Shown in pieces: positions 1 through 64,000 of a stretch of 64,000 nt of DNA (within the stretch, counting starts at the first letter, position 1; each line of letters begins with the position of its first letter). This DNA is from Cyanosarcina radialis HA8281-LM2 (lineage in GTDB: Bacteria; Cyanobacteriota; Cyanobacteriia; Cyanobacteriales; CCAP-1448), in the NCBI GenBank assembly GCA_019359615.1, contig JAHHHA010000008.1:1-64000 (forward strand), in the 5' to 3' direction. The translations under genes were made by a program, and so were the position numbers. The notes under the pieces were generated by a model that was given only the letters and a program-made list of their open reading frames with translations, made no database searches and was not told the DNA's origin.

Positions 1-111
1 TCGATAGAAGATTTAGAATATTTGTTGCACCAGCTTTTAAATGAAGGAGGATTGATTATTAAGTGGGGACGAAAACTCAAAAACAAGGGCAATGCTATTA
101 TCACAGTTTAA
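1..111 (+). CDS. C-terminal end of an unknown protein (partial)
   Basis: The reading frame is open from the first base and ends at a TAA at 109-111, giving 36 residues that end in a short basic stretch (WGRKLKNKGN) and a hydrophobic tail. The start lies outside the window. The fragment is too short for family assignment, and it is supported only by uninterrupted coding-like composition. It could be a chance open frame. Confidence 0.4.
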   Translation, partial: SIEDLEYLLHQLLNEGGLIIKWGRKLKNKGNAIITV

Positions 112-129
112 ATGTACAACAGCTTAAAA

Positions 130-290
130 GCGATACGTGCTACGGACAAGCTACGCCAACGGCACTTTTCTTGGCGCTGGCAATCGATCGAATGAAACCC
201 ACACCACAAAATGTTGGTTTATGCCTGACGGCAGGCTAACGCCAACGCAAGCTCAACCCAACCTACACCCAACCTACACTTGACCATTCT
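130..290. repeat. Dispersed repeat debris upstream of the J-like gene
   Basis: Two degenerate repeat types can be read here. At about 137-169 GCGATACGTGCTACGGACAA followed by GCTACGCCAACG resembles the block at 59752-59813, which begins AGCGATACGTGCTAG and contains GCGCCAACG. At about 250-285 AACCCAACCTACACCC is a short tandem of the CCCAACCTAC type also seen near 38880. No gene is evident between 112 and 386. Confidence 0.5.
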
Positions 291-386
291 CTGAGAGGAA
301 CGGGTTTAACTCTCACGCTGCGTCTGGGTAATCTTAACTCAGAGGCGATCGCTCTCTATTTACCCCGACCTCTTGACCCTAATGGC

Positions 387-1682
387 ATGACAACTGAGAA
401 CCCGAATCTGGAACAATGCTATCAGCTTCTTAACCTGAATGTGGGAGCTAGTATCGAAGAAGTCGATGCGGCCTATCTCAAACTGTCTTACCAAAAACTC
501 GCTGAGGGCAATAGAAACGAAGCTGCTGCCATTAAAGCTGCATATAGAACGCTCAAAGCACACCTCGAAGTCCAAACAATTGCTGAAGCAGAAGTTCGAG
601 AGCAATTGCAAGCAGTCGCAGCCGATCCATCAACGCTTTTGCGTCAAAAACTGCAACAACAGGGATGGCAAGCCCAAGTCAGCATTCGAGGCCAGCAACT
701 ACACATCGGTTTAAAAGGATGTCCGAGTGCTAGATCTAGAACTGCTGTCGCCCAAATTTATACTCTGCTAGAACGAGCGGACTTGTCGGAATTAGGACTA
801 ACAGCGATCGCTACAGTATGGATCTACGGTTTAAATTCTGCCTCCAAGCCCGTCTGGAAAAAAACTTTCCCCATACGGCAATCGGGATTAACGGCTGACG
901 ACACCGATCTGTTCTCGTTCGACAATCGCTTTAGTAATGCCTTAATATTTCCAGCACTTCTGTTATTGGGTATGATGCTTGATGCCATGCCCATGACTAA
1001 GTTTCTGCTCAGAGGAATATCGATTTGGATTCATGAATTCGGCCATGCCACCATCGCTTGGCTTTCAGGAAGGCGGGCAATTCCTTTACCTTTCGGCTGG
1101 ACTAACTACAGCTTAGAGCGATCGTTCTTCGTCTATCTGGGCGTTCTGACGCTATTGGGATTGCTGTTTTGGGCGGGTTGGCGGCAGCAGAAACTCTGGC
1201 CGATGGTATTAGCGGGTGTTTTAGCGAGCGTTCAGTTCTACATGACCTGGATGATGTCAGCAAATACTTTTGGGATGTTAGAAGCTTTTGGCGGTATCGG
1301 TGGCGAGTTTTACTTGAGTACGCTGCTGGTAGTAAGTTTCTACTTTCCCATGCCGGAGTATTGGCGGTGGGATTTCTGGCGCTATCCAGCAATTTTGGCA
1401 GCATCTTTTACCTTTTCGGGGATTTACTCCCTGTGGCGCGACATTAAGCGGGGCGTACAGGATATCCCGTGGGGTTCGCTTTGGGGCGGCCAAGGCGATG
1501 CCGGGGGTGATATGAACCAACTAAAAGAGCAATTCGGTTGGAGCGACGGCCAAATCGTCAATACGTACAATTTCTTGGGCGGATTGTGTCTCACGATTAT
1601 TCTGGCAGTTTACTTCTACTTTTTGATGAAGCAAAATCGCTTTTTCTTTTTCGCTCTTTGGCAGCGATGGCTGGCTCGATAG
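387..1682 (+). CDS. J-like domain fused to a polytopic membrane protein with an HExxH motif
   Basis: The 431-residue protein begins with a helical segment (about residues 9-60: CYQLLNLNVGASIEEVDAAY then YRTLKAHL) that resembles a DnaJ J-domain but lacks the HPD tripeptide, so it probably cannot stimulate Hsp70 in the normal way. After a soluble stretch to about residue 180 come five or six hydrophobic segments. In the middle is IHEFGHA (H216, E217, H220), a zincin HExxH motif like that of membrane-embedded M50 proteases; the second M50 motif (NxxPxxxLDG) was not found. Such proteins are usually labelled J-domain protein by their N-terminus. A membrane metalloprotease-like role is inference. 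The ATG at 387 is the first start after several stops. The gene stands alone. Confidence 0.75.
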   Translation: MTTENPNLEQCYQLLNLNVGASIEEVDAAYLKLSYQKLAEGNRNEAAAIKAAYRTLKAHLEVQTIAEAEVREQLQAVAADPSTLLRQKLQQQGWQAQVSIRGQQLHIGLKGCPSARSRTAVAQIYTLLERADLSELGLTAIATVWIYGLNSASKPVWKKTFPIRQSGLTADDTDLFSFDNRFSNALIFPALLLLGMMLDAMPMTKFLLRGISIWIHEFGHATIAWLSGRRAIPLPFGWTNYSLERSFFVYLGVLTLLGLLFWAGWRQQKLWPMVLAGVLASVQFYMTWMMSANTFGMLEAFGGIGGEFYLSTLLVVSFYFPMPEYWRWDFWRYPAILAASFTFSGIYSLWRDIKRGVQDIPWGSLWGGQGDAGGDMNQLKEQFGWSDGQIVNTYNFLGGLCLTIILAVYFYFLMKQNRFFFFALWQRWLAR

Positions 1683-1767
1683 TCATCAAAGTTGAGCCAG
1701 CTTCGATCGTCATATGTAGAGTTCGGATGCGCCATAATATTCGACCGAAAACTTGGGTTTCAAGCCT

Positions 1768-1781
1768 CGCCCTTGAGGGCG
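1768..1781 (+). terminator. Possible terminator hairpin after the J-like gene
   Basis: CGCCCT-TG-AGGGCG forms a perfect 6-bp stem and is followed by ATTTT on the + strand, 85 bases after the stop of the gene at 387-1682. The T tract is short. The same hairpin read on the other strand resembles the end hairpins of IS200/IS605-type elements, so it may be an IS scar instead. Confidence 0.35.
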
Positions 1782-1806
1782 ATTTTCATCCGCTCGTCCA
1801 GAGCGG

Positions 1807-2092
1807 TCAGACCTTGATATAGCAATACGAAGACCTGTTAGGACAATAGCTGAAAGCAGCATCTACACAATCTCGAAAGTGGTCAAACTCATCCTACCTT
1901 GGCCTCATCCAATGCTTCAGCACAAACCACCAACGTTCAATCAGATTGAAGTCAGGAGAGTAAGGTGGAAGATACCAAAGTTCGCAACCAGCTTCTGCTA
2001 CAAGTTGTTCAATACTCTGACCGTGATGAAAACTGGCATTATCAATGACGATGACATCTCCAGGTCGTAGCTGTGGCAGTAAAGAGGGCTAT
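1807..2092 (-). pseudogene. IS630-family transposase remnant (C-terminal part)
   Basis: Read on the minus strand from about 2092, the frame gives a typical IS630/Tc1 DDE segment: VIVIDNASFHHG (second catalytic Asp), then LPPYSPDFNLIERWW (third acidic residue) and LKHWM. It reaches an in-frame TAG just after RPR. The same frame continues past the stop with DEFDHFRDCVDAAF, the usual end of these transposases, and terminates at 1807. The N-terminal half including the first catalytic Asp is missing, so this is a dead remnant. The short + strand open frame over the same bases is only its shadow. Confidence 0.85.
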
Positions 2093-2108
2093 AACCCATA
2101 AAAATGTA

Positions 2109-2130
2109 GGGGCGCAAAGCCTTGCGCCCC
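2109..2130. repeat. REP-like palindrome, possible fba terminator
   Basis: GGGGCGCAA-AGCC-TTGCGCCCC is a 9-bp perfect stem 34 bases beyond the stop of fba. It belongs to a set of similar palindromes flanked by GTAG/CTAC-like ends (16551-16572, 36301-36320, 55519-55540). It could stop transcription from fba but has no strong T run. Confidence 0.6.
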
Positions 2131-2163
2131 TAGTATATAAGATATTTATGCGTCAGCAGGATA

Positions 2164-3243
2164 TTAGACAGCCACAGCCTTCTTAGTAGAAGCCTTCAGT
2201 TCGCCCTTAGCGTACTTAGCCGCAAAATCATCTAAGGAAACTACCTTAATCTTGCTGGCATTGCCAGCAGTGCCGAACTGTTGATAGCGATCGCCACAAA
2301 CCTTTTGCATATACTTAATCGAAGGCTTCAAGAAGTGACGGGGATCGAACTCCTTGGGATTCTTCGCCAAAGCTTCGCGCACCGCCGCCGTAATTGCCAA
2401 ACGGTTATCGGTGTCAATATTGACTTTGCGAACGCCGCACTTAATACCCTTTTGAATTTCTTCCACAGGTACGCCGTAAGTTTCTGGGATTTGACCGCCA
2501 TACTGGTTGATAATCGCCAGCAAATCTTCAGGTACTGAAGAAGAACCGTGCATTACCAGGTGAGTATTGGGCAAGCGGCGATGGATCTCTTCAATCCGGC
2601 CGATCGCTAGGATTTCTCCTGTAGGCTTGCGGGTGAACTTGTAAGCGCCGTGGCTGGTACCGATGGCTACCGCTAAAGCATCGACTTGGGTTTGTTCCAC
2701 AAAATCAACCGCTTGATCGGGATCGGTCAGCAGTTGGTCGTGAGACAGTTTGCCTTCAAAGCCGTGTCCGTCTTCTTTGTCTCCCATCCCTGTTTCCAAG
2801 GAACCCAAGCAGCCGAGTTCGCCTTCAACGCTTACGCCAATAGAGTGAGCAACGTCTACCACTTTGCGGGTGACTTCAACGTTGTATTCATAGCTAGCAG
2901 GAGTTTTGGCATCTGCTTCCAAAGAACCATCCATCATGACGCTGGTGAAGCCGTGGCGCATAGCTGAGTAGCAGGTCGCTGGGCTATTGCCGTGATCTTG
3001 GTGCATGGCGATCGGAATATCGGGATAGGTTTCCACCGCTGCTAAAATCAGATGGCGGAGGAAAGATTCTCCAGCGTAGGAACGAGCGCCACGAGAGGCT
3101 TGCAAGATCACGGGGCTGTCAGTTTCCTTGGCAGCCTGCATGATGGCTTGAATCTGCTCCATGTTGTTGACGTTGTATGCAGGGATACCATAGCCATTTT
3201 CAGCCGCATGATCTAGCATCAGCCGCATAGGTACGAGCGCCAT
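2164..3243 (-). CDS. fba: Class II fructose-1,6-bisphosphate aldolase (Calvin cycle subtype)
   Basis: The enzyme condenses glyceraldehyde-3-phosphate (or erythrose-4-phosphate) with dihydroxyacetone phosphate in the Calvin cycle, gluconeogenesis and glycolysis, in the cytosol. The 359-residue protein has the zinc-binding AMHQDHGNS motif (H81 and D83 region), the SVMMDGS loop near 101, GELG near 141 and the substrate-binding VNIDTDNRL near 273, all in the order expected of the cbbA-like class II family and at its usual length. The ATG at 3243 is preceded by AGGAGG (3252-3257) at good spacing. It is a single-gene unit with more than 300 bases upstream. A hairpin at 2109-2130 may end the transcript. 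Confidence 0.97.
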
Positions 3244-3257
3244 ACGATAATCCTCCT

Positions 3258-3571
3258 AGTTTCGGTATCCAGTAGCTTTTTAAGACCGGGGTTGTTATTA
3301 CGCTAATCTTAAGATATTTTTCAACTTTTGGAAAATTGTATCGAAAGATTATGTCACTTTAAGGAATTCGGCGATCGCCCTCCAATCGAAAATTTAGTGG
3401 CAAAAGGTGGTTTGGGGAAATTTTCAAAGTTCAGCCCTTCTGCTATAGCTTTTAAAGCATATAGGCATACACTAATATGATTAGCCAAAATAAATTATTG
3501 CCAGTCAGGTAACTATTAGACATCTCCAACAATTCTTGTAAGGTAAGCATCCTGATACATTCTTGACATAC
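3258..3571. other. Intergenic region upstream of fba
   Basis: This should hold the fba promoter. No convincing -10/-35 pair could be fixed by eye. One HIP1-type GCGATCGC lies at 3371-3378. At 3519-3556 is AGACATCTCC-AACAATTCTTG, a half copy of the dispersed repeat also seen at 27264-27320 and 28111-28150. No gene is supported here. Confidence 0.6.
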
Positions 3572-4289
3572 TCACCGTGCTGAAGCAGCGGTGATTCTTG
3601 ACGCTTCAACGAAACTTGCAGGCGAACCTGTCTTACTGTCTCTCAGCGTCCGTTTAGAGTCGTGGCAATGCCCTATCCCGACTTTTTCTATATTCTTGGC
3701 TGCATTCTCGTCTCTGTCGTGGGTTGAACCACAACTTAAACAAGCGACCGCTCTGACCTTTAATTCGAGCTTGCCCCACTTGAACCCACAATCAGAGCAG
3801 ACTTGGCTAGTTGGTTCCCATCGGCTGATGACAACAAATTTGCGCCCAAACTTTTCTGACTTGGCTTCAACCAATACCCTAAATTCTCGCCACCCCTGCA
3901 AGCTGATTGCTAAGCGAGAGTTTGCGATTTTTGACCATGCCCGACACCTTGAGATCTTCCAAAACGATGGCTTGGTTCTCGCTCACCACTTTGCTTGAAA
4001 GCTTGTGCAGGAAATCCTTTCGGGTATCAGAGATACGGTTGTGCAGTTTAGCAATCTGCAAGCGTGTTTTCTCTCTGCGCTTAGACCCTTTGACTTGACG
4101 AGCAAGTTGCTTTTGCTTGCGTCTCAAGCGCTTGTCCAATCTGGAGTAGTTTGGACTTTTAGCCGTCTCTCCATTGCTCATGAATGCAAAAGTTTTGATG
4201 CCTAAATCAATGCCGATACTTTGGTTTTTAGCCTCAACTTGAACAGGCTCAACCTCTACAACAAAGCTAAGGAAATAGCGGTTTGAAGT
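3572..4289 (-). pseudogene. tnpB: Truncated and frameshifted TnpB (IS605 OrfB)
   Basis: TnpB is an RNA-guided RuvC-type nuclease encoded by IS200/IS605 elements. The frame opens right after a TAG at 4290-4292 and reads through SIGIDLGIK (first RuvC Asp), then IVLEDLKVSGM (RuvC Glu), then breaks near 3880-3905. There NRKLSLSNQLAG must shift frame to continue as LQGWREFRVLVEAK. The second part holds the zinc ribbon CSDCG...CLSCG and HDRDENAAKN (last RuvC Asp). The N-terminal REC/WED half (roughly 150-200 residues) is absent. All three catalytic acids survive, but truncation and frameshift make it non-functional as written. Confidence 0.88.
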
Positions 4290-4322
4290 CTAAGAAAAAG
4301 CCGTGCTAGAAGCACGGGGCTT
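3572..4322 (-). mobile_element. Degenerate IS200/IS605-type element with both end hairpins
   Basis: The segment runs between two imperfect hairpins of the kind recognised at IS200/IS605 ends. One is at 3572-3594 (TCACCG-TGCT-GA-AGCA-G-CGGTGA) and overlaps the 3' end of the tnpB-like frame. The other is at 4298-4322 (AAGCC-GTGCT-AGA-AGCAC-GGGGCTT) and lies upstream of the frame. Between them is a tnpB remnant on the minus strand. No tnpA (HUH transposase) is present, so the element could move only in trans, if at all. Confidence 0.7.
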
Positions 4323-4663
4323 GTATCCCATTCTTTTGGTCAATTTTTGAGAGCCAGATAAAAAAGTCCTCAAATATAAGTCGCAAGATAGAGGTCAAAC
4401 AGTAGAAGTTAAAAGACGATTGCCAAAGAAGCTAAGCCAGTTAGCGCCAGCTTTGCGTGCTTTGATTTCCAACAGGCAACTATGGCAGTCCTAGATTGTT
4501 GATTAAAGTTCTTGTGGGGCAGGCATTTTGCCTGCCGTGTGACAGCCGCCGAGACGGCTATCCTACAATTCCTGAATGGATTGCTATAATCATCTAACCG
4601 ATTACAGCGCAGAAGCCAGCTTTAAAGATAGAAAAAGTTCATTTTCGCTATCCATTTTGAGAT
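4323..4663. other. Intergenic region with dispersed repeat
   Basis: No gene is supported. From about 4513 to 4574 lies a copy of a dispersed repeat made of two short inverted repeats: GGCAGGC-ATTTT-GCCTGCC, and ACAGCCG-CCGA-GACGGCT followed by ATCCTACAATTC. Related copies are at 6465-6525, 25571-25655, 28255-28310 and 57369-57405. The rest is unremarkable. Confidence 0.6.
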
Positions 4664-5374
4664 ATGAAAATCTTAGATTTTTTCGATCGTGCTTACGCGA
4701 TTAATCTGCCTCACAGAAAAGATCGATACCAAATGATAGTTCGAGAATTAGAAAAAGCAGGGATGTCTCTGGAGCCAAATAAAGTTGAGGTTTTTCCTGC
4801 AATTCAACCCAGCGAGGCGGAAAGATTTTCTAGTACGGCAGTGCGAGGATGTTTTTTAAGTCATTTGGGAATCCTCAAACTCGCCAAACAAGAAGGATTG
4901 AGAAATGTCTTGATTATGGAAGACGATGTAGCGATCGCCCCAGAATTTAGAACTAACCAGAATCTCTTGGTCGAGCAACTACAGCAAAGGGATTGGGGGT
5001 TTGTCTACTTCGGACACGGACACCAACAGCAGCTAGAATCAACATCTGCCGTCGCGCTTCAGTCGTTTTCCGAGCCAATAATAACCGCTCACTTTTATGG
5101 CGTAAACGGTGCGATTTTCGATCGCTTGATTTTATTTCTTGAAGAAATGCAACAGCGCCCTTGGGATCATCCCGATGGCGGTCCTATGCCCATTGATGGG
5201 GCTTATTCAACTTTCCGCACCCACTATTCGATCCCTACGCAGATCGCTTCCCCAAGTCTAGGATGGCAGCAGAGTTCGCGCAGCGACCTCAGCCCTAGCT
5301 GGTTCGACGACCTGCCTGTAATCAGACAACTGGCTAATACTGCTAGAGCAGTTAAAAGAGCTTTAGCTGCTTAG
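4664..5374 (+). CDS. Family 25 glycosyltransferase (LPS-type)
   Basis: This is predicted to transfer a sugar (often galactose or glucose) from a nucleotide sugar during lipopolysaccharide or glycan assembly at the cytoplasmic membrane. The 236-residue protein starts with YAINLPHRKDRY (residues 11-22), has RGCFLSHLGI (61-70) and the acidic metal/donor motif LIMEDDVAIAP (83-93), the signature order of the GT25 family. NGAIFDRL and DHPDGGPMPIDG follow near 144 and 166. There is no signal peptide. It is flanked by repeats and by a convergent epimerase gene, so context does not name its substrate. Confidence 0.85.
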   Translation: MKILDFFDRAYAINLPHRKDRYQMIVRELEKAGMSLEPNKVEVFPAIQPSEAERFSSTAVRGCFLSHLGILKLAKQEGLRNVLIMEDDVAIAPEFRTNQNLLVEQLQQRDWGFVYFGHGHQQQLESTSAVALQSFSEPIITAHFYGVNGAIFDRLILFLEEMQQRPWDHPDGGPMPIDGAYSTFRTHYSIPTQIASPSLGWQQSSRSDLSPSWFDDLPVIRQLANTARAVKRALAA

Positions 5375-5450
5375 CAAATAGTCAGTTCGATCTTTTCTAG
5401 GAACAATCTCGTTCGATGGCTACATCGATCGCTTTCAGCTACTACCTCAA

Positions 5451-6362
5451 TTAGCGATCGCTCAAAATTTGCTCTAATGCAGCTTTCAGGGTCGGATATT
5501 GATATTGAAAACCCGTAGATAGAGTGGTTTGGGGTAAAACTTGCTGTCCTTCTAAAACTGCCTTAGCTGCATCTCCTAGCAACAGTTGCAGGGCAAACTC
5601 TGGGACTGGCAACCAAGAGGGACGATGAAGAACTTCTCCTAAAGTGTGACAAAATTCTGCCATGCGCACTGGGTTGGGGGCAGTAGCGTTGAATACGCCC
5701 GCAATTTGGGGGCGATCGAGTAAGAAGAGAATAAAATTAACCAGATCCTCCTGGTGAATCCAAGAAAACCACTGCTGGCCAGTACCTAAAGGGCCGCCAG
5801 CAAACATTTGGAACGGGGGAATAATTTTAGCTAAGGCTCCGCCGTTACCTAACACGATGCCAAAACGAACGATCGCCAACCGCACGCCCAGATCTTTGAC
5901 TTTCTGAGCCTCTGCTTCCCAAACTTGGCAAACTTGGGCTAAAAAATCATTTCCAGGAGGGCTAGTTTCATCGAAGGTAGCCGTTTCGCTAGTACCGTAG
6001 TAACCGATCGCCGAAGGATTGATTAAAACTGCGGGCTTGGAATTAGCTTGGGCAATCGCTTCGACGATTTTTTGGGTTCCTAGCTGGCGGCTGGTGAGGA
6101 TTTCTTGTTTGATTTTGGGTGTCCAACGTCCGCCAGCAATTGGTTCTCCAGCCAAATTTATTACGGCATCGCAGCCAGAAATTGCCTGTTGCCAAGAGCC
6201 AGATGCCGTGGGAGTATAAGCGATCGCTTCTAGATTGGGAAAAGTCCGTTTAGCTGTCTCTGGATGGCGAGTAAAGATTAATACTTGATGTCCGCGCTCT
6301 AGCAAACGCTTCGTTAGGCAAGAGCCAACAAATCCGGTGGCTCCAGTAACAGCTACTTTCAT
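5451..6362 (-). CDS. TIGR01777-family NAD(P)-dependent epimerase (SDR39U1-like)
   Basis: The 303-residue protein has an N-terminal Rossmann glycine motif GATGFVG (residues 7-13), [15 protein letters not shown] near 65-80, NPSAIGYYG near 115 and the extended SDR active-site region. The C-terminal DUF1731-type tail contains [13 protein letters not shown]. This matches the YfcH/SDR39U1 family of epimerase-like oxidoreductases, whose substrate is unknown. In plants and cyanobacteria the family is linked to chloroplast function and division. It is a single gene, with its ATG at 6362 followed by a clean [10 protein letters not shown] start. Confidence 0.9.
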
Positions 6363-6464
6363 TTTTGGTTGCTTAGTGGTGAGTAGTTCTTCTAGTTTAT
6401 CTTCTGGGGCGATCGGCGATCGCAGGTGGGAAAATTCAGAGTAGTTTCGCTTCGCGTAGAATGC

Positions 6465-6640
6465 TCTTGTAGGATACCCTCTGGGCTGTCTCCACGGGCA
6501 GGCAAGATGCCTACCCTACAAGAATTGGCTTCACTCACTTGATAACTGAGATTGCCCCTCGCGGCTCCAATTACTTAATCGATGAGATTTCTGGTATTTT
6601 AATGGTGAATTGCGAACTGCGAACTACGAATTGACAATTG
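6465..6640. repeat. Dispersed repeat and octamer tract before the CCA-type gene
   Basis: CTTGTAGGATACCCTCTGGG-CTGTC and GGGCAGGCAAGATGCCTACC (about 6467-6520) form another copy of the two-part inverted repeat seen at 4513-4574. A short tandem of GAACTGC/GAACTAC units follows at 6606-6630, ending in TTGACAATTG. Confidence 0.55.
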
Positions 6641-7852
6641 TTTTTATCGTCCGAAAATTGGCCTTTTAGCCTAGATTTGCTACCTCAACCTGCTTATTTA
6701 GTCGGTGGAGCAGTGCGCGATGCTTTGTTAGGCAGGCGCAGAGAGAATTTAGATTTAGATTTTGTTTTACCCCTTGAAGCCGTTAAAACTGCAAGGCGAA
6801 TTGCCGATCGCTACCAGGCTGGGTTTGTCTTGTTAGATGCCGATCGTCAGATTGCCAGAGTCGTCTTCAAAAATGCTACGGCCGATTTTGCCCAACAAGA
6901 AGGCAAAGATTTAGAAACCGATCTCCAGCGGCGAGATTTTACAGTAAATGCGATCGCCTACAATCCTCGCACTGAAGAATGGATCGATCCGCTTCAAGGC
7001 CGCGCCGATTTGCAAGCCAGGGTGTTGCGGATGGTCAAAGTGTCGAATCTCCAAGACGATCCTTTGCGATTGTTGCGGGGTTATCGTCAAGCGGCACAGT
7101 TGGGTTTTGCGATCGAACCTCAAACTCAAGCGGCAATCCGTCAGTTATCTGCTCTCCTGAGTTCTGTTGCCGCCGAAAGAGTGCAAGTAGAAATTAATTA
7201 TCTGCTCGATCGTCCTCAAGGTAGTCTTTGGTTGAAAGCGGCAATTGCCGATGGTTTATTGTCGTCTTGGTTCGATCGAGGCGAGGAATTAGAAGCGATC
7301 GATCGGGCAGCTATTCTTTTAGAAGAAAATTGGCAGCAATTAGCAACTGAACTGGCGAGTAACTGGGGTGGGAATTTAAAAATCTCGTTGTTGGGAGTTG
7401 CTAAATTAGCATCTTTGTTGCCATCCCCTATAGAAAAAGCTGAAGAACAATTGTGGGAACTAAAGTACAGTCGAGCGGAAATTAAAGCTGTTACTGCTGC
7501 TCTTAAAAGTCTCCGTTCGCTCTCTTCCCCATCGCTGACGGTGCGGGAACAATTTTTTCTTTTTCGTGAAGCTGGAAAAGTTTTTCCAGCGGTTGCTGTT
7601 TTGGCGGTAGCAAATCGTATGGAAGTTGAGGCGATCGCACCTTTAATCGATCGCTATCTCGATTCGAGCGATCGCGTTGCCCATCCAGTTCCCTTGCTGA
7701 CTGGCAAAGACTTGATGAAAGCATTTAGCTTACCACCCGGACCTCAAGTAGGAGAACTGCTGCTGGATCTGCAACTAGCGCAAGCTGAAGGTCAGATTTC
7801 TACCTCTACAGAAGCTTTAGAATTTGTCGATCGAATCCTCAATGCTAAGTGA
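6638..7852 (+). CDS. CCA-adding / poly(A) polymerase family tRNA nucleotidyltransferase
   Basis: Class II nucleotidyltransferases of this family build or repair the 3' CCA of tRNAs, and some cyanobacterial members are split into CC- and A-adding types. The 404-residue protein shows YLVGGAVRDALLG (residues 20-32), the metal-binding DLDF (39-42) and RRDFTVNAIAYNP near 97-109. The flexible head and RNA-binding motifs LQDDPLRLLRGYRQ (about 138-151) follow. The C-terminal half is helical. The frame has no ATG near its start; TTG at 6638 is the only start that keeps the full N-terminal motif, so the exact start is uncertain. Substrate step (C, A or both) cannot be told from sequence alone. Confidence 0.9.
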   Translation: MFLSSENWPFSLDLLPQPAYLVGGAVRDALLGRRRENLDLDFVLPLEAVKTARRIADRYQAGFVLLDADRQIARVVFKNATADFAQQEGKDLETDLQRRDFTVNAIAYNPRTEEWIDPLQGRADLQARVLRMVKVSNLQDDPLRLLRGYRQAAQLGFAIEPQTQAAIRQLSALLSSVAAERVQVEINYLLDRPQGSLWLKAAIADGLLSSWFDRGEELEAIDRAAILLEENWQQLATELASNWGGNLKISLLGVAKLASLLPSPIEKAEEQLWELKYSRAEIKAVTAALKSLRSLSSPSLTVREQFFLFREAGKVFPAVAVLAVANRMEVEAIAPLIDRYLDSSDRVAHPVPLLTGKDLMKAFSLPPGPQVGELLLDLQLAQAEGQISTSTEALEFVDRILNAK

Positions 7853-8072
7853 TTGAAGAGGACTCGGCGCAAGCTTGGCAGTCGTACTGATAAAAATACT
7901 GAGATTTTAACTACCGCACTTAGAAAAATTCCAAGTTATTACTGAAGAGTTTTGCTCGGCGATCGGGAATTATATAGAAATTGCAATTAATTAGTTAGAT
8001 AAACCCATATATCTAACTGATTAGCTGACTTTGCTATTAGTCCCAATCTAGCTGGTAAGAAATCTTATAAAC

Positions 8073-10244
8073 ATGAGACAAGCTAAATCATTCTTAAAGC
8101 AATCTTCTTTGGTATTATCAGCCTTATTGCTATCATTTCCATCCGCCGCGATCGCCAATCCTGCTTCGATAAGTTCGCTGCAACAATCTGGAGCGATCGT
8201 CGGTAAAAATCGCGAAACTGGCAAGGTAACTTTTATTGGCAGTAATTCACCAAAAGGAATTAAGTCTTCTACTACCGTTACCAGCCTCATAAATAGCCCT
8301 CAAAATAACGCTCAAAATTTTCTTAACCTCTATGCCCCTAGCTTTGGCATTAACAACCCAGCTAAAGATCTAAAAATAATTAAATCGTTTGCTATTGACG
8401 GATTGCCAACAGTTAAATATCAGCAAGTTTATAATGGTATTCCGATTATCGGTGCTGAAATCAATGTTAACTTGTCAAAAGATGGCAGCTTGCTTGCTAT
8501 GACTGGAGAGGCAGCTACTAATCTGAATTTAAATGCAAATCCTCAAGTTTCTGCTGACGAAGCCATTAAAACTGCTTTAAAAGTAGCAGAAAAGCAAGAT
8601 AAACTCAGTTTGTCGAATGTCAATGTTACTAAACCGGAACTGAAAATTTATCAGCCAGGTATTTTCGATCCTGGCAGCGGTAAGGCTAGATTGGTTTGGT
8701 CGATCGAAATTACTCCTAAAAGCCTCTTACCTATCGAACGAATTGTCCTAGTAGATGCAGTCAAACCGAATACGATCGTTTTGACCTGGAATAATAATCC
8801 CGATGCCAGAAATCGCCAAACTCACACGGCCAGCAACACTGAGACTATACCTGGAACGCAAGTGTGTTGGGAATGGAGTGTAGGTGTTAACTGTAAAATT
8901 CCAACTGGAACCAGCGATGCTGCTGCTGCTCATACGTTTGCCGCAGATACTTATGACTTCTACTTCAACAACCACGGACGAGACAGCCTTAATGGTGCTG
9001 GAGGAGTAATTAGATCTACCGTGCAATACGGACTTAACTATCAAAATGCCTTTTGGAACGGTACGCAAATAGTCTACGGTGCTGGCTTTTCTCAAGCTGA
9101 TGATGTTGTCGGCCACGAACTCACTCACGGTGTCACTCAATATACCTCCAATCTGCTTTACTACTATCAATCGGGGGCAATTAACGAATCATTTTCCGAT
9201 CTTTGGGGTGAGTTTGTTGACCTAACGAATGGGAAAGGCAATGATACGGCAGCAGTTCGATGGAAAATTGGCGAAGATCTGCCTGGAATTGGGGCGATTC
9301 GCGACATGAAAAACCCAACATTGTTTGGGGAACCCGATAAAATGACTAGCCCTAATTATTATTTAGGTGATGATGATAATGGTGGTGTTCATACTAACAG
9401 CGGTGTCAACAATAAAGCTGTGTTTTTGATGACTGATGGTGGTTCCTTCAACGGTAGGGTAATTACCGGGATTGGGATTACTAAAGTAGCAAAAATTTAC
9501 TACAGGGCCCAAACAACTTTACTATCTTCTGGTTCTAGTTACTACGATCTCCACAATGCGCTCAATCAAAGCTGCGCCAGCTTAGTCGGTACCGCAGGAA
9601 TTACTACCACCGACTGCACTCAGGTTAGAAATGCCGTCTTCGCTGTAGCTATGAATCTAGAGCCTGTTACAGGCTTCCAACCACAGGCATATATTTGTCC
9701 GACCGGCAAGAACCCCGTCAACGTCTTCTTCGATGATATGGAAGCTAGTACCAACTGGCAGTTCTCTAACTTAGTAGGTGCTAACCCCTGGAACTTCCTG
9801 GCCATGGGCTATGCTGCTTCTGGGCAGAAAACTCTTTATGTAGCAGATGTAGGTAGCATCACCGATTCAGTAGCACTCCAAAAGACAGGAGTGACGATTC
9901 CAGCAAATGCTTTCTTACACTTCAAGCACTATCTGGAGTTTGACCCTACTTATGATGGTGGTGTGGTTGAGTACAGCCTCAATAATGGTGCCACTTGGGT
10001 AGATGCCAAGAATTTATTCAATGGCGGTCAGAACTACAATGCTACGATTTCTACTGGTTATAATAATCCACTTCAAGGACGTGCTGCTTTTAGTAACTTC
10101 AGTCACGGTTACGTTTCTACCCGCTACAATTTGGCTGCTTTAGCAGGTAAGAGTGTCCGTTTTCGGTTCCGTCAAGCTAATGATTCCAGCATTGGAGCTT
10201 TTGGTTGGCTGGTAGATGACGTGCGCATCTATACTTGCCAATAA
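8073..10244 (+). CDS. Secreted M4 (thermolysin-like) metalloprotease with C-terminal beta domain
   Basis: An extracellular zinc endopeptidase. The 723 residues begin with a signal peptide (hydrophobic SSLVLSALLLSFPSAAIA, cleaved near residue 29), then an FTP/PepSY propeptide with VKYQQVYNGIPIIGAEI near 110-130. The M4 domain has GHELTH (H348, E349, H352), the third ligand in GAINESFSD (E372, 20 residues after H352 as in thermolysin) and the transition-state His in GGVHTNSGV near 440. From about 545 on is an extra all-beta domain (FFDDMEAS...WLVDDVRIYTC) that probably binds substrate or cell wall. Codon use matches the neighbours. It converges on the gene at 10555-12624, with a MITE-like element between. 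Confidence 0.95.
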   Translation: MRQAKSFLKQSSLVLSALLLSFPSAAIANPASISSLQQSGAIVGKNRETGKVTFIGSNSPKGIKSSTTVTSLINSPQNNAQNFLNLYAPSFGINNPAKDLKIIKSFAIDGLPTVKYQQVYNGIPIIGAEINVNLSKDGSLLAMTGEAATNLNLNANPQVSADEAIKTALKVAEKQDKLSLSNVNVTKPELKIYQPGIFDPGSGKARLVWSIEITPKSLLPIERIVLVDAVKPNTIVLTWNNNPDARNRQTHTASNTETIPGTQVCWEWSVGVNCKIPTGTSDAAAAHTFAADTYDFYFNNHGRDSLNGAGGVIRSTVQYGLNYQNAFWNGTQIVYGAGFSQADDVVGHELTHGVTQYTSNLLYYYQSGAINESFSDLWGEFVDLTNGKGNDTAAVRWKIGEDLPGIGAIRDMKNPTLFGEPDKMTSPNYYLGDDDNGGVHTNSGVNNKAVFLMTDGGSFNGRVITGIGITKVAKIYYRAQTTLLSSGSSYYDLHNALNQSCASLVGTAGITTTDCTQVRNAVFAVAMNLEPVTGFQPQAYICPTGKNPVNVFFDDMEASTNWQFSNLVGANPWNFLAMGYAASGQKTLYVADVGSITDSVALQKTGVTIPANAFLHFKHYLEFDPTYDGGVVEYSLNNGATWVDAKNLFNGGQNYNATISTGYNNPLQGRAAFSNFSHGYVSTRYNLAALAGKSVRFRFRQANDSSIGAFGWLVDDVRIYTCQ

Positions 10245-10271
10245 CTGGCAGGCATATTAAGAGGGGAAAGG

Positions 10272-10485
10272 GCTACCGTGTATACACATCTGTGGGAAAA
10301 CTTGGAGGCCCTGCATTAGATCCCCCCTAGCCCCCCTTAAAAAGGGGGGGAGTTGCGGCGAGGTTCCCTCATCATGTAGCTGGCACCAAGGAGGGGGAAG
10401 CTCTCAAAGTCCCCCTTTTTAAGGGGGATTTAGGGGGATCTGAGTGTGAAACGACATAACCGATAACTTATGTATACACCGTAGC
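10272..10485. mobile_element. MITE-like element with nested inverted repeats
   Basis: Outer terminal inverted repeats of 15 bp differ at one base: GCTACCGTGTATACA at 10272-10286 against TGTATACACCGTAGC at 10471-10485. Inside lies a second, longer inverted repeat: AGATCCCCCCTAGCCCCCCT at 10318 and following, continuing TAAAAAGGGGG, matched by the complement at 10408-10441 (CCCCCTTTTTAAGGGGG then ATTTAGGGGGATCT). The spacer carries no coding frame. The structure suggests a non-autonomous element. No target duplication was identified with confidence. Confidence 0.6.
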
Positions 10486-10554
10486 TCCCTTGGGAGAGGA
10501 GTGCTGGAGGCGGGGTAAGGGCTGGATTCCTGCTTTTAAAAACCGGATTTGCTA

Positions 10555-12624
10555 TCAATCATTACCTACATACAAAGGCATCGAAGAGCCGTAAACGTCG
10601 CGACCTAAAAACTGATTTTTGTACAGATTTCTGGTTACGCCGCGTCTGGTTTCTTGGACGTGGATTTGATGGTTTCTATTTAGAGAACCGTAGGCGCTGA
10701 CAGCGTAGATCAAAGAAACTTTTGAGTCTTCATTGATGAAGGCTGGAACTGAAGCTGGAACGTCTTCAGCCGGGTAGATCAATCCGCCTAACAATTCTGT
10801 GGAGCCGCCATTAGAGGTTCTAATTACCGTAGGAGGAAGAGCGCTGCTAGCGGAATTAGCAAAGTTTTCAGTTTTCAAACCGAGAATCCAGAGTTGGCTG
10901 CCATAATTGCGGATTTTTAAATCGTGAACCTCAGTATTAAGTTGCCGCGCCCATACTTGTAGAGGGCCGTTAAAGCGAAATCTTTTGCCCACAACATCTT
11001 CGAGAAATAGTTTTCCCCAACCTCTAATGTTACGGTAGGCAAATGCTCCTCCCAAGGAACTATCTTGAATGACTAAGGTTCTAGCAGTTGCTTGTTGAAT
11101 GCCTATCGCTCCTTCGTTAGTTCCAATTCCACCACCTGTATTTAAGCTCTCGATAATCACCGGATTGACAGGGCCATCGCCGATTTGCAAAAACGGGCGG
11201 GGATTGTTGGCATCGCTGAAGTAAGAGTTATCGTAAGATTCAAGTCGCGACTGCATCCCGACGATTTTTCTCACGTTCCCCCGGAGAATTAGGGTTTGGT
11301 TGATGCGGTAGAAACCAGTGGGGAAGTAAAGGGTAGTTTTAGGTGAATTGATGGTGGAATCGATCGCTTTTTGAATGGCAGCGGTATCGTTGGAGCCATC
11401 GTTGGGCGTAGCGCCGAAGTCGCGCACGTTTACCCAATTATTCAGGTTGTTATCTTCAAATGAAGGGGTTTCGGCAATTGGGAGTTTGAGCGATGTTGCT
11501 GACGAACCAAAGAGGCTATAAGCGCCATCGGAAAGGTACTCGCTAATTGCTGCCCCTGGTAAAACTGTTCCTTTGTTTCTCAAAGCTGCTGCATAACCAG
11601 AGGTAGAAATATTTCTTAAGTACATTCTGCCAGCGAAGTTATCGATCGCTACATTCGTCGAGTCGCCGCCGCTGAAATTCGCATCGACTAGAACGATCAG
11701 ACCGCGATTGTCTCTAGAGCCGATCGAAGTGGTATTGTCATTTTTAATTACTGGCACGCGATTGCGGCTGGTTAAACCCCTGATATTTAATATGTTCCAT
11801 TGGTTGCGAATTCCTAATACCCTTTGATTTTCTAGTTCGATATGTTCAAAGGTAATGGAATATTCTGGGCTGACTGACTCAATGCCGATGTCGAAACCAA
11901 CTACTTTGACATTTTTTATCAAGCAAGGACCGGGCCATCCGCGTGACATTCTCAAGCCAGTTGTCCCCGCGCCATCGCCAGAACGAATTGTCACCCGACG
12001 AATAGATCCTAAGTTATTGGCGTGGTAATCGATGCCGACCGCTCCAGGATTTCCCGATCCGGTATCGACTGTCAGATCGAAAATGAAGTTTCTATGAGCC
12101 TGACCGCCGCCGCCATTAGCACTGCCATTCTTGGAAGCGGTATAAATCACGGCTCTGGGATTTTGCGGGTCGTTATAGCCGGGGGCGTTGTCTTTTAACT
12201 TAATAATCGTTTGGTCGCGGTTTTCTCCTTGAAACGTCAGATAGGTATCCCAAATGTCGCTGGCGTTTTTCCATACTAGACGATCGCTCACTAAGTACGT
12301 GCCTTTGGGAAAGTAGATGACCTTTCTCGCCCCCTTGTAACCAATATTTTCTCTAATTGCTTTTAAAATAGCTTGTGTATCATCTGTTACGCCGTCTCCC
12401 TTAGCTCCGTACTCGGTTTTGATGTTGACGATCCCAGAGTTGGCAGGAAAAATTCTATCTATAGACTGTTGGGGCGCTGTTTGAGCTACAGCAGGGTTTC
12501 TATTAAATTCGCTGGCGAGCGTTAAAGTTCCAGAAATCAATCCCAGGAGTCCCAGGGCAGTTAAACGGCGGTTAAATAAAAACATAAGGTTTAAATATAA
12601 AATCTTCCAGTACAGCTTAGACAA
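10555..12624 (-). CDS. Secreted pectate-lyase-fold (GH55-like) protein with two beta-helix modules
   Basis: Residues 1-48 form a signal peptide (RRLTALGLLGLISGTLTLA, likely cut after AVAQT). Two copies of the pectate-lyase-superfamily start motif follow: NIKTEYGAKGDGVTDDTQAI near 67 and NVRDFGATPNDGSNDTAAI near 400. After each comes a fibre-like strand pattern with IYFPKGTYLVSD and LYFPTGFYRIN. This tandem arrangement is that of GH55 exo-beta-1,3-glucanases and relatives. Catalytic residues could not be assigned, so glucan or sheath polysaccharide cleavage is inference. ATG at 12585 (MFLFNRRL) is an equally good start and gives a more compact signal peptide. The gene converges on the M4 protease. 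Confidence 0.85.
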   Translation of the reverse strand: MSKLYWKILYLNLMFLFNRRLTALGLLGLISGTLTLASEFNRNPAVAQTAPQQSIDRIFPANSGIVNIKTEYGAKGDGVTDDTQAILKAIRENIGYKGARKVIYFPKGTYLVSDRLVWKNASDIWDTYLTFQGENRDQTIIKLKDNAPGYNDPQNPRAVIYTASKNGSANGGGGQAHRNFIFDLTVDTGSGNPGAVGIDYHANNLGSIRRVTIRSGDGAGTTGLRMSRGWPGPCLIKNVKVVGFDIGIESVSPEYSITFEHIELENQRVLGIRNQWNILNIRGLTSRNRVPVIKNDNTTSIGSRDNRGLIVLVDANFSGGDSTNVAIDNFAGRMYLRNISTSGYAAALRNKGTVLPGAAISEYLSDGAYSLFGSSATSLKLPIAETPSFEDNNLNNWVNVRDFGATPNDGSNDTAAIQKAIDSTINSPKTTLYFPTGFYRINQTLILRGNVRKIVGMQSRLESYDNSYFSDANNPRPFLQIGDGPVNPVIIESLNTGGGIGTNEGAIGIQQATARTLVIQDSSLGGAFAYRNIRGWGKLFLEDVVGKRFRFNGPLQVWARQLNTEVHDLKIRNYGSQLWILGLKTENFANSASSALPPTVIRTSNGGSTELLGGLIYPAEDVPASVPAFINEDSKVSLIYAVSAYGSLNRNHQIHVQETRRGVTRNLYKNQFLGRDVYGSSMPLYVGND

Positions 12625-12810
12625 GCTGCTTCAAAATCCTTAAGGGCAATTTCACTGAATAACTTTACCGCCGCACAGTTATATCAGTAAAAATACTTAG
12701 ATAGTTACAGTAATGTTATTTTTTATACACAGATGCCGAGCGATCGAGTGCGCAGCTACGCAAACAAAACCCGCTGACGCAGGTTAGCAATCCTAAATTC
12801 GCGCAGCAGG

Positions 12811-13599
12811 ATGAGGCAAAACCTAAAGGTCTTACCCGACTTGCACCTAATCAATGTAGCGATCGGCAAATTAGTTATACTAAGTGTCATTCAGATGTCG
12901 CAGACGATACTTATGTATAACCTCGATCGAATTCCTAGAGAATTTCAAGTTTTCTCAACTCAACCAGAAATCCGAATCCGATACCGCATTTCCCTTGGCA
13001 TTAAGATACTTTTTTTCTTGGTTTTATTGCCATTCTTTGTGCTTTTTACTGGACATTGCTTTTTGTTATTTCTGGGATTGCACGCGATCTTGAATGGTCG
13101 TTTCTGGGAAGGGATTCAGATATTTGTCTATAACAGTAACAATCCTTGGTTTATACTGGTGTTTATATTTAGTTTATTATTGTTGAGTTTGGCATCTTTT
13201 TTTTGGTTATACTTACTTCTAGGAATTACCGAGCTTTACGCTACAGATCGATCTCTAACAATAACTTATAAAATGCTAGGTATGTTTTATAAAAAATCGC
13301 TATTAACTAGCGATATCGGATACTTCAATCAATTTCTCAATAAAACTGGTGAGGCCGATTCGTGGGATTTGGAAGCGATTAGTAAACGCAGGATCTCTGA
13401 CAAAAATATATCATTTCCGGCTTGGGTTCCCGCTAAGTGGATATCAGCAGATATGGTAACTCGGATGAATTACAAGACAATGAGACTTTACAGTCATGCA
13501 AATCCATATCCAACTGAATGGTTGGGTAGAGTTCTGGCAAATTTTTATAGAGTTGAATTTCGATTGACTGCACCAGCGAACAGTTCTCTCGATCGCTGA
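12811..13599 (+). CDS. Unknown membrane protein with two central TM helices
   Basis: No family was recognised. Two hydrophobic segments (about residues 67-95, IKILFFLVLLPFFVLFTGHC, and 114-146) with a short charged hairpin anchor the protein. A C-terminal soluble part (residues 150-262) has YKMLGMFYKKSLLTSDI and ends near RVEFRLTAP. The frame is open from ATG 12811, but ATG 12895 (MSQTILMYNL) removes a repeat-like upstream stretch and is perhaps the better start. It is flanked by divergent and convergent genes, so context gives no role. Confidence 0.6.
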   Translation: MRQNLKVLPDLHLINVAIGKLVILSVIQMSQTILMYNLDRIPREFQVFSTQPEIRIRYRISLGIKILFFLVLLPFFVLFTGHCFLLFLGLHAILNGRFWEGIQIFVYNSNNPWFILVFIFSLLLLSLASFFWLYLLLGITELYATDRSLTITYKMLGMFYKKSLLTSDIGYFNQFLNKTGEADSWDLEAISKRRISDKNISFPAWVPAKWISADMVTRMNYKTMRLYSHANPYPTEWLGRVLANFYRVEFRLTAPANSSLDR

Positions 13600-13620
13600 C
13601 AATTATCCAAATTGGAAGTG

Positions 13621-14058
13621 CTAAAATCTGATGCTAGGCAGAAGAGTCAGATCGACAATTTCACCCAAGCCCAATCCCACAACAGCGATACAGGTTGAAA
13701 GCAGAAGTCTGCGGCGTTGGCTCCAGCCGATAAACCGCATCTCAATGTCGGCCAGAAATGAGGCCAGGAGAGGGATTAAAATCAGAGTCGGTAACACCGA
13801 CGGAGTGACGAGCAAATAGAGCAATCCGATCGACACTAAAATTATTGTCAGCATCACCAATAGCTGCTGAGAACCTAATCGCAAGAGCACTAGCAGCAGT
13901 CTTCCCTGCCAAGCGATCGCCAGCGACAGCAGCACGGCAAAAGCTCCCACGAGCCAAATTACATGATGAGCCGCTAAATACCATCCCAGAAAGGCATAAG
14001 ACAACCACAGTAACCCCAAAGATGGGCGCAGAGCCGAGATAGAAGGTTCAGTTTTCAT
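13621..14058 (-). CDS. Small unknown membrane protein
   Basis: A 145-residue protein consisting almost wholly of four or five hydrophobic helices (LLWLSYAFLGWYLAAHHVIW, a Leu-rich segment near 35-55, MLTIILVSIGLLYLLV, LILIPLLASFLADI and a final STCIAVVGLGLGEIVDL). A strong GGAGG lies ahead of the ATG at 14058 (on the minus strand, bases 14067-14071). It converges on the membrane protein at 12811-13599. No family recognised; a structural or transport-accessory role cannot be told apart. Confidence 0.7.
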   Translation of the reverse strand: MKTEPSISALRPSLGLLWLSYAFLGWYLAAHHVIWLVGAFAVLLSLAIAWQGRLLLVLLRLGSQQLLVMLTIILVSIGLLYLLVTPSVLPTLILIPLLASFLADIEMRFIGWSQRRRLLLSTCIAVVGLGLGEIVDLTLLPSIRF

Positions 14059-14157
14059 CGATAACCTCCGAGAAACCTCACTTTCAGTGTAAAGGCGTTC
14101 TCGAACTTCGTTCTAAACGGTGCAGCCATGTTGTAGAAAAAATGCCATTGAATCTAG

Positions 14158-15249
14158 TTAAAGTCTACTTAATTGCACGCCGGGATAGTAAGCGCCCAAA
14201 ATTTGCTGGTAGTTATAGCCTTGGGTGGCTAATTGATAAGCTCCCGATTGGCTCATTCCCCAACCGCCGTGAACTCTAGTGACGATTTCGGCGGTAGCGG
14301 CATAGAGCGATTCTACTACTCGACCTCGATCGCTAAGAAACTGCCCCGCTGTTAGATTTACAGCTTCATAACTGCTGCGATATTCGGTTTTGATGCCTTT
14401 ATAAACTTGCCAGCGTTGGGTAGCGCCGAGGTTGTACCACTTAGAAGCCGGACGCGACAAGTGAACGAGGGCGTAGGAACGAGCGGCAACCGCTTGGGCT
14501 TTGAGGGCTTCGAGGGGGGCGTTGGGGTGCATTTCGCTACCGACGACGCTGTAAAGATATTGCTCTATATGGACGTAGTTAACTGCTAGCAGTTTATTTT
14601 CTTGCACGACTAACAGCAATCGCCCCCGATACCACCTATCGCCCACGTAAATCGCCCCGTCATTAGCTGGTTCTACCCACAGCAAAGTCGGAAATGGCTT
14701 GTTTCCTACCCAAAGGTTTCGATCTTGAATCTCAAAATTTACCGCTTGCATCGGCGCTAGGCTGCCGACTGATTGCCCGCGCTCGTCGGCTAATCTAGCT
14801 GAAGTCGAACTAGCAATGGCTAAAGTCGGTACGCTCTCTGCGATCGCTACTCGAATTTCTATGGCTGGTACTCGATATACTGGGGGAGCTTTGGCAGCAG
14901 AGCGAGATTTTTTATTTTTAGTCTTTAAAGACTTCTGGTTTTTAACTTTGGCCTTGGCAATTTTCGTCGGTGGTTGCCGATCGACTTTGACTAAATCAGC
15001 TTGACTGCCGATCGCTAACTTTCCAGCTAATTGAGGTAATCGAGAGGGAGAGGGAACGCTGATTTTAACAGGAGAAGAAGCTATAGGGGTGGCTACTAGT
15101 TCTGAAGCGGGGAGAGATTCTTCTAAGTTGCTGGTACGCGATCTAGCGTAAACAAAAGGCAAAAATAAAGCTAATCCTACTGCCGGGATCGTCCAGTAAA
15201 TCGTGCGTTTGCTCGATTTCATTACTTTCAACTTATCGATCGCACCCAT
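14158..15249 (-). CDS. SpoIID/LytB-domain protein, probable peptidoglycan-active
   Basis: The N-terminus is a single membrane anchor (TIYWTIPAVGLALFLPFVYA, about residues 16-35) followed by a low-complexity basic linker to about 125 (KSLKTKNKKSRSAAK). The rest is a SpoIID domain: VVGSEMHPNAPLEALKAQAV near 236-255, with the catalytic Glu in SEM, then AARSYALVHL and the C-terminal HGWGMSQSGAYQLA...LGAYYPGV near 330-360. SpoIID proteins are lytic transglycosylases in spore formers; non-sporulating cyanobacteria carry them with unproven roles in the cell wall. A second ATG (15222, MKSSKR) is also possible. Confidence 0.88.
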   Translation of the reverse strand: MGAIDKLKVMKSSKRTIYWTIPAVGLALFLPFVYARSRTSNLEESLPASELVATPIASSPVKISVPSPSRLPQLAGKLAIGSQADLVKVDRQPPTKIAKAKVKNQKSLKTKNKKSRSAAKAPPVYRVPAIEIRVAIAESVPTLAIASSTSARLADERGQSVGSLAPMQAVNFEIQDRNLWVGNKPFPTLLWVEPANDGAIYVGDRWYRGRLLLVVQENKLLAVNYVHIEQYLYSVVGSEMHPNAPLEALKAQAVAARSYALVHLSRPASKWYNLGATQRWQVYKGIKTEYRSSYEAVNLTAGQFLSDRGRVVESLYAATAEIVTRVHGGWGMSQSGAYQLATQGYNYQQILGAYYPGVQLSRL

Positions 15250-15302
15250 GAAATTAAAGGATAAATTTGGCCATTAACAAATTACCCCACGATCGATGTC
15301 AT

Positions 15303-15345
15303 GTCCAGTCAATTGACAATTCGCAATTCGCAATTCGCAATTTTG
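15303..15345. repeat. CAATTCG-type heptamer tandem
   Basis: TCAATTGACAATTCGCAATT followed by CGCAATTCGCAATTTTG: about three GCAATTC units in tandem. A similar tract is at 18940-18970. This is a short tandemly repeated repetitive sequence of the kind common in filamentous cyanobacteria. Confidence 0.7.
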
Positions 15346-15359
15346 CTGGTTAACTACTT

Positions 15360-16520
15360 TTATTTTTGTCGGATTTCTTGCCAAAGAGCGCGATATTTTT
15401 TATCTGTAGCTTCAAAAAGTGGAAGAATAAATTCGCTGTTCTTGAGGATTTGGGCATCTGGCACTAATAAGGGATTTTCGCGCACGGTTTGAGAAATATC
15501 TTTTGGCTCTAAGTCGAGCAGTATTGGCGAAGCAGCAGAAGTAAATTGAGAAATTGCTTGCGCCGATTGGGGTTGCCAGCAAAAATCGATCCAAGCTTCT
15601 GGTAGCTGGAAGTTAGGATTAGCTTCGTTGGTAGCTGGTTTTACCCATAAATCCGCCCAAAGTGCCGTCCCCGATTGGGGAATAACAGCAGAAATTTGGC
15701 GATCGCTACCTTTGAGTTTCATTTCCAAAATATCGCTCGACCAAGCTACTGCCAGCCAGGTGTCTCCTAAAATTAGAGGTTGTAAATAGTTATCGGCACT
15801 ATATAACTTGACCTGTCGGTGCAGTTTTTTAAGCGCATCCTTTAAGTTAGAAACTCGCTCTAGATCGGGGGTGTTGTAAGACTGACCGAGATATTTTAAA
15901 GTCAGTCCGATCGCTTCTCGATATCGATCTAAAACCGATATGCGATCGCGCAGTTCCTCGCGCCACAAATCGCTCCAATCGGTAGGAGGTTTCAATCCCA
16001 AAGACTCAAATTTATCCCGTCGATAAGCGATGACCGTACTGCCCCAACGGTAAGGTGCGCCCCAAATGTTGCCAGTTTTGTATGGTTCTCCTTTGTCGTT
16101 GCGTTTGACTAGTTCTTGCCATTGAGGTGGCAGTTGCGGCCAATTTTTCAGCTTATCTGTTGCCAGAGGTTGAATTAACTTTTGTTCGATCGCTGCTTTT
16201 AACCAGTAATCTCCTAAAGTTACTAAGTTAGGAATTACTGGCTTTTGAGATTGAGTAAAAGGCAAAGACCAGCCGCCTCCGGCATCGGGTTTTTGCCAAG
16301 CTTCCAGCAGTTCAAAAATCTCTTTTAACTGGGCTTTTGCCGAAAAATTTAAAGCTGGAGATGGCTGCGTCTGGCGCTGAAAGTCGCTGATTAATTGGGT
16401 GGGAAGAGAATCTTTCAAAAGTCTAACTTTGAGAGTATTTTTCTCATCCCCACCACAGCCTGTTATTAGCTGGCTCAGCATCAAAGTTCCAGTACCTAGC
16501 AGAAAATCGCGTCGATTCAT
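15360..16520 (-). CDS. Extracellular solute-binding lipoprotein (polyamine/iron type)
   Basis: A periplasmic binding protein of the PotD/FutA-like type. Read from ATG 16520 the protein starts MNRRDFLLGTGTLMLSQLIT with a Cys next: twin Arg plus lipobox (LITGC), so export may be by Tat with lipid anchoring. Later come GAPYRWGSTVIAYRRDKF and PTDWSDLWREELRDRISVLD, typical of polyamine and iron(III) binding proteins, then LAVAWSSDIL and PEAWIDFCWQPQSAQAIS. The frame extends upstream to 16562, but that ATG sits inside a palindromic repeat and would bury the signal. No permease or ATPase gene is adjacent, so the ligand is unknown. Confidence 0.85.
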   Translation of the reverse strand: MNRRDFLLGTGTLMLSQLITGCGGDEKNTLKVRLLKDSLPTQLISDFQRQTQPSPALNFSAKAQLKEIFELLEAWQKPDAGGGWSLPFTQSQKPVIPNLVTLGDYWLKAAIEQKLIQPLATDKLKNWPQLPPQWQELVKRNDKGEPYKTGNIWGAPYRWGSTVIAYRRDKFESLGLKPPTDWSDLWREELRDRISVLDRYREAIGLTLKYLGQSYNTPDLERVSNLKDALKKLHRQVKLYSADNYLQPLILGDTWLAVAWSSDILEMKLKGSDRQISAVIPQSGTALWADLWVKPATNEANPNFQLPEAWIDFCWQPQSAQAISQFTSAASPILLDLEPKDISQTVRENPLLVPDAQILKNSEFILPLFEATDKKYRALWQEIRQK

Positions 16521-16550
16521 TCTTGTTCCTATACCCAATAACCCCCGCAC

Positions 16551-16572
16551 GAGACGTTGCATGCAACGTCTC
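16551..16572. repeat. Perfect 22-nt palindrome (REP-like)
   Basis: GAGACGTTGCA-TGCAACGTCTC is a perfect inverted repeat with no loop, flanked by CAC and TACA. It shares its GAGACG outer arms with the palindrome at 55519-55540. It lies between the bilin lyase gene and the binding protein gene that follows it on the minus strand. Confidence 0.8.
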
Positions 16573-16582
16573 TACATTCTTC

Positions 16583-17215
16583 TCAACTTCTATATTCAAC
16601 CCCAAAACCTGCCAAATTGATGACGGTCGGTACTTCGCCAGGTTGGGGGCGTTGATAGGTCAAGATGGTGCGCAGGCGTAAATCTGGTGCGACTAGTCGC
16701 ATTTGATCTAAAGCCACGGATCGCCGATAGTAAGTGGTCATTTCTAAGGTTTGGCGGCTTGGCAGATAGGTAAATCGCCCAGCAATGGCCCCTGCTTCTG
16801 AGTAACCTTCATTCCGTAAATAAAAACCTCTGACTGCTTCTTCAGTATCCGGGATGGAAGCCGCCGCTGGCGGGGCTGGGGCCGATGAATCTGTTGGCGC
16901 TATGGTGATGCAAGTATCGGGTACGAATAGCGCTTGCAAGCTCATCGACACTTCCTCGCCCGTTTCCGAACGGGTATCGAAGGCAATCGCAAACCCAGGA
17001 GAGAGATTTTCTACATCGAGCGATCCAGAGCGATCGAGTTTGATCCCACTCAAGGCTGATAAAGATAAAATTTGCTGTTTTTGGTCGATAGTAAGAGATT
17101 CTACCCGAAATTCGGTGTAAGAACGTTCTGTTTGTCCTTCCAGCACGTAATGATAGATTCTCTCTGTTTTCCATAACCCCGTACAAGCATTAAAAAACTC
17201 TGGCAAGGTAAGCAT
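16583..17215 (-). CDS. cpcS: CpcS/CpeS-family phycobiliprotein lyase
   Basis: Lyases of this family attach phycocyanobilin to Cys-84-type sites of phycobiliprotein subunits. The 210-residue protein opens with LTLPEFFNACTGLWKTERIY, the usual EFF...G.W...R/H start. It continues with the lipocalin-like barrel strands SYTEFRVESL and GFYLRNEGYSEAGAIAGRFT, TLEMTTYYRRSVALDQMRLV (arginine-rich barrel mouth), and ends RTILTYQR...GFGVEYR. An insertion of about 15 residues rich in Ala/Pro (DSSAPAPPAAASIPD, near 125) is unusual. Which subgroup (S, U or V) cannot be decided here. Confidence 0.85.
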   Translation of the reverse strand: MLTLPEFFNACTGLWKTERIYHYVLEGQTERSYTEFRVESLTIDQKQQILSLSALSGIKLDRSGSLDVENLSPGFAIAFDTRSETGEEVSMSLQALFVPDTCITIAPTDSSAPAPPAAASIPDTEEAVRGFYLRNEGYSEAGAIAGRFTYLPSRQTLEMTTYYRRSVALDQMRLVAPDLRLRTILTYQRPQPGEVPTVINLAGFGVEYRS

Positions 17216-17425
17216 TTCGATCGAAGAGTTACGTCAAATAGCGTCAATTCCTTTCCAGTTTACCAATAGAGCCAATCTGGGTTTCCTGGCAATGAAAAAT
17301 TATTACGATTTTTGTTACAACTTATACTCGGTTTTTTAGCAAAAGTTAAATGATTGAAAAATAACATAACTATTTCACCAGCGTTGACTAACATAAGAAA
17401 TAATTTTGCAAAAATCAGCAATCCT

Positions 17426-17806
17426 ATGGACGCACTTCAGCAGCAAATAAGCGCCTTAAACTATAAGGTTGATGCGCTACATCAAATCTTGGAATCTTTG
17501 AGTCATAAGGTTTTGGAGTCCTTGCAGTCAGATAAAGCCAACTCGGAAGCAGACGACAACAGCTTGTCAAATTCTCTCGCTAATGCCAGAAGAAATACCT
17601 ACCAAGATCGTAGTAATTTTGACTCATCGATCGAACATAAAGATGTTCTCGTCGATCTCAATGGTTTGGAAATAAATACTCAAAAAAGCTGCCATAAGGA
17701 GTTTTCCGCCGAAATTCAAATTCAACGCTTAACCGCGCAACTTACAGCCGCCTACAATCGCATTGCTGCTTTAGAAGAACAATTGCTAGCCAAGCGGGTA
17801 CACTAA
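17426..17806 (+). CDS. Unknown small coiled-coil protein
   Basis: From ATG 17426 the protein is 126 residues and begins with a heptad pattern (LQQQISALNYKVDALHQILE). A polar centre follows, then a second coiled coil (RLTAQLTAAYNRIAALEEQL) near the C-terminus. The frame is open 72 bases further upstream only from a TTG. No family was recognised. The two coiled coils suggest an oligomeric scaffold or adaptor. Confidence 0.6.
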   Translation: MDALQQQISALNYKVDALHQILESLSHKVLESLQSDKANSEADDNSLSNSLANARRNTYQDRSNFDSSIEHKDVLVDLNGLEINTQKSCHKEFSAEIQIQRLTAQLTAAYNRIAALEEQLLAKRVH

Positions 17807-17810
17807 ATGA

Positions 17811-17950
17811 GTTCGGAGTTCGGAGTTAAGGAAGTGTTGAGTGTTGAGTGTTGAGTGTTGAGTGTTGAGTTAAGAAACTTCTCCCCATCTCCCCATCTCC
17901 CCATCTCCCCATCTCCCCATCTCCCCATCTCCCCATCTCCCCATCTCCCT
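17811..17950. repeat. Composite repeat cassette 1
   Basis: Order: GTTCGGA-type octamers (17811-17826), then about five GTTGAGT heptamers to 17870, then the core GAGTTAAGAAACTTCTCCCC, then about eight and a half tandem CTCCCCAT octamers (17881-17948). It fills the whole space between the coiled-coil gene and the moxR remnant. The same left-core-right order recurs at seven other places. Confidence 0.9.
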
Positions 17951-17953
17951 CTC

Positions 17954-18502
17954 CTACCTGGGAACTGGGACTCGATCGAGTAAAGATGTAACTACGGCAT
18001 CAACTGGCAATCCATCTAGTTGAGCTTCTGGTTTTAAAATCAGTCGATGACACAATAGGGGTAGGGCAACAGCCTTAACATCATCTGGCGTGACGAAGTT
18101 TCGCCCTGCTAGCCAAGCAGAAGCTTTACTCGTCTGCAACCAAGCCACGGCCGAACGGGGAGATCCTCCTAATGCTAAATCGGGATGCTGGCGCGATCGC
18201 TGCACTAAACCTAACAGGTAATCGACGATCTTTTCGTCAACCTTAATGGCACTAACTGCTTGCCTCGCTTGTAAAATCTGCTCTACGGTGGCTACAGGTT
18301 TGATTCGAGCCAGATCTAGCCTTCGCGACTGAAAGCCAGCTTGACGATCGAGTAACTTCTGTTTCTCGCTGTTGGCATCGGGATAGCCGACTACTAACTT
18401 GAATAAAAATCGATCGAGTTGGGCTTCGGGTAGGGGATAAGTGCCTTCAAATTCCAAAGGGTTTTGAGTGGCAATTACCCAAAATAGCTCTGGTAGAGGC
18501 AA
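17954..18502 (-). pseudogene. MoxR-type AAA ATPase, N-terminus lost by deletion
   Basis: MoxR ATPases act as chaperones that mature or insert metals into partner enzymes. Only the C-terminal 182 residues are present, from LPELFWVIATQNPLEFEGTY (sensor 1 region), LPEAQLDRF, LGGSPRSAVAWLQTSKA (sensor 2) to RNFVTPDDVKAVALPLLCHR. Walker A and Walker B, roughly 130 residues, are missing. The open frame begins abruptly at 18502, where it is joined to the 5' end of another gene. Truncation through a deletion, or an assembly join, is more likely than a genuine short protein. Confidence 0.8.
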
Positions 18503-18572
18503 CTTTCACTTGTTGTTGGAACTGGTGCAGTTGCCAATCCCAGTTGATTTTCTCAAATCCTTGATAAGACAT
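18503..18572 (-). pseudogene. 5' fragment of another gene joined to the moxR remnant
   Basis: From ATG 18572 the minus strand reads MSYQGFEKINWDWQLHQFQQ and then QVKVAST, after which it runs out of frame into the moxR remnant and stops 15 residues later. The WDWQLHQFQQQV pattern recalls the N-terminal end of cyanobacterial DUF4129-type membrane proteins, which are often encoded beside moxR. That assignment is from memory and tentative. The junction lies near 18503. Confidence 0.5.
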
Positions 18573-18653
18573 GGAATATGCTCGCTCGATCGAGGTTGCT
18601 AACTCTTCTCGCTATAACTTAATCTTGAAAGGGAGATCGCTTCTAGAGTTGCC

Positions 18654-18699
18654 AAAACCTTTTTCGCAGCACGATTTCTGAAGTCGTGAAAAAGGTTTT
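18654..18699. repeat. Two-stage hairpin (possible terminator or small RNA)
   Basis: AAAACCTTTTT at 18654-18664 pairs perfectly with AAAAAGGTTTT at 18689-18699. Inside, CACGA pairs with TCGTG around a TTTCTGAAG loop. Depending on strand it ends in TTTTACTC or TTTTGGC. It lies between the gene remnant at 18503-18572 and tRNA-Thr, both read on the minus strand, so it could terminate the tRNA transcript. Confidence 0.6.
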
Positions 18700-18828
18700 A
18701 CTCAGTTCTAGTATTATTCTAGTATTTTTTCTAGCCAAGTCGATTTCGTGCTGCCAACTTTTAGTTACTGGGCAAAATTAAAGCTGAAAGTCTTAGCCAT
18801 TAAAGGATTTAATGAAGTCATTCTTTGA

Positions 18829-18900
18829 AGCCGATGAGGGGATTTGAACCCCTGACCGTTCGATTACGAATCGAATGCTCTACCACTGAGCTACACCGGC
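18829..18900 (-). tRNA. tRNA-Thr (anticodon CGU)
   Basis: The complement folds as a complete cloverleaf. The acceptor stem is GCCGGTG/CATCGGC (one G-U pair), with D arm TAGCTCAGTGGTAGAGC, anticodon stem TTCGA/TCGAA around loop TTCGTAA (anticodon CGT, reading ACG) and T arm AGGGGTTCAAATCCCCT. CCA is not encoded. The 72-base length is normal. It is a single tRNA. Confidence 0.97.
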
Positions 18901-19055
18901 ACTACTCAGCTTCTCAGTATAGCAGGCTCGACTAAAGCAATTGTCAATTCACGATTCGCAATTCGCAATAAATGCCTTCGGCACGATCGACTGATTCGAT
19001 CGCGTGGCTCCGATTGTGAGTAAAAATGGGGAGAGTAGATTTATCGGCTGCAACC

Positions 19056-19433
19056 ATGCGCGTGTTTGTTTTGTTATTTAACGCCCGAACGGACAACGAG
19101 GGGATTCATACCGTCAAGATCGGCGATCGCAATACGATCTTGATGTTTGAATCAGAAGATGACGCTACTCGTTTTGCCCTGATGCTGGAGGCCCAAGATT
19201 TTCCCACGCCAACAGTTGAGGGACTAGAACAAGACGAAATTGAAGAGTTTTGCCGCGACGCTGACTATGATTGTCAGTTAGTTGAGGAAGGAATGCTAGC
19301 CTTACCACCAGACACTAATCTGGCAGAAACCGACTGGGAAGCAGATGCACCTCAACCGGATACCTCCGACCTATCTCAACCAGATACCTCCGATCTAGAT
19401 CGGATTCGTCGCCAGCTAGAAGGGCTTTTGTGA
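19056..19433 (+). CDS. DUF3110-domain protein
   Basis: A small acidic cytosolic protein of the cyanobacteria/plastid DUF3110 family, whose function is unknown. It starts MRVFVLLFNARTDNEGIHTV and continues with IGDRNTILMFESEDDATRFA and LMLEAQDFPTPTVE, the whole family domain in residues 1-90. A Pro/Asp/Ser-rich tail contains two PDTSDL repeats. An upstream ATG (19026) would add ten residues not seen in the family. It lies just upstream of murQ on the same strand, but 66 bases of repeat-like DNA separate them. Confidence 0.85.
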   Translation: MRVFVLLFNARTDNEGIHTVKIGDRNTILMFESEDDATRFALMLEAQDFPTPTVEGLEQDEIEEFCRDADYDCQLVEEGMLALPPDTNLAETDWEADAPQPDTSDLSQPDTSDLDRIRRQLEGLL

Positions 19434-19499
19434 GAATTCGGAATTCGGAGTTAGGAGTACCGCTCGAAACTCAAATTATGCCCACGAATCAAATATAGG

Positions 19500-20423
19500 A
19501 TGAAAAACTTGGAATCAAGAGGGCATCTGCTTACGGAGCAGATCAATGCAAACAGTCAAAATTTAGATCGATTAAGCTCTTTAGAGCTAGTGGATTTGTT
19601 CAATCGAGAAGATGCCAATACTCTGGCGGCTATAGCCGCTGCTCGAACTCAGCTAGCTGAAACGATCGATCGCACGGCTGAGGCTTTGCGTCAGGGGGGC
19701 AGATTGTTTTACGTCGGAGCGGGAACCAGCGGCCGATTGGGGGTATTAGATGCTGCCGAGTGTCCGCCCACGTTTTGCACGCCTCCAGAGATGGTGCAGG
19801 GGATTATTGCTGGCGGTGCGGGCGCTCTAGTTCGCAGTTCGGAAGATTTAGAAGATCGATTTGAAGATGGAGCCGAAGCGATCGCTCACCGTCATGTGAC
19901 TCAATTAGATGTGGTGGTAGGAATTACTGCTGGGGGTACAACCCCTTTTGTTATTGGTGCTTTGCAGGCAGCGAGGCAGCGGGGAGCGGTAGCCATTTCG
20001 ATCGCCTGCGTTCCTGCCGAACAGGTAAGCATTGAAGCTGACGTAGATATTCGCCTGTTAGTCGGGCCGGAAGTGCTAGCTGGTTCCACCAGATTGAAAG
20101 CTGGTACCGTCACCAAGATGGCGCTCAATATCATTTCCACTGGGGTGATGGTGCGATTGGGTAAAGTCTACGGCAATCGGATGGTAGATGTGGCCGTGAC
20201 TAACAAGAAATTGCGGGATCGCGCCCTCCGCATCCTCCAAGATCTGGCCGATATCGATCGAGAAGAAGCTGGCTTCTTGTTAGAGAAAAGCGGACGTAAC
20301 GTGAAGTTAGCATTGTTGATGCACTGGACTGGGGTAGATAAAGGAGAAGGCGATCGCTTATTGGCTCAACACCAAGGCAATCTCAGACAAGCTGTTGCTA
20401 GTTGCCAATCTCACGGACATTGA
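19500..20423 (+). CDS. murQ: N-acetylmuramic acid 6-phosphate etherase
   Basis: MurQ cleaves the lactyl ether of MurNAc-6-phosphate to give GlcNAc-6-phosphate and D-lactate in peptidoglycan recycling. The 307-residue protein contains the SIS sugar-phosphate isomerase fold: RLFYVGAGTSGRLGVLDAAE near 69-88, CPPTF after it, IAGGAGALVRSSEDLED near 102-118, VVGITAGGTTPFVIGAL and the C-terminal RLKAGTVTKMALNIIST. These are the family signatures at normal length. The amidase at 27334 may supply muropeptides to the same pathway. holB follows on the same strand, about 47 bases after the stop by the chosen start. Confidence 0.96.
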   Translation: MKNLESRGHLLTEQINANSQNLDRLSSLELVDLFNREDANTLAAIAAARTQLAETIDRTAEALRQGGRLFYVGAGTSGRLGVLDAAECPPTFCTPPEMVQGIIAGGAGALVRSSEDLEDRFEDGAEAIAHRHVTQLDVVVGITAGGTTPFVIGALQAARQRGAVAISIACVPAEQVSIEADVDIRLLVGPEVLAGSTRLKAGTVTKMALNIISTGVMVRLGKVYGNRMVDVAVTNKKLRDRALRILQDLADIDREEAGFLLEKSGRNVKLALLMHWTGVDKGEGDRLLAQHQGNLRQAVASCQSHGH

Positions 20424-20470
20424 GCTATTCGCAAATCCGTTTCCTAAAACTCCTCAAATTCTACCGACCC

Positions 20471-21418
20471 GTGAATTATTTTGCTCTTCTTGTCGGTCAA
20501 CGCCAAGCTGTCGAACTGCTGACCCAAGCAGTTGCTAAAGACCGAATCGCGCCAGCATATTTATTTGCGGGCCCTAACGGCGTGGGCAAAAAGATGGCGG
20601 CTCGCTGTTTTGTAGAATTAATTTTTAGTGCTGCCGTTCCTGCCGAAGAGCATCCCCTCGTTCAAAAACGCTTACAACAGGGCAATCACCCAGATTTACT
20701 TTGGGTAGAACCGACTTATCTGCACCAAGGGCAACGCCTATCGGCGGCCGAAGCGGCGACGGCAGGAGTCAAGCGCAGATCGCCACCCCAAATTCGGATC
20801 GAGCAAGTGCGAGAAATCGATCGGTTTTTGAGCCGTCCGCCTTTGGAAGCCAAGCGATCGCTCGTAGTTATCGATCGAGCCGAAACCATGGCAGAAGGCG
20901 CAGCCAACGCTTTACTCAAAACCTTAGAAGAACCAGGGCAAGCAACATTAATTCTAATTGCCCCCTCGATCGAGTCTCTGTTACCGACTTTGGTATCTCG
21001 CTGTCAGCGGATTCCTTTTTATGGCTTAGCTCCAGAAGAAATGAAGCAAGTGCTAACCGCCAATGGTAGCGAACAAATTTTAGGACAGCCAGAAATACTT
21101 GCCCTGGCTCAAGGCTCTCCCGGAGAAGCGATCGCTAGTTGGCAGCAACTACAATCGATTCCTCCCGATTTGCTGGAGTTAGTTCGTTCCTTTCCTCAAA
21201 CACCGCGCCAAGCTCTAGAAATCGCTCGCCAGATCGACAAAACACTCGATCTGGAAACACAGCTATGGCTAGTAAATTATTTACAGCACTGCTACTGGGA
21301 GCGGGATCGCCATCGCAATGCGATCGAACATTTAGAAAAAGCTCGCCAATATCTCCTCAGTTACGCTCAACCGCGATTGGTGTGGGAATGCTTGCAGCTA
21401 GCAATGCTGGAGAAGTAA
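20471..21418 (+). CDS. holB: DNA polymerase III delta-prime subunit
   Basis: This clamp-loader subunit works with tau/gamma and delta to load the sliding clamp. The protein begins VNYFALLVGQRQAVELLTQA from a GTG at 20471; the frame extends to a TTG at 20402 overlapping murQ, but homologs begin near the GQ..AVELL motif. It has a P-loop-like GPNGVGKKMAAR, the delta-prime SRC-type motif VSRCQRIPF and ANALLKTLEEPGQATLILIA. There is an insertion (HLHQGQRLSAAEAATAG type region near 80-105) where the zinc-module Cys residues of other families would be. Length 315 is typical for cyanobacteria. Confidence 0.92.
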   Translation: MNYFALLVGQRQAVELLTQAVAKDRIAPAYLFAGPNGVGKKMAARCFVELIFSAAVPAEEHPLVQKRLQQGNHPDLLWVEPTYLHQGQRLSAAEAATAGVKRRSPPQIRIEQVREIDRFLSRPPLEAKRSLVVIDRAETMAEGAANALLKTLEEPGQATLILIAPSIESLLPTLVSRCQRIPFYGLAPEEMKQVLTANGSEQILGQPEILALAQGSPGEAIASWQQLQSIPPDLLELVRSFPQTPRQALEIARQIDKTLDLETQLWLVNYLQHCYWERDRHRNAIEHLEKARQYLLSYAQPRLVWECLQLAMLEK

Positions 21419-21556
21419 GGAGTTTAGAAGTTTAGAAGTTCAGGAGTTCAGGAGTTCAGGAGTTCAGAATGTCAGCAGTCAGTTGTCAGTAGTTAATTTT
21501 CTCTTCTGCTCCCCCATCTCCCCATCTCCCCATCTCCCCATCTCCCCATCTTCGCC
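21419..21556. repeat. Composite repeat cassette 2
   Basis: Left tract: AGTTTAGA then four AGGAGTTC octamers (21420-21470). Linker: GAATGTCAGCAGTCAGTTGT. Core: TAGTTAATTTTCTCTTCTGC. Right tract: CTCCCCCATCTCCCCATC tandems to about 21551. It separates convergent holB and the HlyD-type gene and is nearly the same as cassette 51669-51787. Confidence 0.9.
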
Positions 21557-21558
21557 CT

Positions 21559-23517
21559 CTACTGACTTGGCGAACCGCCAGAATCAGGAGCGATCGCCGC
21601 GCCATCGGTCAGGTTGAGTACGCCAGCGGTGACGATTTCTTGTCCGGGTTGTAAGCCTTCTAGCACTTGATAATTGTTACCCTGAATCTCTCCTAGCTTG
21701 ACTGGCTTTTGCCTCGCTACCAGTTGCGGTTGACCCGACTGAGACTCCGTGGATCTTTCGGCCACAAACACGAAAGTTTGCCCGCCCAACCGAGAGACGG
21801 CGTTAACTGGAATCACGATTCCAGAACGCTCGTTCCAGATGATTCTGGCTGGCACGAACTGGCGATTGAGTAACGCTCTACCAGCGTTTGCAAAGCTGGC
21901 TTTAGCCAGAACTGTTTGGGAATTGGCATCGACATTAGGGGCAATAAAACTCACTTGCCCGGTCGCGATCGCTTTGCCCTGAGTATCTAGCACTTCTACT
22001 GGCAATCCCAAGCGCAACTCGGAGGAGCGGTTGAGAGGAACTGGGATATTGAGTTCCAAAAAGTCGTTTCTAGTAATGGTGGTGAGTTCGTCACCTTGGC
22101 TGACAAAATCCCCTGTTTTGATGGGAATATCGCCCACAGTGCCAGCAAACGGAGCTACAACTCTAGTTTTTTGTAGTTGCACTTCTGCGGCTTTAACTTG
22201 GGCAGAGGCTTGAGCTACTTGCGATCGCGCTTGAGCGATTGCTTCCGGGCGAGTGCCGTTTTGCAGTTGTCTGAGGGCTTGTTGGGCTTCGGCTACGGCC
22301 GCTTGTCTTTGGGCAATTACTTCGGGACGAGTGCCGTTTTGCAGTTGTCTGAGGGCTTGTTGGGCTTCGGCTGCGGCCGCTTGTCTTTGGGCAATTACTT
22401 CGGGACGAGTGCCGTTTTGCAGTTGTCTGAGGGCTTGTTGGGCTTCGGTTACGGCCGCTTGTCTTTGGGCAATGTCTTGCTGGGTGCTGTTTTGCACTTG
22501 CTGTAAGTTTCTTCGGGCCTCTTCTAAGTTAGCTTGGGCGGTTTTGTTATCTGCTTCTGCCTCGTCGAGTCGATCTTGAGCGATCGCTCCTTGTTGTCGT
22601 AAACCCCGATATCTTTGCGCTCGCACTTCGGTAAGCGCGGCTTGGGCTTGGGTCGAATCTACTCTAGCTTGCGCTTGTCTTAGCTGCTCCGGGCGATTGT
22701 TCTGTACTTGTTCCCGATTGGCCTGGGCTTGGGCGAGACGCGCTCTGGCTTGGGCAATCTCTTCCGAGCGACTGCCTGCTCGTGCTTCTGCCAGATTTGC
22801 TTGGGCTTGGGCAAGACGCGCTCTGGCTTGGGCGATCTCTTCCGGGCGACTGCCTGCTTGCGCTTCTGCCAGATTTGCTTGGGCTTGGGCGAGACGCGCT
22901 TGGGCTTGGGCGATTTCTTCCGCGCGACTACCTGCTTGCAGTTCCGACAGACGCGCCAGGGATTGTTGCAGCCCAGCTTGAGATTGTTGCAATTGAGCTT
23001 GCAAATCTTGACTTTCTAACTGCAATAAGACTTGTCCGGGCTGAACGCGATCGCCTTCACTCACTAAAAGTTGGCTGACGCGGCCGTCGATCTCTGGCTT
23101 GATTACCGAGGCGCGGGGAGCATCTAGAGTGCCTACCAACTGCGTTGCATCTCGAACCTCTGCCGTTTCCACCGTGGCTAGCTTGACGGGCAAGGCTTGA
23201 GGTTGACCCGCTCCGGGACCTCCAGGAGCCTGGGCGCTATTCTGAGTCTGGCTGCTTTGCCACCAGTACCACCCAGCACCCGCACCGCCGAGGATTGCGA
23301 TCGCTAGTGCTAGCAGCAGCGGCCAGCGGCGCTTTTTGGTTGGCGGCTTCGGCTGTTTATCTACCAGAAACTCGTCTTGCAGATCTACATCTGATTCAGG
23401 TTCCCCATCTAAAAGTAACTTGTCGGTTTTCGGTTGGCGATCGTCTGGCAATTGCTCTGTCTCTTCTGAAACTGGGGACTCTGGGGACTCTGGATGGGGC
23501 ATCTTTAATTTCCTCAT
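21559..23517 (-). CDS. HlyD/RND-type membrane fusion protein with repeated coiled-coil hairpin
   Basis: A periplasmic adaptor that should link an inner-membrane pump to an outer-membrane channel. After an acidic cytosolic head there is one TM helix (WPLLLALAIAILGGAGAGWY, about residues 65-84). Then come the biotinyl-lipoyl half motif (GRVSQLLVSEGDRVQPGQVL), a very long alpha-hairpin (about 180-440), the second lipoyl half (VVAPFAGTVGDIPIKTGDFV) and the beta-barrel. The ascending helix has three about 26-residue repeats (EEIAQARARLAQAQANLAEA), the descending helix three 25-residue repeats (QRQAAVAEAQQALRQLQNGT). At 652 residues it is far longer than the usual 350-450. No pump gene is adjacent. 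Confidence 0.9.
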   Translation of the reverse strand: MRKLKMPHPESPESPVSEETEQLPDDRQPKTDKLLLDGEPESDVDLQDEFLVDKQPKPPTKKRRWPLLLALAIAILGGAGAGWYWWQSSQTQNSAQAPGGPGAGQPQALPVKLATVETAEVRDATQLVGTLDAPRASVIKPEIDGRVSQLLVSEGDRVQPGQVLLQLESQDLQAQLQQSQAGLQQSLARLSELQAGSRAEEIAQAQARLAQAQANLAEAQAGSRPEEIAQARARLAQAQANLAEARAGSRSEEIAQARARLAQAQANREQVQNNRPEQLRQAQARVDSTQAQAALTEVRAQRYRGLRQQGAIAQDRLDEAEADNKTAQANLEEARRNLQQVQNSTQQDIAQRQAAVTEAQQALRQLQNGTRPEVIAQRQAAAAEAQQALRQLQNGTRPEVIAQRQAAVAEAQQALRQLQNGTRPEAIAQARSQVAQASAQVKAAEVQLQKTRVVAPFAGTVGDIPIKTGDFVSQGDELTTITRNDFLELNIPVPLNRSSELRLGLPVEVLDTQGKAIATGQVSFIAPNVDANSQTVLAKASFANAGRALLNRQFVPARIIWNERSGIVIPVNAVSRLGGQTFVFVAERSTESQSGQPQLVARQKPVKLGEIQGNNYQVLEGLQPGQEIVTAGVLNLTDGAAIAPDSGGSPSQ

Positions 23518-23684
23518 CTTCGATCTAGCTTTTAGCAGGCCGCTTTGTACTGGAGAAGATCTATTAAAACCGCTTTTGCAATTTTTTGCCTCTATCAGCA
23601 GTTATAGATCTTTAATTATTTCTAATTCCAGCAGTGTTATTGTAAAAGGAATAATACTTAAATTATAGCTATTTTACAATTGAG

Positions 23685-25535
23685 ATGCTGTTAAATAATC
23701 GCTATCAAGTGTTGCAAATTTTAGGCAGAGGTGGTTTTGGCGAGACATTTTTAACCGCAGATTTGCAAATGCCTTCTCAGCGGCGATGCGTCATTAAGCA
23801 GTTAAAACCAGTTACTAACGATCCTCAAGTTTACCAATTAATTCAAGAGCGGTTTGCCCGAGAAGCGGCGGTTTTAGAAAAACTGGGCGATCGTTGCTCT
23901 CAAATTCCCCGATTATATGCTTATTTTACGGAAAACGAGCAATTTTATTTAGTTCAAGAGTTAGTTGAAGGTATTACTTTAACCGCTAAGGTTAGAGAAT
24001 TTGGTAGAGCTAGCGAAAATGAAGTTAGAGAAATCCTGATAAGTTTGTTGTCGGTGCTAGATTGCGTCCACGGCCAAGGAATCGTTCATCGAGACATTAA
24101 ACCTGATAATATTATTCTCCGCCACTTGGATAGTAAGCCAGTGTTAATCGATTTTGGTGCCGTGCGAGAAACTGTAGCTACCGAGTTGAGTTCTCAAGGT
24201 CAAGCTACTAGTTCGATCGTCATCGGTACGCCTGGGTTTATGCCTTCCGAACAAGGTATAGGTAGACCAGTTTATGCCAGCGATTTATATAGTTTGGGAT
24301 TAACGGCGATTTATCTATTAACAGGCAAAATGCCCCAAGAATTCCCCAACGATCCGACTACTGGAGAAATAATTTGGGATCGGGAAGCTGTTAGTTCGAG
24401 TTTAGCAGACGCGTTAGATCGAGCAGTACGATCGCATCCACGCGATCGCTTTCCCACAGCTAAAGCCATGCTTGAAGTTTTAGATCGATCGAGCCTACCA
24501 CCGACCCAACAGGTGGAAAACTATAACCCAACGTTACCAACTCCTCAAGAATATCGATCCCAGCCAACGATCCCGATACAAATTTCCACCCAGAAAGATT
24601 GGCAAAAGCCAGCTATTATCGGTGGGCTAATAGGAATATTGGTAGTAGGTGGTTTGGCTGTTAGCCAAAACCTTATCGCTCCTAACGCATCTAACCCAAC
24701 TCCTTCTCCCGTTAATTCGCCAGGAACTCAAGCTTCTTCTCCGGTGCAGAGTAATAATCCTGGCTGCGGGGAGCAATTGTCAAGCAATCTCGGTCGTTAT
24801 GAAGGAACATCTACGATTGTCAATTCCCCAAATAGAACGTCGGGAAAATTTGTTATAGATATCAACTTTGAAGCTAACTCTTCTTGCGTGGTAGTTGCCA
24901 AAGTTGAAGAATTTGACCCCCTCGGAGGACAGGGAACTGTTAGCGGTAAATTCGATCCAAATTCAGGTCGGCAAGTAAATTTGCTCGGCAGTCTCAGTCA
25001 TCAAACAAAACCTAAAGTTTGGGATGTAGAAATGAATCTGAGATTTATCGATAAAAACACCATTGAAGGTCGATCGACCTGGATTCCTAAGTCTGGTATT
25101 GAAGACAATAAAACCTATTACGAAGAATTTACTGCTGCCAAATCGGCCGTCGATTCTTCTTCTATTCCCTCTCCTACAGTTCGAGATGCCGTCCAACCTG
25201 TTGCCCTCAAAACATTGCCCGAAGAATTCATTAGAGGACATTATTTGCTGCTCAATCAACGTCGTTACCAAGATTCTTGGGAAAATTTAACTGATAATTT
25301 TAGAGGTAAATCAGATAACTTTTCTAATTATATTAATTGGTGGGATAGTGTTAGTTATACTGAAGTGAGCGCGGTTAAATTGTTAGAAAAAAGCGACAAT
25401 AGAGCTATTTTAGATGTTAAGCTGAAATTACATCTAAAAAAGGGAACTGTTTCTGACGATCCTAATTCGCGAATTTATCTAATTTGGGATGAAAGTTCTA
25501 ATAGCTGGAAGATAGATAGAAAAGAAAAGCCTTAG
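23685..25535 (+). CDS. Ser/Thr protein kinase with TM helix and NTF2-like tail (sister 1)
   Basis: Hanks-type kinase domain in residues 1-270: GRGGFGETFL (ATP loop), CVIKQLKP (Lys), HRDIKPDN (catalytic loop), DFGAVRE and GTPGFMPSEQ. Then comes a linker, one TM helix (AIIGGLIGILVVGGLAVSQN, about 307-326) and a Pro/Ser stretch. An extracytoplasmic beta-rich module follows (RYEGTSTIVNSPNRTSGKF). The last 110 residues (FIRGHYLLLNQRRYQDSWEN, ending SSNSWKIDR) look like an NTF2/IMS-like sensor fold. It is probably a membrane receptor kinase. The kinase domain is nearly the same as that of the next gene, so the pair arose by tandem duplication. Start ATG 23685 keeps the LLNNRYQV start of the domain. 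Confidence 0.92.
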   Translation: MLLNNRYQVLQILGRGGFGETFLTADLQMPSQRRCVIKQLKPVTNDPQVYQLIQERFAREAAVLEKLGDRCSQIPRLYAYFTENEQFYLVQELVEGITLTAKVREFGRASENEVREILISLLSVLDCVHGQGIVHRDIKPDNIILRHLDSKPVLIDFGAVRETVATELSSQGQATSSIVIGTPGFMPSEQGIGRPVYASDLYSLGLTAIYLLTGKMPQEFPNDPTTGEIIWDREAVSSSLADALDRAVRSHPRDRFPTAKAMLEVLDRSSLPPTQQVENYNPTLPTPQEYRSQPTIPIQISTQKDWQKPAIIGGLIGILVVGGLAVSQNLIAPNASNPTPSPVNSPGTQASSPVQSNNPGCGEQLSSNLGRYEGTSTIVNSPNRTSGKFVIDINFEANSSCVVVAKVEEFDPLGGQGTVSGKFDPNSGRQVNLLGSLSHQTKPKVWDVEMNLRFIDKNTIEGRSTWIPKSGIEDNKTYYEEFTAAKSAVDSSSIPSPTVRDAVQPVALKTLPEEFIRGHYLLLNQRRYQDSWENLTDNFRGKSDNFSNYINWWDSVSYTEVSAVKLLEKSDNRAILDVKLKLHLKKGTVSDDPNSRIYLIWDESSNSWKIDRKEKP

Positions 25536-25554
25536 AATTATAGAAGCAGCTATA

Positions 25555-25660
25555 GCCATCCTAAATAACTTGTGGAATAGCCGTCCCGGCTGTCCCACTG
25601 GGCTACCCTGAAATCCTACAGTTCGACAAGCTCACTGCAAGCCCTACAAGATTGTTCGCC
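25555..25660. repeat. Dispersed inverted-repeat block between the kinases
   Basis: ACTTGTGGAATAGCCGTCCC, GGCTGTCCCACTGGGCTACC and CCTGAAATCCTACAG make another copy of the AGCCG/CGGCT family (compare 4513-4574), followed by TTCGACAAGCTCACTGCAAG. Confidence 0.5.
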
Positions 25661-25734
25661 AATGATTTAGACTCGCTATAAATGTTGAAGAATGATGGCT
25701 TTAATTCGATCTTCAAAATTATTTGAAATTATTT

Positions 25735-27264
25735 ATGGATTCACAATTATTAAACAACCGCTATCGGGTAATAAAAGAGTTAGGCGCTGGTGGTTTTGGC
25801 AAGACTTATTTGACCGAAGATCTGCAAATGCCTTCCCAACGTTGCTGCGTCGTCAAACAGCTAAAACCCGTCACCAACGATCCTCAAGTTTACCAACTGA
25901 TTCAAGAACGATTTGCCAGGGAAGCGGCGGTGTTAGAAAAACTGGGCGATCGCAGCCCTCAAATTCCGCGATTGTATGCCTATTTTACTGAAAACGGCGA
26001 ATTTTACTTAGTCCAAGAATGGGTTGAAGGGATTACTCTAACTGCTAAAGTCAGGCAGTTCGGACGGCCGAGCGAAAGTGAAGTTCGAGAAATTTTGATG
26101 AGTTTGCTGTCCGTTCTAGATTACGTCCACAGCGAAGGAATCGTTCATCGAGATATTAAACCCGACAATATCATTTTGCGGCGATCGGATGGTAAGCCAG
26201 TGTTAATCGATTTTGGTGCGGTACGAGAAACTGTAGCTACCGAGTTAAATTCTCAGGGTCAAACTACCAGTTCGATCGTCATCGGTACGCCAGGATTTAT
26301 GGCTTCAGAACAAGCGATCGGCAGGCCGGTTTATAGTAGCGATTTATATAGTTTGGGGTTGACAGCTATTTATTTACTAACGGGCAAGATCCCCCAAGAA
26401 TTCCCGACAGATCCAAATACTGGGGAAATTATGTGGGACAAGCAAGGTGTGATTTCTAGTTTAGCGGACGTGTTAGATCGTGCGGTGCGTTCCCATCCAC
26501 GCGATCGCTTTCCTACAGCTAAAGCAATGCTTGAGGCTTTACAGACTAGAACTTCGCCATTACCTCCTACGATGCCGATGACCCAACCAGCAGAAGTTGC
26601 CCTGCCTCAGACAGTGCCAATTTCCACCCCCGCCGTGCGTCAAGGAAGTGGGAGCAATCCTTTCATTTTGGGTAGTTTAATTGCCACCGGGTTAATCGGC
26701 GCTGCTGTAGTGATTGCGATCGCTTTCAGACCGACTTCTCAAATATCGACTCCAACCAATACTATTTCTTCTGCTTCTACTTCTCCATCCGATCGACCAA
26801 CAGTTACTAATACTCCTAGCCCGATTGATTCATCTCCGCCCTCTCCACCACCTCCGTCACCTTCCCCTTCCCCTTCTGCGATCGTGACCTCTCTTCCTTC
26901 TTCTCCATCTCCGCCATCTCCGCCATCTACTCCGTCTCCGCCATCTACTCCATCTCCACCCCCTCCGCCATCTCCACCACCTCCTCCAACTAACGAGGTT
27001 CCATTTTTCATGCTTCGTCGAGTTACAGAAGAAGATTTAGTCGGAAAAAGCCAGTTGGAATTGGATCTAATGCGCAATGAAATATTTGCTCGCCACGGTC
27101 GTCGTTTCAAGCGTCCGGCGCTACAGGCATACTTCGATCGCCAACCTTGGTATACTCCCCAATATTCTCCAGACGAATTTCCAGAGTCGCTGCTGACTCC
27201 AGTGCAAATGCAAAATGCGCGATTCATTGTGGAATATCAAAAACGCTTAGGAAGAGGTGAATAG
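25735..27264 (+). CDS. Ser/Thr protein kinase with Pro-rich linker and YARHG domain (sister 2)
   Basis: From ATG 25735 (MDSQLLNNRYRV) the kinase domain repeats the motifs of sister 1: GAGGFGKTYL, VVKQLKP, HRDIKPDN, DFGAVRE, GTPGFMASEQ. One TM helix follows (FILGSLIATGLIGAAVVIAI, about 303-322), then a roughly 80-residue Pro/Ser/Thr linker with PPSTPSPP repeats. A C-terminal YARHG domain closes the protein (LDLMRNEIFARHGRRF near 439-454, then FDRQPWYTP). YARHG is a presumed extracellular cell-wall module. Sister 1 and 2 share the kinase but have different sensor ends, as expected of duplication with tail replacement. Confidence 0.93.
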   Translation: MDSQLLNNRYRVIKELGAGGFGKTYLTEDLQMPSQRCCVVKQLKPVTNDPQVYQLIQERFAREAAVLEKLGDRSPQIPRLYAYFTENGEFYLVQEWVEGITLTAKVRQFGRPSESEVREILMSLLSVLDYVHSEGIVHRDIKPDNIILRRSDGKPVLIDFGAVRETVATELNSQGQTTSSIVIGTPGFMASEQAIGRPVYSSDLYSLGLTAIYLLTGKIPQEFPTDPNTGEIMWDKQGVISSLADVLDRAVRSHPRDRFPTAKAMLEALQTRTSPLPPTMPMTQPAEVALPQTVPISTPAVRQGSGSNPFILGSLIATGLIGAAVVIAIAFRPTSQISTPTNTISSASTSPSDRPTVTNTPSPIDSSPPSPPPPSPSPSPSAIVTSLPSSPSPPSPPSTPSPPSTPSPPPPPSPPPPPTNEVPFFMLRRVTEEDLVGKSQLELDLMRNEIFARHGRRFKRPALQAYFDRQPWYTPQYSPDEFPESLLTPVQMQNARFIVEYQKRLGRGE

Positions 27265-27322
27265 ACATCTCCCACAATTCTTGTCAGGTAGGCATCGGAG
27301 CCTGCCTGTGATGTTAGTTATT
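27264..27322. repeat. Dispersed repeat after the kinase pair
   Basis: AGACATCTCCCACAATTCTT, GTCAGGTAGGCATCGGAGCC and TGCCTG form a copy of the AGACATCTCC...GGCAGGC family also seen at 3519-3556 and 28109-28150. The AGGCA...TGCCT arms can pair. Confidence 0.55.
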
Positions 27323-27333
27323 GAAGATATCTA

Positions 27334-28110
27334 ATGAGCTTAATTAAATTATCTTTGGTTTCAGCGGCCGTTTCTCTAGCAGCGATCGCTTGTCAGTCTC
27401 AGATTGCTAACGATCGAGCCAGCACTCCTCAGTTGCCACCGACTAGTCCTACTTCACAATTCTGGCCTCAGAACGCAGCATCTCCCACTCCAGCAGCTTC
27501 TTTGCCGATTATCGATCGCCCCATTAAGTTTACCGAACGACGCAAGAAGCTAACGCTAGATTACATTCGGTTGCATTACGATCCAAAGGCGACTGAAATT
27601 TCGATCGTCCCCCGCATAGTAGTAATTCACTGGACGGATACACCATCTTTATCTGCTACCTTCAATACCTTCGATCCAGAATTGCTCGCAGGTCGTCCGG
27701 AACTGCAAAAAGGCGGCGCGGTCAACGTATCAGCCCAGTTTGTCGTCGATCGCGATGGTAAAATCTATCGATTGATGCCAGAAACGACATTAGCCCGTCA
27801 CGTTATCGGTTTGAATCATACCGCGATCGGGATTGAAAATGTTGGTGGCGAGCGATCGCCCCTAACAAAGAAACAGTTAAAGTCAAATGTAGAATTAGTG
27901 CGCTATCTCGTGCAGAAATACCCGACGATTCGATTTGCGATCGGTCATTACGAATATCAAAAATTTCGCACCTCGCCACTTTGGCAAGAGCTATTACCTG
28001 GATATATCACCTTTAAAAGCGATCCTAATCCAGAGTTTATGTCTCAGCTTAGAGCCAAGATCGAAGACCTCAATTTATGCTCGGAATATAAGCCACCGAA
28101 TTGCCAATAG
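27334..28110 (+). CDS. N-acetylmuramoyl-L-alanine amidase, lipoprotein (amidase_2/PGRP fold)
   Basis: Predicted zinc amidase that splits the MurNAc-L-Ala bond of peptidoglycan. A lipoprotein signal (SLAAIACQS, Cys at residue 20) and a Pro-rich linker precede the amidase_2 domain: IVVIHWTDTPS (zinc His), VNVSAQFVVDRDGKIYRLMP, then ARHVIGLNHTAIGIENVGG (second His and Asn/Glu region), and GHYEYQKFRTSPLW (third zinc His). Length 258 fits AmpD/PGRP-like members. Standing next to the YARHG kinase suggests wall sensing and turnover are coupled, but spacing and a repeat between them make co-transcription unproven. Confidence 0.92.
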   Translation: MSLIKLSLVSAAVSLAAIACQSQIANDRASTPQLPPTSPTSQFWPQNAASPTPAASLPIIDRPIKFTERRKKLTLDYIRLHYDPKATEISIVPRIVVIHWTDTPSLSATFNTFDPELLAGRPELQKGGAVNVSAQFVVDRDGKIYRLMPETTLARHVIGLNHTAIGIENVGGERSPLTKKQLKSNVELVRYLVQKYPTIRFAIGHYEYQKFRTSPLWQELLPGYITFKSDPNPEFMSQLRAKIEDLNLCSEYKPPNCQ

Positions 28111-28438
28111 ACATCTCCAGAAATTAAGATCTAGGGCAGGCAGGATGCCATTGGTGTCAATTTAACGGTCAAAACCTTCATCCGTCAGGGGTTGAAAACC
28201 CCTGCCTCATAGCTAAAGTCCTCTAATGAAGGTTAAGAATTAAATTCGGTAATTGTGGGGTGGGACTCTTGTGAGACAGCCCAGAGGGCTATCCCACAAG
28301 AATTACCCAATTATTTTTTTAACTTCCATAAGAGGACTCAATTCTGGTAAATTTAGTCTCTTTAGTCCACTGAGCGTGGACTTGTGCTTAAGCTGTGGGG
28401 TTTTGAACCCCTGGCGGTTGGCGCTGAAGATCGGAGAT
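28111..28438. repeat. Repeat-rich intergenic region
   Basis: Three repeat types are stacked here. First is AGACATCTCCAGAAATTAAG with GGGCAGGCAGGATGCC (28109-28150). Two diverged copies of a unit containing CAGGGGTTGAAAACCCCTG (28186-28204) and GGGGTTTTGAACCCCTGG (28397-28414) follow, each near AAGTCCTC or TAGTCCACTGAGCGTGGACT. Between them is an inverted repeat, ACAGCCCAGAGGGCTATCCC (28275-28294). No gene is supported. Confidence 0.65.
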
Positions 28439-28972
28439 TTAGGCAGCTAAATATCCTAACTCTGTCAATTTGGTCAAAATCTTAGAAACGCTTTCTTCTA
28501 GAGTTTCTAAATCGGTTCTACATTCTACTTCTGGAGAAGTTGGAGGTTCGTAGGGGTCATCAATGCCAGTGAAATTTTTAATTTCTCCCGACCTGGCTTT
28601 TTTATATAATCCTTTAACATCTCGCTCTTCGCAAATATTTAAAGGCGCGTTGACGAATACTTCAATAAAGTCGCCAATTCGTTGTTTGACTTCTTGCCGA
28701 ATTTCTTGATAGGGGGAAATGGCAGAAACCAATACCACCACCCCATTTCTAGTTAATAAGTGAGAGACAAAACCAATGCGGCGAATGTTTTCATCGCGAT
28801 CTTGTTTGCTAAATCCTAAGCCTTTAGTGAGATTTTCGCGAATGATGTCTCCGTCTAAGATTTCTACTTTGGGATGACGCGATCGCAACTCTTGTTCTAA
28901 AGCTTTACTAATAGTGGTTTTCCCTGCGCCGCTCAAGCCCGTCAACCACACCGTCACACCACGCTGTCCCAT
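28439..28972 (-). CDS. cysC: Adenylylsulfate (APS) kinase
   Basis: CysC phosphorylates adenosine 5'-phosphosulfate at the 3' position to make PAPS. The 177-residue protein has the P-loop GLSGAGKTT (residues 12-20), LDGDIIRENLTKGLGFSKQD near 39-58, DENIRRIGFV near 59-68, and EVFVNAPLNICEERDVKGLY. A C-terminal DPYEPP motif follows. All are signature CysC features at normal length. No other sulfate-assimilation gene is near. Transcribed from the minus strand; the ATG at 28972 is well placed. Confidence 0.97.
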   Translation of the reverse strand: MGQRGVTVWLTGLSGAGKTTISKALEQELRSRHPKVEILDGDIIRENLTKGLGFSKQDRDENIRRIGFVSHLLTRNGVVVLVSAISPYQEIRQEVKQRIGDFIEVFVNAPLNICEERDVKGLYKKARSGEIKNFTGIDDPYEPPTSPEVECRTDLETLEESVSKILTKLTELGYLAA

Positions 28973-29099
28973 CTTTACCTTTTATTCCTTATAGCTCTAG
29001 TTAGATCGAGTGCCTCAAACCTAGTTAATTTGAGGCTCGTATTTCTTTGCAAACCTTAACACAATTGCTGGCATTTTTCTAGTTTGCCCGACGCTCGAT

Positions 29100-31745
29100 C
29101 TAAGCTGCGGCTATTTCCACCGATATCTTTTTGTTGAAAGTCAAGCGATCGTCTGCATAATCGATCGAAATTGTATCCCCTTCTACAAAGGTATTTTCCA
29201 AGATTTTGGTAGCAATGGGGTTTTGCAGTTCCCGTTGAATTGCTCGTTTCAGCGGCCGAGCGCCATAAACCGGATCGTAGCCCAGTTCTGCCACATAACT
29301 TAAGGCCGCAGGCGACATTTCGATTCCGATCTTTTGGTCGGATAACAACTGTTCGATCCGCTTAATTTGGATCTTGACGATCTGGCTCAATTCACTGCGA
29401 TTCAGAGTATGGAAGATAATAGGGTCGTCAATTCGATTGAGAAATTCTGGACGGAAGAACTTATTACTAGCTTCCATGACCCGCTGGCGCATTTCTTCGT
29501 ACTTACTATCGTCGCCAGCTAGATTCAGAATATGCTCGCTGCCAATGTTGCTAGTCATGACGATTACCGTATTGCGAAAATCGACGGTTCGACCTTGAGA
29601 GTCGGTAATGCGGCCGTCATCTAACACTTGCAGCAAAATGTTAAACACGTCGGCATGGGCTTTTTCGACTTCATCTAGCAGCACCACCGAGTAAGGACGG
29701 CGGCGAACGGCTTCGGAAAGTTGACCGCCTTCTTCATAACCGACGTAACCTGGAGGCGCACCTACTAACCGCGATACGGCGTGTTTTTCCATATATTCCG
29801 ACATATCTAGCCGCACCAGAGCGTCTTCGCTATCGAACAGGAATTGGGCTAGGGCGCGTGCTAGCTCGGTTTTACCGACTCCTGTAGGCCCCATAAACAA
29901 GAAAGAACCAATCGGGCGGCCGGGATCTTTCATTCCCGCCCTGGCGCGACGAATAGCAGCGGCGACGGTAGAAACGGCCTCTTCTTGGCCGATGACTCGC
30001 TGATGCAAATGCGATTCTAGTTGCAGAAGTTTTTGGCGTTCCGATTCCAGCAGGCGATTGACCGGAATCCCCGTCCACTTAGCCACGATTTCGGCAATAT
30101 CGGCTTCGGTAACTTGTTCGCGCAACAGGGCCGAGCCGAGGGATTGGATTTCTAACAGCATGGCTTCTTTGGCTTCGCGATCGCTTTGCAATCTGGCCAG
30201 TTGCCCGTACTTAATTTCTGCTGCTTTCCCCAAGTCTAAATCTCTTTCGGCTTGTTCGTATTGCACCCACAGGGATTCTTCTTCCTCCTTGATGGTTTTG
30301 ATGGTTTCTAAGATTTGCTTTTCACCTTGCCACTGGGAGTTAAATTTTTCTTGCTTGTCGCGCAGCGTGGCAATTTCTTGTTCGATCCGATCGAATCGTT
30401 CTTTAGTGCCTTTGTCTCCTTGTCCCCTAGCTCCCTTGTCTGGGGTTTCTCCAGCTAAAGAGAGCTTTTCCATTTCTAGCTGCATCAGGCGGCGATCGAT
30501 CGCTTCCAATTCAGTTGGTTTGGAAGTAATCTCCATCTTTAGTTTGGCAGCCGCTTCATCGACTAAATCTATAGCTTTATCAGGCAAAAAGCGATCGCTG
30601 ATATAACGATCGGACAGGGTAGCCGCTGCTACTAGGGCCGAATCGGTAATAGTAACGCCGTGGTGGGTTTCGTAACGCTCTTTCAATCCCCGCAGAATCG
30701 AGATCGTATCTTCGACAGAGGGTTGCTGGATGTAAACTTGCTGAAATCGGCGTTCTAAGGCAGCATCTTTCTCGATGTGCTTGCGGTATTCATCTAAGGT
30801 ACTAGCACCAATACACCGCAATTCGCCCCTAGCCAGCATCGGCTTGAGCAGGTTGCTAGCATCCATGGCTCCTTGAGTTGCCCCAGCCCCAACGACGGTA
30901 TGCAACTCGTCGATAAATAGAACTATCTGCCCGTCAGAATTGATGACTTCTTTCAAAACTGCCCGCAGCCGATCTTCAAATTCTCCTCGGTATTTCGCCC
31001 CAGCAATCAAGCTACCCATATCCAGAGCGATCAATTGGCGGTTTTTCAGCGATTCGGGGACATCACCATTGACGATCCGTTGGGCTAAGCCTTCAGCGAT
31101 AGCTGTTTTTCCCACCCCTGGTTCGCCAATTAGGACGGGGTTGTTTTTGCTCCGGCGGGATAGCACTTGCACCACGCGACGGATTTCTTCATCGCGTCCG
31201 ATTACTGGGTCGAGTTTTCCAGCTTTGGCGCTTTCAGTTAAGTCTCGCCCGTATTTTTGTAGGGCTTCGTAGCGCGATTCGGAATTGGCATCTTTGACCT
31301 TTTGAGCGCCGCGAATTTCTTTGACAATTGCTGTCAGCTTTGGGGTATCTGAGTTGAAGCTTTGAACTAATTTTCGGCCGATGCGCTCGTCTTCAGCGAA
31401 ACCGAGCAACAGATGCTCGACGGCAATGTACTCGTCTTGCCATTCAGTTCTGGTAGTTTCGGCTCGATCTAATAAGACATCTAAGCCGCGACCGAGATAG
31501 AGTTGGTCTACCTTAGTTACTTTAGGCTGACGGGCGGCAAAAGCTTCTAATTGCTCCTTGAGGCGGTTGAGATCGACTGTGGCGAGAGTTAAAATTCGGT
31601 TGAAAAGCCCTTGCTGTTCCAAAAGAGCGATCGCCAAATGCTCTACTTCTAGGTTTTGATTGCGGAAGCGGGGCGCGATCTCGTAAGCCTTCACGATGCC
31701 GTCCCAAGCTTTTTCGGTAAATTTTGTAGGGTCAGTTGGCTGCAT
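29100..31745 (-). CDS. clpB: ClpB protein disaggregase
   Basis: Hsp100 hexamer that works with DnaK to resolve protein aggregates. The 881 residues show the repeated N-domain (1-148), NBD1 with GEPGVGKTA (207-215) and Walker [15 protein letters not shown]. The coiled-coil middle domain (about 410-530) and NBD2 with [16 protein letters not shown] and [18 protein letters not shown] follow, and the D2-small domain ends [20 protein letters not shown]. In the middle domain, near residues 428-444, [17 protein letters not shown] looks like an insertion encoded by a short repeat (CCTTGTC/CCCTAGCTCCCTTGTC). Cyanobacteria often carry two clpB genes; which type this is cannot be decided. Confidence 0.97.
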
Positions 31746-31969
31746 TAGCTAAGATATTCAGTTTCAGTGCATCTAGTGTCTCTCTTACCTCTCATTATAA
31801 CGATCGAGGCTAACCGCGAAACATCCAAAAGCTTGCTAGTGTTAGCAGATCGTGATTATAGGCGATCGCTTCAGCCGTTATGTGAATTCGCCAATTAGGC
31901 GCAGATTAAGCAACGACAGATTAAGATCTCTAAAGAGCATTGAATTGACTTACGAAAGGCGACAGTTTT

Positions 31970-32725
31970 ATGTCGTACTCATTTCAAATTGGGCATAGCT
32001 ACACAAGGCGTGATATTTATCGGATTATCGGCATTCCTGAAAACACTCGCGGAGGAAACTGGGATACAGGATATGCTAGTTATGGCAATGCTTGGTTTAT
32101 CTTCTGCAACGTTGGAACCTCTGGACGAACAGGACATGACTATGCCAACCGATGGATAGGAAATCGGCTTGAGTGGTATGGCAAAACAAATTCGCAATTA
32201 CTACATCCATCAATTCAGTCCATGTTAAGCGTACAGAGCGACACTTATATTTTCTGGCGTGAAAACAACCAACAACCATTCATATTTGCTGGAATTGGAA
32301 ATGCACAAGAAGTCGAAAATATAACACCTGTCAAAATCATTTGGGCATTTGCAGTAGACATATTTCCTGATGAAATTTCTCCATCTATAGTATTTAAAGA
32401 AGGGTTAGCGTGTAAAGTATTAGTCAACGCCTACGAACGTAACCCAGTTGTGCGACAAAAATGTCTTGAATACTACGGCACAAGTTGCTATGTCTGCGGC
32501 TTCAATTTTGGGCTAGTGTTTGGAGAGTTGGGAGAGGGCTTCATCCACGTCCACCATCTCCGTCCACTTTCTGAGATTGGTGAAGAATACGAGGTTAATC
32601 CTGTGGATGATTTACGCCCTATATGCCCTAATTGCCATGCCATGATTCATCGGCGCTCTCCACCACTTAGTATGGAAGAAATAAAGATGTTACTAGCACA
32701 ACAGTCATTACACAATACAACCTAA
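31970..32725 (+). CDS. HNH nuclease with N-terminal sensor-like domain
   Basis: The C-terminal third (about 168-235) is an HNH/McrA-type nuclease: CYVCGFNFG, then FIHVHHLRPLSE (catalytic His) and DDLRPICPNCHAMIHRR (Asn/His and second Cys pair). Residues 1-140 form a separate beta-rich domain with YTRRDIYRIIGIPENTRGGN, then FIFCNVGTSGRTGHDYANRW and FIFAGIGNAQEV. It resembles, as far as I recall, the modified-DNA or ligand-sensing modules fused to HNH in type IV-like restriction enzymes; this is unverified. The gene sits in an accessory islet beside a toxin-antitoxin pair. The ATG at 31970 is preceded by AAGGCGAC. Confidence 0.8.
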   Translation: MSYSFQIGHSYTRRDIYRIIGIPENTRGGNWDTGYASYGNAWFIFCNVGTSGRTGHDYANRWIGNRLEWYGKTNSQLLHPSIQSMLSVQSDTYIFWRENNQQPFIFAGIGNAQEVENITPVKIIWAFAVDIFPDEISPSIVFKEGLACKVLVNAYERNPVVRQKCLEYYGTSCYVCGFNFGLVFGELGEGFIHVHHLRPLSEIGEEYEVNPVDDLRPICPNCHAMIHRRSPPLSMEEIKMLLAQQSLHNTT

Positions 32726-32816
32726 CAACTCCTAGGCACCGGAATACTGAAAGGCGATCGATTAGGAGTTCGAGATTGTCTGCGATCGGTGATGGGGATC
32801 GTAAATCTTCTCGCTC

Positions 32817-32868
32817 GTATGCGATCGATCTGCCAGTTAGAAAATAAGTTTTGCCAATAAGAGCGAGC
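32817..32868 (+). repeat. Direct repeat copy A flanking the toxin-antitoxin pair
   Basis: GTATGCGATCGATCTGCCAG followed by TTAGAAAATAAGTTTTGCCA; about 80 percent the same as copy B at 33742-33793. In one frame both read YAIxLPxRK, so they may be tails of a lost paralogous gene. The 32726-33032 interval has no other supported feature. Confidence 0.55.
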
Positions 32869-33032
32869 TATAACTAATTAGATCGACTGTTAGCCAGCAA
32901 ATTTATAACACCAGTTAGCCGAGCAATCTAGTGTTAGCAAGAATTGTCTCTGAGGTAGTGTTTTGAGGTGGATGGTGGAGCGATCGGTTATACTAGAAGA
33001 TATAGTTGAACCATCGGGATGGAGCTTTCCCT

Positions 33033-33275
33033 ATGCCTCAAACTCTAAAAGCAATTTATCGTAAGGGTGCATTTATTCCTCAAATAACTTTTGAGTTACC
33101 CGAAGAGACTGAAGTTGAGTTAGTAATTCAGCCTGCTCCTGTTGCGTCACCACTAATTTCCGACCTAGAAACCAAACAACAGTTTTTGAAATCGCTGATC
33201 GAGCGAATGCAGCAAAATCCAATTCCAATTAATGCTCCTCGGTTTACACGGGAAATGCTGCATGAACGCAGTTGA
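33033..33275 (+). CDS. Antitoxin of a PIN toxin-antitoxin pair (DUF104/AF2212-like)
   Basis: From ATG 33033 the 80-residue protein starts MPQTLKAIYRKGAFIPQITF, the beta-hairpin of the AF2212/DUF104 antitoxin family. A helical C-terminal part follows (TKQQFLKSLIERMQQ) that should wrap the toxin. Its stop overlaps the start of the PIN gene by 14 bases, the typical coupled arrangement. An in-frame upstream start (33006) would add nine residues. Confidence 0.8.
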   Translation: MPQTLKAIYRKGAFIPQITFELPEETEVELVIQPAPVASPLISDLETKQQFLKSLIERMQQNPIPINAPRFTREMLHERS

Positions 33276-33669
33276 TACTAACATCCTAATTTATATCAAC
33301 GATCTTCGCGATCGAGACAAACAAGAAGCAGCAATTTCTCTTGTATCTGCTATGACAGAAGGCGTTTTATTGTGGCAAGTTGCCTGTGAGTATTTAGCAG
33401 CTAGCCGCAAATTGGAATCGCTCGGATATGACAGAGCGCAAGCCTATCAATATATTCGTGACTTACAACAGGTCTGGTATACGGCGCTGCCAACCTGGAG
33501 CGTTATCGATCGCGCAGAGAATCTGATGAGTCGCTTTAGCCTCTCTCACTGGGACTCAATGATTATTGCTGCTTGTTTAGAAGCAAACGTTCAAACACTT
33601 TATACAGAGGATCTTGGATATTCAAATATTGATGGGCTAGGAATCGTTAATCCATTTAAAGCTCCTTGA
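33262..33669 (+). CDS. PIN-domain ribonuclease toxin (VapC-like)
   Basis: PIN-domain endoribonuclease that would cut RNA when freed from its antitoxin. From ATG 33262 the protein starts MNAVDTNILIYINDLRD (first Asp), has ACEYLAASRKL (Glu), HWDSMIIAACL (second Asp) and TLYTEDLGYSN (third acidic pair), all four metal-binding positions. Length 135 is normal. It overlaps the upstream antitoxin gene by 14 bases and is surely co-translated with it. Confidence 0.93.
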   Translation: MNAVDTNILIYINDLRDRDKQEAAISLVSAMTEGVLLWQVACEYLAASRKLESLGYDRAQAYQYIRDLQQVWYTALPTWSVIDRAENLMSRFSLSHWDSMIIAACLEANVQTLYTEDLGYSNIDGLGIVNPFKAP

Positions 33670-33741
33670 AACTGCACGGCAATCATTCGAGTTACAAAGG
33701 CTATCTGCGTCTGGCGTTCTCAGTCGCGAGTTTTACTTGTG

Positions 33742-33793
33742 GTATGCGATCGAATTGCCAGCTAGAAAACAGGTTTTACTGATGAGAGCGATC
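33742..33793 (+). repeat. Direct repeat copy B flanking the toxin-antitoxin pair
   Basis: GTATGCGATCGAATTGCCAG then CTAGAAAACAGGTTTTACTG; matches copy A (32817-32868) at about four bases in five. It lies directly upstream of the Rpn-family gene. Confidence 0.55.
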
Positions 33794-33819
33794 GCTGTGG
33801 CAAGTTGTACAATCTCCCC

Positions 33820-34581
33820 ATGTATGACGACACCTGCCGATTTCTTGCCGAACAATTCTCCGCCGACTTTGCCAGTTGGCTGCTAGGGGAACCTGTCACT
33901 CTGACAGAACTTCAGCCCTCGGAACTTTCCCTCGAACCGATTCGAGCCGATGCCATGATTATGCTCCAGTCGGACGAATCTATCCTTCACATCGAATTCC
34001 AAACGCTACCGAAGGAAAATATTCCCTTTCGGATGTTGGATTATCGAGTTCGAGGACATCGACGCTATAGAGAGAAAACCATGCGCCAAGTGGTCATTTA
34101 TCTCAAGCCTACTACCTCTGAACTCGCCTATCAAACAAGCTATGTTCTGGAACGTACCCGTCACGAATTTGATGTAATTCGTTTATGGGAGCAACCTGCT
34201 TCGCTCTTCCTGCAATATCCTGGGCTAATTCCCTTTGCAGTTTTAGGTCAAAGTGCGAATGCAGAAGAAACTTTGCGTCAAGTTGCCCAGAGAGTAGAGC
34301 AGATTTCAGACCCAACAGAGCAAGCGAACCTGATGGCAGCATCAGGGATTTTAGCTGGGTTAAAATTAGAAGATGAGGTCGTTTATCGCATATTACGGAG
34401 AGACATTATGCAAGAATCTACCGTTTATCGCTCGATCCAGAAAGACGAGAAGCGAGCGATCGCACTCAATCTTTTACGCCGGGGAGTAGCGATTGATATC
34501 ATTGCCCCCTCTACAGGTTTATCGGTTGAAGAAGTGCAGCAACTTCAGCAGCAAATAAGTGATGAATCTCCCCAGAACTAA
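33820..34581 (+). CDS. Rpn-family (PD-(D/E)XK) putative nuclease
   Basis: Proteins of this family carry a PD-(D/E)XK-like core and are linked to recombination or defence; many genomes hold several copies. From ATG 33820 the protein starts MYDDTCRFLAEQFSADFASW. The core is RADAMIMLQSDESILHIEFQ (Asp, then E-x-Q in place of E-x-K), then RMLDYRVRGHRRYR and QVVIYLKP. The C-terminal half is helical with a final helix-turn-helix-like ISLNLLRRGV... region (AIALNLLRRGVAIDIIAPST, LSVEEVQQLQQQ). A second, decayed member of a related family is at 55006-55322. A TTG at 33805 is an alternative start. Confidence 0.85.
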   Translation: MYDDTCRFLAEQFSADFASWLLGEPVTLTELQPSELSLEPIRADAMIMLQSDESILHIEFQTLPKENIPFRMLDYRVRGHRRYREKTMRQVVIYLKPTTSELAYQTSYVLERTRHEFDVIRLWEQPASLFLQYPGLIPFAVLGQSANAEETLRQVAQRVEQISDPTEQANLMAASGILAGLKLEDEVVYRILRRDIMQESTVYRSIQKDEKRAIALNLLRRGVAIDIIAPSTGLSVEEVQQLQQQISDESPQN

Positions 34582-34757
34582 ACTCGATCGGGTGTGACGA
34601 TAAAGTTAGGTCTTGCCTCAGTATTAACGTTAGCAATTTTGAGAAAAGCCAACAGTTTTATACTTATGCCTTCTGTAAGATCGCAAATAGATTTCCCGGC
34701 CGATAGTGAGGAACGATCGGTAACTCGTTTTGTCACCAATCATCCCTCAGACCAGTC

Positions 34758-35240
34758 TCAATTCCGCTGCAAAACATACTTGAAATTACGCGGACCTGGA
34801 TACCCAGACAATTGAGCCAAAGTTTGTAAGTTCTCTACCCCACCTCTAGTGAGTCTGCCATTGATTTCCCAAGTTGGGAAAGATTTAATCCCCAACTGGA
34901 CGCAGAGAGCAGGGTTGGGATTTTGACCGTCGAGATCGCACTCGACGTAGGTAATTTGGCGAAATGCTTCTTTGCCAAACAGCATCTTTTGTTCGTGGCA
35001 GTGAGGACACCACCAAGCACCATACATCTTGACTCCGCTTTGTCTCAGATGTCGCGCCAAGCGGATTTCGTTGGCTCCAGAAGAGGTGGTAATCGGCCAA
35101 CCCACTCCTGGAGTCGGAGAATTAGATTGAGCGATCGCATTAGGATTTTTGACCCCAAGCTGCGATCGATTTGGGTTGAGATCGATATCTGTAGTCCCGA
35201 TCTGATTTACTAAAGCGATCGCCATTAAAAACATCTGCAT
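34758..35240 (-). CDS. Exported thioredoxin-like protein, paralog of the VKOR-fused domain
   Basis: A 160-residue protein: a hydrophobic N-terminus (MFLMAIALVNQIG) and spacer, then a thioredoxin-fold domain with WWCPHCHEQK, the CPHC active site. It ends KSFPTWEING and YPGPRNFKYVLQ. The domain is very close to the C-terminal domain of the gene just upstream (GAWWCPHC, FPTWEVKG, NFKY). The genes are 10 bases apart, so it is very likely one transcript. It probably acts as a thiol oxidoreductase of the lumen or periplasm alongside the VKOR protein. It lacks the last Cys of the fused version. Confidence 0.85.
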   Translation of the reverse strand: MQMFLMAIALVNQIGTTDIDLNPNRSQLGVKNPNAIAQSNSPTPGVGWPITTSSGANEIRLARHLRQSGVKMYGAWWCPHCHEQKMLFGKEAFRQITYVECDLDGQNPNPALCVQLGIKSFPTWEINGRLTRGGVENLQTLAQLSGYPGPRNFKYVLQRN

Positions 35241-35250
35241 GACTTTCTCC

Positions 35251-36237
35251 TCAACCTCCTGCTGGTCCGCAGTATTTAAAGTTAGTGGACCCTTGATAAC
35301 CAGATAGCTCGGCGAGTTTCTGCAATTTTTGCGTACCGCCTTCTACGAGCTTGCCCTTCACTTCCCAAGTAGGGAAGCCTTTAATCCCTACCTTGCTGCA
35401 AAGTTCTGGCTGTGGGTTTGTGCCTTGAGGGGCGCACTCGATGTAGTTGAATTCCTTATATGCTTCTTTGCCAAACATCTCTTTCTGTTCGTAACAGTGA
35501 GGACACCACCAAGCACCGTACATTTTGGCTCCTGTTTGTTTCAGATGCTTGGCTAAAGCAATTTCATCAGCACCAGAAGTGGTAGTAACCGGCCAGCCAG
35601 CAGGGGGTTGAGGTTTTTGTCTTTGTTCGATTGTTAGTTCGGGAAGAGGAGTGCAACCACTGGCTGATGGAGTTTCAGCAGTCGGTTTGGCGTATATGCC
35701 CACAGTCGCAATCAGCGTGAGCATCCCTACCACAATAGAGATGAAAAATAACTGACCGACATCTTCCCAATAACGACCGATGACAGCAAGTACCAACAGG
35801 CTCAAAGAAAAGACCGCAGAGGCAATACAGTAGGGACAGGGTGTTTTGAAGTAAAAAAGCAGCAGATACATTAAGTAACCGCTGAAGACAGCCATTGCTG
35901 TCCCCCCTGCTAGTAACAGCAGCCAAGTCCAATTTTCTAGATTTTTGCGGAGTACGATTTGCTCGTCCGATCGCACGGCTAAGGGTGCTAGGGCAAATAC
36001 TGCCATGCTGACATATGCCAAAAAACCGAACAAGGCTAGCGGCTGACCAAAAACAGTAGCATATTGGCTACCTAAAACCAAATCGCAACCAGTCGATCCA
36101 GCCAAACAAACGGCTTTACCACCCGATAGCTTTTGCCAAGTTAAATAACCAGTTACTAAAGCACCACAGATCGCGATCGCACCGATAATAATGCGCGACC
36201 AGCGATGAATCCAAGGAGTAGAACGTCGGCGAGTCAT
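35251..36237 (-). CDS. VKOR-thioredoxin fusion (disulfide bond formation)
   Basis: The protein makes disulfides in lumen/periplasmic proteins by passing electrons to quinone. The 328 residues give an N-terminal VKOR four-helix-bundle domain with the loop Cys pair in CLAGSTGC, the quinone-side CPYC motif in FKTPCPYCIASAVF and about five TM segments. A C-terminal thioredoxin domain holds GAWWCPHCYEQK and IKGFPTWEVKGKL. This fusion is the form known from Synechocystis/Synechococcus and the plastid LTO1 protein. It is followed at once by a stand-alone copy of its own thioredoxin domain. Confidence 0.95.
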   Translation of the reverse strand: MTRRRSTPWIHRWSRIIIGAIAICGALVTGYLTWQKLSGGKAVCLAGSTGCDLVLGSQYATVFGQPLALFGFLAYVSMAVFALAPLAVRSDEQIVLRKNLENWTWLLLLAGGTAMAVFSGYLMYLLLFYFKTPCPYCIASAVFSLSLLVLAVIGRYWEDVGQLFFISIVVGMLTLIATVGIYAKPTAETPSASGCTPLPELTIEQRQKPQPPAGWPVTTTSGADEIALAKHLKQTGAKMYGAWWCPHCYEQKEMFGKEAYKEFNYIECAPQGTNPQPELCSKVGIKGFPTWEVKGKLVEGGTQKLQKLAELSGYQGSTNFKYCGPAGG

Positions 36238-36240
36238 AAA

Positions 36241-36378
36241 AAAAGTGTTAAGTGTTGAGTGTTAAGTGAGGAGTTTAGGAGTTTAGAAGTTTAAGAGTAG
36301 GGGCGCAATGCATTGCGCCCGTACAGGAGTGTTGAGTTAATAGTTCTCATCTCGCCCTCCTCGCCCTCTTCCCCCTCT
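36241..36378. repeat. Composite repeat cassette 3, with a nested palindrome
   Basis: GTGTTAAGTGTTGAGTGTTA (36246 on) is interrupted by GAGGAGTTTAGG-type octamers and by the palindrome GGGCGCAATGCATTGCGCCC (36301-36320). It then resumes as GTGTTGAGTTAATAGTTCTC (36331 on) and ends in CATCTCGCCCTCCTCGCCCT tandem units. The core AGTTAATAGTTCTC matches the other cassettes, so the palindrome block looks inserted into a pre-existing cassette. Confidence 0.85.
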
Positions 36379-36380
36379 CC

Positions 36381-37229
36381 CTAAGATGTCATTTTCACCG
36401 AAGAAACTGTTTTCACCTCTGTCATAGCATTTAAACTGCGGCGGGTGGCTTCCACAAATTGACTGACGCGAATGGGATCTATAGGCAGATCGATCCGTCC
36501 TTGGCGCTTGAGGGAACTGGAGACGATGACACCATCAGCCGCTGGCAGTAAAGTCGCAATATTTTCCCAGTTGGCACCGCTGCCGATAAACACTGGCGTA
36601 CCTCTAGCCGCTGCACTCGCCAATTCTAAATCTTCTAAGCTAGGAGGACTGCCAGTTGCCCAGCCAGAGAGAATTACCGCGTCGGCTAGTCCCCGTTCGA
36701 TCGTCTCTTGAACGGCTGTGGTCAAATTGGGAGAACCTAACGGGCGGGCGTGTTTCACTAAGACATCAGCCAAAATTTTGACCTCGCTACCTAATTCCCG
36801 ACGATAGCGTAACAGTTGATGTGCCTGCCCTTCGATCAGTCCTTGATCGGTGGCCATAACGCCCGTTAGGACGTTAACGCGAATAAATTGAGCGTTGACG
36901 CAAGTAGCGATCGCCATGGCACTGCGGGCATCGTTGCGTAACACGTTAATTCCTATCGGTAGCGTGACTAGGTTCATCAGCCGCTGGACGATGAGAGTCA
37001 TGGCGCTGACTGTTGCCGGATCTACCAGATCTTTGGTAAAAGGGGCATCAAAAAAATTTTCGACCATAATGCCATTCACCCCGCCAGCAGCCAAGGCAGC
37101 GGCTTCCTGTTCGGCGCGATCGAGAACTGCTTTCAAACTGCCGCCCCAACGGGCAGAAGTCGGCAGAGGCAATAAATGCACTACACCGATAATGGGATTA
37201 GGGGTCTTGAAGATTTTGTGTAAATTCAC
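36381..37229 (-). CDS. btpA: BtpA-family photosystem I biogenesis protein
   Basis: BtpA is a thylakoid-associated protein needed to stabilise photosystem I reaction-centre proteins in Synechocystis, notably at low temperature. The 282-residue (beta/alpha)8 protein shows IIGVVHLLPLPTSARWGG near 13-30, GVNGIMVENFFDAPF near 51-65, VTLPIGINVLRNDARSAM near 93-110, GQAHQLLRYRRELG and SGWATGSPPSLEDL, then FIGSGANWENI. Members in other bacteria are predicted TIM-barrel enzymes. It is divergent from rimO. Confidence 0.95.
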   Translation of the reverse strand: MNLHKIFKTPNPIIGVVHLLPLPTSARWGGSLKAVLDRAEQEAAALAAGGVNGIMVENFFDAPFTKDLVDPATVSAMTLIVQRLMNLVTLPIGINVLRNDARSAMAIATCVNAQFIRVNVLTGVMATDQGLIEGQAHQLLRYRRELGSEVKILADVLVKHARPLGSPNLTTAVQETIERGLADAVILSGWATGSPPSLEDLELASAAARGTPVFIGSGANWENIATLLPAADGVIVSSSLKRQGRIDLPIDPIRVSQFVEATRRSLNAMTEVKTVSSVKMTS

Positions 37230-37382
37230 GTCTCATCAAACTTAAAAAACGGGGGGCGAGACAGGAGAGTTTTTTGAGCCTTCATCCTTACCGAAACCAA
37301 GCTGCAATAAAACTATATTAAAATGATCGATTGCGGGCCATCCAAAGAATTTAACACTATTTAGGCACAAACATATAACTGC

Positions 37383-38699
37383 ATGGGCAACAAGCCAACG
37401 ATCGCGATCTCTCACTTGGGGTGCGAAAAAAACCGGATCGATACCGAACATATGCTGGGTTTATTAGTCCAAGCAGGGTATCAGGTCGATGCTAATGAAG
37501 AATTAGCCGATTACGTCATTGTCAACACTTGCAGTTTTATTGAAGCGGCGCGGCAAGAATCCGTGCGGACGCTGGTTGAATTAGCCGAAGCTAACAAAAA
37601 AATTGTGATTGCTGGCTGTATGGCGCAACACTTTCAGGAACAACTGTTGGAGGAATTACCAGAAGCGGTAGCTGTAGTAGGAACTGGGAACTATCATCAA
37701 ATTGTCGAGGCGATCGAACGGGTAGAAACAGGCGATCGCGTTAAGCTAATTTCGGCCGAACCGACTTATATTGCCGACGAAACTACCCCTCGCTATCGAA
37801 CTACCTCAGAAGGGGTGGCTTACTTGCGGGTAGCCGAAGGCTGCGATTATCGCTGTGCTTTCTGTATCATTCCTCATTTGCGGGGCAATCAGCGATCGCG
37901 ATCGATCGAGTCGATCGTAACTGAAGCCCAACAGCTTGCGGATGAAGGCGTTCAGGAATTAATTTTAATCTCCCAAATTACCACCAACTACGGTTTAGAT
38001 CTTTACGGCGAACCGAAACTGGCAGAACTTTTACGCGCTTTGGGTAAAGTCGATATTCCTTGGATTCGGATGCACTACGCCTATCCGACGGGTTTAACGC
38101 CCAAAGTTATGGCGGCGATTAAAGAGACTCCCAACGTTTTGCCTTATCTGGATCTACCCTTACAGCATTCCCATCCAGAAATTCTGCGGACTATGAACCG
38201 GCCTTGGCAAGGGCGAGTAAACGATCGCATTATCGAAGAAATTAAAACTGCCCTGCCCGATGCCGTTCTCAGAACCACTTTTATCGTCGGGTTTCCAGGA
38301 GAAACCGAAGAGCATTTCGAGCATTTACTCCAATTCGTCGATCGTCACGAGTTCGACCACGTAGGAGTTTTTACCTTTTCCCCAGAAGAAGGAACGCCAG
38401 CTTACAACTTGCCTAACCAAATTCCTCAAGAAGTGATGGAAGAACGTCAAGCCGCTTTAATGGCAGTTCAACAACCCATCTCTTTGCAGAAAAATCAAGC
38501 CGAGGTGGGTAAGGTAGTTGACGTGCTGATCGAGCAAGAGAACCCTGCTACAGGGGAATTTATCGGTCGTTCGGCCAGATTTGCCCCAGAAGTCGATGGT
38601 CTGGTTTACGTCCGAGGGGAAGCTAGATTGGCCGCGATCGTCCCTGTAGAAATTCAAGCTGCTGACGTTTACGATCTTTATGGCGAGGTAATAAATTAA
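37383..38699 (+). CDS. rimO: Ribosomal protein S12 methylthiotransferase
   Basis: RimO adds a methylthio group to Asp of ribosomal protein S12. The 438 residues have the N-terminal UPF0004 domain with its three Cys ([33 protein letters not shown]). The radical SAM CxxxCxxC follows in [20 protein letters not shown] (about 154-173), then [19 protein letters not shown] and a C-terminal TRAM domain ([20 protein letters not shown]). [10 protein letters not shown] distinguishes RimO from MiaB. Start ATG 37383; divergent from btpA across about 150 bases. Confidence 0.96.
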
Positions 38700-38704
38700 G
38701 TTTG

Positions 38705-38905
38705 AGCTAGTAGGTTGGGTTGAGCTTGCGAAACCCAACATTTTCATGGTATGCAGAAACCCAACATTTTCATAGTATTGAGTTTCTATTTCTATTCGAT
38801 CGCGGCGATATTGCACGGGGTTGATAAATATAATTATTTGGTCTATGAATTCTTTGGTTGCTGTTGGGTTTCACTCCGTTCAACCCAACCTACGAGATCC
38901 GCGAT
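38705..38905. repeat. AACCCAAC-type repeats
   Basis: GTTGGGTTGAGCTTGCGAAA-CCCAAC (about 38713-38739) and AAACCCAACATTTTCATAGT (38757 on) are near repeats of each other, and GTTGGGTTTCACTCCGTTCA-ACCCAACC (38862-38889) is an inverted repeat. The same motif occurs at 250-285. No gene is supported between rimO and the pentapeptide gene. Confidence 0.7.
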
Positions 38906-38947
38906 CGCACTAGGGCCTACAATATTTGCGATCGTACTGAGCCAAAT

Positions 38948-39442
38948 TCATCTGGTGTATCTAGGACCAACGACTTGACCTCCGGGCAGTCTGGTTTCCC
39001 AGAGGAGAACGCCATCCATCTGGAAAATATCGATATTCTTAGCTCCCATCAAGGTATGAGCCAGGATAGCTCGACTCAAGTCAGCTTGGAACAAGTCAGT
39101 CTCCCTCAAGATAGCACTGGTCAAATTGGCATCATCCAAACTAGCCTGCCTCATGTCAGCACTACTCAAGTTAGCCTCACTCAAGTTAGCTCCAGTCAAA
39201 ATAGCATTTCGCAGATTAGTACCTATCAAAATAGCTTGGATCAAGCTGGCACCAAACAGGTTGGCGCTACTCAAGTTGGCACCAGTCAAATCCGCCGAGC
39301 GAAGATCGGCCCCTCTCAGGATAATTTCTCTCAGGTTAGTATTTCTCAAATCTGCTCTAGTGAAACTACCGGAACGCAAGTCAATTCCACTGAAATCTCT
39401 TTCCCCAGCAGCATAATTTCTCAACAATTCCTCAACAGTCAT
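38948..39442 (-). CDS. Pentapeptide-repeat protein
   Basis: About 22 tandem A(D/N)LxX pentapeptides fill residues 20-155 (FTRADLRNTNLREIILRGAD, LRSADLTGANLSSANLFGAS and so on). They form a right-handed quadrilateral beta-helix. The N-terminus MTVEELLRNYAAGERDFSGI is the usual short helix. The protein is cytosolic with no signal peptide and no fused domain. Functions in this family range from gyrase protection to unknown; nothing here narrows it. Long open frames on the opposite strand are mirror images of the repeat. Confidence 0.92.
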   Translation of the reverse strand: MTVEELLRNYAAGERDFSGIDLRSGSFTRADLRNTNLREIILRGADLRSADLTGANLSSANLFGASLIQAILIGTNLRNAILTGANLSEANLSSADMRQASLDDANLTSAILRETDLFQADLSRAILAHTLMGAKNIDIFQMDGVLLWETRLPGGQVVGPRYTR

Positions 39443-39562
39443 AATACCTCTCCCAACGAATCTGCTCGCCCCCTCTCCCTCTCTCCTTCTCCCCCCTCTT
39501 TCCGCTCCCCTCTCTCCTGAGATACTCTGGTAATAAGAGCGATCGAATATGGGAGACTCTAA

Positions 39563-40168
39563 ATGCTAGAAAATCGTGACTACACCCTCATCATCGATAA
39601 AAGTGGCAGTATGTCGATTAAAGACCAGCCGGGGGGGAAAAGTCGCTGGCAGGCGATGCAGGAGTCGGCCCTAGCGGTGGCCAGCAAATGCGAAGAATTC
39701 GATCCAGATGGCATTACGGTTTACTTATTTTCCGGCAAATTCAAACGCTATGATAACGTTACCTCTAACAAAGTCGGCCAAATTTTCCACGAAAACGAGC
39801 CTTCGGGGCGTACTGACTTAGCTAGCGTGCTTGCAGATGCAGCTAATAGTTACTTGCAGCGAAAAGCTAACCATCAAACTAAGCCCAATGGAGAGACAAT
39901 TTTAGTAGTGACAGATGGAGAACCAGACGATCGCAAAGCTGTGATGAAGGTAATTATCGAAACCTCGCGGCGGATCGATCGAGATGAAGAATTAGCAATT
40001 TCCTTTATTCAAGTTGGCAACGATTCCGATGCTACCAAGTTTCTCAAGGTTTTGGATGACGAACTTCAAAGTGCTGGGGCCAAGTTTGACATTGTAGATA
40101 CGATCGCAATTGACGATATGGAAGACATGACCCTCACTGAAGTATTGCTGAACGCAATTACTGACTGA
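39563..40168 (+). CDS. von Willebrand factor A domain protein
   Basis: A 201-residue single-domain vWA protein. The complete metal-ion-dependent adhesion site is present: DKSGSMS at residues 12-18 (DxSxS), the Thr of GRTDLASVL near 92, and VVTDGEPDD near 115. There is no TM helix or signal peptide, so it acts in the cytoplasm as a metal-dependent protein-binding module. The next gene starts 37 bases downstream, and a metallophosphoesterase and Ser/Thr kinase follow on the other strand. It is most like stand-alone bacterial vWA proteins of stress systems (TerY type is only a possibility). Confidence 0.88.
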   Translation: MLENRDYTLIIDKSGSMSIKDQPGGKSRWQAMQESALAVASKCEEFDPDGITVYLFSGKFKRYDNVTSNKVGQIFHENEPSGRTDLASVLADAANSYLQRKANHQTKPNGETILVVTDGEPDDRKAVMKVIIETSRRIDRDEELAISFIQVGNDSDATKFLKVLDDELQSAGAKFDIVDTIAIDDMEDMTLTEVLLNAITD

Positions 40169-40205
40169 AGAATTATGAATTATGAAAGATGAGGGATAAA
40201 TAATT

Positions 40206-40658
40206 ATGGAATCGATCGACGATCTACTATCTCAAATCAAATCTGAATATGAGGAAAAAAAGCAACCTCAAGAAGTGAAAAAACAGCCGTCATTCTTAGA
40301 CGAGCAAACTATTCACGAACTAAAAAACACGACTAGCTATCAACCGCCCTCGTCATGGCAAAACTATGACGCATCATCTGCTGATAACAGTTTAATTGCA
40401 GAGGTTAAAGCTGAGTTTGCAGCCCAACAGCAAGCTGAAGAACAACAAAGACAGCAGCGGCTCAAAGAAGAACAACTACGACAAGAACAGAAAAAACAAG
40501 AACAAAAGCAGATGCTAGCTAAGCAAGCTGAAGCCTGGTTAAAGAAATTAGATCCTCGTTCGTCAGAAGGGCTGTGGTTTGAAGAGTTTGCTTATTCCTA
40601 TCCTTCTAAATTAGAGGCAGCGATCGACTACTTGCAAGCCTTGCAGGAAACCCCTTAA
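40206..40658 (+). CDS. Small charged coiled-coil protein, possibly Slr1339-like
   Basis: 150 residues. It begins MESIDDLLSQIKSEYEEKKQ and repeats a similar phrase at NSLIAEVKAEFAAQQQAEEQ, giving two DxLxxxxKxE(Y/F) motifs. A Gln/Glu/Lys-rich helix (about 65-108) and a conserved-looking end follow (WLKKLDPRSSEGLWFEEFAY). The layout recalls the cyanobacterial Slr1339 salt-stress family, but this is recollection only. It lies 37 bases after the vWA gene and is likely co-transcribed. Its last four bases overlap the convergent phosphoesterase gene. Confidence 0.7.
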   Translation: MESIDDLLSQIKSEYEEKKQPQEVKKQPSFLDEQTIHELKNTTSYQPPSSWQNYDASSADNSLIAEVKAEFAAQQQAEEQQRQQRLKEEQLRQEQKKQEQKQMLAKQAEAWLKKLDPRSSEGLWFEEFAYSYPSKLEAAIDYLQALQETP

Positions 40659-41485
40659 TCTATAATATTACGGAAATTTCCATCTGATGTGGCGCGAAAT
40701 ATAGCGATTGCATCGTCACCTTGACTGACATTTGCGAGACAATATATTGCTGTATTCGTACCGTCTCCAGTAACAATTTTAGTCTGGTATTTATAGTGCA
40801 TATGACCGCACAATACTAGCTTTGGTGCCAGCAAATCGATCGATATTCGAGCATATTCATTGCCAACTTCACTAAAATTACTGTCACAAGTTATTTCCTT
40901 GAAGCTCTGAATTTCGTTACAATTGATTATATTGGCAGGCCATTCATGTAACAACAATATATCTACTTTTTTATAGTCAAGTAGCTGAAGAATATCCTCT
41001 TCATTAAAGTAGATATACTCTTTATTTGAGAGTATTGAAATATTTTCAATACTCGGTCTAGATATCCTAAATTTACTTTCTTGATAAATTCCTGATAAGC
41101 CAGCAATTTTTATTGTTTCGATAACTTTACTGCCAACTCTACCTAAGTAGTAGCAGTTTTCGGCAATTTTCGCTCCATTAGGCATTCGATCGAGAAAACC
41201 ATAAGGCTCGTGATTGCCACCTATAAAATAAATCGGCCAAGGGAAAGCTGCTTTTTTATTGTAAAAATCTGGAAAATCGCCTAATTTTTTATACTTTTTT
41301 GGTGCTGCCATAGTAAGCAAATCGGCTTCATTACGGTTAGGTTCAAAGTCTCCAACTTGCAGCACGAAATCAAACCGATCTTTGACAATTGATTCCCATT
41401 TCTTCAACAGTTCGATCGTGTAGCGAATATGTCCGTGAATGTCACCAACAACTGCGAATAATATATCTGTTGATTTGCCCGACAC
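40655..41485 (-). CDS. Calcineurin-like metallophosphoesterase
   Basis: Two-metal phosphoesterase. All motifs of the family are visible: VVGDIHGH near 12-19, VGDFEPNRNE near 44, GGNHEPYG near 88, LLLHEWPANI near 178 and CGHMHYKYQ near 230. The 276-residue protein has no signal peptide. Its substrate (phosphoprotein, nucleotide or nucleic acid) is not evident. It lies between a vWA module (convergent) and a Ser/Thr kinase gene upstream on the same strand (126 bases away), so a role in removing kinase-added phosphate is an attractive inference. Confidence 0.88.
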   Translation of the reverse strand: MSGKSTDILFAVVGDIHGHIRYTIELLKKWESIVKDRFDFVLQVGDFEPNRNEADLLTMAAPKKYKKLGDFPDFYNKKAAFPWPIYFIGGNHEPYGFLDRMPNGAKIAENCYYLGRVGSKVIETIKIAGLSGIYQESKFRISRPSIENISILSNKEYIYFNEEDILQLLDYKKVDILLLHEWPANIINCNEIQSFKEITCDSNFSEVGNEYARISIDLLAPKLVLCGHMHYKYQTKIVTGDGTNTAIYCLANVSQGDDAIAIFRATSDGNFRNIID

Positions 41486-41511
41486 GATCGCTAAGTATAG
41501 GTAATAACTGG

Positions 41512-41611
41512 AAGTTTCGAGAGTTGAGAAATTAGAAGCTTCTAAAATTCTGAACTCCTGTTGGCGTAGCCTGCGCTCGGCGCATACTCCTGAACTTCTG
41601 AACTTCTCATT
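41512..41611. repeat. Octamer repeat debris
   Basis: GAACTCCTGTTGGCGTAGCC, GCGCTCGGCGCATACTCCTG then AACTTCTGAACTTCTC. A GAACTTCT tandem is split by a GGCGTAGCC-type dispersed repeat, similar to the arrangement at 55639-55712. Confidence 0.6.
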
Positions 41612-41612
41612 C

Positions 41613-43205
41613 TTACAATACTTCCAATTTCCTCAACACTTGAGGTTTGAGCCGCTCGAATTCTTCCTTGAGAAGCTTTTTGCTCATTTTAGATTGACCG
41701 CTCGCTCCCGCCGTTCTGCTAGTAGTTATCCATTCCAATAACATGGGACGTTGTTTTGATGGAACTGTTAAATTCATTACGTAAGCGCAACGTTCTGGTT
41801 TTTCTAAACTGAAGAATAACAGGCGATAACTACCAACTTTTTCTAACAATTGAGTTAGTTCTTGCCCCATAGAACTTTTGAGATCTAGATAGCAAGGTAG
41901 CCATCTAGGACCTTGTTGCGGATTGTATAAAGCTGTAATCCACAACATCATCGGATGAGGAGAGGGCAAAAATAGAAATTGCTTATAGGGGTTGTAAGAG
42001 TTACTTCGCCGACGACCTTCAATCTCTTCTTGAGACAACATTACCCACAAACTGGGTACAGATTCCTGGTGATTGCGCAGGATATGAGGAAAGACAATTT
42101 CCGCTTTCGGTTTATCTGACGGCCAAGAAGCTTTGTAACAAATGTCATCAATTGAAAGATAGAGAGTTTCTCTGGTAGGCTGAGTAGATTGAGTAGCCGA
42201 TTTAGATTGAGAAACCTTTTTAGTTTCCTTGACTTTTTCCTTTTCTGGTTCCTTTATGGGTTCGACTTGAGGTGGTTTTTCAGGGGCTTTTTCTTCGATC
42301 GCTTCTCGAAGTTGCGTCGGCTTGCTAGCAATTTCAGTTTCTATAATTTGGAGAATTTCACTTATACTTTGGGGCCGCTTGTCCTTGGCTTTAGCTAAAC
42401 ATTTCATTACCATGTCAGCTATCGGTTTAGGAAATCTGAAATTAGCATCGATCGACTCAAACGATCGAGGTGGTTGGTAGTGGTGAACTTTATACCAACT
42501 GCCAAAAGAGTGAGTATCTGCCCTCAGAGGAATTTCCCCGGTGAGCATCTCAAACATCATCACTCCCAAGCTGTAAATGTCGGAGCGATTGTCTAATTCT
42601 TTGCCCTCCATTTGTTCTGGCGAGCAATAAGCTAAAGTGCCCTTAAAGGAGTGGGTAGCCTCTTCTTCTGCTTGCAGTTTGGCAATCCCAAAGTCGAGAA
42701 CCTTAACTAGTTCTCCAAAACTTAAATCTTGAACCACCAGGATGTTGCTGGGCTTGATATCCCTGTGAATTACTGGATACAGTTTGTTGTCCATGAAGAT
42801 CCCGTGATGGGCGGACTGCAACCCCAAACAGATCTGGCGGACCAAACTCAAAAATCGAGGCATCGTCAGAGATTCTTTTTTGATGACATCTCTAATACTG
42901 TCTCCCTTGAGGAATTCCATGACGTAAAAGGGCGTTTCGGTAAAGTCGTCTACGCCATAATCTCGAACTCGAATGATGTGAATGCTGCGTTCGCCTAGTT
43001 GCGCCGATATCTTAGCTTCTCGCTCGAAGCGATCGCGGGCTTTCTTACTAATAACTGTTTGAGAGAGAAACTTAACGGCTACTATCACCCCTCCCAAGTT
43101 GTTATCTTGGGCTTGATACACCCGACCCATTGCCCCTTTACCTATCAACTCTCCTAGTTGATAGCGATTGGAAAGTAAGCGACCGTAGTAAGGATCTTTG
43201 CTCAT
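41613..43205 (-). CDS. Ser/Thr protein kinase with unique C-terminal domain
   Basis: The kinase domain (about 1-285) has GKGAMGRVY, AVKFLSQ, HRDIKPSNIL, LDFGIAKL and GTLAYCSPEQM, so it should be active. A highly charged linker follows (PEKPPQVEPIKEPEKEKVKE) near 303-345. The last 185 residues form a soluble domain (ETLYLSIDDICYKASWPSD ... LLFFSLEKPERCAYVMNLT) that recurs in cyanobacterial kinases but has no known function. No TM helix: this is a cytosolic kinase, unlike the two at 23-27 kb. It is upstream of the phosphoesterase on the same strand. Confidence 0.92.
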   Translation of the reverse strand: MSKDPYYGRLLSNRYQLGELIGKGAMGRVYQAQDNNLGGVIVAVKFLSQTVISKKARDRFEREAKISAQLGERSIHIIRVRDYGVDDFTETPFYVMEFLKGDSIRDVIKKESLTMPRFLSLVRQICLGLQSAHHGIFMDNKLYPVIHRDIKPSNILVVQDLSFGELVKVLDFGIAKLQAEEEATHSFKGTLAYCSPEQMEGKELDNRSDIYSLGVMMFEMLTGEIPLRADTHSFGSWYKVHHYQPPRSFESIDANFRFPKPIADMVMKCLAKAKDKRPQSISEILQIIETEIASKPTQLREAIEEKAPEKPPQVEPIKEPEKEKVKETKKVSQSKSATQSTQPTRETLYLSIDDICYKASWPSDKPKAEIVFPHILRNHQESVPSLWVMLSQEEIEGRRRSNSYNPYKQFLFLPSPHPMMLWITALYNPQQGPRWLPCYLDLKSSMGQELTQLLEKVGSYRLLFFSLEKPERCAYVMNLTVPSKQRPMLLEWITTSRTAGASGQSKMSKKLLKEEFERLKPQVLRKLEVL

Positions 43206-43464
43206 TTGTAAGGCTCTAAAACCAATTAGTCTTTCAGACTAGCGAAAATCAAAAATCTCGGTTGACCTAAGACTATAAGAATAATTTCGATAGTAGCTAG
43301 TAAATATTCTTCCCAAGAATGCCTGTTTGCTAACTCTTAAATTATGAACCTTTCTGACATGACCGTGGAAAACCCCGATCCGATCGCGGACGATTTTTCG
43401 CTCTCAGGCTTTGTCAGTACCTTACTTTAGCTGGTGTAGCCCTTTTGTCGCCCATATTGTCAGG

Positions 43465-43941
43465 TTAAAATTGACGCTGGATACTAGCCTCCATGGTGCT
43501 GATGAGATAATGACCTGCCATAATACTACTGGAAAAATAATAGGTGTTGTCGTCCGAACGGTATAAGGTTTCAAACCCAGTGCAGCGCTGGCGGAGAGCA
43601 GATTTGGGCAGCAGTTCGCTGCCTTCGTTTCCTAGCACCCAATATCTATGAACTATGGTTTGGGGAGCCAGCCAGCCCTCGCCTTCAACTTTTCCCAAGA
43701 TTCCATGTTGGAGAACAAAGGTATACTGTCGGGTGCCGAGGTTGAGATGCCCTTTGTAGAGCAAAGAAATTGGTTGGCGATCGCTGTCAGGAAACACTAA
43801 CTTAGTCACCATCGTAAACCAGTTTTCTTGACCCCAAGCAATTAATGTCTGACCTTTGACGGCTATTTCTTCTTGGTTGCGTTCTAACCAATTACCCTGC
43901 AAATTCCAACGTCCTGGCTCCATTAAAAAAGTATGTGCCAC
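43465..43941 (-). CDS. Unknown conserved-looking beta-rich protein
   Basis: 158 residues with regular short strands (PGRWNLQGNWLERNQEEIAV, LLYKGHLNLGTRQYTFVLQH, TYYFSSSIMAGHYLISTME), suggesting a calycin or lipocalin-like barrel. No signal peptide, no recognised motif. The spacing of Trp and Gly fits a single-domain ligand-binding or lyase-like fold. It lies about 260 bases upstream of the kinase on the same strand, so a shared transcript is possible but not shown. Confidence 0.65.
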   Translation of the reverse strand: MAHTFLMEPGRWNLQGNWLERNQEEIAVKGQTLIAWGQENWFTMVTKLVFPDSDRQPISLLYKGHLNLGTRQYTFVLQHGILGKVEGEGWLAPQTIVHRYWVLGNEGSELLPKSALRQRCTGFETLYRSDDNTYYFSSSIMAGHYLISTMEASIQRQF

Positions 43942-43977
43942 AGCAGCTACCTGGTTCCAATGTGAATCATCATACCA

Positions 43978-44118
43978 GGAGGAGGGAAGAGGGCGAAGAG
44001 GGCGAAGAGGGCGAAGAGGGCGAAGAAAATAGCAAGAGATCGAGTTGTAGGGGCGGGTTTAGCCAGCAATATCGTCCGTCAACCATTAAGGTTGGCTCGA
44101 ACCCGCCCTGCCTCACCA
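43978..44118. repeat. GGGCGAAGA tandem and GGCGGGTT inverted repeat
   Basis: GAAGAGGGC nonamers repeat about four times at 43986-44025. Next, GGGGCGGGTTTAGCC (44051-44065) and GGCTCGAACCCGCCCT (44095-44110) form an imperfect inverted repeat around a 30-base loop. Open frames across this tract are low-complexity artefacts. Confidence 0.8.
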
Positions 44119-44225
44119 ATAACTGTACGCTATAGACAATGCGATCGTACCCGTATGGGATAGAAGGCAGAGAGGAGACAATAGCTAACAACCGACCATT
44201 AACCACTGACTACTGACAACTAGCA

Positions 44226-45542
44226 ATGAACGACGAACCAAATCGCAGATTGAGTGTTTTCTCGCTAGCAATTTTGCTGGTTTCGGCTCATTACGGTTTG
44301 GGATTCCTGTTAGGAACTGCCGAAGAGGCGATCGGATCGGGTGTAGCAGGAAGCTTGTATGCCGTCTCTGTCAGCTTGGGCGCTCTGGCTTTAATCGCCC
44401 TCGTGAAATTTTACTGGACTGAGATCGAGCAAATTTGGACTCTATTGGGTAAAGATTACGGCAAAACAGTGAAAGCTGGGGTCGGGTTTATGTCTTGGGC
44501 ATCGCTGATTGGCATTGAAGCGGTGCAAATTATCGCCGCTGCGGCGATTCTCAACGTGGTAGGCATACCGAAATTAGTCAGCATGGTAGGTTTAACCCTG
44601 CTATTTGGCATTTTATCTCTACTGCCAGTGGAACGAGCTAGCTGGATTTTTCGGGGCTTGTTGTTATTCAACGTGTTGGTGCTGTTCTATGCTCTGTGGA
44701 GGTTGCATGGCTTGCCTTTATATTGGCGATCGCCTCTAGAATTTATCCCCGCCCTCGGTCATGTCAGCCGCGCTGAGTCTCTAGGTGTTGCGATATCGAC
44801 CGTTTTGCTGGTATCGATCGACATGAAATGCCAGCAGTTTATCGTCCAGGCGCGGGATATCCGAACGGCTGCACTAGGTTGTTTGTTAGCTAGCGTGACG
44901 TTGTTCGCTTTAGCTTTTTTGCCAGCAGCAGTCGCAATTGCAGCTACCGAAGCGGGAATTTTACCTGCTGATATCGGCGGTAAGGCAGTTATTCCCTACG
45001 TTCTGGCTTGGGCAGGCGGTGGGGCCTCTAGCCCTTGGGGGATCGTAGCGATCGCGGCTCTGACTGTGCCTGCTCTCGGTTTGGGCAGCAATGTCTTACG
45101 CATTCAAAGCAAAACCGTTTTAGACTGGGAGATCGTCCCTGCTTCTCTCCTAAATCGCATCTGGATCGCTACCGTCAACGCCATGTTAGCTTTGGCGATC
45201 GCTCTCAAAGGCGGTCAGATTGTGGGCTTAATTCTTTGTTTCTATGCTGCCTATCTGTCAGCCGTCTGGATTCCTTTTTTGGCATATCTCCTGGCTCGTA
45301 AAGGGTTCTATGCCTTTGCGGTTATCAGCGTGCAAACATCTTTAGCCGCTGGCAGTCTATCAGCCCTGTTAACCTTGCTCGTGACGTTGTTTCACCCCCA
45401 GACATTGCTGTTTGGCAGTCCCGAACTGACGATTATGGCGATCGGCATGGGTTGCAGTAGTTTGGGGTTGTTAGCGGCTGAGTCGTATCATCTCGGCATA
45501 GTATTTATAGGGGAAAGAGAAAAGGTGAAAGGAGAAAGGTGA
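44226..45542 (+). CDS. Polytopic transporter-like protein (APC/SSS-type fold)
   Basis: 438 residues with about 12 hydrophobic segments and a short hydrophilic N-terminus (MNDEPNRRLSV). Helix 1 (LAILLVSAHYGLGFLLGTAE) has the broken-helix look of LeuT-fold carriers with a Gly-rich unwound centre. Later segments include KVKxxV-like loops and GAxxSPWGIVAIAALTVPAL near 273-290. It is probably a solute or ion symporter, but no substrate motif is recognisable. It ends five bases before the convergent folP. Confidence 0.7.
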   Translation: MNDEPNRRLSVFSLAILLVSAHYGLGFLLGTAEEAIGSGVAGSLYAVSVSLGALALIALVKFYWTEIEQIWTLLGKDYGKTVKAGVGFMSWASLIGIEAVQIIAAAAILNVVGIPKLVSMVGLTLLFGILSLLPVERASWIFRGLLLFNVLVLFYALWRLHGLPLYWRSPLEFIPALGHVSRAESLGVAISTVLLVSIDMKCQQFIVQARDIRTAALGCLLASVTLFALAFLPAAVAIAATEAGILPADIGGKAVIPYVLAWAGGGASSPWGIVAIAALTVPALGLGSNVLRIQSKTVLDWEIVPASLLNRIWIATVNAMLALAIALKGGQIVGLILCFYAAYLSAVWIPFLAYLLARKGFYAFAVISVQTSLAAGSLSALLTLLVTLFHPQTLLFGSPELTIMAIGMGCSSLGLLAAESYHLGIVFIGEREKVKGER

Positions 45543-45547
45543 ATTCT

Positions 45548-46417
45548 TTACCTAAAGATGGCATCGGCCACCCGGCAGACTTCCGACATTTGCGGCAAGT
45601 CGTGGACTCGCAGGATGTCAGCACCACCAGCGATCGCAGCAGCACAAGCAGCAGCGGTTCCCCAAACTCGTTGTTGCGGATCGGGTCGATTTAAAATCTG
45701 ACCGATGAAGCTTTTCCGGGACGGACCCACTAGTAGGGGTTGCCTGAGTTTTTTCAATATCGACAAGTGCTTGAGAATTTCTAAGTTCTGGGCGGCAGTT
45801 TTGGCAAAGCCGATCCCCGGATCGATGACGATCTTACGGCGATCGATCCCAGCAGCGATCGCACTGTCAATTCGGTTTTGCAGAAATTGGTAAATCTCTG
45901 CCATTAAGTCTTGATAGTCAGTGTGTTGTTGCATGGTTTGGGGAGTGCCCCTGATGTGCATTAACACGATCGGTACTCCCAATTTCGCTACCGCTGAGAA
46001 CATCTGCGGATCGGCAGTGCCGCCAGAAATATCGTTTACCATATCTGCTCCCGCTGCCACTGCTGCCATGGCTACTTGCGATCGCGTGGTGTCGATCGAA
46101 ATTGGCACGGCAGCACAACTATCTGTCTGATTCCGCAGGGCGTGCAGTACAGGTAAAACTCGATGTAGTTCTTCTTCAAGAGTAATTTCTTCTGCCCCAG
46201 GTCGAGTAGACTGTCCGCCAATATCGATGATGTCTGCCCCACCATCAACCAAAGATTTAGCCTGAGAGATGGCACTCTCGACGGTGTTGAACTTTCCACC
46301 GTCGCTAAAGCTGTCGGGCGTGACATTCAGGATGCCCATTAAGTAAGTGCGCCCTCTGTTGCTATCCCAGGCAAATTGACGTTCTCGAATAGTCAGGTAG
46401 TTCGATCCAGTTTCCAT
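45548..46417 (-). CDS. folP: Dihydropteroate synthase
   Basis: FolP joins p-aminobenzoate to dihydropterin pyrophosphate in folate synthesis. The 289-residue TIM barrel carries MGILNVTPDSFSDGGKF (residues 27-43, pyrophosphate loop), DGGADIIDIGGQSTRPGA near 58-75, ISIDTTRSQVA near 106, VNDISGG, KIVIDPGIGFAKT near 192 and GPSRKSFIG near 228. It lies tail to tail with the transporter-like gene and no other folate gene is near. Confidence 0.97.
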   Translation of the reverse strand: METGSNYLTIRERQFAWDSNRGRTYLMGILNVTPDSFSDGGKFNTVESAISQAKSLVDGGADIIDIGGQSTRPGAEEITLEEELHRVLPVLHALRNQTDSCAAVPISIDTTRSQVAMAAVAAGADMVNDISGGTADPQMFSAVAKLGVPIVLMHIRGTPQTMQQHTDYQDLMAEIYQFLQNRIDSAIAAGIDRRKIVIDPGIGFAKTAAQNLEILKHLSILKKLRQPLLVGPSRKSFIGQILNRPDPQQRVWGTAAACAAAIAGGADILRVHDLPQMSEVCRVADAIFR

Positions 46418-46560
46418 AAAGGTTCGGCTTCGATCGCTGATAAATAGTAGTTATGACAAATATTTAAAATAATTTGTCAAGTTTATTTTACAATTTGTTA
46501 CAAATAGTTTACATTTATTTACATAAGGAACCAAAGCTGGCATTAAAGAGGTTAAGGAAA

Positions 46561-46758
46561 ATGTTTGCACCCATAGTAGTTCTAGTTCGTAAATACCTCG
46601 GCAAAGTCAAATTCAACCAACTGCGCGGTCAGGCGATCGCTTTGCATTGCCAAACCATCACGAATTTCTGCAACCGCTTTGGCATCGAACCCAAAGAGAG
46701 ACAGAGCTTAATTCGATTAGCTAAAGATAATGGCAAAAACTTAGGTTTATTGGTCTAA
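46561..46758 (+). CDS. pgr5: PGR5-type cyclic electron flow protein
   Basis: PGR5 (Ssr2016 in Synechocystis) supports ferredoxin-dependent cyclic electron transport around photosystem I. From ATG 46561 the 65-residue protein is MFAPIVVLVRKYLGKVKFNQ, then LRGQAIALHCQTITNFCNRF, ending in NGKNLGLLV, like its plastid homologs from the mature start. The frame is open 87 bases upstream, but family members begin at MFAPIV. It is followed by an inverted repeat region and then accC. Confidence 0.9.
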   Translation: MFAPIVVLVRKYLGKVKFNQLRGQAIALHCQTITNFCNRFGIEPKERQSLIRLAKDNGKNLGLLV

Positions 46759-46790
46759 ATCGAGTCGCGATTCCTGAAGCTGTATCAGGA

Positions 46791-46949
46791 TTTTAGATCT
46801 AGGGAATGAAGCGTAGAATATGGCTTTTGAGACATTCGCTGCCCCTTCAGAAAGCTCAAGGCTGCGGATTGGTTCAAGCTCTTGACTTTGACTATATCTT
46901 TCAAGTGAACCCCAAAAGCCTCTATTCTACTGATACAAGAGATCTAAAG
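46791..46949. repeat. Long imperfect inverted repeat between pgr5 and accC
   Basis: Left arm 46791-46832 reads TTTTAGATCT ... GTAGAATATGGCTTTTGAG. Right arm 46911-46949 is CCCAAAAGCCTCTATTCTAC ... AGATCTAAAG, whose complement gives CTTTAGATCT ... GTAGAATAGAGGCTTTTGGG. Three blocks (TTTAGATCT, GTAGAATA, GGCTTTTG) pair exactly, separated by mismatches. The roughly 80-base interior has no credible gene. It could be a decayed mobile element or a structured RNA or leader of accC. Confidence 0.6.
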
Positions 46950-46957
46950 CGCCGAAG

Positions 46958-48307
46958 ATGCGGTTTGAAAAAATTCTGATTGCTAATCGAGGGGAAATCG
47001 CCTTACGCATTCTCCGCACCTGCGAAGAAATGGGGATTGCCACCGTTGCCGTTCACTCTACTATCGATCGACACGCTCTCCACGTCCAGTTAGCTGACGA
47101 AGCTGTTTGTATTGGGGAACCTCCTAGCAGCAAAAGCTACTTAAACATTCCTAATATTATTGCTGCGGCTTTGACGCGCAATGCCACGGCAATTCACCCC
47201 GGATACGGTTTTTTGGCAGAAAATGCCCGATTTGCCGAAATTTGTGCCGATCACAAGATTGCTTTTATCGGTCCGACTCCTCAAGCGATCCGATCGATGG
47301 GAGATAAATCTACTGCCAAAGAAACGATGCAAAAAGCTGGCGTGCCTACAGTTCCGGGCAGCGATGGCTTATTGGTTTCGGAAAAAGAGGCCCTAGAGAT
47401 CGCGGCAGAAATTGGCTATCCCGTCATGATCAAAGCCACCGCTGGCGGCGGCGGCCGGGGAATGCGCCTAGTTAAAGAAGAAGGGGAATTCGTCAAGCTG
47501 TTTTTAGCCGCTCAAGGTGAAGCGGAAGCGGCTTTTGGCAACTCTGGCGTTTATCTAGAAAAATTTATCGATCGCCCGCGTCACATCGAATTTCAAGTCT
47601 TGGCAGATGGTTACGGCAATGTCGTTCACTTGGGAGAACGCGATTGCTCGATTCAACGTCGCCATCAAAAATTGCTAGAAGAAGCCCCCAGTCCAGTTTT
47701 GACTCCAGAACTGCGAGCAAAAATGGGCACGGCAGCAGTAATGGCAGCTAAATCGATTAACTACGTCGGGGCGGGCACGGTAGAGTTTTTGTTAGATGGC
47801 TCTGGCAAGTTCTACTTTATGGAGATGAACACCCGCATTCAGGTAGAACATCCAGTTACAGAGATGATTACTGGCTTAGATTTGATCGCCGAACAAATTC
47901 GGGTAGCTAGAGGCGAAAGATTGGGATTTACTCAAGAACAGGTGTCGTTTCGGGGTCACGCGATCGAGTGTCGGATCAATGCCGAAGATCCCGATCGCAA
48001 TTTCCGCCCACAACCCGGTCGGATCGGCGGCTATTTGCCTCCAGGAGGGCCGGGAGTGCGGATGGATTCCCACGTTTACACCGACTACGAAATCCCGGCC
48101 TATTACGATTCCTTGATCGGTAAATTGATCGTCTGGGGGAGCGATCGACCGACTGCGATCGAAAGAATGAAACGCGCTCTTCGGGAATGCGCCATTACAG
48201 GCGTAATCACCACGATCGGCTTCCATCAAAAGATCTTGGAAACTCCAGAGTTCCTTAAAGGGGAAGTTTATACCAATTTTGTCGAACAGATGATGAGCCG
48301 GGAGTAG
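46958..48307 (+). CDS. accC: Acetyl-CoA carboxylase, biotin carboxylase subunit
   Basis: AccC carboxylates the biotin of AccB with ATP and bicarbonate, the first step of fatty-acid synthesis. The 449 residues begin [20 protein letters not shown], with the ATP-grasp Gly loop [14 protein letters not shown] near 161-174. [20 protein letters not shown]-type and [20 protein letters not shown] motifs, [18 protein letters not shown] and RINAEDP follow, in normal order and length. accB is not adjacent, as is usual in cyanobacteria. Confidence 0.98.
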
Positions 48308-48383
48308 GGAGAGGGAGCAGGGGGAGCAGGGGGAGCAGGGGAGGAAATTAACTCCTGACTTCTGACTTCTGACTTCTGACTTC
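48308..48383. repeat. Composite repeat cassette 4 (inverted orientation)
   Basis: Tandem GGGGAGCA octamers (48310-48343) are followed by GAGGAAATTAACTCC and four CTGACTTC units to 48382. Read on the minus strand the order is GAAGTCAG repeats, core GAGTTAATTTCCTCCCC, then TGCTCCCC repeats, the same as other cassettes. It touches the stop of accC and overlaps the end of yggT. Confidence 0.85.
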
Positions 48384-48672
48384 AATGCACCATCATCGTC
48401 AGCAATCCCTGCTGTCCTAGCAGCAATTCTCGCAGCAGGCTGAAAATTCCTACCCAAATGATGGGAGTGATATCGACACCTCCTATGGGGGGAACGATTT
48501 TCCGTAGGGGAATTAAAAAAGGTTCGGTCGGCCAAGCAATGAAATTAAACGGCCAGCGGTTGAGATCTAACTGGGGATACCAAGTCAGAACGATCCGAAA
48601 AATAAACAAAAAGGTCATTACTCCCAGCATCAAAGCCAGGATTGTATTTCCTAACGCAGTAATATCGGTCAT
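48382..48672 (-). CDS. YggT-family membrane protein (Ycf19-like)
   Basis: 96 residues with two hydrophobic hairpins (ALMLGVMTFLFIFRIVLTWY near 12-31 and IWVGIFSLLRELLLG near 72-86) and the family motif PTEPFLIPLRKIVPPIGGVD near 47-66. YggT/Ycf19 proteins are small cell-membrane or thylakoid proteins linked to division and osmotic or nucleoid defects; the exact role here is unknown. Transcribed opposite to accC. Confidence 0.92.
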   Translation of the reverse strand: MTDITALGNTILALMLGVMTFLFIFRIVLTWYPQLDLNRWPFNFIAWPTEPFLIPLRKIVPPIGGVDITPIIWVGIFSLLRELLLGQQGLLTMMVH

Positions 48673-48737
48673 TGGTGGTTTTTAGTAGCAACAGTTTAGT
48701 CTTTAGCTATTTCGATCCTACGATCGACAGTTCGAGT

Positions 48738-48768
48738 AGCGATCTACATCAGTAGATCTCGCTCAGTG
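48738..48768. repeat. Hairpin upstream of psbX
   Basis: GCGATCTAC-ATCA-GTAGATCTCGC pairs nine bases with a two-base bulge. It sits in the divergent region between yggT and psbX. A TTGACTTTT-type short repeat follows at about 48775-48830. Function unknown; not a clear promoter element. Confidence 0.45.
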
Positions 48769-48903
48769 CAAGCTTTTGACTTTTGATTTTGGTAGCTGAG
48801 CCTGCCAAAGCTGACTTTTGACTTGTTAATGGCTTCTCAGAAATGTAACTAACCGTTAAAATTGAGAGAAAGAAATCTTTACTTTACAGAGGACAAGGAT
48901 TTT

Positions 48904-49023
48904 ATGACACCTTCATTAGCAAACTTTTTGTGGAGCCTGTTTTGGGGTGCAGCGATCGTGGTGATCCCTGCTACGGTGGCACTGATCTTTATTAGCCAAA
49001 AAGATAAAATTCAACGTTCTTAA
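48904..49023 (+). CDS. psbX: Photosystem II reaction centre protein X
   Basis: A 39-residue single-helix subunit of photosystem II near cytochrome b559. It reads [20 protein letters not shown] then [19 protein letters not shown], the usual short lumenal start, one TM helix and a basic stromal end. It is preceded by AGAGGACAAGG, a good ribosome site eight bases before the ATG, and followed by a strong hairpin at 49046-49084. It is a monocistronic gene. Confidence 0.95.
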
Positions 49024-49045
49024 TCTTTGCATCCGCTCGTTCTAA

Positions 49046-49084
49046 CTAAAGCCAGCCACTAGCAAAGCTAATGGCTGGCTTTAG
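49046..49084 (+). terminator. Long perfect hairpin after psbX
   Basis: CTAAAGCCAGCCA (49046-49058) pairs perfectly with TGGCTGGCTTTAG (49072-49084), and inner AGC/GCT adds to the stem around an AAA loop. It lies 23 bases after the psbX stop. There is no T tract (GGTAAG follows), so it is either a Rho-independent-like stop of cyanobacterial type or an RNA-stabilising 3' end. Confidence 0.75.
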
Positions 49085-49418
49085 GGTAAGTTACAATTTA
49101 TTAGTTATCAAATGTGTGAACTACTGCCCCCTTACCGAAGCAGTTTCTTGCGACCACCCAGGCTGCAACTATTGGGGAACGATACCCAGTTACAGTGGAA
49201 CCACTTTACGCGATCGCCTGTCCCCTGCGCGTTCGTTCTATACTAAATTTTAACATATATGGGGAAGTGGAAGAAGATAAAAATAAGGAATTCTGAACTT
49301 CTGAACTCCTGAACTTCTGTATGCTTCCCAAAGTTCTTCCGTAAAAATCCTCAAGACTTGAGAGCGATTTTTTGGATATAACTAGCTAACATAGATCTAA
49401 GCTATTACAAGAGCAGCA
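49085..49418. other. Intergenic region between psbX and ycf66
   Basis: No gene is supported; the open frame at 49071-49253 lacks any ribosome site. At 49290-49320 is TTCTGAACTTCTGAACTCCT-GAACTTCTG, a GAACTTCT octamer tract of the cassette type. A ycf66 promoter must lie close to 49380, not identified. Confidence 0.6.
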
Positions 49419-50282
49419 ATGATAAATTTTGGATCGGGTCCAGCCTTTCTTCTGGGAATTTTCCTGGCTGTAGCAGGAGCGGGATTGTACTTTCTGCGTT
49501 CGATACGTCCAGAACTCGCTCGCGATCATGACATTTTTTTTAGCGCGATCGCTCTGCTGTGCGGCATCATCCTCCTGTTTCAGGGATGGCGACTCGACCC
49601 GATCTTAGGGTTGGGTCAGTTTCTCCTTGCGGGTTCTGCGGTGTTTTTTGCGTTTGAAAGCGTGAAGATGCGAGGTATTGCTACCGAGCAAGCCAAACGC
49701 AATACGCGAATTATCGACGACGAAAGACCTGTAAGTTCTAGATATGAGTATCAAGAAGCTGAGTTAGAAGATGTCGAACCGATAGACGATCGATATATTA
49801 AAGGTCGCTTGCGAGGAACGGCAGAACCCCGTCGCAGTCGTCCGGTTGACGATTATGAAGAAGACTATCGCTCGAACTCTAGAAGGTATAGCGAGCAAAG
49901 ATTGGGCCCCGGACAGTCCGGACAGTCCGGACAGTCGGGACGCAAGCGGAATAAACCTTCTAACAAACGTTCTACCGAGCGCTCTGAAGACTTCTGGAAG
50001 CCTCAAGCTAACGATGATTGGGGAGAGCGCGTTCCCGAAGCAGATGAGTGGGGCGAATCTAGCAGCAATCGAGAAAGAAAACGCCGTCGCTCTCAACCAA
50101 ATACTTCTACCGAGGTAGCAGAAAACTTCTCGGAGCCTACGCCTAGACCGAGGAGAAATCGTCCTCGTCCTTCTCAATCGTCGCGATCGAGGTCGAGAGC
50201 AGAGCGGGATGTAACCGCCACCGACTATGTAGATTACCAGCCGATCGAGCGCCTGGATGCAGAAAGCGAAAACTTATATTGA
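49419..50282 (+). CDS. Ycf66-family membrane protein
   Basis: Residues 1-100 hold the Ycf66 domain with three TM helices (PAFLLGIFLAVAGAGLYFLR, DIFFSAIALLCGIILLFQGW and FLLAGSAVFFAFESVKMRG). The remaining 190 residues are a charged, disordered tail rich in Arg, Glu and Ser, including a GQSGQSGQSG tract encoded by a GGACAGTCC tandem repeat at 49910-49940. Ycf66 is conserved in cyanobacteria and some plastids, function unknown. Only the membrane part is family-conserved; the tail is probably species-specific. Confidence 0.9.
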   Translation: MINFGSGPAFLLGIFLAVAGAGLYFLRSIRPELARDHDIFFSAIALLCGIILLFQGWRLDPILGLGQFLLAGSAVFFAFESVKMRGIATEQAKRNTRIIDDERPVSSRYEYQEAELEDVEPIDDRYIKGRLRGTAEPRRSRPVDDYEEDYRSNSRRYSEQRLGPGQSGQSGQSGRKRNKPSNKRSTERSEDFWKPQANDDWGERVPEADEWGESSSNRERKRRRSQPNTSTEVAENFSEPTPRPRRNRPRPSQSSRSRSRAERDVTATDYVDYQPIERLDAESENLY

Positions 50283-50564
50283 ACGATGGCGATCGGTCTT
50301 TTATGATTGCTAGTAGCTGGTTGCTAGTTGCGACTATCTACTAGCAATTACTATATTTGCTTATAGATTATTAATCTCGACACTTAGCAATTTAGCGGTT
50401 TTAATAGAGCAGGGGAACTTGTAGCCGCTGAAGCCAATTAAATGTTAAAAAGACAATTAATAGTTTAATAGTCATGCTAATTTCCTATTGCCAGCTAACT
50501 TCGATCGCTGGCGATAGCTTGACGATGTGCTAAAACAATTCCAGGGATTGTCAGAAAACAACAA
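50283..50564. other. Intergenic region upstream of the HtrA-like gene
   Basis: AT-rich sequence with GCTAGTAGCTGGTTGCTAGT short repeats at 50308-50345. No gene or clear promoter was found by eye. Confidence 0.5.
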
Positions 50565-51668
50565 ATGAGTACCAAACGACTGCGGCTGGCCGCTGTGGGA
50601 AGTTTAGCCGCTGGGGCGGCGATCGCTATTAATATTATTAACGTCAGTTCGGATCTGGGGAAAATTTTTCAGCCGACAAAGGCTTTAGCTCAAGATGTAG
50701 ACGAACAAGTCAATATCCGCGTTTACCAACAAGCTAGTCCGGCGGTGGTGTCGGTTTATAGCAGTAACGGTGTCGGTAGCGGCACTATCATTACTAAAGA
50801 TGGTTACGTTTTAACTAACGCTCACGTCATCCAAAATACTACGCGCCCAGTGACGGTAGTGTTATCAGACGGTACTCGTTTGGAAGCCGATATCATCGCT
50901 TTTGGCGAGCGCGGGCTGGATTTAGCTGTAGTCAAAATACGAGATCGAGACGATTTACCCACTATTAATATGGCTTCTGCCGGATCGGTGCAAGTGGGCC
51001 AAAAGGCGTTTGCTATTGGCAATCCTTTCGGTCAGTTTGAGGGTACTTTTACCACTGGGATTGTCAGCCGGATCGATAGTCGGCGGGGTCTGATTCAAAC
51101 CGATGCGGCAATTAATCCTGGCAACTCTGGAGGCCCGTTACTCAACAGTCAAGGCGAGTTGATTGGGGTCAATACAGCTATTTTTACCAGCGGTCAGGAA
51201 GGAGGCAATATCGGTATTGGTTTTGCTATCGGTGTAGACCGTATCCAGCCCTTTTTAGTCGCAGTCAGAGAAGGACGCGCCCCGCGCACGGCTCAGGTAC
51301 GGCGACCCAATCCTCAGCGCCAACAGTTGCGAGTGCAAAATCTGTTATTGGGGAGAATTGTCACGGCTAGGTTGGGCAACGGCGATAATGTTTTACCCGT
51401 AGATAACAGTTTTTTTGACCTCTACGTTTTTCAGGGTAGGGCGGGCCAAGGAATTCAAATCGATATGGTGAGCCGACAGATTGACCCATTTTTAATTTTG
51501 CTGTCTCCTAACGGCCGCGAACTAGCTCAGAACGATAACGGCGGCGGTGGCAGAAATGCCAGAATTGTGGGCGTTCTACCCCGCAGCGGCAATTACATCG
51601 TGATTGCCAATACGTCAGGAGCGGGACAAAGTGGCTCCTACCGCATTCGAGCTATTAGGGTAAGGTAG
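50565..51668 (+). CDS. HtrA/Deg-like serine protease with a PPC domain in place of PDZ
   Basis: Exported trypsin-fold protease. Signal anchor LAAVGSLAAGAAIAINII (residues 8-25). The catalytic triad is complete: H87 in VLTNAHVIQ, D119 in GLDLAVVKI, S188 in NPGNSGGPLL. Unlike Deg proteases, no PDZ domain follows. Residues about 255-367 form a bacterial pre-peptidase C-terminal (PPC) beta domain (FDLYVFQGRAGQGIQIDMVS, then SGNYIVIANTSGAGQSGSYR). The PPC domain probably anchors or targets the enzyme outside the cell. An unusual domain pairing, though known in some cyanobacteria. Confidence 0.92.
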   Translation: MSTKRLRLAAVGSLAAGAAIAINIINVSSDLGKIFQPTKALAQDVDEQVNIRVYQQASPAVVSVYSSNGVGSGTIITKDGYVLTNAHVIQNTTRPVTVVLSDGTRLEADIIAFGERGLDLAVVKIRDRDDLPTINMASAGSVQVGQKAFAIGNPFGQFEGTFTTGIVSRIDSRRGLIQTDAAINPGNSGGPLLNSQGELIGVNTAIFTSGQEGGNIGIGFAIGVDRIQPFLVAVREGRAPRTAQVRRPNPQRQQLRVQNLLLGRIVTARLGNGDNVLPVDNSFFDLYVFQGRAGQGIQIDMVSRQIDPFLILLSPNGRELAQNDNGGGGRNARIVGVLPRSGNYIVIANTSGAGQSGSYRIRAIRVR

Positions 51669-51787
51669 TTTAGAAGTTCAGGAGTTCAGGAGTTCAGAAT
51701 GTCAATTGTCAGTTGTCAGTAGTTAATTTTCCCCTCTGCTCCCCTGCTCCCCCTGCTCCCCCTGCTCCCCCTGCTCCCCCTGCTCTC
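51669..51787. repeat. Composite repeat cassette 5
   Basis: Left: AGTTTAGAAGTTCAGGAGTT-type octamers (51668-51697). Linker: AATGTCAATTGTCAGTTGTC. Core: TAGTTAATTTTCCCCTCTGC. Right: CCCCTGCT octamers (51742-51784). It matches cassette 2 (21419-21556) almost exactly in order and linker. Confidence 0.9.
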
Positions 51788-51979
51788 TCAAGGCAGCCCC
51801 AACCAAGTAAATAGATCTTGGCGGGTAAAAAGCTCTAGGAGCAACAGAGCGATAAAACCCACCATGGCAAAGCGACCGTTGATTTGTTCGGCGTAAGGCG
51901 AAAACCCAAAAGCTGGTTCTGGGGCGCGATAAGGTTCTGGTGATGAAGTTTCAGGAGTAGATTCGGTTTCGGGATTCAT
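51788..51979 (-). CDS. One-helix high-light-inducible protein (Hlip/Scp)
   Basis: 63 residues: an acidic, Pro-rich start (SSPEPYRAPEPAFGF), then the chlorophyll-binding helix EQINGRFAMVGFIALLLLEL with the Glu/Asn/Arg motif of LHC-type proteins. It is a typical Hlip that binds chlorophyll and carotenoid and protects photosystem II assembly under stress. Its ATG overlaps the stop of sdhB (ATGA), so it is translationally coupled to that gene. Confidence 0.95.
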   Translation of the reverse strand: MNPETESTPETSSPEPYRAPEPAFGFSPYAEQINGRFAMVGFIALLLLELFTRQDLFTWLGLP

Positions 51980-53001
51980 GATTTTTGTTCGTCTTTGGTG
52001 GTAGATGTAGCAAGAGATTGAAGTTCTAATTTTTGCACCGATTCGATTAGCGATCGCACCTCTTGAGTACCCGTTGAAGGTTCAAAAACCAGAGGAAATT
52101 TACCGCGAGATAACATTCTTAAACCCAAAGGCCCTAAACTTATCAGTCCTTTAAGATCTCGAAATGAGTTGCCTACAACTTGCAATCCAAACCGTCTCTC
52201 GTCGATCCAACCCCCAGCTTTGACCAGATCGATCAGCACTTTTCGATGGCGGATCGATCGACTGTCTGGAGCGTTTTTGCGATCGAGTATTTGCTGTTTG
52301 ATTTGCCCGATTCGATCCATGGGTGCTACGTCCATCGGACACACGCTATTGCAGTAATAACAGCGAGTACAACCCCAAACTCCTTGCGTTCCTAGATTGT
52401 ATTTTTCTAACCGTTCTTCAGTTGCGTCGTCGCGAGAATCGGCTACCATCCGATAAGCTTTAGCTAAAGCATGAGGGCCGACAAAATCTGGATTGACTTC
52501 TCTGGCATTGCACTCAGAATAACAAGCCCCACACAAGATACAATTACCAGATGGATCTAGCTCTTGTCGCTCTTCCGGCGTTTGACAAAATTCTCGCTCT
52601 GGTAGCGATCGATTGCTGGTAGTGATAAAGGGGTCGATCGCCTCTAAATGCTGCCAAAACTTGCCCATATCTACTACCAAATCTTTAATTACTGGCATAT
52701 TTCCCATGGGGGCTACGGTAATTTGTGGGATGCCAGATTGAGAGTGGATTTTTACTCGCTCTAGTTCGCTGCCAATATTTTCTTTGCAAGCTAAAGCCGA
52801 GCGGCCGTTAATCCGCATGGCACAGCTACCGCAAATTGTATTGCGACAGTTTTTCCGAAAAGCCAAAGAGCCATCCTGTTGCCATTTAATGAGATTCAGG
52901 CAATCGAGAATGGTGTTGCCCGGTTCTACATCTAGGGTGTAAGTCTGAACTCGCGGAGGAGAATTTTGGGTCTGCCGAAGGATCTGAAAAATTACTTGCA
53001 T
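51976..53001 (-). CDS. sdhB: Succinate dehydrogenase iron-sulfur subunit
   Basis: The electron-transfer subunit of succinate dehydrogenase, which feeds plastoquinone in the thylakoid. The 341 residues carry the 2Fe-2S cluster (CRNTICGSCAMRINGRSALA, then C), a 4Fe-4S motif in CILCGACYSEC and the C-terminal CTRCYYCNSVCPMDVAP for the third cluster. A C-terminal extension of about 90 residues (DERRFGLQVVGNSFRDLKGL and so on) makes it longer than the 240-260 residue bacterial norm; long forms exist in cyanobacteria. sdhA is not adjacent. It overlaps the Hlip gene by four bases. Confidence 0.95.
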   Translation of the reverse strand: MQVIFQILRQTQNSPPRVQTYTLDVEPGNTILDCLNLIKWQQDGSLAFRKNCRNTICGSCAMRINGRSALACKENIGSELERVKIHSQSGIPQITVAPMGNMPVIKDLVVDMGKFWQHLEAIDPFITTSNRSLPEREFCQTPEERQELDPSGNCILCGACYSECNAREVNPDFVGPHALAKAYRMVADSRDDATEERLEKYNLGTQGVWGCTRCYYCNSVCPMDVAPMDRIGQIKQQILDRKNAPDSRSIRHRKVLIDLVKAGGWIDERRFGLQVVGNSFRDLKGLISLGPLGLRMLSRGKFPLVFEPSTGTQEVRSLIESVQKLELQSLATSTTKDEQKS

Positions 53002-53616
53002 CTTGACGAACTCTGACCGAACAATTGGAACCGGATGAGAGATGAGTCCGCTGGGAGAAGAGCGGATTTTTATTCTTTTTTCTGGAGCGATCGCCTTTGA
53101 GTATTTTCGCTGAAAACCTTAATAGGCAAGCTTTTGAAGCTAGATAAACTCAGCAAAGAAAGTTTTTCTCAATTGGATTTATCTACTCCTAATTATAGTT
53201 TAAGGCTGAATTATCAAAACTTGTAGACAAGCAAGAGCTAATTTTTTTAGTCTCTTTTGAGTAGTACAGCAAGGCTTCCCCTTAGATCGAGTCATGCCTT
53301 CAGCACAAATACCGTCTAGTATAGTAGGGAAATTTGCTGTGAGGATAAATTTGAATATTAAAAATAAATTTAAAAAATAGTTGTCAAAGTACGGTGATTT
53401 AGCGATATATTTTTTTATAGAGCCAAACATTGGCAGATAAATCTTACGCTCGGTGATGAGTTAGGCAATCGATATTGTAGTAGATATATAAGAACGAGCA
53501 TTGGAGCAAAACTCCCTATTCCGCCAGCCTATATATCTGCAAGTCGATTTTTTGCCAGACTTAGCATTGTCCGTATATCTTTGGCACTCTTGAAGATAAA
53601 GGATATTAAGTACGAA
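53002..53616. other. Long intergenic region upstream of sdhB and cyAbrB
   Basis: 615 bases between divergent genes. It is AT-rich, with no recognised RNA family. It contains one terminator-like hairpin (53047-53071). A 76-residue frame at 53200-53430 on the minus strand has no ribosome site or family and is not called. The end nearest cyAbrB (GGATATTAAGTACGAAATGA) holds its start; promoters for both genes must lie here. Confidence 0.55.
53047..53071 (+). terminator. Hairpin with T tract near the sdhB start
   Basis: TCCGCT-GGGAGA-AGAGCGGA forms a 6-bp stem followed by TTTTTATTC. It reads as a + strand terminator although no + strand gene lies upstream; it could block antisense transcription, or be an attenuator seen from the wrong strand. 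Confidence 0.35.
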
Positions 53617-54024
53617 ATGACAGAAACTGCAACCGCTCCTCTTACAGGAAGACAACTGCTTCAAAAAGTAAAAGAACTCTCGAATCTACCTCGAAGAGAA
53701 ACAGCAAAACGCTGCGGTTATTACACCGTCACCAAGAACAACCAAACTCGCGTCAATCTCACAGATTTTTATGATGCTGTACTAGCTGCTAAAGGAGTTC
53801 CCTTAGAACCAGAAGGTGGCAAAGACGGTCGCGGTCGCGAACCTACATATCGGGTAAGCGTTCATCAAAACGGTCAAATTGTCATCGGGGCTACCTATAC
53901 CCAAGCAATGGGATTAAAGCCTGGAGATCAGTTTGAAATTAAACTGGGCTACAAACACATTCACCTGATTCAAGTAGAAGGCGACAAAGATGTTGCCGAC
54001 GAGGAAGTTCTAGAAGCGGCTTAG
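53617..54024 (+). CDS. AbrB-like transcriptional regulator (cyAbrB)
   Basis: cyAbrB proteins are DNA-binding regulators of carbon/nitrogen balance and hydrogenase genes in cyanobacteria. From ATG 53617 the 135-residue protein starts MTETATAPLTGRQLLQKVKE. The basic segment NLPRRETAKRCGYYTVTKNN follows, and the C-terminal AbrB-type beta domain (YTQAMGLKPGDQFEIKLGYK, IHLIQVEG). Length and order are those of the family. It ends at a single TAG, after which the same frame runs open into the CPBP gene. Confidence 0.93.
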   Translation: MTETATAPLTGRQLLQKVKELSNLPRRETAKRCGYYTVTKNNQTRVNLTDFYDAVLAAKGVPLEPEGGKDGRGREPTYRVSVHQNGQIVIGATYTQAMGLKPGDQFEIKLGYKHIHLIQVEGDKDVADEEVLEAA

Positions 54025-54150
54025 GAGATAGCTCTGTTTTACCAAATCGGCGATTTCCCTGCGGGAACGCTACGCGAACGCATAACAGATTTCTTAATAG
54101 CATCTCCAGCTTTATTCAAAGTAGTAGCTTTTTTTATCGCTTGGGGAGGC

Positions 54151-54927
54151 TTGTGGTTGCCGATCGCTATTGCTGTGGTAATTCTGCGGCGAGTTTTGCC
54201 GATAAAAACAGAGCCAAAGTTACTCCTACTCATTCCCCTCTACCTCATCGTTCCCCTAATTATTTGGGTAGCAATTGAGGTGGAGGGATTATCTTTGGCC
54301 GATTGCGGCATCCCGATGGCCCATCCAATCTATCTAGTTAGCTCGTTAGGATTGGGGTTAATTTTAGCGGCGATCGGGTTAACGGTCGTATTTGGGGGTG
54401 AATGCCTGCTAGGTTGGGCGCATTGGCAAGCAGAAAATGGCGATCGCCTGAAGGCAATTTCTCTCCCTTTGCTGTTATTAGGGTTGTGGATCGGCGGCAC
54501 AGAGGAGTTAGTATTTCGAGGCTGGCTGCAAACGACGCTGCAAGCAAATTATTCCTCATTAGTGGCAGGATCGATCGCTAGCGTCATTTTTGCCCTGTCG
54601 CACCTGTTGTGGGAACGGCAAGAAACCATCCCCCAATTGCCAGGATTATGGCTGATGGGGATGGTATTAGTATTGTCTCGTTGGATAGATAGTGGCAATC
54701 TCGGATTAGCCTGGGGACTCCACGCTGGATGGATTTGGGGTTTGTCGAGCTTGGATGCAGCAGAACTGATTAGTTATCCCGATAAAAGCCCAAAATGGTT
54801 TACTGGCTGGGCAAATAAACCCCTAGCTGGCATGGCAGGGGCGATCTGTTTGCTCTTAACTGTAGGGTTGTTATTTCTATTTCCTCATCCCCCGATCGAA
54901 ACAATTGTTAATTCCCAATGGCCATAA
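54151..54927 (+). CDS. CPBP-family intramembrane metalloprotease
   Basis: Type II CAAX prenyl endopeptidase-like (ABI) protein with about seven TM helices. The catalytic motifs are present: GGTEELVFRGWL (EExxxR), VIFALSHLLWERQ (FxxxH) and WGLHAGWIWG. The protein as called from TTG 54151 has 258 residues. The coding frame is open further upstream without any ATG, GTG or TTG, back to the TAG of cyAbrB. ITDFLIASPALFKVVAFFIA (from ATA 54082) looks like genuine family N-terminus, so the original start may have mutated. Substrate unknown. Confidence 0.85.
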   Translation: MWLPIAIAVVILRRVLPIKTEPKLLLLIPLYLIVPLIIWVAIEVEGLSLADCGIPMAHPIYLVSSLGLGLILAAIGLTVVFGGECLLGWAHWQAENGDRLKAISLPLLLLGLWIGGTEELVFRGWLQTTLQANYSSLVAGSIASVIFALSHLLWERQETIPQLPGLWLMGMVLVLSRWIDSGNLGLAWGLHAGWIWGLSSLDAAELISYPDKSPKWFTGWANKPLAGMAGAICLLLTVGLLFLFPHPPIETIVNSQWP

Positions 54928-55005
54928 ATGCCTACAGCCTGCCCTACTAACAAGCATGGGGTTTGCGAACGGCGAACTGTTAATTGTGAATTGATTTGGC
55001 AAGCC

Positions 55006-55322
55006 GTGCGACGAGATGCAATTTTCTACCAAATATTCCAGCGTTATTTCAGTTTCAAAAAGACGAGTCGCTTTACCATCGCTTCTTTTCAGAATCTCTA
55101 CTCTATCTCTACCGCAATCAGTTCCTTTACGACGATTGGTACGGGTTGTTGATTTTTCCATCCCGCAGCCTAGACAAGAAAAAACAAGCATCCTGGATCG
55201 AGATGAGATAATAGAGGTAGTAGCTGCTGCTGCTGAAGGCAGGAATGACTGTAGAGCAAATTGCCGAGCGACTGAAGGTCGATGTGGAAGCGGTGCGTCG
55301 AGCTAGTAAAGAGAATTCTTAA
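55006..55322 (+). pseudogene. Decayed DUF2887-type (Rpn-like) protein
   Basis: Three pieces of one family lie in order but in different frames. First is VRRDAIFYQIFQR from 55006. Next, after a deletion of roughly 50 residues, FQFQKDESLYHRFFSESLLY then LYRNQFLYDDWYGLLIFPSR. Last is the tail AGMTVEQIAERLKVDVEAVR to a TAA at 55320-55322. The middle acidic core is partly gone, so the gene is dead. Related functional gene type: the Rpn-family gene at 33820-34581. Confidence 0.75.
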
Positions 55323-55742
55323 TTGGGTTTAGATGGCGAAAGCTCTAACTGATGGAGTTGTGTTTATCCCTCTAGCGGCAATTTTAGCGATCGAGAGCAG
55401 TAGTAAACTGAAGGGTAGCCCTAAAACCAATTCAGTGGGAACTGGGGAAAGATAGCCCCCTATCGATCGCCAGAACTTCATTCTGTTCTGAGTTTGGGCC
55501 AATCCCGAACCTCCCTAAAGAGGCGAGATCTCGCGTCTCTAAAACTCCATCTGCGGGCGAAGCATTTGGTAAATAACCTTTGGGACACGTCATATAAGTT
55601 ATCGCCTAAATGCTAAGTACAAGAGACAGGCTGCGCCTTAGCAAAACCATGCCGCAGGCTATACGCCCCTACTCCTGAACTTCTGAACTCCTGAACTCCT
55701 GTATTCTTTTCAATAGCTCTTGCTGCTAATTTAAAAAAATCA
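55323..55742. other. Intergenic region upstream of the site-2 protease
   Basis: No gene is supported. It contains a REP-like palindrome (55519-55540) and at 55632-55667 ACAGGCTGCGCCTTAGC, then GCCGCAGGCTATACGCCC, a GGCGTAGCC-type repeat. At 55675-55705 is CCTGAACTTCTGAACTCCTG, an octamer tract. Confidence 0.6.
55519..55540. repeat. REP-like palindrome
   Basis: AGAGGCGAGATCTCGCGTCTCT, an inverted repeat with one mismatched pair about an AGATCT centre, flanked by CTAA and AAAA. Same outer arm type (GAGACG) as 16551-16572. Confidence 0.7.
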
Positions 55743-57248
55743 ATGTTTACTGCATCAGAAACCACGGCAACTGCTTTAATTGCCCTGCTAGCCGTAGGTA
55801 TCCTCGCTTGGGGCTTCTATCGCGCTCGACCTTTTGGCAAACTGGGAATTTTATCTTGGTTGCAATCGGTAGTGCTGATGTCTCCTTGGCTGCTATTTTT
55901 CGGGTTGTTTGCTTTTGGGATTTACCTGAACTTGGTAAGCATTCTGTTTTTATTGGTAGCTTCAACCGGACTATACATTTTCTTGGGCAATCGACTCCGA
56001 GCCGCCGGCCAAGATGCCATATTGCGCGAACGAGCGACCAAGATGATGCAGGAGAAAGCCGAATCGACAGCGAAAGTAGAAGAAGAACAACCGCCAGTTA
56101 CACTGTTGAAGTTAGAACCCGTACCCCTGCCAATTCCAGAGGAAGACTTAAAAACTATTCAGGGAATTTTTGGGATCGATACTTTCTTTGCCACCGAAAC
56201 GATCGCTTATCAAGAAGGGGCAATTTTTAAAGGCAATTTGCGGGGAGAGCCAGATGTCGTCTACGATCGCTTGTCTGCGAGTTTGCAAGAAAGACTGGGC
56301 GATCGCTATCGGCTGTTTTTAGTCGAAAATCCTGAAGGCAAGCCGACGATCGTAGTTTTGCCCAGCAGCAACGATCCCAAACCCGCTACTGTTTCTCAGA
56401 ACGTGCTGGCTATCGTCCTGATGGTAGCGACTGTTGCCACCACTTTAGAAACTGCTGGCTTGTTTTTAGGCTTCGATTTCTTTACCCATGTGGAAAGATT
56501 CCGGGAAGTTCTGCCCATCGCTAGCGGCATTTGGCTGATTTTAGGAGCGCATGAAATAGGACATCGATTGCTAGCTAGGCGCTATCAAATTCGCCTCAGC
56601 CTGCCGTTTTTTATCCCCAGTTGGCAAATCAGTTCCTTTGGGGCGATTACGCGGTTTGAGTCGTTGTTGCCTAATCGGACAGTGATGTTTGATATCGCTA
56701 TAGCCGGCCCCGCTATGGGCGGAATTGTTTCGTTATTGATGTTAGTTGCTGGGTTGCTGCTGTCTCATGATGGCAGTTTGTTCCAAATCCCGTCGCAATT
56801 TTTCCAAGGTTCGATTTTAGTCGGTTCGCTGTCGCGGGCCCTGTTAGGAACGGATCTGCACAAAAGCATTGTTGACGTTCACCCGCTGGTTATTATCGGT
56901 TGGTTGGGTTTAGTAATTACAGCTTTGAACTTGATGCCTGCCGGACAATTAGATGGAGGCAGAATTATCCACGCGATTTACGGCCGGAAAGTGGCTCAAA
57001 GGACGACGATCGCTACCCTGATCTTGCTGGGAATCGTCTCGATCGTCAATCCCGCCAATCCAATAACTTTGTATTGGGCGATCGTCATTTTGTTTTTGCA
57101 GCGGAATCTCGAACGTCCCAGCTTAAACGAACTTACCGAACCCGACGATGCTAGAGCCGCTTTAGGTTTATTGGCTCTGTTCTTGACGATCGCCACCCTA
57201 ATTCCCTTGGCTCCTGGTTTGGCAGGCAGGTTGGGCATTGGAGGGTAG
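55743..57248 (+). CDS. Site-2 protease family membrane metalloprotease (EGY-like)
   Basis: M50-type protease that cuts within the membrane. Residues 1-85 hold two or three TM helices and an acidic soluble insert follows (RATKMMQEKAESTAKVEEEQ, then FKGNLRGEPDVVYDRLSASL). The catalytic HEIGH (H270, E271, H274) lies in AHEIGHRLLARRYQIRLSLP, and the second metal motif in NLMPAGQLDGGRI (D404). The N-terminal insert and the GxxPxFIPSW-type loop are those of plant EGY1 and cyanobacterial homologs, linked to stress and sigma-factor or photosystem regulation. Length 501 is normal. Confidence 0.93.
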   Translation: MFTASETTATALIALLAVGILAWGFYRARPFGKLGILSWLQSVVLMSPWLLFFGLFAFGIYLNLVSILFLLVASTGLYIFLGNRLRAAGQDAILRERATKMMQEKAESTAKVEEEQPPVTLLKLEPVPLPIPEEDLKTIQGIFGIDTFFATETIAYQEGAIFKGNLRGEPDVVYDRLSASLQERLGDRYRLFLVENPEGKPTIVVLPSSNDPKPATVSQNVLAIVLMVATVATTLETAGLFLGFDFFTHVERFREVLPIASGIWLILGAHEIGHRLLARRYQIRLSLPFFIPSWQISSFGAITRFESLLPNRTVMFDIAIAGPAMGGIVSLLMLVAGLLLSHDGSLFQIPSQFFQGSILVGSLSRALLGTDLHKSIVDVHPLVIIGWLGLVITALNLMPAGQLDGGRIIHAIYGRKVAQRTTIATLILLGIVSIVNPANPITLYWAIVILFLQRNLERPSLNELTEPDDARAALGLLALFLTIATLIPLAPGLAGRLGIGG

Positions 57249-57368
57249 GTCATAAAAAGTCAAAAGTCAAAAACTCTTCCCCTTTGTTTTTGGTAAAGGG
57301 GAAGGGTAAAGGGTAAAGGGGAGTTACTGTATAAATCTCGATCGATCCCAGTTGGCATTGGCATAAAT

Positions 57369-57405
57369 CTTGTGGGATAGCCCTCTGGGCTGTCCCTGTA
57401 TAGCA
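57369..57405. repeat. Dispersed inverted repeat
   Basis: CTTGTGGGATAGCCCTCTGG then GCTGTCCC; ATAGCCC-TCT-GGGCTGT pairs. Same family as 28275-28294 and 6467-6490. Confidence 0.55.
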
Positions 57406-57430
57406 TCGATCGTAGTTTTCAACCGAGGGA

Positions 57431-59701
57431 TTATGCTGTTAAAGGCAAAGAGGCATTGACTAAAGATAACAATGGTCCGGTTTGCTCTTGCCCGTTGACG
57501 GCTAAATCGCTGTGACACAGATAAATGCGATCGCCTGCCCGACTGAGTAAATCTCGGACGATCCGCTGCAATCTTTCTTCATCTACTATTTGAGCGTCAG
57601 CGGCCGTCCAAGGTTGTCCCGACCAATTTTTGAGAAACAAAGGAGCGGCAAACAAAGTAGCAGCCCCGCCGCTCATCCATAATGGGGAACTAGCATCGAG
57701 CCAAAATTGCCACTTGTGGAATTGCCGACTGGCACGATATTGAAAAATATTGGCCAAGGTGACGGCTTCCGCCGCTGGCTGGAAACGGCCGATAGGATAA
57801 GGATTGGCCGTAACCGTACCCTGACGCAGCAACAGGATAAATTGAGCGATCGTGGTATGGGCAGGAGCCTCGATTTGTTCGCTTTGCCGCCAGCGTTCGT
57901 TTACTTCCCAGTAATGTTGGGCCGTTTCCATCAGTTCTCGCAGCGCCGCCAGTCGATCGTAAGGCAGGTAGCTACCATTCCACAAAAATTCTTGAATGGC
58001 GCGATCGAGTAAAACAACACAGGAAGGAATGAGGCGCATCTGTTGCTGCTGTTGCTGCACCTCCAACCATTGCAAAATCCGTTCGTAAGCGGCCGTCGCT
58101 CGATGTCCCAACCGATCCCAGCGGGGAAAAGCCGTCACTGGTAGCAAACGGGGTTGTTCCAAATCCGGGCAATAGCAGTGATCCGCCAGCAACCCCGCCC
58201 GCACCGGATCGATATCAGTTTTAAGTGTTAAGTGTGGAGTGTTGAGTGTTGAGTTAAGAAATTCCCCCTTGTCTCCCTCTCGCCCTCTTCGCCCTCTCTC
58301 CCCATCTCCCCATCTCCCCATCTCCCCCTCCCCTGCTCCCCCTGCTCCGCACTCTCTCGCCCGCTCCTCTCCTCTCTCTTCCCTACTACTGAGGACTACT
58401 AGCATTTCGGCGATCGCTTCTCGGTCTACCAAACGCCCCAAACCTGGATAAACGAGGGTTAACAGAGTTAGTAATGCCCGAATCATCGGGGAAGCAATCA
58501 GAGGGCGCTGTTCGTTGAGCGATTCGGCGGCGATCCCTTTGGTGGCCAGAATTTCGGTTAGGGTATAACGAGCGATCGCATCTAAACCAGGAGCGATGAC
58601 GACGATTTCTGATGGCTTAACTTCGCCGCTTTGTACTGCCCGAATAATTACTGCTGCTGTTTGCCGCAGCATTTGCCCTCTGGATATAGTTTGAATTGAG
58701 GGGATAGCATCGGGGAGAGCAGTCAAAAAAGTCGGATCGGTGGCTAGTTCTACTACCGTTTCTCCTATCGATTCAGCCAAGCAAGGAAATCGTTTTTGAG
58801 TTAAAGTTTCTACCTGACAGCGGAATTTCAACCCTGCCAAGTATTGAGGATCGGCGTTCAATCCCAAGCGAATGGCCCCATCAGGGTTAAAGGTAAAAGC
58901 GCCAATGGCTCCTCGATCTAAAAGTAAATCGAATAAATCGCGGGCGATCGCGGGATAATCGTCAACATCATCTGCTAGCACTGCCTGATATCGATGGCTC
59001 AAATGTTGCTGATAAGTCGCATCGGGCAACAGATAGCGCCAATAAAGTTCGCTAATTATCCCGTAACTAAGCAATCCTCTCTCTAAACACCACCCGCGCC
59101 ACTCTAGCAATAATTCCCCTACCCAATCCCAAGCAGCCCTCATCCCATCTCCCCATCTCCCCATCTCCCCATCTTCCTCTCCCCCACTCTCCAAACCCCG
59201 ATCCAACATCTGGGGAATTTCCTCTGTTGGCGTACCGCTCAGGGCTGCTAGTTGGAGTAAATCTAGGATGCGGCGCACTGCCCGATATTCGTTGGCTGCC
59301 ATCTGCTGTAACTTGCTGCTGTCTAGTCGATCGCGCCATAATCGAGTTGCTAGCTCTTGTTCTGTTTCCGGGCGCAGCCTCAGCGGAAATTGGGCTTTCA
59401 ACCCCAATCGTTGAATTAACAGCGGCCAAAACAGCATTACCTCATCTTGGAAAAAACCTAAAGGAGTCTTGGCCAAAATGGGATACCGCCCGCTACAAGC
59501 CTCAGCTAGCTTGTCGGCTAAGTCTCGTTTGTTGTCATCATTGGCAGCAAAAACTAAAATCCCTGGTGCTTGCCGAGAACGACTCCGCTTGCTTGTTGCC
59601 AACAGTCGTTCTTCTTGCAGCCATTGGCAAAATAGATCTATCAGGCGAGTTGTCTTACCGCTACGACTCGTACCCGTCAGCCAAATTGAATTAGAAACCA
59701 C
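57431..59701 (-). CDS. Large P-loop ATPase (helicase/recombinase-like) with in-frame repeat insertions
   Basis: 756 residues. A Walker A, GTSRSGKTTR, at residues 10-19 and a Walker B-like VLADDVDDYPAIARDLFDLL near 240-260 place it with UvrD/AddB-like superfamily 1 proteins, often labelled recombinase. ILVFAANDDNKRDLADKL (motif Ia-like), GEVKPSEIVVIAPGLDAI and ATKGIAAESLNEQRPLIASP (later helicase motifs) support this. No nuclease motif or Cys cluster was seen. Two low-complexity stretches are encoded by intergenic-type repeats: GEMGRWGDG near 180 and a block of about 55 residues near 440-494 (GEMGRWGDGERGRRGREG, then NSTLNTPHLTLKTD). Function is otherwise inference. Confidence 0.82.
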   Translation of the reverse strand: MVSNSIWLTGTSRSGKTTRLIDLFCQWLQEERLLATSKRSRSRQAPGILVFAANDDNKRDLADKLAEACSGRYPILAKTPLGFFQDEVMLFWPLLIQRLGLKAQFPLRLRPETEQELATRLWRDRLDSSKLQQMAANEYRAVRRILDLLQLAALSGTPTEEIPQMLDRGLESGGEEDGEMGRWGDGMRAAWDWVGELLLEWRGWCLERGLLSYGIISELYWRYLLPDATYQQHLSHRYQAVLADDVDDYPAIARDLFDLLLDRGAIGAFTFNPDGAIRLGLNADPQYLAGLKFRCQVETLTQKRFPCLAESIGETVVELATDPTFLTALPDAIPSIQTISRGQMLRQTAAVIIRAVQSGEVKPSEIVVIAPGLDAIARYTLTEILATKGIAAESLNEQRPLIASPMIRALLTLLTLVYPGLGRLVDREAIAEMLVVLSSREERGEERARECGAGGAGEGEMGRWGDGERGRRGREGDKGEFLNSTLNTPHLTLKTDIDPVRAGLLADHCYCPDLEQPRLLPVTAFPRWDRLGHRATAAYERILQWLEVQQQQQQMRLIPSCVVLLDRAIQEFLWNGSYLPYDRLAALRELMETAQHYWEVNERWRQSEQIEAPAHTTIAQFILLLRQGTVTANPYPIGRFQPAAEAVTLANIFQYRASRQFHKWQFWLDASSPLWMSGGAATLFAAPLFLKNWSGQPWTAADAQIVDEERLQRIVRDLLSRAGDRIYLCHSDLAVNGQEQTGPLLSLVNASLPLTA
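58221..58384. repeat. Composite repeat cassette 6, inside a coding region
   Basis: GTGTTAAGTGTGGAGTGTTG and AGTGTTGAGTTAAGAAATTC (core) lead into CTCTCGCCCTCTTCGCCCTC and CCCATCTCCCCATCTCCCC tandems. On the minus strand the whole cassette reads without a stop as part of the ATPase at 57431-59701. A second, smaller CTCCCCAT tract (59140-59180) is also in frame in the same gene. Confidence 0.88.
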
Positions 59702-59751
59702 ATCCTCTCCTCTTGGGAATTTGCTAATATACGTCTTACATTCAAAACTAG

Positions 59752-59813
59752 CGATACGTGCTAGCTCTTGCAGAGCCGCTGCGCTAACGCACAGGCTGCG
59801 CCAACGCCTGAGA
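59752..59813. repeat. Dispersed repeat upstream of the P-loop ATPase
   Basis: GCGATACGTGCTAGCTCTTG, GCGCTAACGCACAGGCTGCG and CCAACGCCTG. Shares its start and end with the block at 137-169. Confidence 0.55.
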
Positions 59814-59972
59814 TAATTTTTTCAGTTCTCTATTCCTATTTTTAGCTAATTTAGGCAGTAGTCTCAGTTCAAACATTTACGCGGTAGAAAATATAGCGAT
59901 CGAACACATAATAATTATATCTATTATAAGCCATTTTATTTACTTTAAATAACTTCAATATCTAAACTATTT

Positions 59973-61289
59973 ATGAAAATTCCAATTTTATCAAATTTAC
60001 AATCGTCTCTCCGCAAAAGCAGGCAGTGGCTATCTGCAACTCCTGAAAGATCGCTAGAAGAAGCTTATCAAGCTGCGTTAAATATCAAGGCAATTGAAGA
60101 CGAGCATTTTGGAGGTAATAAAATATCTGCGCGAGCGGCCGATTACAGCGATAATGTCGTCGATTTTTGGATATCCGAACTTAATAAATACTTGAATAAA
60201 ATCAAGATCCGGTTGGCAGAATTTAAAACCAGTCGTTCGATCGTCAACGTAACTGAAAGCCCAAATCGCTCGAAATACTATTCGTCAGTCAACGAGCGAG
60301 ATTCTCAAGCTCTAATCGTTGAAAGACTAAATTTTATCGATCGAGTATTAACTAGATACAATTCGGCTTTGATGCCAGTAGAGCGATCGAGTCTAGTCAA
60401 AGTAGATCGAGATAATTTAGATAAAAATGTTAAAATAGATCGCTCTAAAATCGATTTAAGTGAGCCTGAAGATAGTTTAGAATCAATTTCTGATAAAACT
60501 GGTCTGCTACCGCGATCGATCTTGGGAACTTTTAAGCGTTTGAAAGAAGAGTTAGATCCGAATGCTGAAGAAAAGTTCGTGCAGAATTTTCGTAACTCGA
60601 AAAATAAAACTTTCATTTCTTTGAGATTTATATTGATTTTAATTCTGTTGCCCATAGTAGTACAAATATGTACGAAAATATGGGTAGTCGGTCCGATCGT
60701 CGATCGCGTGACTGATGGAGGAGAAAAAGTTCTTTTTGTCACTAACATCGATTTAGAAAAAGAGGCTTTTTTAGAATGGGAAATCTATGAAAAAGAGCTA
60801 GAATTTAAAAGCTTAATCGGCTTAACTCCTCCACTGTCACCAGAAGAAAAAGAGGAAAAAATTAAGGGAAAAGTATCAGAAATCAAAGACGAATACAGTC
60901 GTAAAAGTGCCGACGCGCTTAAAAATGTATTTGCCGATATATTTTCATTTATCGCTTTTGTTGGAGTCGTAGTTTTTAGTAAAAAAGATATTGCTGTTCT
61001 TAAATCTTTTATCGATGAAATTGTTTATGGGTTGAGTGATAGTGCTAAAGCTTTTATCATCATTTTGCTAACCGATATTTTTGTCGGCTACCATTCACCT
61101 CATGGCTGGGAGATTATTTTGGGAAGCATATCTCGCCATTTAGGATTGCCAGAAAATCGGGATTTTAACTTTTTATTTATTGCCACATTTCCGGTGATTT
61201 TAGACACCGTATTCAAGTATTGGATTTTCCGATACTTGAATCGCATATCTCCTTCAGCCGTCGCTACTTATAGGAATATGAATGAGTAG
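59973..61289 (+). CDS. pcxA: Proton extrusion protein PcxA (CotA/CemA family)
   Basis: PcxA is a cytoplasmic-membrane protein needed for light-induced proton release and inorganic carbon uptake; plastid CemA is the homolog. The 438 residues have a soluble N-terminal half (RSLEEAYQAALNIKAIEDEH and DYSDNVVDFWISELNKYLN). After that come four TM segments (ISLRFILILILLPIVVQICT, ALKNVFADIFSFIAFVGVVV, SDSAKAFIIILLTDIFVGYH and FPVILDTVFKYWIFRYLNRI). SPHGWEI between helices 3 and 4 is the family motif. It is a single gene; its AT-rich codon use is only mildly different from its neighbours. Confidence 0.96.
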   Translation: MKIPILSNLQSSLRKSRQWLSATPERSLEEAYQAALNIKAIEDEHFGGNKISARAADYSDNVVDFWISELNKYLNKIKIRLAEFKTSRSIVNVTESPNRSKYYSSVNERDSQALIVERLNFIDRVLTRYNSALMPVERSSLVKVDRDNLDKNVKIDRSKIDLSEPEDSLESISDKTGLLPRSILGTFKRLKEELDPNAEEKFVQNFRNSKNKTFISLRFILILILLPIVVQICTKIWVVGPIVDRVTDGGEKVLFVTNIDLEKEAFLEWEIYEKELEFKSLIGLTPPLSPEEKEEKIKGKVSEIKDEYSRKSADALKNVFADIFSFIAFVGVVVFSKKDIAVLKSFIDEIVYGLSDSAKAFIIILLTDIFVGYHSPHGWEIILGSISRHLGLPENRDFNFLFIATFPVILDTVFKYWIFRYLNRISPSAVATYRNMNE

Positions 61290-61387
61290 AAGTTTAGGAG
61301 TTTAGAAGCTATGGAAGTGTTAAGTGTTGAGTGTTGAGTTAAAAATTCTCCCCTGCTTCCCCTGCTTCCCCTGCTTCCCCCTCTCCT
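61290..61387. repeat. Composite repeat cassette 7
   Basis: GTGTTAAGTGTTGAGTGTTG (61317 on), core GAGTTAAAAATTCTCCCC, then CCCTGCTT octamers (61353-61378) and CCCCCTCTCCTC. It lies between pcxA and the convergent coiled-coil gene. Confidence 0.9.
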
Positions 61388-62164
61388 CTAAATTTGAAGC
61401 TGGCCGCGACAGACTACTAGGCTTTCTGCTAGTTGAGCGAGGCGAGTCTCTAACAGTTCTTTCTGATTTACCAGTTGGCGGAGTTTTTGGTAACGTGCGA
61501 TCGCTAAGCTGACAGCCGGAACTTGTCTCGCCGGACAGCGTTTCGACCATAACTCACCGTTTTCATCTAATCCACAGAGGCGATAGTCAGCTAGAGCAGA
61601 ACCGTCAGTTTGAGTCAGAGTTTTTTCGACATAATTCATCAATTCATCGATTTCAGCGTGTCGAAGAGAGGTAATGTTTTTATCTGGGTCGTTAGAGTGA
61701 GACTCTAACCAACCATTAATAATTGGTCCTTCTTGATGAAGAGATTCTATTTGCTGTTGAATTCGATTTAATTCTTGCTGCCAACTGGTAACTAACTGTT
61801 GCAACTCTTGCAGCAGGTTCATCGCGAGGTCGGGATTAGTGATGGGTTGAGATTGTTTGACTTGAGGAGACTTTAACTTGGGTAATACTGGTGTCTGGTT
61901 CTGAGGCTTTTGGACGGGAAAAGGCTCGACATTAGCTGAGGAATGGGAGCGAGTTTGAGCTTTTTTGCGATCGCCCGACGGTGACTTGTGATGCAGGGTA
62001 GTACCAAACAATGGGTCGTTAAGCGATCGAGAGGAATTTGCTGACGGTGAATTCAGCCCCTCGTTTGGAGAAGCATAAAAATCGTCATTGGTGGAACTGT
62101 ACTCTCCCGCTCGGTAATCGATCGGCTCGATCGGCTTTCTATTTGGTTGTTGATTCCCACTCAT
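61388..62164 (-). CDS. Unknown coiled-coil protein
   Basis: 258 residues. The first 110 are Ser/Asn/Pro-rich and disordered (EGLNSPSANSSRSLNDPLFG). A long coiled coil follows (MNLLQELQQLVTSWQQELNR and IQQQIESLHQEGPII). A compact C-terminal part has SALADYRLCGLDENGELWSK and a second coiled segment LRQLVNQKELLETRLAQLAE. No family recognised. It may be a regulator or structural factor; context (pcxA convergent, cobU divergent) gives no hint. Confidence 0.7.
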   Translation of the reverse strand: MSGNQQPNRKPIEPIDYRAGEYSSTNDDFYASPNEGLNSPSANSSRSLNDPLFGTTLHHKSPSGDRKKAQTRSHSSANVEPFPVQKPQNQTPVLPKLKSPQVKQSQPITNPDLAMNLLQELQQLVTSWQQELNRIQQQIESLHQEGPIINGWLESHSNDPDKNITSLRHAEIDELMNYVEKTLTQTDGSALADYRLCGLDENGELWSKRCPARQVPAVSLAIARYQKLRQLVNQKELLETRLAQLAESLVVCRGQLQI

Positions 62165-62312
62165 GACCCACCTTCAAAGACTGAACCAGTTATTCGATCT
62201 GCAAGTTTTAAGTTATCTTCTATCGTACTAGCCTGACTGGCGATTGGGAATTAACGTACTACTGTCCTTAAGCTTGTCGGCAATCACAGCAGTAAAGGTG
62301 CGCAAAGAGAAA

Positions 62313-62852
62313 ATGGCACGATTAATATTAGTAACGGGCCCGGCTAGATCTGGCAAAAGCGAGTGTGCAGAAACTTTGGCGATCGCCTCTGGTAAGCTGG
62401 TAGTCTACACTGCCACAGCCCAGATCGAGCCATCTGACCTAGAATGGCAAGCCCGAATTGCCCAACACCAAAGTCGTCGTCCGGCTAGCTGGAAACTGCT
62501 GGAAGTCCCAATAGATTTGTCCGGTACAATTCGAGAAGCGATCGCTAGTGAGTGCGTGCTAATCGATTCTCTAGGGACTTGGGTGGCAAATTTACTAGCG
62601 GTTGATGACGACAGTTGGGAAAATATCGTCCAAGAATTGCTAGAGAGTTTGCGGCAAACCTCGGCGGAGGCGATATTGGTAGCCGAGGAAACTGGTTGGG
62701 GTGTAGTTCCAGCCTATCAGAGCGGCCGATCGTTCCGCGATCGCTTGGGAAAACTAGTCAGGCAAGTGGGAGCGATAGCTAATCCAGTTTATCTAGTGAC
62801 TGGCGGACACGTCCTCAACCTCAGTCAACTCGGTTCTCCTTTGCCAAGCTAA
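62313..62852 (+). CDS. cobU: Adenosylcobinamide kinase / guanylyltransferase
   Basis: CobU phosphorylates adenosylcobinamide and then adds GMP in (pseudo)cobalamin assembly. From ATG 62313 the 179-residue protein starts MARLILVTGPARSGKSECAE with P-loop GPARSGKS (9-16). It has VVYTATAQIEPSDLEWQARI (the usual A-(T/R)-A...D.E...RI motif), HQSRRPASWKLLEVPIDL with the catalytic His, and LIDSLGTWVANLL. All are family features at normal length. The frame upstream of 62313 is probably not translated. No other cobalamin gene is near. Confidence 0.95.
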   Translation: MARLILVTGPARSGKSECAETLAIASGKLVVYTATAQIEPSDLEWQARIAQHQSRRPASWKLLEVPIDLSGTIREAIASECVLIDSLGTWVANLLAVDDDSWENIVQELLESLRQTSAEAILVAEETGWGVVPAYQSGRSFRDRLGKLVRQVGAIANPVYLVTGGHVLNLSQLGSPLPS

Positions 62853-62856
62853 GCTA

Positions 62857-62925
62857 GATGAGAGAGGGAGAGTGGGCAGAGAATTTTCAACTCAACACTT
62901 AACACTCAACACTCAACACTTTTAA
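62857..62925. repeat. Composite repeat cassette 8 (inverted orientation)
   Basis: GAGAGGGAGAGTGGGCAGAG (right tract), AATTTTCAACTC (core complement), then ACTCAACACTTAACACTCAA-CACT heptamers to 62922. Read on the minus strand it has the order of the other cassettes, with core GAGTTGAAAATTCTC. It is between cobU and the Cys-rich gene. Confidence 0.85.
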
Positions 62926-62930
62926 AAAAG

Positions 62931-63359
62931 ATGGCTTCCGAACAACAAGTTAAACAGTATCTCTCTTATTGGTTTCAGTTGGGAAAAAAAGTCTTAATTC
63001 ACAACGGTCGAGAAGCTTTGCTACCCAAACCCGTGATTAACGGCGATTGCTACAGTGAAGAATTTGAAAAATGTTGGCAGCAAATACTCTTGCCAGAGTC
63101 AGGAGATTGCTATCTCGAAGGAACTGACGAAACTATCGCCCAGCTATTAACTCCAGCTTGGGATGTAAGTTCCTGTTCGCGGTGTGCGATGCCCGTTCCG
63201 GTAATGAATGTCGGGGTAGCTTCTTTAGTATGTCCTTGTTTCGATCTATCTTCGTGGCCGAATACAGAACTGCCAACGCCGCGATCTCCCATCGATACCC
63301 AACGTCGTCTCAAAGATATTCGCGATCGACTGCCAATAGTTAACCAGAAAGATGATTAG
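62931..63359 (+). CDS. Unknown Cys-rich protein
   Basis: 142 residues beginning MASEQQVKQYLSYWFQLGKK. The centre has DVSSCSRCAMPVPVMNVGVA and SLVCPCFDLSSWPNTELPTP, a CxxC and a later CxC that could bind a metal. It ends in a charged helix (TQRRLKDIRDRLPI). There is no signal peptide. The pattern looks conserved, but I do not recognise the family. A promoter-distal position after cobU and a repeat cassette makes operon membership unlikely. Confidence 0.7.
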   Translation: MASEQQVKQYLSYWFQLGKKVLIHNGREALLPKPVINGDCYSEEFEKCWQQILLPESGDCYLEGTDETIAQLLTPAWDVSSCSRCAMPVPVMNVGVASLVCPCFDLSSWPNTELPTPRSPIDTQRRLKDIRDRLPIVNQKDD

Positions 63360-63443
63360 ACACCTGGCGATTCCACCTTCAGGATGTAAGAAATTATATT
63401 TGCAAGTTATCTGTTCGGAAAGTTTTGAAACCATCGGTCAGAT

Positions 63444-64000
63444 TTAGAGTTGGCCGATCCCTCCGTCAACTGCAATCTCAGTACCCAAAATGTAACTAGA
63501 CTCTGAGGTGCTAAGAAATAAAACTACTTTGGCAATTTCTTCAGGAGTTCCAAATCGATTCATCGGGATTTGAGCGATAAACCTCTGTGCATTTGCTGCG
63601 ACAACTTCTTGAGGTAGACCCGTTCTGCTGTGGAAGGGAGTGGCGATCGCGCCTGGACTGACAGCATTCACTCGAATTCGACGACTAACTAGTTCCGCAG
63701 AAAAGGTTTTTACTAGCGATCTTACAGCCGCTTTACTGGCAGATACCACGCTCGTACCCGGACGACCGAGTTCGCCTAAAAAAGAAGTGTTGAGCACAAT
63801 TGTGGCATTGTCATTGAGATGCGCTACGGCTTTCTGCACTGTAAAATATAGCCCTTTGAGATTGATGGTAAAAACTTCATCGTAAATTGCTTCGGTTGTC
63901 TCTGCTAATGATGTAAACCTTCCAATTCCAGCATTAGCAAACAAGACATCTATTTTGCCAAACTTTTCCGCGATCGCCTGGTAAAGCCGATCGATTTCTT
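63444..64000 (-). CDS. Short-chain dehydrogenase/reductase (partial, 5' end outside)
   Basis: The frame is open to the window edge. It reads EIDRLYQAIAEKFGKIDVLF, then ANAGIGRFTSLAE (the NAG motif of classical SDRs) and ATIVLNTSFLGELGRPGTSV with the catalytic Ser. YSASKAA is replaced here by VVSASKAAV, which keeps the Lys but has Val-Ser in place of Tyr. It ends with RRIRVNAVSPGAIATPFHSR and LGTEIAVDGGIGQL. The catalytic Tyr is not where expected, which may make the enzyme inactive or altered. The N-terminal Rossmann motif is outside the window. Substrate unknown. Confidence 0.9.
   Translation of the reverse strand, partial: EIDRLYQAIAEKFGKIDVLFANAGIGRFTSLAETTEAIYDEVFTINLKGLYFTVQKAVAHLNDNATIVLNTSFLGELGRPGTSVVSASKAAVRSLVKTFSAELVSRRIRVNAVSPGAIATPFHSRTGLPQEVVAANAQRFIAQIPMNRFGTPEEIAKVVLFLSTSESSYILGTEIAVDGGIGQL

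Follow-up and report, generated by a model that had tools for sequence, protein, structure and literature searches.

Composite tandem-repeat cassettes of Cyanosarcina radialis, between genes and in frame within them

Many bacterial genomes contain an excess of heptamer repeats, usually explained by slippage (PMC4692102, PMC4679880). In Nostoc and Xanthomonas, G-rich heptamers of this kind form G-quadruplexes (G4) in vitro and are located near gene ends; those of Nostoc PCC 7120 are GGGGA(T/C)T repeats, few of them paired, and convergent pairs have been reported in Xanthomonas (PMC4692102). A second known kind, the Rickettsia palindromic elements (RPEs), consists of dispersed DNA of 100-150 bp that is found between genes and in frame in conserved genes, mostly at tolerated positions (PMC2229807). 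REPINs are present in Nostoc punctiforme (PMC3116915), and SDRs, as they are cited in passages of PMC6513891 and PMC2884548, are very small mobile repeats of cyanobacteria.

The window examined here is a stretch of 64,000 nucleotides (contig C50) from Cyanosarcina radialis HA8281-LM2, whose genome comprises 6.5 Mb in 65 contigs. An earlier note on this DNA described eight cassettes in which a left tract of short tandem units is joined by a constant core to a C-rich right tract, with units swapping on both sides, and took the cassette rather than the tract to be the unit that spreads. All eight are present where that note placed them, with the layout and orientation it gave. Each appears to represent a dispersed composite repeat, about 130 bp long, non-autonomous and lineage-specific, that has been added by copying and expanded by slippage, and this is regarded as the probable explanation.

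Composition and number of the cassettes

The features of the window are as follows, with refined cassette extents accurate to about 15 nt and boundaries taken from a purpose-made segmentation and gene caller.

17804..17954, plus strand: composite cassette; left AGTTCGG/GTGTTGA tract, core GAGTTAAGAAACTTCTCCCC, right CTCCCCAT tract; occupies the spacer from the stop at 17806 (plus-strand gene) to the AAA-ATPase gene 17954-18502 (minus strand)
21419..21560, plus strand: composite cassette; left AGGAGTTC/TTGTCAG, second core subtype AGTTAATTTTC, right CCCCATCT; first base directly after the stop at 21418 of the DNA polymerase III delta' gene, other end extending to the convergent HlyD-type gene
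36246..36399, plus strand: composite cassette; core GAGTTAATAGTTCTC, right CGCCCTC units; flanked by two minus-strand genes
36300-36320: palindrome GGGGCGCAATGCATTGCGCCC, interrupting the left tract of the cassette at 36246..36399
41539..41641, minus strand: left-tract-only array
43969..44038, minus strand: right-tract-only array, GAAGAGGGC units on the plus strand
48306..48409, minus strand: composite cassette; left GAAGTCAG, core GAGTTAATTTCC, right CCCCTGCT; adjoins the biotin carboxylase gene (46958-48307) at its stop
49286..49327, minus strand: left-tract-only array, AGAAGTTC type
51672..51789, plus strand: composite cassette; left AGGAGTTC/TTGTCAG, core AGTTAATTTTC, right CCCCCTGCT; begins past the stop at 51668 of the trypsin-like protease gene
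55669..55708, minus strand: left-tract-only array, CAGGAGTT type
58203..58383, plus strand: composite cassette, antisense and in frame within the 756-aa gene 57431-59701 (minus strand); codes for about 40 additional residues (REERGEERARECGAGGAGEGEMGRWGDGERGRRGREGDKGEFLNSTLNTPHLTLK)
59148..59185, plus strand: right-tract-only insertion of CTCCCCAT units in the same gene; codes for GGEEDGEMGRWGD
61292..61408, plus strand: composite cassette; exact core GAGTTAAAAATTCTCCCC (61336-61353), left GTGTTGA, right TTCCCCTGC; begins past the stop of the CemA-family gene (61289)
62838..62943, minus strand: composite cassette; left GTGTTGA tract, short right tract; occupies the spacer of 78 nt that separates CobU (stop 62852) from the gene that follows (62931)

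Two details of the earlier description need correction: the cassette given at 58221 is not intergenic, lying in frame inside a gene, and the left tract at 36241 is not uninterrupted, since the palindrome GGGGCGCAATGCATTGCGCCC stands within it. The same palindrome occurs in left tracts at two unrelated sites, the other being on contig C21 near position 61,540, within an NRPS gene, and it seems to be a distinct small dispersed repeat lying within the left tract. Elsewhere in the window, tandem repeats of 78 bp at 22231-22980, inside the HlyD-family membrane-fusion gene 21559-23517 (minus strand), are probably coding repeats of a coiled coil. The sole Rfam match in a scan of the window is a tRNA gene at 18829-18900 (minus strand).

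Matches to the core with at most two mismatches number 150 in the whole genome (73 forward, 77 reverse), compared with none for a reversed-pattern control, and 39 other genomes of the order have only 0-7 each, about their control level; the eight cassettes are therefore not a product of chance. The composites were counted in a sample of 1,263,607 bases, consisting of the window and 1.2 Mb of unselected DNA that covers most of contigs C21, C37, C28 and C16. In 69 cases a C-free run precedes a G-free run, each being at least 30 nt long, as against 10 in the opposite order, a comparison that is independent of unit sequence and for which Markov sequences give 0-1. With strict unit patterns, a left tract lies immediately upstream of 48 of 104 right tracts, and none lies downstream or is inverted. 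A segmentation of the sample with five states and equal switching priors yields 398 tracts, versus 26 in the reversed decoy, and 111 left-to-right composites versus 15 for all remaining pairings together, which bears out the composite cassette as the usual form. Finally, nhmmer at E<1e-3 returns 89 matches, with none in the decoy. Extrapolation from the 111 composites gives about 570 per 6.5 Mb, and the family is confirmed as real and more numerous than first described.

The composites have a fixed order of C-free left tract, AT-rich centre and G-free, C-rich right tract, and a median length of 130 bp. A period of 7 predominates on the left (78/108) and one of 8-9 on the right (81/108). The full usual layout consists of a AGGAGTTC-type block, the non-periodic stretch GCTATGGAAGTG, a GTGTTGA-type block, the core, and right units that are CTCCCCAT, CCCCTGC or CGCCCTC; the non-periodic stretch and the core are both found again at many loci.

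The idea of a single constant core is not borne out. There are two core subtypes, each tied to a left tract type, and the core quoted in the earlier note is matched exactly only at 61336, with the second core in the cassettes at 21419, 48308 and 51669. GTGTTGA-type left tracts have the core GAGTTAA(A/G)AATTC in all 57 scored cases. The second core, AGTTAATTT(T/C)C, accompanies GTCAG-type left tracts, and the GAGTTAATTT core is found with both the GTCAG and the AGTTCAG left types (core subtype against left type, 57:0 versus 18:19; Fisher p=5e-10). Swapping of units around a kept core consequently stands mainly for the right side, the left being tied to the core. As for the pairing of left and right tracts, it is non-random only to a weak degree (correlation of left and right distances, Mantel r=0.14, p=0.03), the right types being nearly independent and the significance of the left-right type table coming only from the small AGTTCAG class. 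The left tract and core behave as one unit, with which right tracts mix.

Had cores occurred mostly without tracts, or tracts mostly without the core, the cassette would have been a doubtful entity; neither holds, and cores nearly always have tracts. The sample also contains solitary tracts, 91 left-only and 62 right-only, amounting to 45% of left and 36% of right tracts, and core remnants are rare beside them (7 of the left-only and 6 of the right-only tracts). Because so many tracts are solitary, mostly without core remnants, the tract too has to be regarded as a unit. This counts against the preferred explanation to the extent that tracts arise or move alone too.

Location in spacers and proteins

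By the gene calls of a purpose-made codon-usage caller, 96 of the 111 composites lie outside genes and 15 lie within called genes, all of them in frame. The median distance to the stop codon is -1 nt (97 three-prime distances). At 28 of these 97 sampled gene ends the stop codon is at least 12 nt inside the cassette, the edges being fuzzy, and many proteins may end in residues that repeat DNA encodes.

This closeness to stop codons would suit a functional element after genes, such as a terminator, a 3'-end stabiliser or a G-quadruplex regulator. A G-quadruplex motif is present opposite the right tract in 69 of the 111 composites, and 126 of the 230 such motifs in the 1.26-Mb sample belong to these elements, again for the most part opposite the right tract, which recalls the G4-forming heptamers near gene ends in Nostoc and Xanthomonas (PMC4692102). 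However, between tandem genes 31 cassettes are sense and 30 antisense, and this random orientation therefore speaks against a directional signal, whether terminator or regulator. Stable hairpins with a U-run, oriented with the upstream gene, are not the rule: RNA fold z-scores are modest, with means of -0.9 and -1.5 and about a third of 60 elements below -2. Cassettes are also present inside coding regions and are missing from the orthologous sites examined in relatives. The terminator or regulator reading was rejected on the random orientation, the functional account as a whole is very improbable, and the cassette as such is no regulator.

For convergent and divergent genes, a spacer that holds a composite has no greater length than the others (112 versus 121 nt and 267 versus 271 nt). 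Once the cassette is removed, very little native spacer is left, other than between divergent genes (promoter spacers): -14 nt in convergent and 21 nt in tandem spacers, compared with 121 and 110 nt in cassette-free ones (p=4e-11 and 3e-9). These values favour overwriting, in which the cassette replaces neutral sequence, as in gap-filling repair, and whole spacers or loops become cassette. The NRPS, PKS, ChlD and LdpA linkers point the same way, in that their native residues appear to be gone.

The host genes of the in-frame copies, named from our reading of their sequences, include those for ChlD, LdpA, Mfd, RsmE, FolC, an ABC exporter and NRPS/PKS linkers, and many single tracts are also in frame within called genes. 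ChlD, LdpA, Mfd and the 756-aa gene of the window (57431-59701, minus strand), for which no Pfam family was matched, were compared with up to 20 relatives each. In all four the cassette is present in C. radialis and not in the aligned relatives, which have short, variable native loops at the cassette positions. Several relatives match LdpA in two pieces, with the break at the cassette, and residues 1-442 and 492-755 of the 756-aa gene are matched in relatives as two separate pieces. As with RPEs, copies thus lie in frame within conserved protein genes and are missing in homologues.

In several PKS/NRPS modules on contig C21 (43,434-64,900 and 56,700-79,600) the variable linkers consist of cassette tracts; the NRPS module at C21:70,144 has none.

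Inside genes 13 composites are antisense and 2 sense. A stop-codon filter was rejected as the full cause of this excess and explains only part of it: GTGTTGA-type elements have 23 open antisense frames versus 12 sense, GTCAG-type elements have 1 versus 14, and across all intergenic composites sense frames are not scarcer.

Orthologous sites and the spread of copies

Presence and absence at orthologous loci, a check proposed with the original description, showed that copies are missing from all the sites examined in relatives, which belong to other genera. For eight gene pairs with a cassette, the same genes are neighbours in one relative, G015, and its spacers have no cassette; the G015 spacer orthologous to that of the cassette at 62838..62943 lacks it. 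The difference in spacer length relative to G015 has a median of +102 nt with a cassette and -76 nt without (p=2e-4), with a net gain of DNA at 7 of the 8 sites. In the SasA-GH57 promoter region, by our own reading, two conserved motifs are about 50 nt apart in three other genomes (G001, G021 and G026) and about 136 nt apart in C. radialis, with a cassette of about 88 nt in between; the native gap of about 48 nt would seem to have been retained. Because spacers with a cassette are longer than those of G015, and because the SasA-GH57 gap is widened, copies are taken to add DNA.

These sites bear directly on overwriting, since net gain and the seemingly preserved SasA-GH57 gap both speak against it. 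Cassette-free spacers in C. radialis are also shorter than those of G015 by a similar amount, which again tells against it. Pure replacement was rejected, with the comparison within the genome for it and the comparison with orthologues against it, and overwriting more broadly is a doubtful though not negligible alternative. Simple addition in turn is favoured by the ortholog comparison, but replacement or later loss is the better fit for convergent and divergent spacers that are no longer than others, and for the little native spacer left.

The orthologous spacer in G015 of a site on contig C37 (26,215-26,472) has repeats of its own lineage (GACTAATGGCTGATGACTA type), and the same spacer therefore holds different repeat families.

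Purely local slippage would have the tracts born in place, their composite look being a coincidence or the result of a mutational bias at AT-rich centres. The usual account of bacterial heptamers (PMC4692102, PMC4679880), the single tracts without a partner and the recurrence of the layout with different units in other cyanobacteria are in keeping with it. Against this, the same units and a non-periodic core stand at hundreds of loci here and not in relatives, the order is strict (111:15), and orthologous sites are shorter in relatives. Local slippage by itself is already disfavoured and has little probability. Copying between loci is required, because cores and junctions that are not periodic are shared, the copies are absent in relatives and the order is strict.

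A transposase-mobilised miniature element of the MITE, SDR or REPIN type, of which the core and inner tract ends are recognised and the outer ends vary by slippage, would account for the high copy number, the presence or absence of copies, the two orientations and the insertion in genes, and mobile SDRs and REPINs have been reported in cyanobacteria. However, the element edges have no conserved termini (on the left, information does not exceed 0.22 bit per position, and extents vary widely), and no target-site duplication was found, direct repeats in the flanks measuring 4.43 nt versus a null of 4.35 +/- 0.08, although a duplication of very few bases could escape because the edges are placed only to within about 15 nt. 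The genome has five Y1_Tnp matches, and in flanks of about 1.5 kb the searched cassette patterns are absent at four of these loci, with one two-unit left tract at the fifth; a RAYT link was rejected on this result. The core has no exact match in viral contigs, and one cassette used as a query has none in plasmids, which also weighs against such an element. Since fixed ends, target duplications and a transposase link are all lacking, a classic MITE or REPIN is unlikely, and a miniature element of any of these types is rather improbable.

The preferred explanation, that of a composite repeat spread by copying, would comprise three modules in a fixed order: a C-free tract of 7-8-bp units, a left-tied AT-rich centre and a G-free tract of 8-9-bp units. 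Copies would be introduced by copying and be retained at the sites of least constraint, directly past stops, in spacers and in protein loops. Their tandem units would grow and shrink by replication slippage, and copying among hundreds of copies may keep unit types uniform within the genome. As to the route of dispersal, template-directed patching, with another copy serving to mend DNA that is broken or stalled, is the leading guess, because the ends are not fixed, there is no target duplication, the left tract and core are inherited together and right tracts mix.

The wider distribution was followed with a 20-mer from the right tract, which has 825 matches in C. radialis and is found, patchily, in 45 of 390 genomes of the class. 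At 40 loci of other genomes, selected by this 20-mer only, a C-free run of at least 30 nt lies upstream in 10 and downstream in none (Wilcoxon p=7e-5). The left units at the other genomes' 20-mer loci differ (GGGAATA, GGCAAGA, ATTGGTA and others), and G015 has its own repeat forms; the layout therefore recurs with lineage-specific units. A broader proposal, that cyanobacteria across the class carry pairs of G-rich tracts arranged head to head round an AT-rich centre, with lineage-specific units, copied from a template into broken or stalled DNA of low constraint, in frame in essential enzymes as well, and homogenised by exchange between copies, is rather unlikely on present evidence.

Comparison with known repeat systems

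The composite order, high copy number, random orientation, absence from orthologous sites, net gain at most of them and residence in frame are all observed. Together they make an old puzzle testable, namely the lineage-specific short tandem repeats that fill cyanobacterial spacers. Here such repeats would not be independent products of slippage but would belong to a dispersed composite, one that also enters conserved enzymes in frame, and natural loop-insertion experiments would be on offer by the hundred, in ChlD and Mfd among other proteins. A caution also follows for annotation, in that low-complexity 'WGDGEMGR' and 'TQHSTLN' protein segments of this organism are repeat-derived. Searches of the literature for the tract DNA motifs and the encoded peptides returned no relevant papers, and a head-to-head composite with a left-tied core, hundreds of copies and in-frame residence was not found in the literature searched, in which SDRs were judged from citations only.

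The closest described systems share some of these properties. Head-to-head interstitial telomere arrays have a G-rich and then a C-rich tandem repeat on one strand; the cassettes differ in having different units on each side and a fixed orientation, and no telomerase is known; the likeness is one of analogy only. SDRs were reportedly described by Elhai and co-workers in 2008 as short mobile cyanobacterial repeats, with mobility that was inferred. They have defined units of about 20 bp, with sequences known as SDR1-6, whereas the cassette is about 130 bp long with tandem tracts on both sides. REPINs with RAYT are like the cassettes in being non-autonomous, abundant, intergenic and of inverted compositional symmetry (PMC3116915), but the cassettes have no REP palindrome and essentially no copies beside Y1_Tnp genes.

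The two known kinds that come nearest are the tandem heptamers of cyanobacteria and the in-frame palindromic elements of Rickettsia (PMC4692102, PMC2229807). With the short tandemly repeated repetitive (STRR) heptamers of cyanobacteria and the repeats of Nostoc PCC 7120 the cassettes share tandem units of 7-9 bp, heptanucleotides among them, a mostly intergenic location (96/111), G-richness on one strand and occurrence at hundreds of loci; they are unlike them in that two different tracts are joined head to head via a specific core and that this composite is the usual form. RPEs have long stem-loops and terminal inverted repeats, whereas in the cassettes the ends vary, the units are tandem and a strong hairpin is missing, with no long palindromic stem-loop apparent from the mean fold z-scores given above. 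Both are dispersed, and both are intergenic as well as in frame within conserved protein genes, and the cassette's habit of in-frame insertion may, by analogy, be likened to that of the Rickettsia elements.
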